From: a virus
Strand: one strand, 5' to 3'
Length of the DNA stretch: 30,995 nt
Virus record (IMG/VR): IMGVR_UViG_3300023184_000370
Location: 1-30,995 of that record
Positions 1 to 30,995 of this stretch are shown in pieces (position 1 is the first letter of the stretch; each line of letters begins with the position of its first letter). Position numbers and translations under genes: made by a program. The notes beneath the pieces were generated by a model. That model searched no databases and was not told the DNA's origin. It saw nothing but the letters and a program-made list of their open reading frames with translations.

Positions 1-3000
1 TCTATACCCACTACTTCAAATGATCCGTCAGCTAGTACATTGAGTAGATTCCATCCACCTCCCGCACTGGTATTAACTTTAACTAAAATTTGATCACCTG
101 CGGCCGCTGGGAGTTTTAATGCGTCAGGCAATGTATCTACTACATATTCAATCACCGTAGTATCATCATATCCACTTGCATACCAATCAATATAATCCCA
201 ATAGAGACTAGTTTTATAACTTTGTATTCTAACTATATCCCAGGTACCATCCGCTTGTAATTCATGCAAGGTCCAAAGATTATCCTGTGTTGTATTTTGT
301 TCAACTAATACTTTATATCCTGTAGATAACGTAGTTGTATCAATATAATTTAAATCTTCTTCAGTAGCAATAGCAAGATCATATTCTCCTAGTTTAAAAC
401 TAGGTCGCTCCTCGGCTGAATTTAATGTTGTTAAATCGTATTGTCGTGTTATAGGTTTAGTTATCAATACACTATTAACATAGTCAATTAGATCACTCAT
501 TGCTCTTAAGCGATCAATAAACATACTTTGTCTTGGTCTGATACTAATACCATACCTATCTGCAGAACTTAACTTAGGGTCAGGAACAACGCGACCGAGT
601 ACATCCAACCCAGCTAAACTGTCTATCATCTTGTCGCTGATCTTATTAGGCACTAAACTAATAGGATTTGATTTTTGTATTAATTCGTATTCACTATGGA
701 TTACACTAGTGTTTTTAATTAATTCATAATCAAGATGTAGGATTGTATTTTGTGCTGATAAATATTTGCCGACATTATAAACTATAACAGCATTTTTCTC
801 AATAATGGCCGCGTAAGAAATACTTTGACCTTTTGGATCACTGATGTAGTTTGCTACTGTTTGTATTGGTAGACTACGTGTTGGATTATTTGCATCAAGA
901 CTAGTTTTATTTGTGACCCAGAAATAATACAAACTACCAATGATGTTGGTATTTGGATCTACTCTTAGGATTTCAACATATTGACTATCATCAGCATACT
1001 TAGGTATGCCATCATACCCAGCAGCAATATACCCACTAGGTAATACTGTTGACTCTACCCACTCACAGACCTCAACTACGCTACCTGGGAATAGTCTACC
1101 CCAATTGATACTGCGATATGTTAAGCTACCTTGTTCGTAGTCTATAAAGCGAACTTGACTAAGATTCCACCAAACTTGACCATTCTGGTCGGCACCCCAA
1201 TAAAAATTAGTGTTAGCATTTGTACCACGATTATAAACAGCAGGATCATATTCTGTCTTGTAGGTAATTTCCTGATCAGCAACTCCTAAGATCTTACCTT
1301 TAGCAGGATCAATAAATTCTAAATTAGTTAAAATAGTGTTGGTTAAATTGCTGTATAAGAAAATCCTATTTACAGATTCGACATCAACTTTATCTTGTTG
1401 ATATCTAATTAAATTCCACCCACGGGTTAATGTTGGGTTGGCAAATATGTAAATACTACCTGCATTTGTTAATGAAGTATCATCCCCTGGTGCGCTGACT
1501 ATAATATTAGTACCGATTATATCAACAGCAGCACCAAATCTATCTCCTGTGTTTAATTCATCGTTGGGATCATTAGGATCTACATTAGGAAGTCTTAATT
1601 GTTGTGCAAAACTATATCGTCCTGGATTTTCAACAGCATTACGTGGATCATCATATAATTCATAAATGTAAACGCTACCACTACCCGTCACTCCATCAAA
1701 GAAGTTTGTGCTAGTTTGATCTAAGGTAGTAGAGGCTGTGTCAAATGTAGCATAGGATCTTGTCGTACCACGTTCACTGCCAATGACTAACATGTAGGCA
1801 TTTTGCGCTAGAACAACTTTATTACCAAAATACTCACCAGGAGTATGATATGGGTTAACAATAATCTGCATATAGGCAAATATACGCATGTCTGCTGCCG
1901 CATACACACCGGCACTGCCTGCGGTATTAGTACCCGATAAGATACGTAATAGATTTTTTGCAACAGTTTTATCAGAATTTAATCTTAATGTATTATTTTC
2001 AATTGATGCCGTAACCCCTAATACACCGGCGGTGTTGATGTTTGTTACTAAATCATTCAATGACGCAACATTAGATGACGGAGTACTAATATTAGCCACT
2101 GTAATTTCAAAGTTGTCTAGTCGTATCTTATCACCAGTTTTGAATGTTGGATTTACTGTGTATCCATTATTGGTACCATATAGTCTACCTCTGTTGTGGA
2201 ATTTCCAAACAGCGCCGGTATTATATGTAGATCCAGCATCATAGTATGGAGCTCCTACATAGATAGCGCAGTTATTACTACAAATTGTAAGATCAGTACC
2301 AAATGCCGCATTAGCTTGGATAGAATCCGTGCCTCCTGTCAGGCTATTAACACCAACTAATGTTTCTAATAGATTAAACTGATTTGTTTCAATATACACT
2401 ACTTTACCAATTGCTGGAGGATCAGTGAACCTAATGCTATTAGAAGTTAGTACAGAATAATTATCAACCTCAACATTATCAATAGTAACACGGTGTACAA
2501 TATCTATAGTACCTGTTGTTGTATAATCTGATGTGCCGGTTGAATTAAATGCTTCAATAACACGATCATAAACATAAACAGCACCAGCACCCTGTATCCA
2601 AGTGTTACCAACAAGAACATTAGCATTTGGGGCACCAACCCCAAGCTGTGCACCATCAAGACTGCTATCCATCGCAGCACCAAATTGGCTGCTTGTTGGT
2701 CCTTGGATAGTATTTGATAATGTGTAATAAGGTTGTTGAGTAATTACGTATACATCTTGAGCTATATTGCCTGTAAATGTAATTGTATTTCCGCTTAGAG
2801 TATAATCTAAATTAGGAATAAACACCCTATTAGAATTTGTTACTAGTAATGATTCTGCAGCATTAGCTACGTTGGGACTAAAGCTAGTAGTAATAGTACT
2901 AGTATTTGATATATTATAAAGTATATTAGCGTAGGTCCCAGAATCAACGTTGTTGATATAGACATTGGCCGCTGTATTACCTGAGGTAAATCCAGTTAGA

Positions 3001-6000
3001 GTGGTAACTATCAGATTAGATGCCCAGTTGGCACCAACTAATGTGTTTCCTGTATATGATAATATAGTAGCCGTCGCGCCTGTGCTAGGATTTGAAATAA
3101 TAGCTCCATTAGCGACACTGATATTTGATCCAAGACGTATAGTATTGCGATCATTAATTGATATTGTTTGTTGCTGTAATGAAACATGTGTGTTTAAACC
3201 GTAAACATACACGCGATCATTACCAGGTGCACCTACGTATAACCAGGTGCCGTGTTGATCAAGTGAAATACTAGATCCAAATCTATCACCGGCTCCATAT
3301 ACCGCATTACCAGACCATAACACCTGTGGTCTACTAAAGTTAGTAGTACCGTTGACTCTATTATAGACATAAACAACACCAATATTACCATAACTACCAG
3401 GGGCGCCTACAGCTACTTTATCAATAGCTTGATCAATACAAGTACCAAATTCTCGCATAGTTACTAGAGCATTGCCAGATTCTGGTCTTAGGGTAAATCC
3501 GTTTACATATTCACCTACATAGTTTTTATCAAAGGTATTAACACGTCCTGTGGCTTCTTCAACTCCTCCACTATAGTACGGTGAAGAATTTGCGTAAGGA
3601 CTGCCAACTGCCGCTAGCAATCCGTCATAACTTAGTTTTACACTAGTCCCAAACCCATCATTGGCTTTATATTCTGAACTTGATTTTATTAAGGTTTGAT
3701 CATATGACCACGATTCGGTCTTTTCATATACTTTCCAGGTGCCGCTCGGTGAGTCATATGATTGCCCGTTAGTGGTTGTAGTCGCCGCATCATCGTCGAT
3801 CCAAATCTTATCACCCACACGCCACCTGTGCAATGGGTGTGTTAATCCATAGACCCTAGAATCTTCCATATAGGTAAATCGTAAACTAGCAAGTGTAAAT
3901 ATAACTCCGTAGCCTGTTAAAGTATTAAGGCCAGCTAAATTAGCCGCAGCACCTAGATACTTAACAGTAATTCTATTAAGATCAGGCACAGAATAAACTT
4001 GATAGAATCCATTGAAATTTGTATTAAATCCTTTTATTAAAAATATGTCATTCTCTACTAACCCGTGTGGGCTATTTGAAGTCCAAGTAATATATCCGTC
4101 TAAGGCATTTGTTAATGTTGTGACATAGTTGTCTGTTTCAGATACCCTATATACATTCCATTTACCATCAAAATCTTTGGCACACCAGATAGTATATCCA
4201 ATGCCTATATCAGCAAGACGATTATCTAAATCAACATAGTTAGCAATATCATATATGGTTGTTGATACATCATCGAGATTAACATACCCGGCGGTCAATA
4301 TGTCATTGTCATAGTCACTGTGCGCATCTCTGTCTAAGGCAATATTTCCAATGAATCCGTCTGTAGATTTATATAATTGAGATTTATTAAATATTGTTAT
4401 CCCGTCACCTTTGTTACCGTTACCAGCATCAACAAATTCTGCTACAGCTGGATTTACAGAGAATGCTTTTTCGTCTAGAGCAATTTCTACATAAGGATTA
4501 GATGTTAATGCGCCATACTCACCTGTACGCACTGCCCATTCTTCATAAAAACTAATATTGCCTGATAAATTATTAAAGTTTGCCTTGGTCAATGCATCAA
4601 CTGCATTGGTTGAGCCTTTTTGTTTGATATATCCTTTATAAAATTCAATCTGTGTTGTTTCACTTAGCCCAAGGTCAGCGAGGTATTGTCTTGGTTTATA
4701 CCCTATTAGACCATGACTATATGCTAGTTGGTTATTGTCGTGTAACTGTCCATAACTATCATAGAAGCTTTGTGAGCCCACTGCTATCGTAGAGAAGTTA
4801 CTTAATAATCCAGTTTGTATTTCTGATGATGACAACTGTTTCCAAACGGCAAAATTAAAATCAGTAGTACCAGCAACATTATTAAGAGCAACATAATATT
4901 GATTTTTAAACAATATTAATTCACCTTTAAGATAATCTGCGCCTGGCTGCCATGATTGGATAGTTTTACTGTTATAGATGAATCCTGGTGCGTGTAGACT
5001 ACCATCCCAAAGATCAGTTTTCTGCCCAATTAATTTTAATCTGTACTGGCGATTCCCTAGTTCTGGTTTGTATACAACATCGTTGAATACTGTGGTATTA
5101 TCAAATGTTAACACATGCTCATATTGTATTAAATTCAGTTCAACTAATGCTAATACATTGTCATCAGTTAATGTAACTTTAAAACCAGTAGGGCTACGTA
5201 AGATTTGATATCCTGTATTTTTTACCAGATTAAAGTTTTGATCTACTATTTTACTACCGTGTTGGCTATCAGTGATCTCATCTACTATATTACCAACAGT
5301 GGTTAGGCTTATAGAATTAGTCACAGGACTCATTACTATGATACTTCCAGTTTTCCAACCTTGTTGTGCCCAGAATAAGAATTCCTTAACTGATAATTTA
5401 AAGTTTCTCGTTTCGCCTAGATCACCATCTCTATCATTGAACGTAAACCCTTGTGCAACGAGATATCTCTCATAGCTAATTAAGAAATCAACTACCTGTT
5501 GTTGATTTTTAAATTCATATCCGTATGGTATGGTTAATTTAACTTTTTGATAGTTGTTAAATACCGTGCCAGAACTGTTTAGTACGGTGATCTTATAACC
5601 GTTGTTATTGACCACACTTGGTATGATAGTAAAGTAAGGACTATTAAGATTATATCCTCTAACACTATAGCCATTGGTAGTTTTTTCAACTATAACTGCA
5701 CTGTATGTGATCTTATCAATAGGAGTTGATTTATACAGGACAACATCATAGTTCTCATTTGGCAGCATGATACTAGCATTGGTGCTAGTTGGACTACTTT
5801 GTTCTGCTAGGATCTGTAGATATTTCTTGTCACTGAATCCTGCCATCTTATATGCTAGTTTGACATTATAGTCTTTAAGCATGGTGGTAATTTTAGTGCT
5901 AGGGTTTATGCCTAAATTTCTTAAATAATCTGCGATCCAGTTTAAATAACCTGCTCCTCTACTAACAGTACCTGAACTAGCATCACCGTTATATGTTATG

Positions 6001-9000
6001 TCAGTCTGTCTCACATGATGATTATCTAACGTGAGGTATTGATTTAGTTCATAATTATATTGTATCTTATACGTGTCAATGAACTGTCCAAAATATACGG
6101 CTGGTTTGGCCATGGCCACTGCCTGCTGAACTGCGAACGGAAAGTCACTGCTGGTACGCCAGGCCCACTCAACTGGACCTAGTTGTCCAACCGCCCAAGA
6201 GGTAGCCGCATTTTTTCCATTGGTCGCTTTGGCTATTACCTGTGCCGGACTTAATAGATATCCGTTGTCATCTACTGGAATAACTTGGCTCAGACCAAGA
6301 CGACGATAGTTTGGATCGATTCCTGGACCATAGCCGGCGTCTTGGGTAGCTCTTATACCATCACGTATCAATCCTGCTTCTAAGTCGTCCCATAATAATT
6401 TATTACCGCCAGTATATGGTCCTGGGCCATAATATCCTTCCCACCAATCTGGCATGGTAGAAAAACCTAACATCTCCCATGGACGTGTATGTGGATATAT
6501 TGTATCATAGAAATATTGATAAACAGCTCGCCAACTGCCTTGCATATATTCGCCGTCGAGACGATCAACAAACCTAGAATAATTCCAGGTAAATTGATCA
6601 TTGCTTTCAAATGACTCATTTGAAGTAAACCCTACTCGATTATTTCCAACCCAGGTTAGGAAACTCTTAGATAATATATTCCACATTTCAACATAACTAT
6701 ATCCAGTATCTCTAAATTTACCAGGTACTACGCTGAATATGTCCTGGTATGCTCCACTATCTGGTAATTTAATATTGTTATAGATACGTAGTTCTAATTC
6801 TAATAGAAAATCATCTCTATAGTCATCAAATGCTGGAATGATGCTACCATCATGTCCACGTAATACATTTATAGTTGTTCTATATGTGTCATCTTCGACT
6901 ATCTCTGGTTTAAATTTAGGATATGCACCAATCTTTGTCGGGGTTTCTGGTACATAGCAACCATCGGTATTTGCATATTCTACAATAGTTATAATATCGT
7001 CAACGGCTAAGGTGATCGTGACATCATTGAATGTAATTGCTGGTCTGTTAGCATCAAAAGTATAATCAAATCCTAAAATTAATTGTTCATCATTTAAATA
7101 TATCAACACTGCTTGGTTGCTTAATGTCTCACTTGAGAACACACTAGTGATTTCATAGCTTAATACCAATGGATCAAATACTGTATAAGTTATAGTATTT
7201 TTCAGGGTACCGTATGGTATCATGTCACTGTAGAACCACGGTGATGATGCAGTCTTATTAATATTAATTTGTTTAAGGATTAGGTCAACACTACCGATAG
7301 GATCTGCAGGATCTATTCCTGATAAACTCGCACTTAGTTCAAGGAATTTATTTTTAAATTTGCTATATTCTCTTTGAGCAAATTGTACAGCATCAACGAA
7401 ATTAGCCTGTGGGTCTAATAGGAATAATTCTGCATATGGTAATGGTGCACTGTGTTGTAAAATGCTGCCGCCCTGCTGTTTGAATTCAACGTCGCGGAGA
7501 TTACATGCCCCTAATATATCACCAATGATATTAGTACTATTCTTGCTTAATTCTACCACATGATTTCTAATCTGTCCTAGAGTTAGATCTGTGATGTCAA
7601 CGTTCTGTGCATTGAGATCTAAGTTCAATGGAATTCCATAATGACCTAGAACACTAACTTCAGAACTGTAGACTTCCACATCAATTATATCACCTTCTGC
7701 CAATGTTGTTGATAATGTTAATTTGTTATCAGTACTTAAACTCCATTTATCTTGTTTAAGATATGTTTTGTTTTGACAGACTTTAACATAGGGAATAGTA
7801 TTTGTATTATTATGTATCGATTGTGCTTTTGGTGTGATATCTAAGACAAACGGGCTGTTAGTACCATCATATTCAAAAGTTATTAATTGGTATTGGCGAC
7901 TAGGTTCAGATACTGTGCGCCAAGTATTTTTATTAGCAGTAGTATTTCTATCGACGATAGCTTGCATAAACCCAATGTTGATATTTTTTGTATAGGTCGT
8001 TTGGCCACTAACATATTCAAATGTATCAGTATTAAAGTAATTAGAGAAAAGGATATCTCCCTGACTTTGGAAACTTCTATAGCCCAGTGAGAATCCCAAT
8101 ACAGCATCATCTGTGCCTGATGTGCTCCTTTGATAGCCAAAAACTTTTGTACCAACAAAAGTACTACGTGGATAGTAGTCAGTGTTAGATAAACTCCTTC
8201 CATCATTGTCATATACATCAAATAACGGATCTTGTTGTAGACTAGTTTTTTGTTGGCTTTCTATCCAATTGGACCCATCGTACCACCAGGCACTGCCTTT
8301 ATACTGCCCTGATTTAACAACCACAGAATCCCACTCATCTGCATCACCATCATCAGCTATGGTTAATTTAACGTGTTTAGCACCTGTAGGTAATCCAAGA
8401 GTATCAACGTCAAATTGTACAAGATTGATCACATAAATTTTATCTCTAACCAACGGATCTAGGTCTGAGGCAAACAATACACGCATACCATCAAACACCG
8501 TTACACCAAATAAGCCGTCACCTATAAATTTAACTTGGTCATTGGTACCAACTAATACTCCATCATAATAAACCTTTGCTGGGAATACTGTGGTGTCATA
8601 GGTTATGGCTCCACCATCATTTAATATCTGTCCTTCGAGTTCATTGAATGCATCTGTGGTATTAGTATCCAATATATCAATATACTTCTTACCAATGCGA
8701 CCATGATTGAATAATTGCAGATCACCTTCAAATTGTACGATAGGTCGTTGGGCACGCAGTTGTTGATCAAGGATTAGTACCTCATCATTGTATCCTGCTG
8801 CGGCTTTTATAACATCAACATGGAACCAACGATTATTACGTGCCCAGGCATTTAAGTCTAGACTATCTCTCTTGATAGTAATATAGTCAGGGAATACTGT
8901 TTCAGCAAATGCATCATATACGGCTGTCCCAGATGCTATGCCTGTACCAGTCACAGTCATACCTTTAGTAATATCTGTAACCAAATCAAATGTAGTGATC

Positions 9001-10601
9001 TTGATTGATCCTACAGCTATTTCAGTATTTGTTTCTACAGACATATCACCAATGGTGATCATCGTTCCACCAGGAATTGCGGCAGTGGTCGCAGTGTCTA
9101 ATATTATCTGTTGTATTGGATAGTTGGTAGCGATCTCATCATTGAATGGCTCAGGAGTTACTAGTAATGTAGTATCAACTAATCTGATGCTATCACCAAC
9201 ATTTTCTACGTAGTAGGTATTGTTTTGATATGTTGCTGGAGTAACATCAATATCAAATTGTATTTTTAATCCGCTGGTAAATTCTACACCGTTAGGGCTG
9301 GTATAATTAGCCAGACCTAAAATATCATCCTCAACATCAATGGTGAAATCGTTATAGTCTACTATCTTAATCTTAGTATAGATATCACCACGTGTACCAT
9401 CTTGTATATATAGATTATCTAAGGTGCAGGTAATCAGTGGCATGCGTTCAAAGAATCCTGTATATTCTCTATAGAACTCTTGATTAGCATTTACTAGGCC
9501 GTATCTGACATAGACTTTTTCATCCAATGCTACACTTTGATGTGGATAAGCATTGATTAAATAATCATCACCTGATGGTATTAATTGTATCTTCCAAATG
9601 CCATATCTATCAGCTTCAGCAACAACATCACCTTTATCATATTCTATAGTAATGCTGTCTGTTTCGCCTGCCACTGTCCATGCTTCTTCACCGTAGTTTG
9701 TGAGAGATTCTTGATCAACGAAGATCACTGTCTTGCCATCCAATTGACCTGTGATGCCAGCATACTGTGGATAGTCTGCGATAAAGTCGCTTAACAATCT
9801 GTTATGTAAATTTGTGAATGCTAAAGGAACAGCATAGTCTACACTTGCTACCAATGGCATCGCTAGGAAACGATCTTGTGCGTCTTTTTGCGGTACATGG
9901 AATACTATATCACCAGACATAGCCCCATTGTTTTCTACCCCTAGGACATCTCTACTGCTGATGGTTGGAGTCGCGTTTAATTTACCATCTATGCCTAGCT
10001 CACTTTGTATCCAAAATTCACTTGCTTGATCTACAGTGAAAGTATATGTGCCCCCACGTGCTAGTACCAGAGTATTATTTTTAATTCCACCAATATTATA
10101 ATCGTAGGTATTTTCATTATCGTTGCGAATTACTTCAAATGTTTTAATTAATTCAACACCCGAGGTATTAACCTGTACTACAGCTGGGCCGTTTGGTAAC
10201 CAATAGTATTGACCAAAATTTACAAACTTGTCAAAACTTATCTTAGGATCAAAGCTGTAGTATTCGCTGGCAAATAATCTGCTGTGATCATTAATATATC
10301 CACCGTAATACTTTACCTTGTCAAGAAAGTCAATATAGCTAGCAAGGAAAATAGTATTACCTTGTGCATCTTTTATAATTGTAGCAGGTTCAAGTTGATA
10401 ATTTTGTCTATCAGCAGAATCTTCAGTGATATAACTATCACCATTGGCAAATGTGGGAGCAAACTTACGTCCAATATAACCATAAAGATTTTTAAGGACT
10501 GGCTCTGATACCAGTTGATCTAAAGTAGCACTCAGGAACTTGTCATTGACATCAGTTCTAAATACGCCAGGTAGTAAATTTATACTCTTTCTTGCGGCCA
10601 T
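1..10601 (-). CDS. Giant virion/baseplate-associated structural protein, C-terminus beyond window
   Basis: The gene starts at ATG 10601 (MAARKSINLLPGVFRTD) and stays open to the left edge, giving at least 3533 codons. I translated stretches near 10600-9400, 8200-7250, 6600-3400 and 3300-1; all read as normal protein in one frame. Near residues 185-270 is a beta-rich module (WIQSELGIDG, TISSRDVLGVENNG). A globular central part follows (for example LPNENYDVVLYKSTPID). Seven FG-GAP repeats occupy about residues 2315-3060. The last residues seen are GGGWNLLNVLADGSFEVVGI. It lies 32 nt behind gp6 in the baseplate operon; in T4 that place belongs to gene 7 (1032 aa, baseplate wedge), so a peripheral baseplate, tail-fibre or adsorption role is likely. 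The function is inferred from position and repeats, not from a recognised family. Confidence 0.88.
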   Translation of the reverse strand, partial: MAARKSINLLPGVFRTDVNDKFLSATLDQLVSEPVLKNLYGYIGRKFAPTFANGDSYITEDSADRQNYQLEPATIIKDAQGNTIFLASYIDFLDKVKYYGGYINDHSRLFASEYYSFDPKISFDKFVNFGQYYWLPNGPAVVQVNTSGVELIKTFEVIRNDNENTYDYNIGGIKNNTLVLARGGTYTFTVDQASEFWIQSELGIDGKLNATPTISSRDVLGVENNGAMSGDIVFHVPQKDAQDRFLAMPLVASVDYAVPLAFTNLHNRLLSDFIADYPQYAGITGQLDGKTVIFVDQESLTNYGEEAWTVAGETDSITIEYDKGDVVAEADRYGIWKIQLIPSGDDYLINAYPHQSVALDEKVYVRYGLVNANQEFYREYTGFFERMPLITCTLDNLYIQDGTRGDIYTKIKIVDYNDFTIDVEDDILGLANYTSPNGVEFTSGLKIQFDIDVTPATYQNNTYYVENVGDSIRLVDTTLLVTPEPFNDEIATNYPIQQIILDTATTAAIPGGTMITIGDMSVETNTEIAVGSIKITTFDLVTDITKGMTVTGTGIASGTAVYDAFAETVFPDYITIKRDSLDLNAWARNNRWFHVDVIKAAAGYNDEVLILDQQLRAQRPIVQFEGDLQLFNHGRIGKKYIDILDTNTTDAFNELEGQILNDGGAITYDTTVFPAKVYYDGVLVGTNDQVKFIGDGLFGVTVFDGMRVLFASDLDPLVRDKIYVINLVQFDVDTLGLPTGAKHVKLTIADDGDADEWDSVVVKSGQYKGSAWWYDGSNWIESQQKTSLQQDPLFDVYDNDGRSLSNTDYYPRSTFVGTKVFGYQRSTSGTDDAVLGFSLGYRSFQSQGDILFSNYFNTDTFEYVSGQTTYTKNINIGFMQAIVDRNTTANKNTWRTVSEPSRQYQLITFEYDGTNSPFVLDITPKAQSIHNNTNTIPYVKVCQNKTYLKQDKWSLSTDNKLTLSTTLAEGDIIDVEVYSSEVSVLGHYGIPLNLDLNAQNVDITDLTLGQIRNHVVELSKNSTNIIGDILGACNLRDVEFKQQGGSILQHSAPLPYAELFLLDPQANFVDAVQFAQREYSKFKNKFLELSASLSGIDPADPIGSVDLILKQININKTASSPWFYSDMIPYGTLKNTITYTVFDPLVLSYEITSVFSSETLSNQAVLIYLNDEQLILGFDYTFDANRPAITFNDVTITLAVDDIITIVEYANTDGCYVPETPTKIGAYPKFKPEIVEDDTYRTTINVLRGHDGSIIPAFDDYRDDFLLELELRIYNNIKLPDSGAYQDIFSVVPGKFRDTGYSYVEMWNILSKSFLTWVGNNRVGFTSNESFESNDQFTWNYSRFVDRLDGEYMQGSWRAVYQYFYDTIYPHTRPWEMLGFSTMPDWWEGYYGPGPYTGGNKLLWDDLEAGLIRDGIRATQDAGYGPGIDPNYRRLGLSQVIPVDDNGYLLSPAQVIAKATNGKNAATSWAVGQLGPVEWAWRTSSDFPFAVQQAVAMAKPAVYFGQFIDTYKIQYNYELNQYLTLDNHHVRQTDITYNGDASSGTVSRGAGYLNWIADYLRNLGINPSTKITTMLKDYNVKLAYKMAGFSDKKYLQILAEQSSPTSTNASIMLPNENYDVVLYKSTPIDKITYSAVIVEKTTNGYSVRGYNLNSPYFTIIPSVVNNNGYKITVLNSSGTVFNNYQKVKLTIPYGYEFKNQQQVVDFLISYERYLVAQGFTFNDRDGDLGETRNFKLSVKEFLFWAQQGWKTGSIIVMSPVTNSISLTTVGNIVDEITDSQHGSKIVDQNFNLVKNTGYQILRSPTGFKVTLTDDNVLALVELNLIQYEHVLTFDNTTVFNDVVYKPELGNRQYRLKLIGQKTDLWDGSLHAPGFIYNSKTIQSWQPGADYLKGELILFKNQYYVALNNVAGTTDFNFAVWKQLSSSEIQTGLLSNFSTIAVGSQSFYDSYGQLHDNNQLAYSHGLIGYKPRQYLADLGLSETTQIEFYKGYIKQKGSTNAVDALTKANFNNLSGNISFYEEWAVRTGEYGALTSNPYVEIALDEKAFSVNPAVAEFVDAGNGNKGDGITIFNKSQLYKSTDGFIGNIALDRDAHSDYDNDILTAGYVNLDDVSTTIYDIANYVDLDNRLADIGIGYTIWCAKDFDGKWNVYRVSETDNYVTTLTNALDGYITWTSNSPHGLVENDIFLIKGFNTNFNGFYQVYSVPDLNRITVKYLGAAANLAGLNTLTGYGVIFTLASLRFTYMEDSRVYGLTHPLHRWRVGDKIWIDDDAATTTTNGQSYDSPSGTWKVYEKTESWSYDQTLIKSSSEYKANDGFGTSVKLSYDGLLAAVGSPYANSSPYYSGGVEEATGRVNTFDKNYVGEYVNGFTLRPESGNALVTMREFGTCIDQAIDKVAVGAPGSYGNIGVVYVYNRVNGTTNFSRPQVLWSGNAVYGAGDRFGSSISLDQHGTWLYVGAPGNDRVYVYGLNTHVSLQQQTISINDRNTIRLGSNISVANGAIISNPSTGATATILSYTGNTLVGANWASNLIVTTLTGFTSGNTAANVYINNVDSGTYANILYNISNTSTITTSFSPNVANAAESLLVTNSNRVFIPNLDYTLSGNTITFTGNIAQDVYVITQQPYYTLSNTIQGPTSSQFGAAMDSSLDGAQLGVGAPNANVLVGNTWIQGAGAVYVYDRVIEAFNSTGTSDYTTTGTIDIVHRVTIDNVEVDNYSVLTSNSIRFTDPPAIGKVVYIETNQFNLLETLVGVNSLTGGTDSIQANAAFGTDLTICSNNCAIYVGAPYYDAGSTYNTGAVWKFHNRGRLYGTNNGYTVNPTFKTGDKIRLDNFEITVANISTPSSNVASLNDLVTNINTAGVLGVTASIENNTLRLNSDKTVAKNLLRILSGTNTAGSAGVYAAADMRIFAYMQIIVNPYHTPGEYFGNKVVLAQNAYMLVIGSERGTTRSYATFDTASTTLDQTSTNFFDGVTGSGSVYIYELYDDPRNAVENPGRYSFAQQLRLPNVDPNDPNDELNTGDRFGAAVDIIGTNIIVSAPGDDTSLTNAGSIYIFANPTLTRGWNLIRYQQDKVDVESVNRIFLYSNLTNTILTNLEFIDPAKGKILGVADQEITYKTEYDPAVYNRGTNANTNFYWGADQNGQVWWNLSQVRFIDYEQGSLTYRSINWGRLFPGSVVEVCEWVESTVLPSGYIAAGYDGIPKYADDSQYVEILRVDPNTNIIGSLYYFWVTNKTSLDANNPTRSLPIQTVANYISDPKGQSISYAAIIEKNAVIVYNVGKYLSAQNTILHLDYELIKNTSVIHSEYELIQKSNPISLVPNKISDKMIDSLAGLDVLGRVVPDPKLSSADRYGISIRPRQSMFIDRLRAMSDLIDYVNSVLITKPITRQYDLTTLNSAEERPSFKLGEYDLAIATEEDLNYIDTTTLSTGYKVLVEQNTTQDNLWTLHELQADGTWDIVRIQSYKTSLYWDYIDWYASGYDDTTVIEYVVDTLPDALKLPAAAGDQILVKVNTSAGGGWNLLNVLADGSFEVVGI
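1441..3659 (-). repeat. Seven FG-GAP (integrin-alpha-like) beta-propeller repeats in the giant protein
   Basis: Within the giant gene, seven copies of a pattern recur: F-G-x-x-(V/I/M/L), then about 12 residues on (V/I)-G-(A/S)-P or similar, then (V)-Y-(V/I)-(Y/F). First copies: residue ~2315 DGFGTSVKLSYDGLLAAVGS; ~2384 EFGTCIDQ with VAVGAPGSYG and VVYVYNR; ~2438 GDRFGSSISLDQHG with YVGAPGNDRVYVYG; ~2640 SQFGAAMDSSLDG with GVGAPNAN and GAVYVYDR. Later copies: ~2766 AAFGTDLTICSN with YVGAPYYD and GAVWKFHN; ~2920 EYFGNKVVLAQN with VIGSERG and GSVYIYEL; ~3020 DRFGAAVDIIG with VSAPGDD and GSIYIFAN. Seven is the blade number of the integrin-alpha propeller. The spacing is uneven (about 55-200 residues), so extra domains are probably inserted between blades. 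Confidence 0.75.
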
Positions 10602-10633
10602 TATAGTCTCTTCTTTTGAATATTATCTATCAC

Positions 10634-13600
10634 TTATGCAATTACCGCTTGGTTGATCTGTGCGGCAGTAATGGCAGTGATAATCTGTACGTTGTCAACT
10701 GTTGCAGCACTAACAATGATCTCATTGTATTCTGCATTAATTTGTAGTAAACTACCAAAGGTTTCACTAGTACTAGTCGGAACAATAGTCACTGATGCGA
10801 TATTGGGTGCCAATACACTATGTAAATACGCACTCAGTTCACTGAAGTAAAATGTTTCGCCAAAGTCCCAATTAGCAATGTCAAAATATGTATTGATCGC
10901 TGCAATTACACTTGTTTTAACATCATTATCACTGACTACTACACTAGAATTTTTAACAACTTTAAATGTTGCTCTCAACGATGCAGCTGCTTTGTCACCA
11001 AATATAGGTTTAAATTTTGCTGGGTTGTAAATAATTGTATCACTGATACTCTTATATTTTTCTAAACTACTATAATCCACACCTAACATCTCAGGAGTAG
11101 GTGCAATTGGTTCAGAGACTGTGCCGGTAGTATCTTGTACCCAGGCTAGATAATCTGTAGCATGAGTTTTAGTTAGAATATACAAATCAACGATATTATT
11201 GGGGCTCGGATCAATACGACGATTGTTTGGGCTGCTGTGTCTATATTGGAAATACAAATCCTGTCGGCCTATTTTTGCAGTATAACCAGTAACAGCATTA
11301 AGAGTATAACTTGCTCCACTAACTGTTAGTTGATAAAATGTATCGGTAGGAATAATATAAAACAGTTGTCCATTTTGATACAATGTAGCTTCTGCTTGTG
11401 CCGCAATTAATGTAGCATAAGTGCTAACAACTAGACTATTACTAACTGGAGTTTGTATAACAAAGTTATCATACCCATAGGTGTTTTGGACATAGACATA
11501 TTTCTCTTGTTCGTTGGTGTCTGGACTTACTAATAATTCAAACAATTCAGGATTATCAGGAATACCATCATCATTACTATCGGGGAATGTAACTAAGATT
11601 TTACTTGGATTAGCATAGCCATCTACTTCAACAATATTATTATAAATGTGCCAGGTATAATCTAATGCCAACGAATTAGTATCATCGGGATTAGTGTTTA
11701 TTTTTAACACTTTGATCTGATCTTTAATAACAAATCCAGTGCGTGGGTCGTAAATCTTAACACGATCATCAAAGTAGAAATTAGTTTCTTTTACACTTTC
11801 AAAGACGTATTCTAATCCACGGTAATACACTGTATAGGTTTGACCTACCGTTTGGAAACGTATCAGCCAACTACTATCAAGTGCGCCTGCACCGGTATTA
11901 CCAGCATATCCTAGACTAAAATTACCAGTATCTAAATCTTCCGGTAATACAATAGTCCATTCAGAATTTGTTACATCATAACGTAGACCAAAATCTTTGT
12001 AGGCCTGTGTATATGATACTATATCAGCAATTAATGTTGCCGAGAATTCATTATTAAATACCGGAAATACTCTTACAGCTTCTGCCTCAGATGGTACTAC
12101 CTGGTTTAATGTGATTGGGCCACTACCATTAGATAAATTACCTTCACCACCATTGGTACCATCTGCTAGTACCTGTATTACTTGTGCATAAATGTAGTAT
12201 TTGTCTCCGCTATTACGAGGAGTGCCTGACTGTATAGTATTACGTGCATCAAAATATTTGCCTGTACCTGCTGAGAATTTTACGATAGCACCTTGTTTGA
12301 TATAACTTTTGCTGTCAGCAACATATTGACCAACTTGTAAAATTTTATCAGTATCATCATAAAAATAACCAGTGATACCTGCATCGTCTAATGATTTATT
12401 CCAATAGGTATTGGTTACGCCAATGGCATTATATTTAGAATAGAAAAATTGTAGAGTTTCTTTTTCTGACGCTAGAGGTTTTATTTGATTATTAACGACT
12501 CTATAGATATCATTGACTGTGTTAAAACTAAAATTAAATGAATTAACTGTTTCGTCTCTATACAAGATACCGTCTTGACAGAAAATATTAGTTGACGAGT
12601 ACTTACCTGTAGTGTCGATAACGTCTAGGTAACGGCTCACACCACTACTTGTACGGTTGACCGCTTTGACTTTTAACACACTGTTAAATAATGTATAAGG
12701 TAAGATATTATAGTCTTCACCTGTTACCATACGATCTTGTGTGTAATATTGTTGTGGTGCTTTTTGGCGCACATCATCTACTGTTTCACGAGTGGTTGCA
12801 TTAGTTACAGTATAACGTAAGCTAGCACGGATATTAATAGTTTCTGTACGACCGGTGCGGCTAACATAATTGATAGGAACAACAATACCACGCATTTCCC
12901 CAGGAGAAATCTTATAACTCAATCCGTTACTAACTCTATAGTAAAGTTTATAACGACCTTGTGGAATATTAGCAAATGCACCATCACCAAAGATTAGATC
13001 AACTTGATCACCGGCACGGGTACTAACCTGATAGATATTTTTATTAGTAGTTTTATTATAGATAATATTAGTAGCACCTACACTAGGAACCTGGGTCCAT
13101 TGGGTACTAAAATTGCCATTCTTATCTAAGCTGTATAGCCAGATATCAGTGTTGTTAATATTATTGACATTTAAATTATAAACACGATTAGGTAGGCTTT
13201 CTTGGAAATTGATATCTAGGCTTTGTAGTGCACCTTGTTTAAAATATAAGAAAAATCCGGTATTGTTACTGCCATTGCCTAGATTATCATTTCTATATAA
13301 TAGATTAAAACTGCTATTAGGTCGAGGGGCAGTTTCATAGATATAACTTTGTCCTGATGACGTTGGACTAACAACTTCAAATGATACTTGGCTTCCTTCA
13401 ATTGATGCACTAACAGCATAAGTAGCTGTTAGATTTGGTACTAGATTAATTTGATATTCTTCAGTAGTAATTCCGTTAAGTAGTTGACTATTGCTAGGTT
13501 TTCCCACTGCTTGATTGGCATTAAGGCCAGCATTAACCACTGCGGTAAATTGTTCTTGCCAGTTATCATTAGCACTGTCTGCCCAGTTAATTACTAGGCC

Positions 13601-14014
13601 AGCAAGGTTAAGTCCGTTACTGTCATAGACAGTTTCTGTTGTGCTTATGCTGTCTACTTTTAAATATCCGCTAGCAGGGATATTACGTTTAGGATTATAG
13701 CTGATCAGACGTGCAAGTTTTAATACACTGTCACGACGTTGTGCTGTGTCAATGAAATTTTCACGGGCATTTAAATCGCCACGGAATGCTAATGATTGTC
13801 CTAGGAAAGCGATTAAGTCGATTAAGGCAATAAACTCACTGGACTCAATAAAGTCGTTAAAATCTTCTGGATAGTATAAACGTAGATAATCAACCATTGA
13901 CTTACGAAGTGTTTCGTAGTCGTAGCTTTGAAAGTCCGCATTACGGAAGGTTTGATATAGTTTAGTCCAGTCTTCAGCAACTAGTAAACTGCTTTGTCTT
14001 GTAGTAATCGCCAT
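10634..14014 (-). CDS. gp6: Baseplate wedge subunit gp6
   Basis: This 1126 aa protein has the gp6 N-terminus typical of T4-like marine phages: a helical opening (DWTKLYQTFRNADFQSYDYE), then DYLRLYYPEDFNDFIESSEF and LIDLIAFLGQSLAFRGDLNA. A baseplate-J-like C-terminal region includes YNPAKFKPIFGDKAAASLRA and DFGETFYFSELSAYLHSVLA. gp6 forms the ring of dimers that ties the baseplate wedges around the hub. T4 gp6 is 660 aa; the extra length here is a beta-rich middle (about residues 350-950). Start ATG 14014 has the Shine-Dalgarno sequence AGGAAA 7 nt upstream. That site lies inside a 10 bp hairpin, listed separately. gp25 ends 53 nt upstream and the giant virion gene starts 32 nt downstream, all on the same strand. 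Confidence 0.93.
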   Translation of the reverse strand: MAITTRQSSLLVAEDWTKLYQTFRNADFQSYDYETLRKSMVDYLRLYYPEDFNDFIESSEFIALIDLIAFLGQSLAFRGDLNARENFIDTAQRRDSVLKLARLISYNPKRNIPASGYLKVDSISTTETVYDSNGLNLAGLVINWADSANDNWQEQFTAVVNAGLNANQAVGKPSNSQLLNGITTEEYQINLVPNLTATYAVSASIEGSQVSFEVVSPTSSGQSYIYETAPRPNSSFNLLYRNDNLGNGSNNTGFFLYFKQGALQSLDINFQESLPNRVYNLNVNNINNTDIWLYSLDKNGNFSTQWTQVPSVGATNIIYNKTTNKNIYQVSTRAGDQVDLIFGDGAFANIPQGRYKLYYRVSNGLSYKISPGEMRGIVVPINYVSRTGRTETINIRASLRYTVTNATTRETVDDVRQKAPQQYYTQDRMVTGEDYNILPYTLFNSVLKVKAVNRTSSGVSRYLDVIDTTGKYSSTNIFCQDGILYRDETVNSFNFSFNTVNDIYRVVNNQIKPLASEKETLQFFYSKYNAIGVTNTYWNKSLDDAGITGYFYDDTDKILQVGQYVADSKSYIKQGAIVKFSAGTGKYFDARNTIQSGTPRNSGDKYYIYAQVIQVLADGTNGGEGNLSNGSGPITLNQVVPSEAEAVRVFPVFNNEFSATLIADIVSYTQAYKDFGLRYDVTNSEWTIVLPEDLDTGNFSLGYAGNTGAGALDSSWLIRFQTVGQTYTVYYRGLEYVFESVKETNFYFDDRVKIYDPRTGFVIKDQIKVLKINTNPDDTNSLALDYTWHIYNNIVEVDGYANPSKILVTFPDSNDDGIPDNPELFELLVSPDTNEQEKYVYVQNTYGYDNFVIQTPVSNSLVVSTYATLIAAQAEATLYQNGQLFYIIPTDTFYQLTVSGASYTLNAVTGYTAKIGRQDLYFQYRHSSPNNRRIDPSPNNIVDLYILTKTHATDYLAWVQDTTGTVSEPIAPTPEMLGVDYSSLEKYKSISDTIIYNPAKFKPIFGDKAAASLRATFKVVKNSSVVVSDNDVKTSVIAAINTYFDIANWDFGETFYFSELSAYLHSVLAPNIASVTIVPTSTSETFGSLLQINAEYNEIIVSAATVDNVQIITAITAAQINQAVIA

Positions 14015-14017
14015 CGA

Positions 14018-14053
14018 TATTTTCCTGTTATAATACTATTTATCAGGAAAATA
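14018..14053 (-). promoter_or_regulatory. RBS-masking hairpin with an embedded late-promoter-like box before gene 6
   Basis: Perfect 10 bp arms TATTTTCCTG (14018-14027) and CAGGAAAATA (14044-14053) enclose a 16 nt loop. Read on the minus strand, the downstream arm holds the Shine-Dalgarno sequence AGGAAA of gene 6, 7 nt before its ATG, so long transcripts coming from gp25 should hide the site. The minus strand at 14044-14037 reads GATAAATA, one base from the T4 late box TATAAATA. A transcript starting about 6 nt past this box would lack the upstream arm and keep the site open. In T4, genes e, soc and 49 are known to use this arrangement. The pairing is seen directly; the promoter activity is inferred. 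Confidence 0.6.
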
Positions 14054-14067
14054 AAGTGTGTAGTTAA

Positions 14068-14445
14068 TTAAGCTGCTGTTAGAGTATTGCTTTGATTGTT
14101 AAACTGTAGATTAAGCAAGTTAGTTTGATTTGTCTGTACGTAGCGTAGTTGTAGTTCTACTTGTATGCCTTGATCGTATTCTGTTATCACAACATTGTCT
14201 ATTGAAATCCTAGGATCGTAACTAGCAATGGCTTTGATATCAGTGACTATAACGCTTTTTAGGTCTTCTGTTAAGGGTTCATGGACTATGTTCCAAATAA
14301 TAGTTCCAAAGTCAGGATTCATTAGTTTCTCACCCTTGCGGATGTAAAAATGATTGATCAAATCTTGTTTAACCAATTCAAAGTCTGTAAGGCGGAACTT
14401 GCGAGTGCGCCCTACTGTAGAAAATCCTCTGTACATGATAGCCAT
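14068..14445 (-). CDS. gp25: Baseplate wedge subunit gp25 (gpW/gp25 family)
   Basis: This 125 aa protein is close in length to T4 gp25 (132 aa). The family core is visible: RKFRLTDFELVKQDLINHFY, then GEKLMNPDFGTIIWNIVHEP and KSVIVTDIKAIASYDPRISI, followed by beta strands (IDNVVITEYDQGIQVELQLR). gp25 starts contractile-sheath assembly on the baseplate wedge and is among the most conserved parts of contractile injection systems. The start ATG 14445 lies 8 nt after the gp5 stop, with AGGA of the gp5 end serving as ribosome binding site. The order gp5-gp25-gp6 places it in the wedge part of the operon. Confidence 0.93.
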   Translation of the reverse strand: MAIMYRGFSTVGRTRKFRLTDFELVKQDLINHFYIRKGEKLMNPDFGTIIWNIVHEPLTEDLKSVIVTDIKAIASYDPRISIDNVVITEYDQGIQVELQLRYVQTNQTNLLNLQFNNQSNTLTAA

Positions 14446-14453
14446 ATAGATAT

Positions 14454-16460
14454 TTATCCTGCTTTAACTGCCGCTACTTGCGGTGCTAAGACTGATATAG
14501 CAAACTTACCTTTTTGGAAATAGGTATCGCCAGTTGTGCCATTGGCATCTGCACCTCCGCCGCCTTTACGCCAGGTATTTGCACCACCTGCTCCTAATAG
14601 GTGACTGGCAGCCAACATTCCGCCAACATCTTCTGGTGGCATATCTGCTGTAATTGCACCGTTCTTAACCATAGCAGTGTAATTGGTTTGAGTATAGGAT
14701 ATCATGGCGCTTTCTTGTACGCTACCATTGCCAAGCCAACTACTCTTATCAGTGATACCATCTTTGCCTGTCCATGAGTTAGGGTTATCTAATTGTGCAT
14801 TACTAGTCACCGATGATTTTACATATCCTTGATCAATCAATGCTTGATATCCCATCTGATATTTGCCTACATAGCCCAATTGATTAGTTGTATTATAGTT
14901 TCCGCCACTTTCACTCTTACCTATCTGTGCTAGATATGCTGTCATCTGATCTTTGCTTAAATTGCCCACTGTACCAGTAGGATCTGGTTGATTACGTAGA
15001 TCTTTTGTTCCAGCTGGTGATTTAACTTCGGTGCCACCAACATTTTTAATAGCGTCAACTGACCCAGTATAGGCTGCTTGTGGGGTAATACCAGAACCTG
15101 CATTTTCAGGATTAAAGAATGCAGGAGTTACTCCGCGATAGAACGGTTCGTGTGTTGGAGCAACTGTGACAATAGTGTTTAGATCTTTATTAGCAATAAC
15201 AAAACCTTTTATTTGTCCTACTCCCACAGTACCACCACTATTATTTAAAATAGTCTGTGCTTCAAGAGCATAGGTTGATCCTACTTTGAGACTCATGCTA
15301 GCACCCGTTTCTACATTAAAACGGCTTCCAGTTTTAAATTCTGCATCACCACTTGCCTCAACCCCTAGGCTACCGGTTAATAGTGTAGTGCGAACAGATT
15401 CTGCTTGTATCTTATTGCCAGCTTTTAAATTGATATTGTTAGCGGCATTGATATTAATATTAGTATCGCTGTGTAGATTTATTTCGCTTTCACTACGAAC
15501 ACTGAATGCCCCTTGGCTGTATGCATTAATACGACCATCGCTGGTTAATTCAATCCAGCTGGTTCCGTCAGCATGTGCAATATATAAAGTATTGCTAGAA
15601 TCATGCATGAGGATCTGATGACCTTTGGCTGTACGTAATCGTACTAGTTGATCTTGCCCTAAGGTAGCTCCATCATCCATGACAAAGACGTGTCCACCTT
15701 TGCGTGATTTAATTTTGTAATATTCTGGTGGTAGTGTATCTGAATTTAGTTTACTAATATAATTCAAATCATCAAACGGATCATTCAAAGGACGACCTGG
15801 GGTACTAATACCAAATACATGACTGGGGCTTTCTCGTTGACTTGAACTACTGATAGCACCACGTATAGGATCTTGATCTAGACCTTGTACTTTTAAGATC
15901 GCAGCTTGTATTTTATGTATGGGTTTTGATAGATTATAGAATGCTGGATTAGTAACATATTCTGCAACGTTTTCATTGAACTCAACCACAGGCGCTGGTG
16001 CGCCTTTATTTCCAACAGCATTAGGACTACCTGCTAGAGCAGGAATCATATGATGACTGAGATTAGGATTAACGCAGGCTAACCAATACCCTCGCGTTGG
16101 GTCACCTGCGATGAATAATACAATAATCTGTACACCAATATCTGGTGGTACCATCCACATACCATAGCTATGATTTACCCCCTCAAATGTATTGTCTGTG
16201 TTTATTGGATCTGATGCAGATTGTTGATGCGAAGTATATCCCATGAACGGGCTAGCATAACTTACTGTGCGCCAATTTAACTGATCATCTTCCGCGGCCC
16301 CAAGATCTGGTATCCATACTTGTAATCGACCACTGCGTGTAGGATCAAGATTGTTTTTAACTATACCAATATAAGGATATGGATCAACACGAGTGGCTAT
16401 CGCTTCTTCTCTGCGTAGATTTTTTATTACCTTGGTACCTGATCTTTGATCTATTGCCAT
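14454..16460 (-). CDS. gp5: Baseplate hub/tail-needle protein gp5 with C-terminal muramidase-like domain
   Basis: 668 aa. Residues about 28-170 are the gp5/VgrG OB-fold (YPYIGIVKNNLDPTRSGRLQ, VWIPDLGAAED, MWMVPPDIGVQIIVLFIAGD, TRGYWLACV). Residues about 255-410 are the needle beta-helix (GGHVFVMDDG, ADGTSWIELTSDGRINAYSQ, NLHSDTNININAANNINLKA). After a Pro/Gly/Thr linker, residues about 505-660 form a lysozyme/transglycosylase-like domain: IGKSESGGNY (candidate catalytic Glu517), GYVGKYQMGYQALIDQGYV and GGMLAASHLLGAGGANTW. gp5 punctures the outer membrane and cuts peptidoglycan during tail contraction. In T4 the lysozyme lies between OB-fold and beta-helix; here it comes last. ATG 16460 follows the upstream stop by 3 nt, with AAGGAA in front. 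Confidence 0.9.
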   Translation of the reverse strand: MAIDQRSGTKVIKNLRREEAIATRVDPYPYIGIVKNNLDPTRSGRLQVWIPDLGAAEDDQLNWRTVSYASPFMGYTSHQQSASDPINTDNTFEGVNHSYGMWMVPPDIGVQIIVLFIAGDPTRGYWLACVNPNLSHHMIPALAGSPNAVGNKGAPAPVVEFNENVAEYVTNPAFYNLSKPIHKIQAAILKVQGLDQDPIRGAISSSSQRESPSHVFGISTPGRPLNDPFDDLNYISKLNSDTLPPEYYKIKSRKGGHVFVMDDGATLGQDQLVRLRTAKGHQILMHDSSNTLYIAHADGTSWIELTSDGRINAYSQGAFSVRSESEINLHSDTNININAANNINLKAGNKIQAESVRTTLLTGSLGVEASGDAEFKTGSRFNVETGASMSLKVGSTYALEAQTILNNSGGTVGVGQIKGFVIANKDLNTIVTVAPTHEPFYRGVTPAFFNPENAGSGITPQAAYTGSVDAIKNVGGTEVKSPAGTKDLRNQPDPTGTVGNLSKDQMTAYLAQIGKSESGGNYNTTNQLGYVGKYQMGYQALIDQGYVKSSVTSNAQLDNPNSWTGKDGITDKSSWLGNGSVQESAMISYTQTNYTAMVKNGAITADMPPEDVGGMLAASHLLGAGGANTWRKGGGGADANGTTGDTYFQKGKFAISVLAPQVAAVKAG

Positions 16461-16463
16461 TTA

Positions 16464-19400
16464 TTATTGATTCCTTTTTCTTAAAATTTCTTTAAGTTTG
16501 ACCACGTCTGAGGCTACTTTAGCTCTGAGATTTGGTTGATAATCCTGAAGACTATTTGTAAGATATCCGTTTAATGCACTAGGATTAAGACCAAGTGCTG
16601 CAGACTGTGAACGAATATATTGTAAGTCACTTGCTGATATTCCTTCAAATACCGATCCAGGTTGAGCTGCGGTTGGAGAACTAGGTGCTGGTCCTGGCGG
16701 AACTGCTGTCAATAAATTCTTTTCTGATATCGGTTCTTCTGGTGCGAGGGCATTTATTTCTACTAGACTATTTTCTTCAGCGGTTCTAACATCAGGGGCT
16801 GCGTTATTTCCGTTATTTTGTGCCTGTTGTTGAGCTGATTGTGCTGCATCATCGACTGCTTGAGCGATCTTAGGTACGTCTGGAGTAGTAAAATTAGGGC
16901 CTTGCATATAGTCGTTCATCTGTACCGTCTGCCCTAAAAGGGTATTCCTATTATCACTGGTAGGTGCTTTGTTAGTAGTATGATCTAATTTACCCTGTCT
17001 GGTCAGACGAACTAATTCTAGTACCTGCGTAAATTGACCATTGCGGAATTCGTTGGTTATTACTGTTATGAAATATAATCCAGAAAATAAACTCACGTTG
17101 GTTTTAAATTCAGGGGAATCAAATCTCATCAATCCTGTCGATTCATCGATATCGATCGGCGTACGGAAAGTTAAGTTTACATAGACCATGCCATTGTCCA
17201 TTTTTAGACTACCGTCGGGTGTTAGTCGAGGATCAGCGTTGGTTTTATTTTCACTGACCTGTGCGTTTGATTTTGGTTTCCAAAATACATCATCTTGTTT
17301 GATAAAGCTAGGGTCACCAAGGATCCTAAGTTTAACTATTAACATGTCTGCTAGGCTATTAGTCATTAAACTGGCTTCTGCTTCGGTGATAGCAACTTGT
17401 TTTGGAGTTATGGCACCTCCACTGGCACGAGAACCAGTATCCATGATCTGTGGTTTCATGACCATTGGCATAACCGCATTAGCATCTTGTTCACTCTGAT
17501 ACCACCCCTGCGGATTTGCTGTTTGTGTTTCTATGCTTGGATTAGCTGTAGGAACTACATTAGTCAATGCTGATCTGTTCACTGAAAATGCATTATAATA
17601 TGTAAAATTAAATTTAATATCAAGGTCTAAGACGTCAACATTTTTTCCAGTATAGGTATAGCTGTATGATTTAACTGGATTTTTTGCTGTCGCTCCGGGG
17701 CCGATATTGACTTTGAGATTCCTGATTTCATATTTTTGTATGTGATAGGTAATAGTCCTAGACCAAATTTTTCTTATCCTATCAAACTTACCTAATTTTA
17801 TCGACGGAATAATTTTAATCCATTTGAAAGGTTGGTCTTTCTTGGCGGCCAGATCTGTTAAATATTTTTCCGGATCCTTTTCTCCATCAGGGATTACCAC
17901 CTGATCAGTCATCCATTTGCTATGTCTGACCACATAAGATATCACGCGATCTATATGTGTACCTGCATTGATCTGCAATATATGTTGATTGGGATCATAT
18001 GAATTAGTATTATATCCCAGATCTGATTTTTTAATAGCATTAAGAAATCTAATATCTGTCATGCCAGTATCTTTAGGAGTTGTAAACTCTGCTCCTAGAC
18101 CTTCATTGAACGGGCTGTCAGCGATTTCTGGATCAATGAAATTAAACACGTAGGTATCATTGACTCCAATCTTACGCGAGTCGTACAATGATTTTTGGTG
18201 ATTATTCAGAGCAGTACCAAAACTTTTAATCAATCCTAGTTCACGTTTAGTCTTGATACTTAGTAGACTTTGATTAAGGGTATTAACAGGTACAATTTGT
18301 CCACTCGGGCCAACCAAGCGGCCATCGTTCCTAGCGTATAATACTCCTTGGGCTGATTCTCTTTGCGCAGAAGTATCCGTTGTATCGCCTGCGGTTTCAT
18401 TGCTTTGAAAAAATTGACCTACATTTTTTGCTGCGACTTCAAACGTTGCAGGAGTAGATATTGTGGTAATATCAAATGCTGAATGATGGTACGGCACACC
18501 TTCTATGCGATACTCTGTACCGCGAGCTGTTACTTTAACATCCATCTTGTTTAATCTGATAGGTATATGTTTTGTAGTATTTGGAATTATCCCGACGATC
18601 GTACCTGTGTCATCGATACCAAAGAAATCTATCTGTAACATATATGGCATGTCTAGATAATTTTCACATTCTAGTTCATAGCTGATATTGATAATACGAT
18701 CCAACAAGGTAAATCCATAGGGTTCAATTAAACTAAAGTCATATTTTATAGCATTACTATTCCTAGATATCGCATTAGGTGCCACTAATGTTTCTAAATT
18801 GAGACCATCAAAATAAAAGTCTTCTTTGAATTTAGGACTGCGTATAAATTGTGAGGGGCCTGGAGTATTATTATATCTACCAGCACTGGCTATTAACACA
18901 CGATTTGGTACAAACTCACCTTTTTCTACTACCAGGTTATATTCCTCTGCCGACAGCAGATGTAGACTTAGTCCATAGGTATAGCTAGCGTATTGTAATA
19001 GTGTATTTGGTAGTACTTTAGATAGGTCAACAGCATCCGGATCTGAGTATGAGCTTCCGCTTAAAGTACCAGTGGCAGCAATCTGCTCAGGAGTCATTTT
19101 ACTGAAATCATAATTTTTAGCATTTGGGCCAAACACTGCGGGCTCTTCAGTCTTGTCAGAGGTTTGTGTGGCTGGTCCGACGCCGCCAGGGGTTGATTTA
19201 TTTTTAACTAATTTTGATAATTCGGGCATGGACAACTTAGTCGGGGCAGCTGTTGCTGGTGCTGATGTATTTGTAACTTGTGTGGCTGCAGTAGTTTGGG
19301 CCGACGCAGCTTGTGTAGGAGTATTTGGGGCGGATGTAGCTAGAATTGGTGTACTGGCACCATCTATAGTTGCTAAGGTTTCATTGATTTTAGCATAACT

Positions 19401-19943
19401 AGTTTGTAGTTGCAGCGTAGATGTCTGTACCTGTTGTCTTGCGCTGTTTATCGCAGGATCACTACTTTGTGCATATTTTGCAAGAAAGTCGTTATTGGCA
19501 ATAATTTGTTTGTCAATAGCAACTTTTTGTGCGATCAACGCACTTTTATTTGAAGCGTTGGCTAAAGACTTCTCGGGTGTAGTATAAGCGTCACCGAGTC
19601 TTAATCCGGCTTTGTATTCTGTAGGAGTTGCTTGATTAACAACAACTTCTGCGGTACCTATAACATCATTGCTTTTGCTAACATAGCCGTTGGCAATAGC
19701 AGTGACTTTAGCTTGTTTTTGAATCGTGTCCGCTGTTGATCGTGATGGTGGTTTTTCTGCAGCAGCTTCTTGTTGTGCTTGGCGTGCTTCCTCCTTTTTA
19801 TACTGTGCTAATTGATCTGCTGTAGGAGCTGTGTCGCTCAATGATGATAAATTGGTGTCAAGGTTATAATATCGATTTTTTCCGCTTACTGGGTCTTCAC
19901 CAATATAGATAATTCCCGTAGTTTGTACATCAAATAAAGCCAT
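16464..19943 (-). CDS. Large probable baseplate hub structural protein (1159 aa)
   Basis: Long structural protein lying between gp53 and gp5 and nearly touching both (3 nt gaps). Residues about 40-62 are a charged Ala/Gln helix (QLAQYKKEEARQAQQEAAAE). Residues about 120-190 look coiled, followed by an Ala/Pro/Thr linker to ~265. The folded core, about 330-1010, holds beta-rich segments such as PYMLQIDFFGIDDTG, NKMDVKVTARGTEYRIEGVP, HILQINAGTHIDRVISYVVR and TRTITYHIQKYEIRNLKVN-like strands. A second Gln/Asn/Ala-rich spacer (about 1025-1100) leads to a C-terminal helical piece (ISASDLQYIRSQSAALGLN). Place in the operon and coupling to gp5 suggest a hub part, perhaps doing the job of T4 gp27 (391 aa, gp5 partner), but I recognise no direct gp27 similarity. 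Confidence 0.75.
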   Translation of the reverse strand: MALFDVQTTGIIYIGEDPVSGKNRYYNLDTNLSSLSDTAPTADQLAQYKKEEARQAQQEAAAEKPPSRSTADTIQKQAKVTAIANGYVSKSNDVIGTAEVVVNQATPTEYKAGLRLGDAYTTPEKSLANASNKSALIAQKVAIDKQIIANNDFLAKYAQSSDPAINSARQQVQTSTLQLQTSYAKINETLATIDGASTPILATSAPNTPTQAASAQTTAATQVTNTSAPATAAPTKLSMPELSKLVKNKSTPGGVGPATQTSDKTEEPAVFGPNAKNYDFSKMTPEQIAATGTLSGSSYSDPDAVDLSKVLPNTLLQYASYTYGLSLHLLSAEEYNLVVEKGEFVPNRVLIASAGRYNNTPGPSQFIRSPKFKEDFYFDGLNLETLVAPNAISRNSNAIKYDFSLIEPYGFTLLDRIINISYELECENYLDMPYMLQIDFFGIDDTGTIVGIIPNTTKHIPIRLNKMDVKVTARGTEYRIEGVPYHHSAFDITTISTPATFEVAAKNVGQFFQSNETAGDTTDTSAQRESAQGVLYARNDGRLVGPSGQIVPVNTLNQSLLSIKTKRELGLIKSFGTALNNHQKSLYDSRKIGVNDTYVFNFIDPEIADSPFNEGLGAEFTTPKDTGMTDIRFLNAIKKSDLGYNTNSYDPNQHILQINAGTHIDRVISYVVRHSKWMTDQVVIPDGEKDPEKYLTDLAAKKDQPFKWIKIIPSIKLGKFDRIRKIWSRTITYHIQKYEIRNLKVNIGPGATAKNPVKSYSYTYTGKNVDVLDLDIKFNFTYYNAFSVNRSALTNVVPTANPSIETQTANPQGWYQSEQDANAVMPMVMKPQIMDTGSRASGGAITPKQVAITEAEASLMTNSLADMLIVKLRILGDPSFIKQDDVFWKPKSNAQVSENKTNADPRLTPDGSLKMDNGMVYVNLTFRTPIDIDESTGLMRFDSPEFKTNVSLFSGLYFITVITNEFRNGQFTQVLELVRLTRQGKLDHTTNKAPTSDNRNTLLGQTVQMNDYMQGPNFTTPDVPKIAQAVDDAAQSAQQQAQNNGNNAAPDVRTAEENSLVEINALAPEEPISEKNLLTAVPPGPAPSSPTAAQPGSVFEGISASDLQYIRSQSAALGLNPSALNGYLTNSLQDYQPNLRAKVASDVVKLKEILRKRNQ

Positions 19944-19946
19944 GGG

Positions 19947-20249
19947 TTATAGACCTAACGCAGCGGTTAGGGTATCCTTTTTGGGAATGTATATAGTAGC
20001 ACCAGGTAGGAAGTCATACACTGGATCTTGTAGAACATTTGGATTACGTACCGAGAATACCCACCAAAGAGACGAATTGCCGTATAAGTCATAGGCTAAT
20101 AGATCTGGACGGTGCTGGTAGATATTATCAATACGATACGCAGTATCACTAGGATCCATTGGTATTACTGGTATATTTGCTACATCTAAGAAAAACGCAA
20201 ACGTTTCTGTGTTAGCATATGGGCTAGTCTTGCTATAATTTACAGCCAT
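19947..20249 (-). CDS. gp53: Baseplate wedge subunit gp53
   Basis: 100 aa, about half the length of T4 gp53 (196 aa) but with the core pattern common in aquatic T4-like phages: YRIDNIYQHRPDLLAYDLYG, then NSSLWWVFSVRNPNVLQDPV and YDFLPGATIYIPKK. The second half is LysM-like. gp53 clamps neighbouring wedges together around the hub. The start ATG 20249 shares a base with the gp48 stop (TAATG), and GGAGGA at the end of gp48 acts as its ribosome binding site, so the two genes are translationally coupled. Confidence 0.88.
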   Translation of the reverse strand: MAVNYSKTSPYANTETFAFFLDVANIPVIPMDPSDTAYRIDNIYQHRPDLLAYDLYGNSSLWWVFSVRNPNVLQDPVYDFLPGATIYIPKKDTLTAALGL

Positions 20250-21250
20250 TATAGGAATCCTCCAAAGCCAGTTTTCTTGTCGCCGACTAGTTTACCCTGG
20301 GCAAAGTCAGCAAGATTAAATTTATCATGTAGATTCTGTCTACTGTAAACCGGACGTAGAGTCACTGATACCGTGCTAGCAGTTGGTACCCGTGTAGTTG
20401 ATGTTATACTGGTATATTTTTGACTAGTAACAGTTTTTTGTGGACTAGTGCCTCGTCCCATATCTGGTATGTATTTCATTCCTTCATTGTCTAGGTAACT
20501 CACAGCGCCATTTGGATTATCTGGTGCGGTTAATGTAACATCTTCTAATGTAGTCTGTGTGATAGGCACTTGTAAATAGTCAACATCATTAGATAGATTA
20601 TGCGTAAAGTTAGTAACCACACATGGTACGTGTGGGAAATAGTGACTACCATATCCATCTAAGAATAATATCGGCGGTGGATTTCCTGCATTTGCACCAC
20701 CACCAAAGAACATTTTAGTAGCTGATCTTAGGAAATATATAGCAGCCATTAGGTATTTTCCTTCTTCTACACTTTGTACGGTGAATTCACCACTGACAGT
20801 GATGTCACTCACATCTGAGTTGTTATAGAAGTGCGCGGAATAATTACTATGTGTAAGCACGGCCGTTGAATAGTTAGCAACATGACTAACTTGTATACTA
20901 GGTGTATATGGCCAAATGACCCCATTGGTTTCAACTAAAGGAGCCATAATTGAATTATTTGCAGATGAGTCTTTATAAAATATGGTAGCACTATCAGCTA
21001 GACTTAGTCGTACACGCCAGTCGTCTTCACCAGCAGCACTAGCACCAGCACCTTGGCCACCCGAAAATCCTATATTAGGGATATTTTTGGCTAGGCCGCT
21101 TAGTCCGCCGGGCAGGAGTCCTGATATCGCTCTACGAGCATTTGCAGGATTTAATAGATCAAAAGCAGTGCCTCCGCTCTTGGGCATACTAGTGCCTTGT
21201 GCGAAGCTGGTCACTGATTTTGCTATGCTAGAAAAATTTGGTAAAGCCAT
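20249..21250 (-). CDS. gp48: Baseplate tail-tube cap protein gp48
   Basis: 333 aa (T4 gp48 is 364 aa). After a flexible Ser/Gly/Pro N-terminus (about residues 1-75), the tube-like domain is visible: EDDWRVRLSLADSATIFYKD, GVIWPYTPSIQVSHVANYS, DVSDITVSGEFTVQSVEEG and KYLMAAIYFLRSATKMFFGG. Then come PPPILFLDGYGSHYFPHVPC and VDYLQVPITQTTLEDV. This family caps the baseplate hub and starts tail-tube growth. The related cap protein gp54 is a less likely alternative. It is the first gene of the minus-strand operon. AGAGG at 21261-21265 serves as ribosome binding site 10 nt before ATG 21250, and an exact late box lies 26 nt upstream of the start. Confidence 0.85.
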   Translation of the reverse strand: MALPNFSSIAKSVTSFAQGTSMPKSGGTAFDLLNPANARRAISGLLPGGLSGLAKNIPNIGFSGGQGAGASAAGEDDWRVRLSLADSATIFYKDSSANNSIMAPLVETNGVIWPYTPSIQVSHVANYSTAVLTHSNYSAHFYNNSDVSDITVSGEFTVQSVEEGKYLMAAIYFLRSATKMFFGGGANAGNPPPILFLDGYGSHYFPHVPCVVTNFTHNLSNDVDYLQVPITQTTLEDVTLTAPDNPNGAVSYLDNEGMKYIPDMGRGTSPQKTVTSQKYTSITSTTRVPTASTVSVTLRPVYSRQNLHDKFNLADFAQGKLVGDKKTGFGGFL

Positions 21251-21252
21251 AA

Positions 21253-21260
21253 TATAAATA
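21253..21260 (+). promoter_or_regulatory. Second late-promoter box, facing gene 55
   Basis: The plus strand reads TATAAATA exactly, 61 nt upstream of the gp55 start. It points towards the minus-strand late box only 15 nt away, so the two promoters would overlap and compete. It also lies across the gp48 leader, so chance is possible in such AT-rich DNA. Activity is not proven. Confidence 0.4.
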
Positions 21261-21264
21261 CCTC

Positions 21265-21294
21265 TTGCTTTTATGTATTTATAGGTTGTATAAT
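21265..21294 (+). promoter_or_regulatory. Sigma70-like promoter for gene 55
   Basis: A perfect -10 hexamer TATAAT lies at 21289-21294, with a weak -35 TTGCTT at 21265-21270 and an 18 nt spacer. The start would fall near 21301, leaving a leader of about 20 nt with AAGGA before ATG 21322. A host-sigma promoter suits gp55, which must be made before late transcription. Confidence 0.5.
21276..21283 (-). promoter_or_regulatory. T4-type late promoter for the baseplate operon
   Basis: The minus strand reads TATAAATA, an exact match to the T4 late -10 box recognised by gp55. Transcription would start about 6 nt further on (near 21270), giving a leader of about 20 nt that contains the gp48 Shine-Dalgarno sequence AGAGG. 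T4 late promoters need no -35 box. The place at the head of a structural operon is what is expected. Confidence 0.75.
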
Positions 21295-21321
21295 AGTAGT
21301 AGTTTAAAAGGAAACGTAAAC

Positions 21322-22206
21322 ATGGCTAGAAAGGTAAATTATCTAAACAATAAAGATATTCTTAAAGAAATTGCAAAAAGTAAATTAACTTATTGTAGTT
21401 TTATCAGCGATGAGGTAAAAAGTTATGACATGATTGTCCTTGGCGTTGACAAGATCACTAAAAAAGCTGTACAAGAAGCACGCAAAGCTCGTGCAGAGAG
21501 ACTAGCTAAAGAAGCACAAGAAGCAGAACTACTGTTAGGAAATAAACGTAAATTAGATGAGTTTTTAACGCCAACTAAAGATATTCCCGTGACTGATGTG
21601 GTATTCCGTGTCATGACCTGGGCGCATATACCAATTGATGATGTTAAACAAAAGAAAGCTGATGCCAAAGCACAAGAAGAATATGACTCTGATGAAGACA
21701 ATTTTGAAACTGAATATGATGAGCCTATAGTAGTCAAAGGTGTTACCAAGTATACCAAAGTTAACTTCCCCCCATTCCAACACTATCAAGTTACAGAAGA
21801 ATTAACTCCGGTATGTGTAGGTAAAAGCCATTGGAAAGGTGATATTGAAAAGGGTAAGTTTACTAAAGATCATGGTACTATGACTGCTAAACTAGCTCAT
21901 ATGTTTATCAAATTATGTGAACGCTATGCGACACGTTCTAACTGGCGTGGATATACCTACAACGACGAGATGCGTAGCCAAGCATTATTACAGTTAAGCC
22001 AGATTGGTCTACAGTTTGATGAGGCAAAGAGTCAAAATCCTTTTGCTTACTATACTGCGGCTATTACCAACAGTTTCACTCGTGTACTAAACATAGAAAA
22101 ACGTAATCAAAATATCCGTGATGATATTTTAGAGATGAACAACTACAGTCCTAGTTACACTCGTCAGGGTGACTGGGGTGCTGGTGGCGGTCACTACGAA
22201 GAATAA
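21322..22206 (+). CDS. gp55: Late-transcription sigma factor gp55
   Basis: 294 aa from ATG 21322, chosen because AAGGA lies 9 nt upstream; an in-frame ATG at 21265 falls inside the promoter region. The sigma core is at about residues 183-275: GTMTAKLAHMFIKLCERYAT, NDEMRSQALLQLSQIGLQFD, NPFAYYTAAITNSFTRVLNI and EKRNQNIRDDIL. In T4 this protein replaces sigma70 on RNA polymerase, reads the TATAAATA box and links transcription to the gp45 clamp. T4 gp55 is 185 aa; the surplus here is a charged N-terminal half with a Lys/Arg/Ala helix (about 45-75) and a strongly acidic piece (YDSDEDNFETEYDEP). It stands beside the late boxes it would recognise and ahead of genes 47 and 46. Confidence 0.92.
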   Translation: MARKVNYLNNKDILKEIAKSKLTYCSFISDEVKSYDMIVLGVDKITKKAVQEARKARAERLAKEAQEAELLLGNKRKLDEFLTPTKDIPVTDVVFRVMTWAHIPIDDVKQKKADAKAQEEYDSDEDNFETEYDEPIVVKGVTKYTKVNFPPFQHYQVTEELTPVCVGKSHWKGDIEKGKFTKDHGTMTAKLAHMFIKLCERYATRSNWRGYTYNDEMRSQALLQLSQIGLQFDEAKSQNPFAYYTAAITNSFTRVLNIEKRNQNIRDDILEMNNYSPSYTRQGDWGAGGGHYEE

Positions 22207-22221
22207 TTGGCGACATTAGAT

Positions 22222-22250
22222 TTGCACTTTACTCTTAACCTGCGTATACT
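22222..22250 (+). promoter_or_regulatory. Possible promoter for gene 47
   Basis: TATACT (22245-22250) is one base from the sigma70 -10 consensus, and TTGCAC (22222-22227) lies 17 nt before it but matches only three of six -35 positions. The start would fall on or just before ATG 22257, giving an almost leaderless mRNA. No Shine-Dalgarno sequence is visible in this 50 nt gap, which fits that idea but does not prove it. Confidence 0.3.
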
Positions 22251-22256
22251 ATAACT

Positions 22257-23273
22257 ATGGCTAATCTATTCAAGAAGGCAGCTGTTTTAACGGATATCCA
22301 CTTTGGATTAAAGTCTAACAGTGCCACACACAACGACGATTGTCTTAACTTTGTTAAATGGTTTATAGAAACTGCCCGAGCTGAAGGCTGTGATACCTGT
22401 TTCATGACCGGTGACTGGCATAACAATCGGGCGGCGATCAACATAGTCACACTCAACTACAGTCTTACTGCCCTAGAGTTATTAGGCAAGGCCTTTGATC
22501 GTGTGTTCTTCATCCCAGGTAATCACGATCTCTACTATAGAGATAAACGTGACATCCAATCAGCCGAGTGGGCTAGACATATTCCCAACATTGAGATCAT
22601 CAATGACTTCTACACTGAAGGTGATGTCAGTATCGTTCCGTGGCTAGTTGGTGATGATCATAAGAAACTAGGTAAGATCTCAGCCAAGTATATGTTTGGC
22701 CATTTAGAACTACCGCACTTCTATATGAATGCCATGGTGGCCATGCCGGACACTGGAGAAATCAAAGAAGGTGCGTTCAATGGTGTAGAAAAGGTATTCA
22801 CTGGGCACTTCCATAAACGTCAGACACGCAGCAACATTACCTATATGGGCAACTGTTTCCCGCATAACTATGCAGATGCCGGTGATGATGCTCGTGGTAT
22901 GATGATCATTGAGTGGGGACAAGAGCCTGTGTTCCACACTTGGCCAGGGCAACCTAGATATCGTGTGCTGAACCTAAGTGATGTACTCAAGACTCCTGAA
23001 TCATTATTATTACCAAACATGCACTGCCGTGTTAATCTAGACATTGACATCAGTTACGAAGAAGCGACATTTATCAAAGAAACATTTGTTGGTACGTATC
23101 AATTACGTGAATTAACCTTACTACCGGTTAAGAACATGGATATCGGCCAAGATATTATCTTAGGCAACATCAAATTTGAAAGTATTGACAGTATTGTAAC
23201 CAGCCAATTAACTAACATCGCCAGTGATCATTACGATCCAAATTTATTATTAGATATCTATAGGCATCTATGA
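22257..23273 (+). CDS. gp47: Recombination endonuclease subunit gp47 (Mre11/SbcD-like)
   Basis: 338 aa, the same length as T4 gp47 (339 aa). The metallophosphoesterase motifs appear in order: DIHFG (residues 13-17), GDWHNN, GNHDLYYRD, GHLELP and GHFHKR. These bind the two metal ions of the nuclease site. gp47 with the ATPase gp46 trims DNA ends for recombination-dependent replication and host DNA breakdown. Only one ATG lies before DIHFG, so the start is firm although no ribosome binding site is visible. The last codons overlap the SGNH gene by ATGA. GC is close to 45% in a hand-counted 60 nt line, above the cargo genes nearby. Confidence 0.95.
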   Translation: MANLFKKAAVLTDIHFGLKSNSATHNDDCLNFVKWFIETARAEGCDTCFMTGDWHNNRAAINIVTLNYSLTALELLGKAFDRVFFIPGNHDLYYRDKRDIQSAEWARHIPNIEIINDFYTEGDVSIVPWLVGDDHKKLGKISAKYMFGHLELPHFYMNAMVAMPDTGEIKEGAFNGVEKVFTGHFHKRQTRSNITYMGNCFPHNYADAGDDARGMMIIEWGQEPVFHTWPGQPRYRVLNLSDVLKTPESLLLPNMHCRVNLDIDISYEEATFIKETFVGTYQLRELTLLPVKNMDIGQDIILGNIKFESIDSIVTSQLTNIASDHYDPNLLLDIYRHL

Positions 23274-23977
23274 GGATATATGCTTGTGGTTGCAGTTTTA
23301 CCTATGGCGATGAGTTAAAAAATCCAAACAAATCTGCCTGGCCTGCTAGATTAGCGGAAAAACTATCAGCTACAATTGATAATAATGCAACCAATGGTGG
23401 TACTAATGCTAGGACTTTATATCAAACTATAAAAAACACTCAAGAAAATTATGATTTATATTTAATTTCTTGGACGACATATTCTAGATTTACTTTTTAT
23501 AAAAGCGATAATAATTTTGAAACTAATTTTAATCCCAATTTGGAAAACTCATTGTATGAAAATGAAAATTTTTATTATGATTGGGGTCATAACTTATACA
23601 AATATTGGTATAATGAATTATTTGCATTTAAATTATGGCTACAACAAATTATCCAGTTACAACAAATATTAAAAGATAAAAAATATCTGATGTTGAATAC
23701 CATGGAAAATAATTTATCTAAATGGTTAGCTCCTAAAGAATCTTTTAAAGATTCTGTAAAAGATTTAATTAACATTGATATGATGAATGACGAACAAATC
23801 TTTGACGAATACAAAGAAATACAGTATTATATAAGTCTAATAGACTTTTCTAAATTTTATCGTTGGAATGAATTTTATATTGATCAACTCGCAGATCAAT
23901 TCCCAATTGGTGGGCACGGACATATACTAGAAGATGGGCACGAATATTTGGCTAATTTGATTTATAAACATGTTTAA
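23270..23977 (+). CDS. SGNH/GDSL-hydrolase-like protein inserted between genes 47 and 46
   Basis: 235 aa. The start MRIYACGCSFTYGDEL carries the SGNH block I pattern (GCSFT, candidate nucleophile Ser9). Block III-like NNATNGGTNARTL follows at about 38-50, and the C-terminus GGHGHILEDGHEYLANL resembles block V. In many phage relatives block V reads D-G-H; here that place is G-G-H (residues 214-216), so the catalytic Asp may be missing or supplied by D222. SGNH proteins are esterases or deacetylases acting on acyl or acetyl groups of glycans and lipids. It overlaps gp47 by 4 nt and gp46 by 8 nt. One counted 60 nt line is 20% GC against 45-48% in its neighbours, a sign of recent gain. The substrate is unknown. 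Confidence 0.75.
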   Translation: MRIYACGCSFTYGDELKNPNKSAWPARLAEKLSATIDNNATNGGTNARTLYQTIKNTQENYDLYLISWTTYSRFTFYKSDNNFETNFNPNLENSLYENENFYYDWGHNLYKYWYNELFAFKLWLQQIIQLQQILKDKKYLMLNTMENNLSKWLAPKESFKDSVKDLINIDMMNDEQIFDEYKEIQYYISLIDFSKFYRWNEFYIDQLADQFPIGGHGHILEDGHEYLANLIYKHV

Positions 23978-25742
23978 AATAAAATACCTAACAGTTAAAA
24001 ACTTTATGAGCGTGGGTAATTCAACCCAGGCTGTTAACTTTGACCGTAAAGACCTTACGTTGGTCTTAGGTGAAAACATCGACCTAGGTGGTGACGACAC
24101 AGGTGCACGTAACGGCACAGGTAAAACTACTATCATCAATGCATTGTCGTATGCACTATATGGCACAGCACTGACTAACATCCGCAAAGATAATCTGGTT
24201 AATAAAACTAATACCAAAGCCATGTTGGTCACTATCGACTTTGAAGTCAATGGGGTTGACTATAAGATTGAGCGTGGACGTAAGCCTAATGTATTAAAAT
24301 TCTACATAGGCGAACAAGAACAAGAAGCCAAAGACGACAACAGTCAAGGCGACAGCAGAGAAACGCAACAAGAAATTGAACGTTTATTGGGCATGAGTCA
24401 TGAGATGTTCAAGCACGTGGTGGCTCTGAATACATACACAGAACCATTCCTAGCATTAAAGCCAAACGATCAGCGTGCTATAATCGAGCAACTCCTGGGT
24501 ATTACTTTATTGAGTGAGAAAGCAGAAGCACTCAAAGAGCAGAGTAAGGCTACAAAGGACGCCATACAACAGGAAGAAGCCAACATCAAGGCAGTGGCTG
24601 ATGCCAATAAGCGTATTGAAGAACAGATCGAAGCCACACAGCGTCGTCAGATGTTGTGGTTAACTAAACGCAAAGATGACGTCGCTAAATTACAGACAGC
24701 ATTAGATGAATTACTTAAATTAGATATCGATGCAGAGATAGTCGCACATAAAGAATTATTAATATACAATCAAAAAAGTAAAGACATTACAGATTTAGAC
24801 AAAGCCATAGCACGCAGTGAGCAGGATCTATCTCGTGAAGTCAAAGGTATCGCTAACTTAACAGGTGATATTGCTACTTTACGTGAACATAAGTGTAATA
24901 CCTGCGGACAAGATTTACATGATAGTAAACATGAAGAACTATTGGCTATTAAAGAAAGCAAACTTCGTGATGCCGAAACACAGCAAGGTATTCATGCTGG
25001 AGATTTAGAAGCACTTATCTTAGCAAAACAAGAATTAGGTGAGTTAGGATCACAGCCTAAGACATTTTATGACAATGAAGGTGATGCTATCCAACATCGT
25101 AGCAGTATCGCCAGCATACAAGAACAGATCACCAGCAAGACCGCAGAAGAAGATCCTTATACTGAACAGATTGCAGATATGAAGGCTACTGCCCTTGCTG
25201 AAATTGATTATACCAAGATGAATGAATTGAGTCGAGTCAAGGATCATCAAGAGTTCTTATACAAACTATTAACTAATAAAGATTCTTACATCCGTAAGAG
25301 AATCATCGATCAAAATCTCAGCTACTTGAACGCGAGATTAAGCCAATATCTTGACCGTATTGGCTTACCCCATACTGTGGTGTTTATGAATGACCTAAGC
25401 GTCAACATCACTGAACTAGGCAGAGAACTAGACTTTGACAACTTGTCTAGAGGTGAACGTAATAGATTAATACTTTCATTGTCATGGAGTTTCCGTGATG
25501 TGTGGGAGTCATTGTATCAACCAATCAACTTGTTGTTTATTGATGAGTTGATTGACAGTGGCATGGATGCTAGTGGTGTAGAGAACGCCATGGCTATCCT
25601 TAAGAAGATGAGCCGTGATTCACATAAATCAATTTGGCTAGTATCACACCGTGATGAGCTAGGTGGGCGTGTAAATAATGTATTAACCGTTGTAAAAGAA
25701 AATGGTTTTACTTCGTATAATACAGATGTAGACATAACATGA
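23970..25742 (+). CDS. gp46: Recombination ATPase subunit gp46 (Rad50/SbcC-like)
   Basis: 590 aa (T4 gp46 is 560 aa). Motifs in order: Walker A GARNGTGKT (residues 45-53); a coiled-coil arm from about 185 with a zinc hook CNTC (Cys309, Cys312); a return coil; ABC signature LSRGERNRL; Walker B NLLFIDELID near 520; and a switch His in SHRDEL. It drives the gp47 nuclease and holds DNA ends together as a dimer through the hook. The start ATG 23970 overlaps the end of the SGNH gene by 8 nt, and its stop overlaps the next start by ATGA. The coil arm is short, as usual for phage members. Confidence 0.95.
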   Translation: MFKIKYLTVKNFMSVGNSTQAVNFDRKDLTLVLGENIDLGGDDTGARNGTGKTTIINALSYALYGTALTNIRKDNLVNKTNTKAMLVTIDFEVNGVDYKIERGRKPNVLKFYIGEQEQEAKDDNSQGDSRETQQEIERLLGMSHEMFKHVVALNTYTEPFLALKPNDQRAIIEQLLGITLLSEKAEALKEQSKATKDAIQQEEANIKAVADANKRIEEQIEATQRRQMLWLTKRKDDVAKLQTALDELLKLDIDAEIVAHKELLIYNQKSKDITDLDKAIARSEQDLSREVKGIANLTGDIATLREHKCNTCGQDLHDSKHEELLAIKESKLRDAETQQGIHAGDLEALILAKQELGELGSQPKTFYDNEGDAIQHRSSIASIQEQITSKTAEEDPYTEQIADMKATALAEIDYTKMNELSRVKDHQEFLYKLLTNKDSYIRKRIIDQNLSYLNARLSQYLDRIGLPHTVVFMNDLSVNITELGRELDFDNLSRGERNRLILSLSWSFRDVWESLYQPINLLFIDELIDSGMDASGVENAMAILKKMSRDSHKSIWLVSHRDELGGRVNNVLTVVKENGFTSYNTDVDIT

Positions 25743-27241
25743 CCTATGCAGTTATACTATCCATTCCTAGAGTAGCCCCGTTACGCCCTGCAGCGGCGCC
25801 GGCTATTATCAAAGGAATACTTAATCGTCATAATGTATCTAGTAAAATTTTAGATATTAATCTAGACTATTTTACAGAATTCAAACAAACAATTGACCAA
25901 GAAATTTTTAATAAAATTGATGATTATTTATTTGTTAAAAATAAAGTATTAGACCAACAAACCCAGGACATTTTTGATTCGTTTATTTCTAAATGGGTAT
26001 CTAATGTTATTCAATACAATCCTAAAAAAATATTTATTAGCGTATTCAGTTGGCAAGCTCAGAGATTTGTTGAATGTTTGTTGCGTGAACTTAAACCCAA
26101 AGCAACTGGGGAGATCATTGTCGGAGGGCAAGGATTAATCAGAGAAGAAAATGGTAGTTATAGTACTGTTCCATCTTTTGCACACTATCTTAAAGATCAA
26201 GGATTAATCGACCACTGGATTCGAGGTGAAGCTGAAACAACCATACCTGAAATTATTAAAGGTAACTATAATGTAGCCGGAATTAATACAGACTTTTTAG
26301 CACTACGTAGCAATGTGCAAGAGCATGAACTAATGGATTTTGATGACTTTGCTATCACCAAATATCAAAGTGGGTATGAGGGCGGAGTATTACCAATGGA
26401 GACGAGTCGCGGTTGTTTAAGGCATTGTGTATTCTGTGATATCCCAACTATGCAAGGTGGTTTTAGATATAAACGTGGCACACAATTAGCCAACGAAATG
26501 ATTACATATTATGAAAAATACAATGTAAGGAATTATTTTTTCCATGACGCACTATGTAATGGTAGCGTAAGAGATTTTCGTGAATTTAATCAGACATTAA
26601 TTGATTATTATATTCAAAATCAGTTACCTGAAAAATATTTTAGATATAGTAGCCATGCTATCATTTATGGCCGTAAAGCATTTAAACCCAAAGATTTTGA
26701 ACTTATGTCTGGTGGGGGTGCCGAAACTATGGTTATTGGAGTAGAGTCTGGCAGCGACCGTGTGCGTGATCATATGAAAAAAGGATTTACCAATGAAGAT
26801 TTAGATTATAATATGCAGATGTATAGCAAATATAAAATGCAGGTATACTTATTATTAATCGTGGGATTTCCTACAGAAACTCGTGCAGATTTTCAAGAAA
26901 CATTAGATATGTTAACCAAATATCAAAGATATGTTGCTGATGGGACCATCATCGGAGTTAATCTAGGAACAACATTAACGATTGAAGAAGGTACAGAAAT
27001 GTATGAGAATCCAAAGACTTTAAACATTATCGGTATCAATAGTCAACGACCGCAGGGCACAGAATGGGTGTGTACTGATAACCCAGAATTAAATTACAAA
27101 GAACGTATTATGCGCAGAATTGAAGCACAAGAGCATGCCGTTAAATTGGGCTATACTTTTTGGAAAGGCGATGATCAACTAAAGGTTATGATGGACAAAT
27201 ACCAAGAACGTCTGCGTAAATTAGCCGGAGTTATACATTGA
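25739..27241 (+). CDS. B12-binding-type radical SAM protein
   Basis: 500 aa. Residues about 1-190 look like a Rossmann-type cobalamin-binding domain (VILSIPRVAPLRPAAAPAII, KIFISVFSWQAQ, EIIVGGQGLI, WIRGEAE), though the classic DxHxxG cobalamin motif is absent. The radical SAM core carries the [4Fe-4S] motif SRGCLRHCVFC (Cys226, Cys230, Cys233), then VIGVESGSDRVRDHMKKGFT and VYLLLIVGFPTETRADFQET, typical of this superfamily. Such enzymes do methylations, ring closures or C-S and C-C bond formation by a 5'-deoxyadenosyl radical; the substrate cannot be told here. It overlaps gp46 and the next gene by 4 nt each. Its AT-rich start (22% GC in one counted line) contrasts with gp46. Confidence 0.85.
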   Translation: MTYAVILSIPRVAPLRPAAAPAIIKGILNRHNVSSKILDINLDYFTEFKQTIDQEIFNKIDDYLFVKNKVLDQQTQDIFDSFISKWVSNVIQYNPKKIFISVFSWQAQRFVECLLRELKPKATGEIIVGGQGLIREENGSYSTVPSFAHYLKDQGLIDHWIRGEAETTIPEIIKGNYNVAGINTDFLALRSNVQEHELMDFDDFAITKYQSGYEGGVLPMETSRGCLRHCVFCDIPTMQGGFRYKRGTQLANEMITYYEKYNVRNYFFHDALCNGSVRDFREFNQTLIDYYIQNQLPEKYFRYSSHAIIYGRKAFKPKDFELMSGGGAETMVIGVESGSDRVRDHMKKGFTNEDLDYNMQMYSKYKMQVYLLLIVGFPTETRADFQETLDMLTKYQRYVADGTIIGVNLGTTLTIEEGTEMYENPKTLNIIGINSQRPQGTEWVCTDNPELNYKERIMRRIEAQEHAVKLGYTFWKGDDQLKVMMDKYQERLRKLAGVIH

Positions 27242-27753
27242 AGTTAAAAATTCAATTTGATGTAGAACGTAGATTAGGTGCTCCGCAATTAAAAATACTT
27301 GTTGATGATTACCTAACACTTTACGATGGCCAGGCACAGGATGAATACGAATTTAATTGTGACATCGAAGACGGAATGCATGAGCTTAAGATAATACATT
27401 ATGGTAAAACTAAACATGATCATGGGTATGACGACACTGGAGAATTATCTATCGACAAACATGTTGAAATTAAAATCATCGAGCTCGACGATGTACTTTT
27501 GGAAAAAGAATTATGGAGTGGGAGATTTTATCCCGTGTACCTACATAAAAAAGATTCTGATCCTATATTCATCAGCCCCAATTTATATCTAGGACACAAT
27601 GGTGTTTGGATAATCGAGTTCGCTACGCCTACTACTGATTGGTTAATAAATTTAAGGCGGCCAGGGCCAAAATTAGCAGGAACTATATTTAAAACTAACA
27701 GCGAGCTAGTTAGCATAGCTAAAGATTTTTTTAAAGATTTACCAGATGTTTGA
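27238..27753 (+). CDS. Beta-rich protein of unknown function, TTG start
   Basis: 171 aa. No ATG is near; the likely start is TTG 27238, overlapping the upstream TGA as TTGA, in line with the ATGA overlaps of neighbouring genes. The first ~90 residues alternate as beta strands (KLKIQFDVERR, LKILVDDYLTLYDG, EDGMHELKIIHYGKT, KHVEIKIIELDDVLLE), like a carbohydrate-binding jelly roll. The remainder includes LYLGHNGVWIIEFATPTTDW, a pattern I associate with hypothetical proteins in other aquatic phages. No catalytic motif is seen. It sits between two radical SAM genes and overlaps the second by 8 nt, so it may bind their product or substrate; that is only inference. Confidence 0.75.
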   Translation: MKLKIQFDVERRLGAPQLKILVDDYLTLYDGQAQDEYEFNCDIEDGMHELKIIHYGKTKHDHGYDDTGELSIDKHVEIKIIELDDVLLEKELWSGRFYPVYLHKKDSDPIFISPNLYLGHNGVWIIEFATPTTDWLINLRRPGPKLAGTIFKTNSELVSIAKDFFKDLPDV

Positions 27754-28855
27754 TTATAATAATATAACCGAATACCAAATTGAAATTACAACCAATTGTA
27801 ATGCTGCCTGCCCTCAATGCCCTCGTAATGTCAACGGTGGAGAAGTTAATCCGCATTTACCTGTGGTTTACTTAGATCGTCAGACCATTGATCGTGCATT
27901 TCCTGTAGAATTAGTTAGTAGATTGCGACAAGTATTTTTCTGTGGTAGCTATGGCGACCCTATAGCACACCCTGACTTTTTAGATATTTTACGAGACTTC
28001 CGTAGCAAAAGTCCTACAGTTTGGTTATACTTACACACAAATGGTGGTATACGCAGCTCCGAATGGTGGGCAGAGTTAGCCGTTATACTAAACGGCTATG
28101 GTAAAATAGATTTTGGCATAGATGGATTAGGAGATACTAATCATCTATATAGACGCAATGTTGGTTGGAATAAAGTTATGGCTAATACCCGTGCATTTAT
28201 CTCAGCTGGTGGCAAGGCGCAGTGGAACTATATTGTATTCCGTCATAATGAACATCAGGTTGACCTAGCCAGACAATTAAGTCAAGACATGGGATTTGAA
28301 TCGTTCTTGCCTCGTAACACAGGTAGATTTTTTAATCATACTCTGATAGAAGAAATGTCTGCATGGCCGGCACCCGGATATACATTAGAACCACCAGTTA
28401 ATACACAATATAAAAATAGTTCAATGATTAGGTTGACAGAATTGAAGAATGAATACAATAATATAAAAGACTACTTTAATTCTACAGAAATTCACTGTGA
28501 TGCATTATTAGGAAAGAAAGTAGCAATAACAGGAGAAGGTTTAGTTATGCCTTGTAATTTCTTTACACATAATCTATATGATAAGAGGTTTCATGATGCA
28601 GATACCTTGCCTGGACATAATGAATTAAGTAACGTAAATGGTAAAAATCAAATTCAAGAATTAATTAAACAGTATGGTCGAGACAATTTAGACATACACG
28701 TTAAATCATTGGAGGAAATATTTGCTAACGGATTTTGGCAACATATCGTTGACAGCTGGAATAAAGATTTAGCCAATGGTAGAATATTTGAGTGTGCTCT
28801 AACCTGTGGTAGTAAATTAACCAAGGTATGGGATCAAGGAGGCAGTAAAAGATGA
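27746..28855 (+). CDS. Radical SAM protein with SPASM/twitch-like auxiliary cluster
   Basis: 369 aa. The [4Fe-4S] motif CNAACPQC (Cys18, Cys22, Cys25) opens the protein, so it has no N-terminal extra domain. The core continues with VFFCGSYGDPIAHPDFLDIL, YLHTNGGIRSSEWW and IDFGIDGLGDTNHLYRRNVG. Near the C-terminus four cysteines (251, 270, 350, 354; CDALLGKK, MPCNFF, CALTC) suggest a second Fe-S cluster as in SPASM/twitch enzymes that alter peptides, sugars or cofactors. It overlaps the genes on both sides (8 nt and ATGA). The GC of a counted line is 23%. The substrate is unknown. Confidence 0.85.
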   Translation: MFDYNNITEYQIEITTNCNAACPQCPRNVNGGEVNPHLPVVYLDRQTIDRAFPVELVSRLRQVFFCGSYGDPIAHPDFLDILRDFRSKSPTVWLYLHTNGGIRSSEWWAELAVILNGYGKIDFGIDGLGDTNHLYRRNVGWNKVMANTRAFISAGGKAQWNYIVFRHNEHQVDLARQLSQDMGFESFLPRNTGRFFNHTLIEEMSAWPAPGYTLEPPVNTQYKNSSMIRLTELKNEYNNIKDYFNSTEIHCDALLGKKVAITGEGLVMPCNFFTHNLYDKRFHDADTLPGHNELSNVNGKNQIQELIKQYGRDNLDIHVKSLEEIFANGFWQHIVDSWNKDLANGRIFECALTCGSKLTKVWDQGGSKR

Positions 28856-29433
28856 AGATGTTAGTAACAGGCGGTAATCGTGGACTAGGATTAACTTTGG
28901 TTAATCATTTTAATGCTGTTAGTATCTCAAGACAACAAGGATACGATATCACTAAGCAGGCAAAAGAGATTGCTGAACAAAGTCTAGAATTTGACATATT
29001 CATCAATAATGCATTTGATGGCCCACCACACGAACCTTGGGCTAATTTTGCACAAACTAATTTATTATACGAAGTTTATCAACAGTGGAAAGCCAATGAT
29101 AAACAAGGATATATTTTTAATATCGGTAGTGTTGGTGAGAAATCTATAGTAGGTCCAGAACCCATGTTTGAAACCTATCGTACTGCTAAAGCCGCACTAG
29201 CACATGCTAGTAAGCAATGCACCGCCGCTTTCAAGAATGACCTAGTCAAGTTTAAAACTACGCTAATTACTTTAGACAGACTAGACACTGAATTAAGTAG
29301 ATCTAGACCAAGTTGGACAGGCAACGGAGTTGATTGTAAAGATGTAGCAGAATTTATCGATTATGCGACTATGATTAAACCAAATACCTGCGTAGAAGAA
29401 ATAATTTTATATGTCAATTTTAATAGTAAATAA
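28852..29433 (+). CDS. Short-chain dehydrogenase/reductase (SDR)
   Basis: 193 aa, shorter than the usual ~250 aa. Motifs: TGGNRGLG (residues 6-13), the NAD(P) glycine-rich loop; NNAF (52-55), a form of NNAG; Ser93 in NIGS; and YRTAK with Tyr109 and Lys113. The catalytic triad is therefore complete. The loss of length is in the middle and C-terminal part. It would oxidise or reduce a hydroxyl/keto group with NAD(P). It starts by an ATGA overlap with the radical SAM gene and ends the overlapping run of the operon, suggesting it works on the same pathway. Confidence 0.88.
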   Translation: MKMLVTGGNRGLGLTLVNHFNAVSISRQQGYDITKQAKEIAEQSLEFDIFINNAFDGPPHEPWANFAQTNLLYEVYQQWKANDKQGYIFNIGSVGEKSIVGPEPMFETYRTAKAALAHASKQCTAAFKNDLVKFKTTLITLDRLDTELSRSRPSWTGNGVDCKDVAEFIDYATMIKPNTCVEEIILYVNFNSK

Positions 29434-29458
29434 CACAATATAGCAAGGAGTCCATCCA

Positions 29459-29653
29459 ATGGCCGGCGGCGCAACAGCAAGAGTTCACCCAAGTAAAAGA
29501 CACAATCATCCACTACAATATAAAAGTGGTAAACCAAGACTACGTCCATTGAATATCGCACAATTGACAGAACTAGTTGGCAAGACACAGCGCAAGAAAG
29601 ATAAATCAAAGATTACGAAAGAAATCGCTCGTAAACAAGCAAGAGTAGTATAA
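29459..29653 (+). CDS. Small basic protein of unknown function
   Basis: 64 aa, rich in Lys, Arg and His (ARVHPSKRHNHPLQYKSGKP; KTQRKKDKSKITKEIARKQA). AAGGAG at 29445-29450 gives a strong ribosome binding site 8 nt before the ATG. There is no membrane segment or signal peptide. The charge and the Hc1-like neighbour 21 nt downstream hint at nucleic-acid binding, but I do not recognise a family. Confidence 0.75.
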   Translation: MAGGATARVHPSKRHNHPLQYKSGKPRLRPLNIAQLTELVGKTQRKKDKSKITKEIARKQARVV

Positions 29654-29674
29654 TTTTAAAAAGGAAAAGTAAAC

Positions 29675-29860
29675 ATGGCAATTCATGACGATATTTTAGC
29701 ATCAGTTGAACTATACAAAGCAGAATCAGAAAAATTTGAAGGCAAAGGCGTTAAAGCTTCAGCGGCACGTGCCCGTGGCGCACTAGGTGATCTAGCTAAA
29801 CTAGCCAAGGCTAGACGTGCAGAAATCCAAGAGAAGAAAAACGCACTGGGTTCTAAATAA
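29675..29860 (+). CDS. Hc1/histone-H1-like small DNA-binding protein
   Basis: 61 aa, almost entirely helical and basic at the end: ILASVELYKAESEKFEGKGV, then KASAARARGALGDLAKLAKA and RRAEIQEKKNALGSK. This matches the pattern of bacterial Hc1-type H1-like proteins (aromatic-Glu helix, then A-R-A-R-x-x-L and R-R-x-E-I). It may bind or compact phage or host DNA. The leader AAAAAGGAAAAGTAAAC before the ATG closely resembles that of gp55. The assignment is by eye from a short sequence and could be wrong. Confidence 0.65.
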   Translation: MAIHDDILASVELYKAESEKFEGKGVKASAARARGALGDLAKLAKARRAEIQEKKNALGSK

Positions 29861-29868
29861 ATAACTCT

Positions 29869-30303
29869 ATGTCATATGAATATCCCTGGACTTATCTCGG
29901 TAAAACTTTTGAGTCTGAGGATATTCTTGACAACTATGGTTTTATCTACAGAATAACAAATACCACAAATGGCCATGATTATATAGGCCGCAAATATTTT
30001 ACTACCATCAAAAAGAGACCACCTCTAAAAGGCAAGAAAAACAAGCGCAGGGAAACAGTTGAAACTGATTGGAAAGACTATTGGGGTTCATCTGCTAGAC
30101 TAGTTGAAGATATGACTAGGCTAGGAAAAGACAAGTTTACACGTGAGATCATACATTTATGTAAATCCCGCGGTGAAACAAACTACATGGAAGCGTACTA
30201 TCAATTTAAAGAAGGTGTGCTGTTGAAAGAAAACAACTACAACGGTATCATCCAAATTAAACTTGGTAAAGGCTCCGTAAAAGATTTAATAATAAAAGAA
30301 TAA
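29869..30303 (+). CDS. GIY-YIG nuclease-like protein
   Basis: 144 aa. The GIY-YIG pair is present as GFIYRITN (residues 24-31) and DYIGRKYF (37-44), followed by a basic loop (KKRPPLKGKKNKRRE), DYWGSSARLVEDM with candidate Arg77, and NYMEAYYQF with candidate metal-binding Glu108. T4 has several free-standing GIY-YIG endonucleases (Seg family). This one is short and has no clear DNA-recognition domain after the nuclease core. It starts 8 nt after the Hc1-like gene, without a clear Shine-Dalgarno sequence, and ends directly before the structured RNA region. Confidence 0.72.
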   Translation: MSYEYPWTYLGKTFESEDILDNYGFIYRITNTTNGHDYIGRKYFTTIKKRPPLKGKKNKRRETVETDWKDYWGSSARLVEDMTRLGKDKFTREIIHLCKSRGETNYMEAYYQFKEGVLLKENNYNGIIQIKLGKGSVKDLIIKE

Positions 30304-30780
30304 AATAGCCACTATCGCAGTTAATACTGTGTCATGAGGAGATCGTGCTACGTTTAAGTACCGCACGTGGAACGCTTAGATAAGACTAAGCACATGACGG
30401 CAAGTGCAGTTCTATAGGTGTAAAAACCAAATGATTTGGGCTCCGAAACAAACCGACCCAAGAGCAGTTCATAGTTAGCTAACTATGGCTATGAATGCTA
30501 CCGCCAGATAAATCTAGAGTAGGGAGTACAGGCTGACCGCTTCCGTGTATGTGATTACAATCTCTTTTAGTTAGTGTGCGAACAGGACTCAGATAAAGTT
30601 CATCGTTGCAATTTGCCTCGGATAGGTAAATTGTGACTGAAGGATCTAGATAAAGCATTAAGAACTTACATTAATCATAGTAAGAGTCAAAGTTAATTAG
30701 CTTAGAAAGAAAAGCATGAGCGCAAGCGAAATGCAGATGTCGTAGACATCTTAATAGGGTTAAGACAATAGCCAATAAAA
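30304..30780 (+). ncRNA. Putative large structured noncoding RNA (~475 nt)
   Basis: No open frame of useful length occurs here, yet the stretch is dense in exact hairpins. 5' part: CAGT/ACTG 30318-30329; a three-way junction closed by GTCATG 30331-30336 with CATGAC 30393-30398, holding CGTGC/GCACG (30344-30367) and GCTTAG/CTAAGC (30374-30391). Middle: TTGGG/CCCAA 30436-30461; TTCATAG/CTATGAA 30468-30495; TACAGG/CCGTGTA 30527-30549. 3' part: CAATTTGCCT/AGGTAAATTG 30609-30633; CTTAC/GTAAG 30665-30684; GCAT..ATGC with a GCAA tetraloop 30714-30734; AGATGTC/GACATCT 30735-30751. A counted line is 50% GC against 28% in the gene before. The class is unknown; size and setting recall ornate phage RNAs such as GOLLD and ROOL. 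Exact ends are uncertain, and the strand is inferred from co-direction with upstream genes. Confidence 0.7.
30470..30487. repeat. 18 nt perfect palindrome inside the RNA region
   Basis: CATAGTTAGCTAACTATG is its own reverse complement. It is embedded in the TTCATAG/CTATGAA stem (30468-30495), so two foldings compete. CTAACTA (30479-30485) could also pair with the TAGTTAG copy at 30568-30574. Confidence 0.7.
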
Positions 30781-30810
30781 AAGCGTGAATATAAATGAAT
30801 ATCCACGCTT
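30777..30810 (-). terminator. Intrinsic terminator for the minus-strand gene; may also stop the RNA
   Basis: AAGCGTGAATAT (30781-30792) pairs with ATATCCACGCTT (30799-30810), 11 of 12 positions, around the 6 nt loop AAATGA. On the minus strand the stem is followed by a run of six T (30782-30777), the classic form, so it should end the gene at 30837-30995. On the plus strand only GCTTTATAAC follows, making it weaker for the RNA transcript. Confidence 0.75.
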
Positions 30811-30836
30811 GCTTTATAACTAAAAGAACTTAAGAC

Positions 30837-30995
30837 TTATTTGTTCTTCCAAATTGAATACAGTACCCATACTGCCACTAAACCAACAACACCTTCACCG
30901 CCTAATGCTTTGACGATTCCAGTAACGTTACCAATAACGTCAACTGCTGGTAGGAATGGAAGAGCTGCTCCCTTGAGTAATACTTCTAACACGAT
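30837..30995 (-). CDS. C-terminal end of a small membrane protein (partial)
   Basis: The minus strand is open from the right edge to TAA at 30837-30839, giving 52 residues: IVLEVLLKGAALPFLPAV, then DVIGNVTGIVKALGGEG, then VVGLVAVWVLYSIWKNK. The final ~15 residues before KNK form a hydrophobic helix long enough to span a membrane, with a basic tail. The start lies outside the window, or just possibly at GTG 30992. A holin or other small membrane protein is possible, but one helix and a partial sequence do not decide it. It is convergent with the ncRNA/plus operon, and the terminator lies between. Confidence 0.6.
   Translation of the reverse strand: MVLEVLLKGAALPFLPAVDVIGNVTGIVKALGGEGVVGLVAVWVLYSIWKNK

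Follow-up and report, generated by a model that had tools for sequence, protein, structure and literature searches.

Integrin-like β-propellers are already known in phages, including a jumbo-phage protein: gp213 of AP-J-162, a 'hemagglutinin', was modeled as a human-integrin-like propeller (PMC11242549), and a related 409-aa propeller protein was found in Atu_ph07. Both have an integrin-like propeller in common with the locus described here; they are, however, stand-alone proteins of about 375–409 aa and do not lie within a giant baseplate-adjacent protein. BFVD likewise contains FG-GAP proteins, in many entries from giant viruses and some from phages; propellers of unrelated type have been described from phAss-1 and from the nozzles of T7 and SU10 (PMC10607447). 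Another set of described proteins, PA5oct gp355, RaK2 gp465 and Atu_ph07 gp180 (phrog_10938), shares the scaffold and the gene order after gp6 with our locus but is devoid of the propeller, PA5oct having a bare hairpin. No paper joining FG-GAP with 'virion structural protein' or 'phage tail' was found in the open-access literature, and the jumbo-phage overview PMC7824862 mentions neither FG-GAP nor propeller nor integrin. We did not find described a seven-blade module set in a hairpin of a giant baseplate-adjacent protein, with bare, YHYH and short-insert alternatives.

The analyzed stretch of DNA (hereafter, the window) is a linear IMG/VR viral contig of 30,995 bases from a large uncultured bacteriophage. 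On the minus strand, a reading frame stays open from position 10601 to the window edge, encoding at least 3,533 amino acids before it runs off the contig; relatives with both ends measure approximately 4,000–5,100 aa, the window copy being truncated by the contig end. The giant gene, two segments of its protein and the neighboring genes are as follows:

3..10601, minus strand: giant baseplate-associated virion structural protein (ORF, phrog_10938, jumbo-phage homologues, full-length relatives)
5583..6962, minus strand: scaffold core, the most conserved part, residues 1214–1673 (alignment A3, family tree)
4884..4952, minus strand: weak CBM5/12-like (carbohydrate-binding module) stretch, residues 1884–1906 (PF02839)
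10634..14014, minus strand: gp6-like baseplate wedge protein (phrog_10646 and phrog_219, baseplate wedge subunit)
14068..14445, minus strand: gp25 baseplate wedge protein (PF04965, E 3.2e-9; phrog_43)
14454..16460, minus strand: gp5-like baseplate hub subunit with tail lysozyme (phrog_13211 and phrog_27932)
19947..20249, minus strand: gp53-like baseplate wedge subunit (phrog_7145)

The gp6-like gene lies directly upstream of the giant gene, in the same direction. Beyond the gp53 homologue, a late sigma factor and gp47/gp46-like proteins, the latter named by fold and gene order, are encoded on the other strand. When gene orders were compared, the position directly after gp6 was occupied by gp7 in T4 and by the giant gene in the window; no sequence similarity between the two proteins was found, with an hhalign probability under 1% for all pieces.

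The phrog_10938 'virion structural protein' profile scored 1,085.6 bits against the window protein, with the best stretch at residues 961–1876. Homologues were detected in 60 jumbo-phage records, including PA5oct, RaK2, Atu_ph07, SCTP-2 and Vibrio 2.275. The PA5oct homologue, encoded directly after the wedge gene, carries the label ESI-MS/MS in its record, i.e., it was found in virions. Together with the baseplate-gene neighbors and phrog_10938, this label bears out the preliminary description of the window, which had spoken of a tail-associated virion protein. Judged by these homologues, the giant protein is the structural protein whose gene adjoins that of baseplate gp6 in jumbo phages (myophages) of the RaK2/PA5oct/Atu_ph07 supergroup. 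Its scaffold core, defined in alignment A3 (PA5oct, Phosso, Atu_ph07, SCTP-2, Vibrio 2.275 and RaK2) and used for the family tree, was modeled with a pLDDT of 84; no convincing PDB match was obtained (Foldseek best E 0.04, VIA best Z 6.2), and comparison with solved baseplate proteins found no match, so the tail position rests on gene order and PHROG labels. The CBM5/12-like stretch scored under the curated cut-off in the window (PF02839, E 0.0063) and was stronger in relatives, e.g., 1.4e-6 in PA5oct.

Seven FG-GAP repeats had been read by eye at positions 1441–3659, corresponding to residues 2315–3053, which span the seven FG-GAP motifs except for a few residues at the start of blade 1. A blade profile and an FG...GAP expression gave the same count, and Pfam recognized the repeat family. 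The Pfam family FG-GAP_2 (PF14312) matched the whole protein with an E of 1.4e-14 and the region alone with 4e-19, its 54.4 bits passing the curated cut-off of 23, and was detected at E ≤ 0.01 in all 43 aligned relatives. In a PDB profile search the best matches were integrin alpha chains (integrin alpha-4, E 5e-10). The blade profile, built from 114 blades of divergent relatives with the window's closest relatives left out, recognized exactly seven blades of 21–47 bits each between residues 2297 and 3056 (2297–2360, 2383–2417, 2436–2471, 2625–2681, 2749–2805, 2908–2981 and 3013–3056). When the region was shuffled 1,000 times, no match exceeded 10.9 bits, and no shuffle had two matches above 8 bits. 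Because a model of the family to which the window belongs had served to pick out the divergent blades in the first place, this comparison is not fully independent; hence, the independent support comes from Pfam and the PDB profile search. The FG...GAP expression occurred seven times in the region, against 0.026 expected, and not once in the remainder of the protein. An FG-GAP/Cage motif is present in all seven blades, being degenerate as GSE in blade 6.

AlphaFold2 modeling of residues 2261–3090, with 43 relatives in the alignment, yielded a propeller with a pLDDT of 83.9 and a pTM of 0.84. Foldseek placed integrin alpha chains at the top ranks (E 2e-10), and VIA aligned integrin aV over approximately 374 residues at 2.6 Å (Z of about 30), with Z values for integrins on par with those for designed and WD40 seven-bladed propellers. 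At the level of prediction, AlphaFold2, Foldseek and VIA thus agree with the proposal of one closed, seven-bladed, integrin-type propeller. In the AlphaFold2 strand order, the first strand (2299–2304) forms the outer strand (D) of blade 7, which is the usual ring closure. The blades are arranged as follows:

3522..3713, minus strand: blade 1 and the N-terminal strand closing the ring as strand D of blade 7, residues 2297–2360 (blade profile, AlphaFold2)
3351..3506, minus strand: blade 2, residues 2366–2417 (AlphaFold2, blade profile)
3186..3329, minus strand: blade 3, strands A–C, residues 2425–2472 (AlphaFold2, blade profile)
2553..2732, minus strand: blade 4, strands A–C, and strand D of blade 3, residues 2624–2683 (AlphaFold2, blade profile)
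2184..2381, minus strand: blade 5, strands A–C, and strand D of blade 4, residues 2741–2806 (the most conserved blade)
1650..1880, minus strand: blade 6 and strand D of blade 5, residues 2908–2984 (AlphaFold2, blade profile); its B–C loop of 32 aa is of low confidence
1434..1616, minus strand: blade 7 and strand D of blade 6, residues 2996–3056 (Pfam, AlphaFold2, blade profile)

The uneven spacing of the repeats, earlier ascribed to domains inserted between blades, is indeed explained in this way. Blade-to-blade distances in the window are 67, 56, 205, 122, 160 and 88 aa, compared with 52, 44, 51, 53, 57 and 79 aa in the relative L150, and the extra length corresponds to three small domains in the C–D loops of blades 3, 4 and 5:

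2730..3191, minus strand: insert 1, C–D loop of blade 3, residues 2471–2624, approximately 154 aa (alignment A1/A2, loop table)
2385..2558, minus strand: insert 2, C–D loop of blade 4, residues 2682–2739, 58 aa (alignment, loop table)
1881..2192, minus strand: insert 3, C–D loop of blade 5, residues 2804–2907, 104 aa (alignment, loop table)

Since L150 has a compact 380-aa propeller without large inserts, we regard these domains as additions to a seven-blade core. Their lengths vary widely among the 43 relatives; insert 1 measures 70–248 aa in relatives, and in L019 the spacing between blades 4 and 5 is 604 aa. By general propeller topology (PMC3192720), the C–D loops should share a face with the A–B (calcium) loops, opposite the FG-GAP cage side. 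Across the same 43 relatives, most strands of blades 4–6 are nearly fixed (0.3–0.75 bits of entropy, few at 1–1.5), and blades 7, 1 and 2 with their B–C loops are more variable (approximately 1–2.5 bits). This pattern is compatible with one side being kept constant for docking while another changes; by itself it does not show binding. The strong conservation of blades 4–6 would equally suit a purely structural role.

The designation 'integrin-alpha-like' holds for the fold and fails for integrin membership. With the N-terminal propeller of integrin alpha chains (PF01839; aV, a4, a5, aIIb), the window shares the fold, the seven blades, one FG-GAP per blade and closure by the N-terminal strand. 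However, the DxDxDG calcium loop, which counts among the features that define integrin-type blades (PMC3192720, PMC8023676), is absent: the motif D-x-[DNSG]-x-[DNSG]-G-x-x-[DE] had no match in any propeller-bearing representative scanned, and the A–B loops of the window, at 2–5 residues, are too short to hold it. Membership in the integrins proper was therefore rejected, and the propeller is considered a fold relative. The surroundings differ as well, integrin propellers being flanked by thigh and calf domains and the window propeller by phage scaffold; where integrins carry an I domain, the window propeller carries its C–D loop inserts instead. FG-GAP_2 repeat proteins have in common with the window and the 43 scanned relatives the family match itself, whereas the window has a single seven-blade module within a virion-scaffold hairpin, with extra domains between the blades.

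The insertion site was located by comparison with relatives that lack the propeller. Against a profile of full-length relatives, the reference proteins aligned as far as window residue ~2200 and then once more from ~3062 onwards, with the propeller passed over; it occupies the tip of what reads as a β-hairpin:

3720..3815, minus strand: left side of the scaffold hairpin (GDKIWIDDDA...GTWKVYEK), residues 2263–2294, aligned to the uninterrupted hairpin of PA5oct, L174 and L177
1422..3725, minus strand: inserted propeller module, residues 2293–3060, 768 aa (anchor distances, absence at the site in relatives)
1395..1421, minus strand: right strand of the scaffold hairpin (GWNLIRYQQ), residues 3061–3069, where the scaffold resumes

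At this site PA5oct reads SGKVWIDSINSDNDWAVAVVSGSTITNIRSRQNLVD and L174 reads GWIANDRVWVNADTQSGATGWAVYTYNGSTWTRTRQQSPSVD, whereas the window reads GDKIWIDDDA...GTWKVYEKTESW, followed by the propeller and then GWNLIRYQQDKVD; the placement in the hairpin tip follows from PA5oct and L174 being uninterrupted there. The bare hairpin was found in PA5oct, L104, L174, L177 and L179. In L165 the site holds an 84-aa insert, and in L182 a YHYH domain (PF14240, E 2e-31) lies between the same hairpin strands. L174 sits inside the propeller clade; its propeller is absent and its scaffold otherwise without visible change. An integrin-type adhesion fold is thereby tied to a precise site, naturally empty or otherwise filled, in a conserved phage baseplate scaffold. 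Upstream of the hairpin, an insert in SCTP-2 appeared LamG-like by eye, a candidate set aside as Pfam found nothing.

With the propeller sequence as query, 14 contigs were retrieved, and with the propeller alignment, 80 contigs. Relatives of the scaffold number at least 591; among 80 loci fetched by the scaffold core only, the propeller was present in 51, absent from 14 and impossible to call in 15 owing to truncation. All propeller-bearing members are uncultured contigs. The distance between hairpin anchors in relatives ranges from 371 to 1,399 aa, with the blade number still seven in most: exactly seven matches above 2 bits were counted in 69 of the 90 representatives, the others having more, fewer or being truncated, and non-propeller members have no blades. 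Neither reference phage genomes (at E 1e-5) nor bacterial genome contigs yielded a match to the propeller, so that it points to no particular host or donor; within PHROGs, no family covers the propeller. In a quick maximum-likelihood tree of the scaffold core (108 rows), the propeller state requires three changes, and all 90 propeller rows, together with three rows without it, fall on a branch with a support of 99. These figures are compatible with a single gain and with later loss in L174 and replacement in L165 and L182, as far as a count of changes, which cannot prove direction, can indicate in a tree with several long outgroup branches. The structural part of this account, which takes in the closed propeller with its inserts, the various states of the hairpin site and the single large propeller clade, we hold to be very nearly certain.

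We propose the following arrangement. A conserved scaffold runs through the giant protein, with a whole FG-GAP_2-type propeller inserted at one hairpin tip, the chain passing from the first hairpin strand to the outer strand of blade 7, through blades 1 to 7 and back into the second hairpin strand. Closed by its own ends, the ring could project from the scaffold as a head in its own right, with the three small β-rich domains in the C–D loops of blades 3, 4 and 5 predicted to face away from the FG-GAP cage side. At the edge of the baseplate, the propeller may be accessible from outside and serve as a head for docking or recognition, its most likely ligand being a host cell-surface or extracellular glycan or protein; the side made by blades 4–6 would be fixed, and the changing one would consist of the C–D inserts and the loops belonging to blades 7, 1 and 2. 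The dispensability and swapping of the propeller, the variable C–D inserts, the conserved blades 4–6 and the CBM5/12-like stretch point indirectly to such a peripheral recognition module. An exchangeable module at the hairpin tip, serving as a host or matrix recognition head on a baseplate protein, is the most economical reading and in our opinion a probable one; for the recognition role taken separately, the chances appear evenly balanced. This reading supplies a large group of uncultured jumbo phages with a hypothesis of function.

A more tentative extension is that jumbo phages use the hairpin tip specifically for exchange, trading one entire recognition module for another there (FG-GAP propeller, YHYH domain, short β insert) or leaving it empty. 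If so, a single domain insertion would re-arm one conserved baseplate arm. Integrins, by analogy, gained their I domain through insertion into a propeller loop.

The main rival interpretation, which we judge rather unlikely, gives the propeller a purely structural part within the virion, as a hub that docks other tail proteins (fibers or neighboring wedges) and never touches the host. The extreme conservation of blades 4–6 would agree with it, as would the frequent use of β-propellers as interaction scaffolds (PMC8023676) and the structural nature of the T7 and SU10 nozzle propellers (PMC10607447). Against a hub speak close relatives such as L174, which do without the propeller on a scaffold showing no other visible change, and the unrelated YHYH domain that L182 carries in its stead. 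The bare hairpin, the propeller and the YHYH domain offer a clean comparison for asking what the module does. An enzymatic propeller, e.g., a polysaccharide lyase or glycosidase clearing capsule or matrix, seems improbable: lyases do occur among propellers of the integrin/VCBS supercluster (RGL11, PMC8023676) and jumbo phages possess tail-fiber depolymerases (PMC10253068), but integrins and designed or WD40 propellers, none of them enzymes, make up the nearest solved structures, and the calcium loops are missing. A chance origin of the FG-GAP-like motifs, or their being degenerate repeats that form no closed propeller, has a negligible likelihood and was rejected, for although only three of the seven blades pass Pfam individually, their profile scores stand far above the shuffle maximum, and the confident AlphaFold2 model and VIA matches contradict it.

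Among the inserts of the propeller, the third shows a likeness to the flagellin hook IN motif in two relatives, PF07196 being detected in 2 of the 43 members with a best E of 1.9e-5.

The C-D loop of blade 4 in the propeller relative L019 (A1 alignment columns 595-1080) carries an insert of several hundred residues, built of repeated 'NITANVGQ.ITQ'-type modules. Compared by eye, the window's own insert in the C-D loop of blade 3 (residues 2471-2624) looks like a single module of this type. At the hairpin tip, the site occupied by the propeller in relatives, L182 encodes a YHYH domain instead (3299-4321; PF14240, E 2e-31).

In the relative contig IMGVR_UViG_3300008259_000310 (loci L018 and L084), a frame change breaks the giant gene in two, and part of blade 5 is missing; both features are possibly an assembly error.

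FG-GAP_2 repeats also occur in the genome of a reference jumbo phage, Sinorhizobium phage Phosso (PV764938.1, L001), where 42 matches were located at about 48-69 kb. The majority lie within two further giant frames of 3,182 and 3,702 codons; apart from its scaffold protein, this phage thus encodes many additional repeats of the propeller type.

In Vibrio phage 2.275 (L005), a CBM5/12 annotation is also found in the gene at 4890-8753, which immediately precedes the giant protein gene and occupies the position of the gp6-like wedge gene. Because of this annotation, several baseplate proteins may bear carbohydrate-binding modules.

The plus strand of the window encodes the following genes:

23270-23977, +, DUF6071 protein (E 2e-6), located between the recombination genes that resemble gp47 and gp46
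25739-29433, +, two proteins of the radical SAM type together with one resembling short-chain dehydrogenases, after the gp46-like gene
29869-30303, +, SegE-like GIY-YIG endonuclease (PF19835, E 3e-37)
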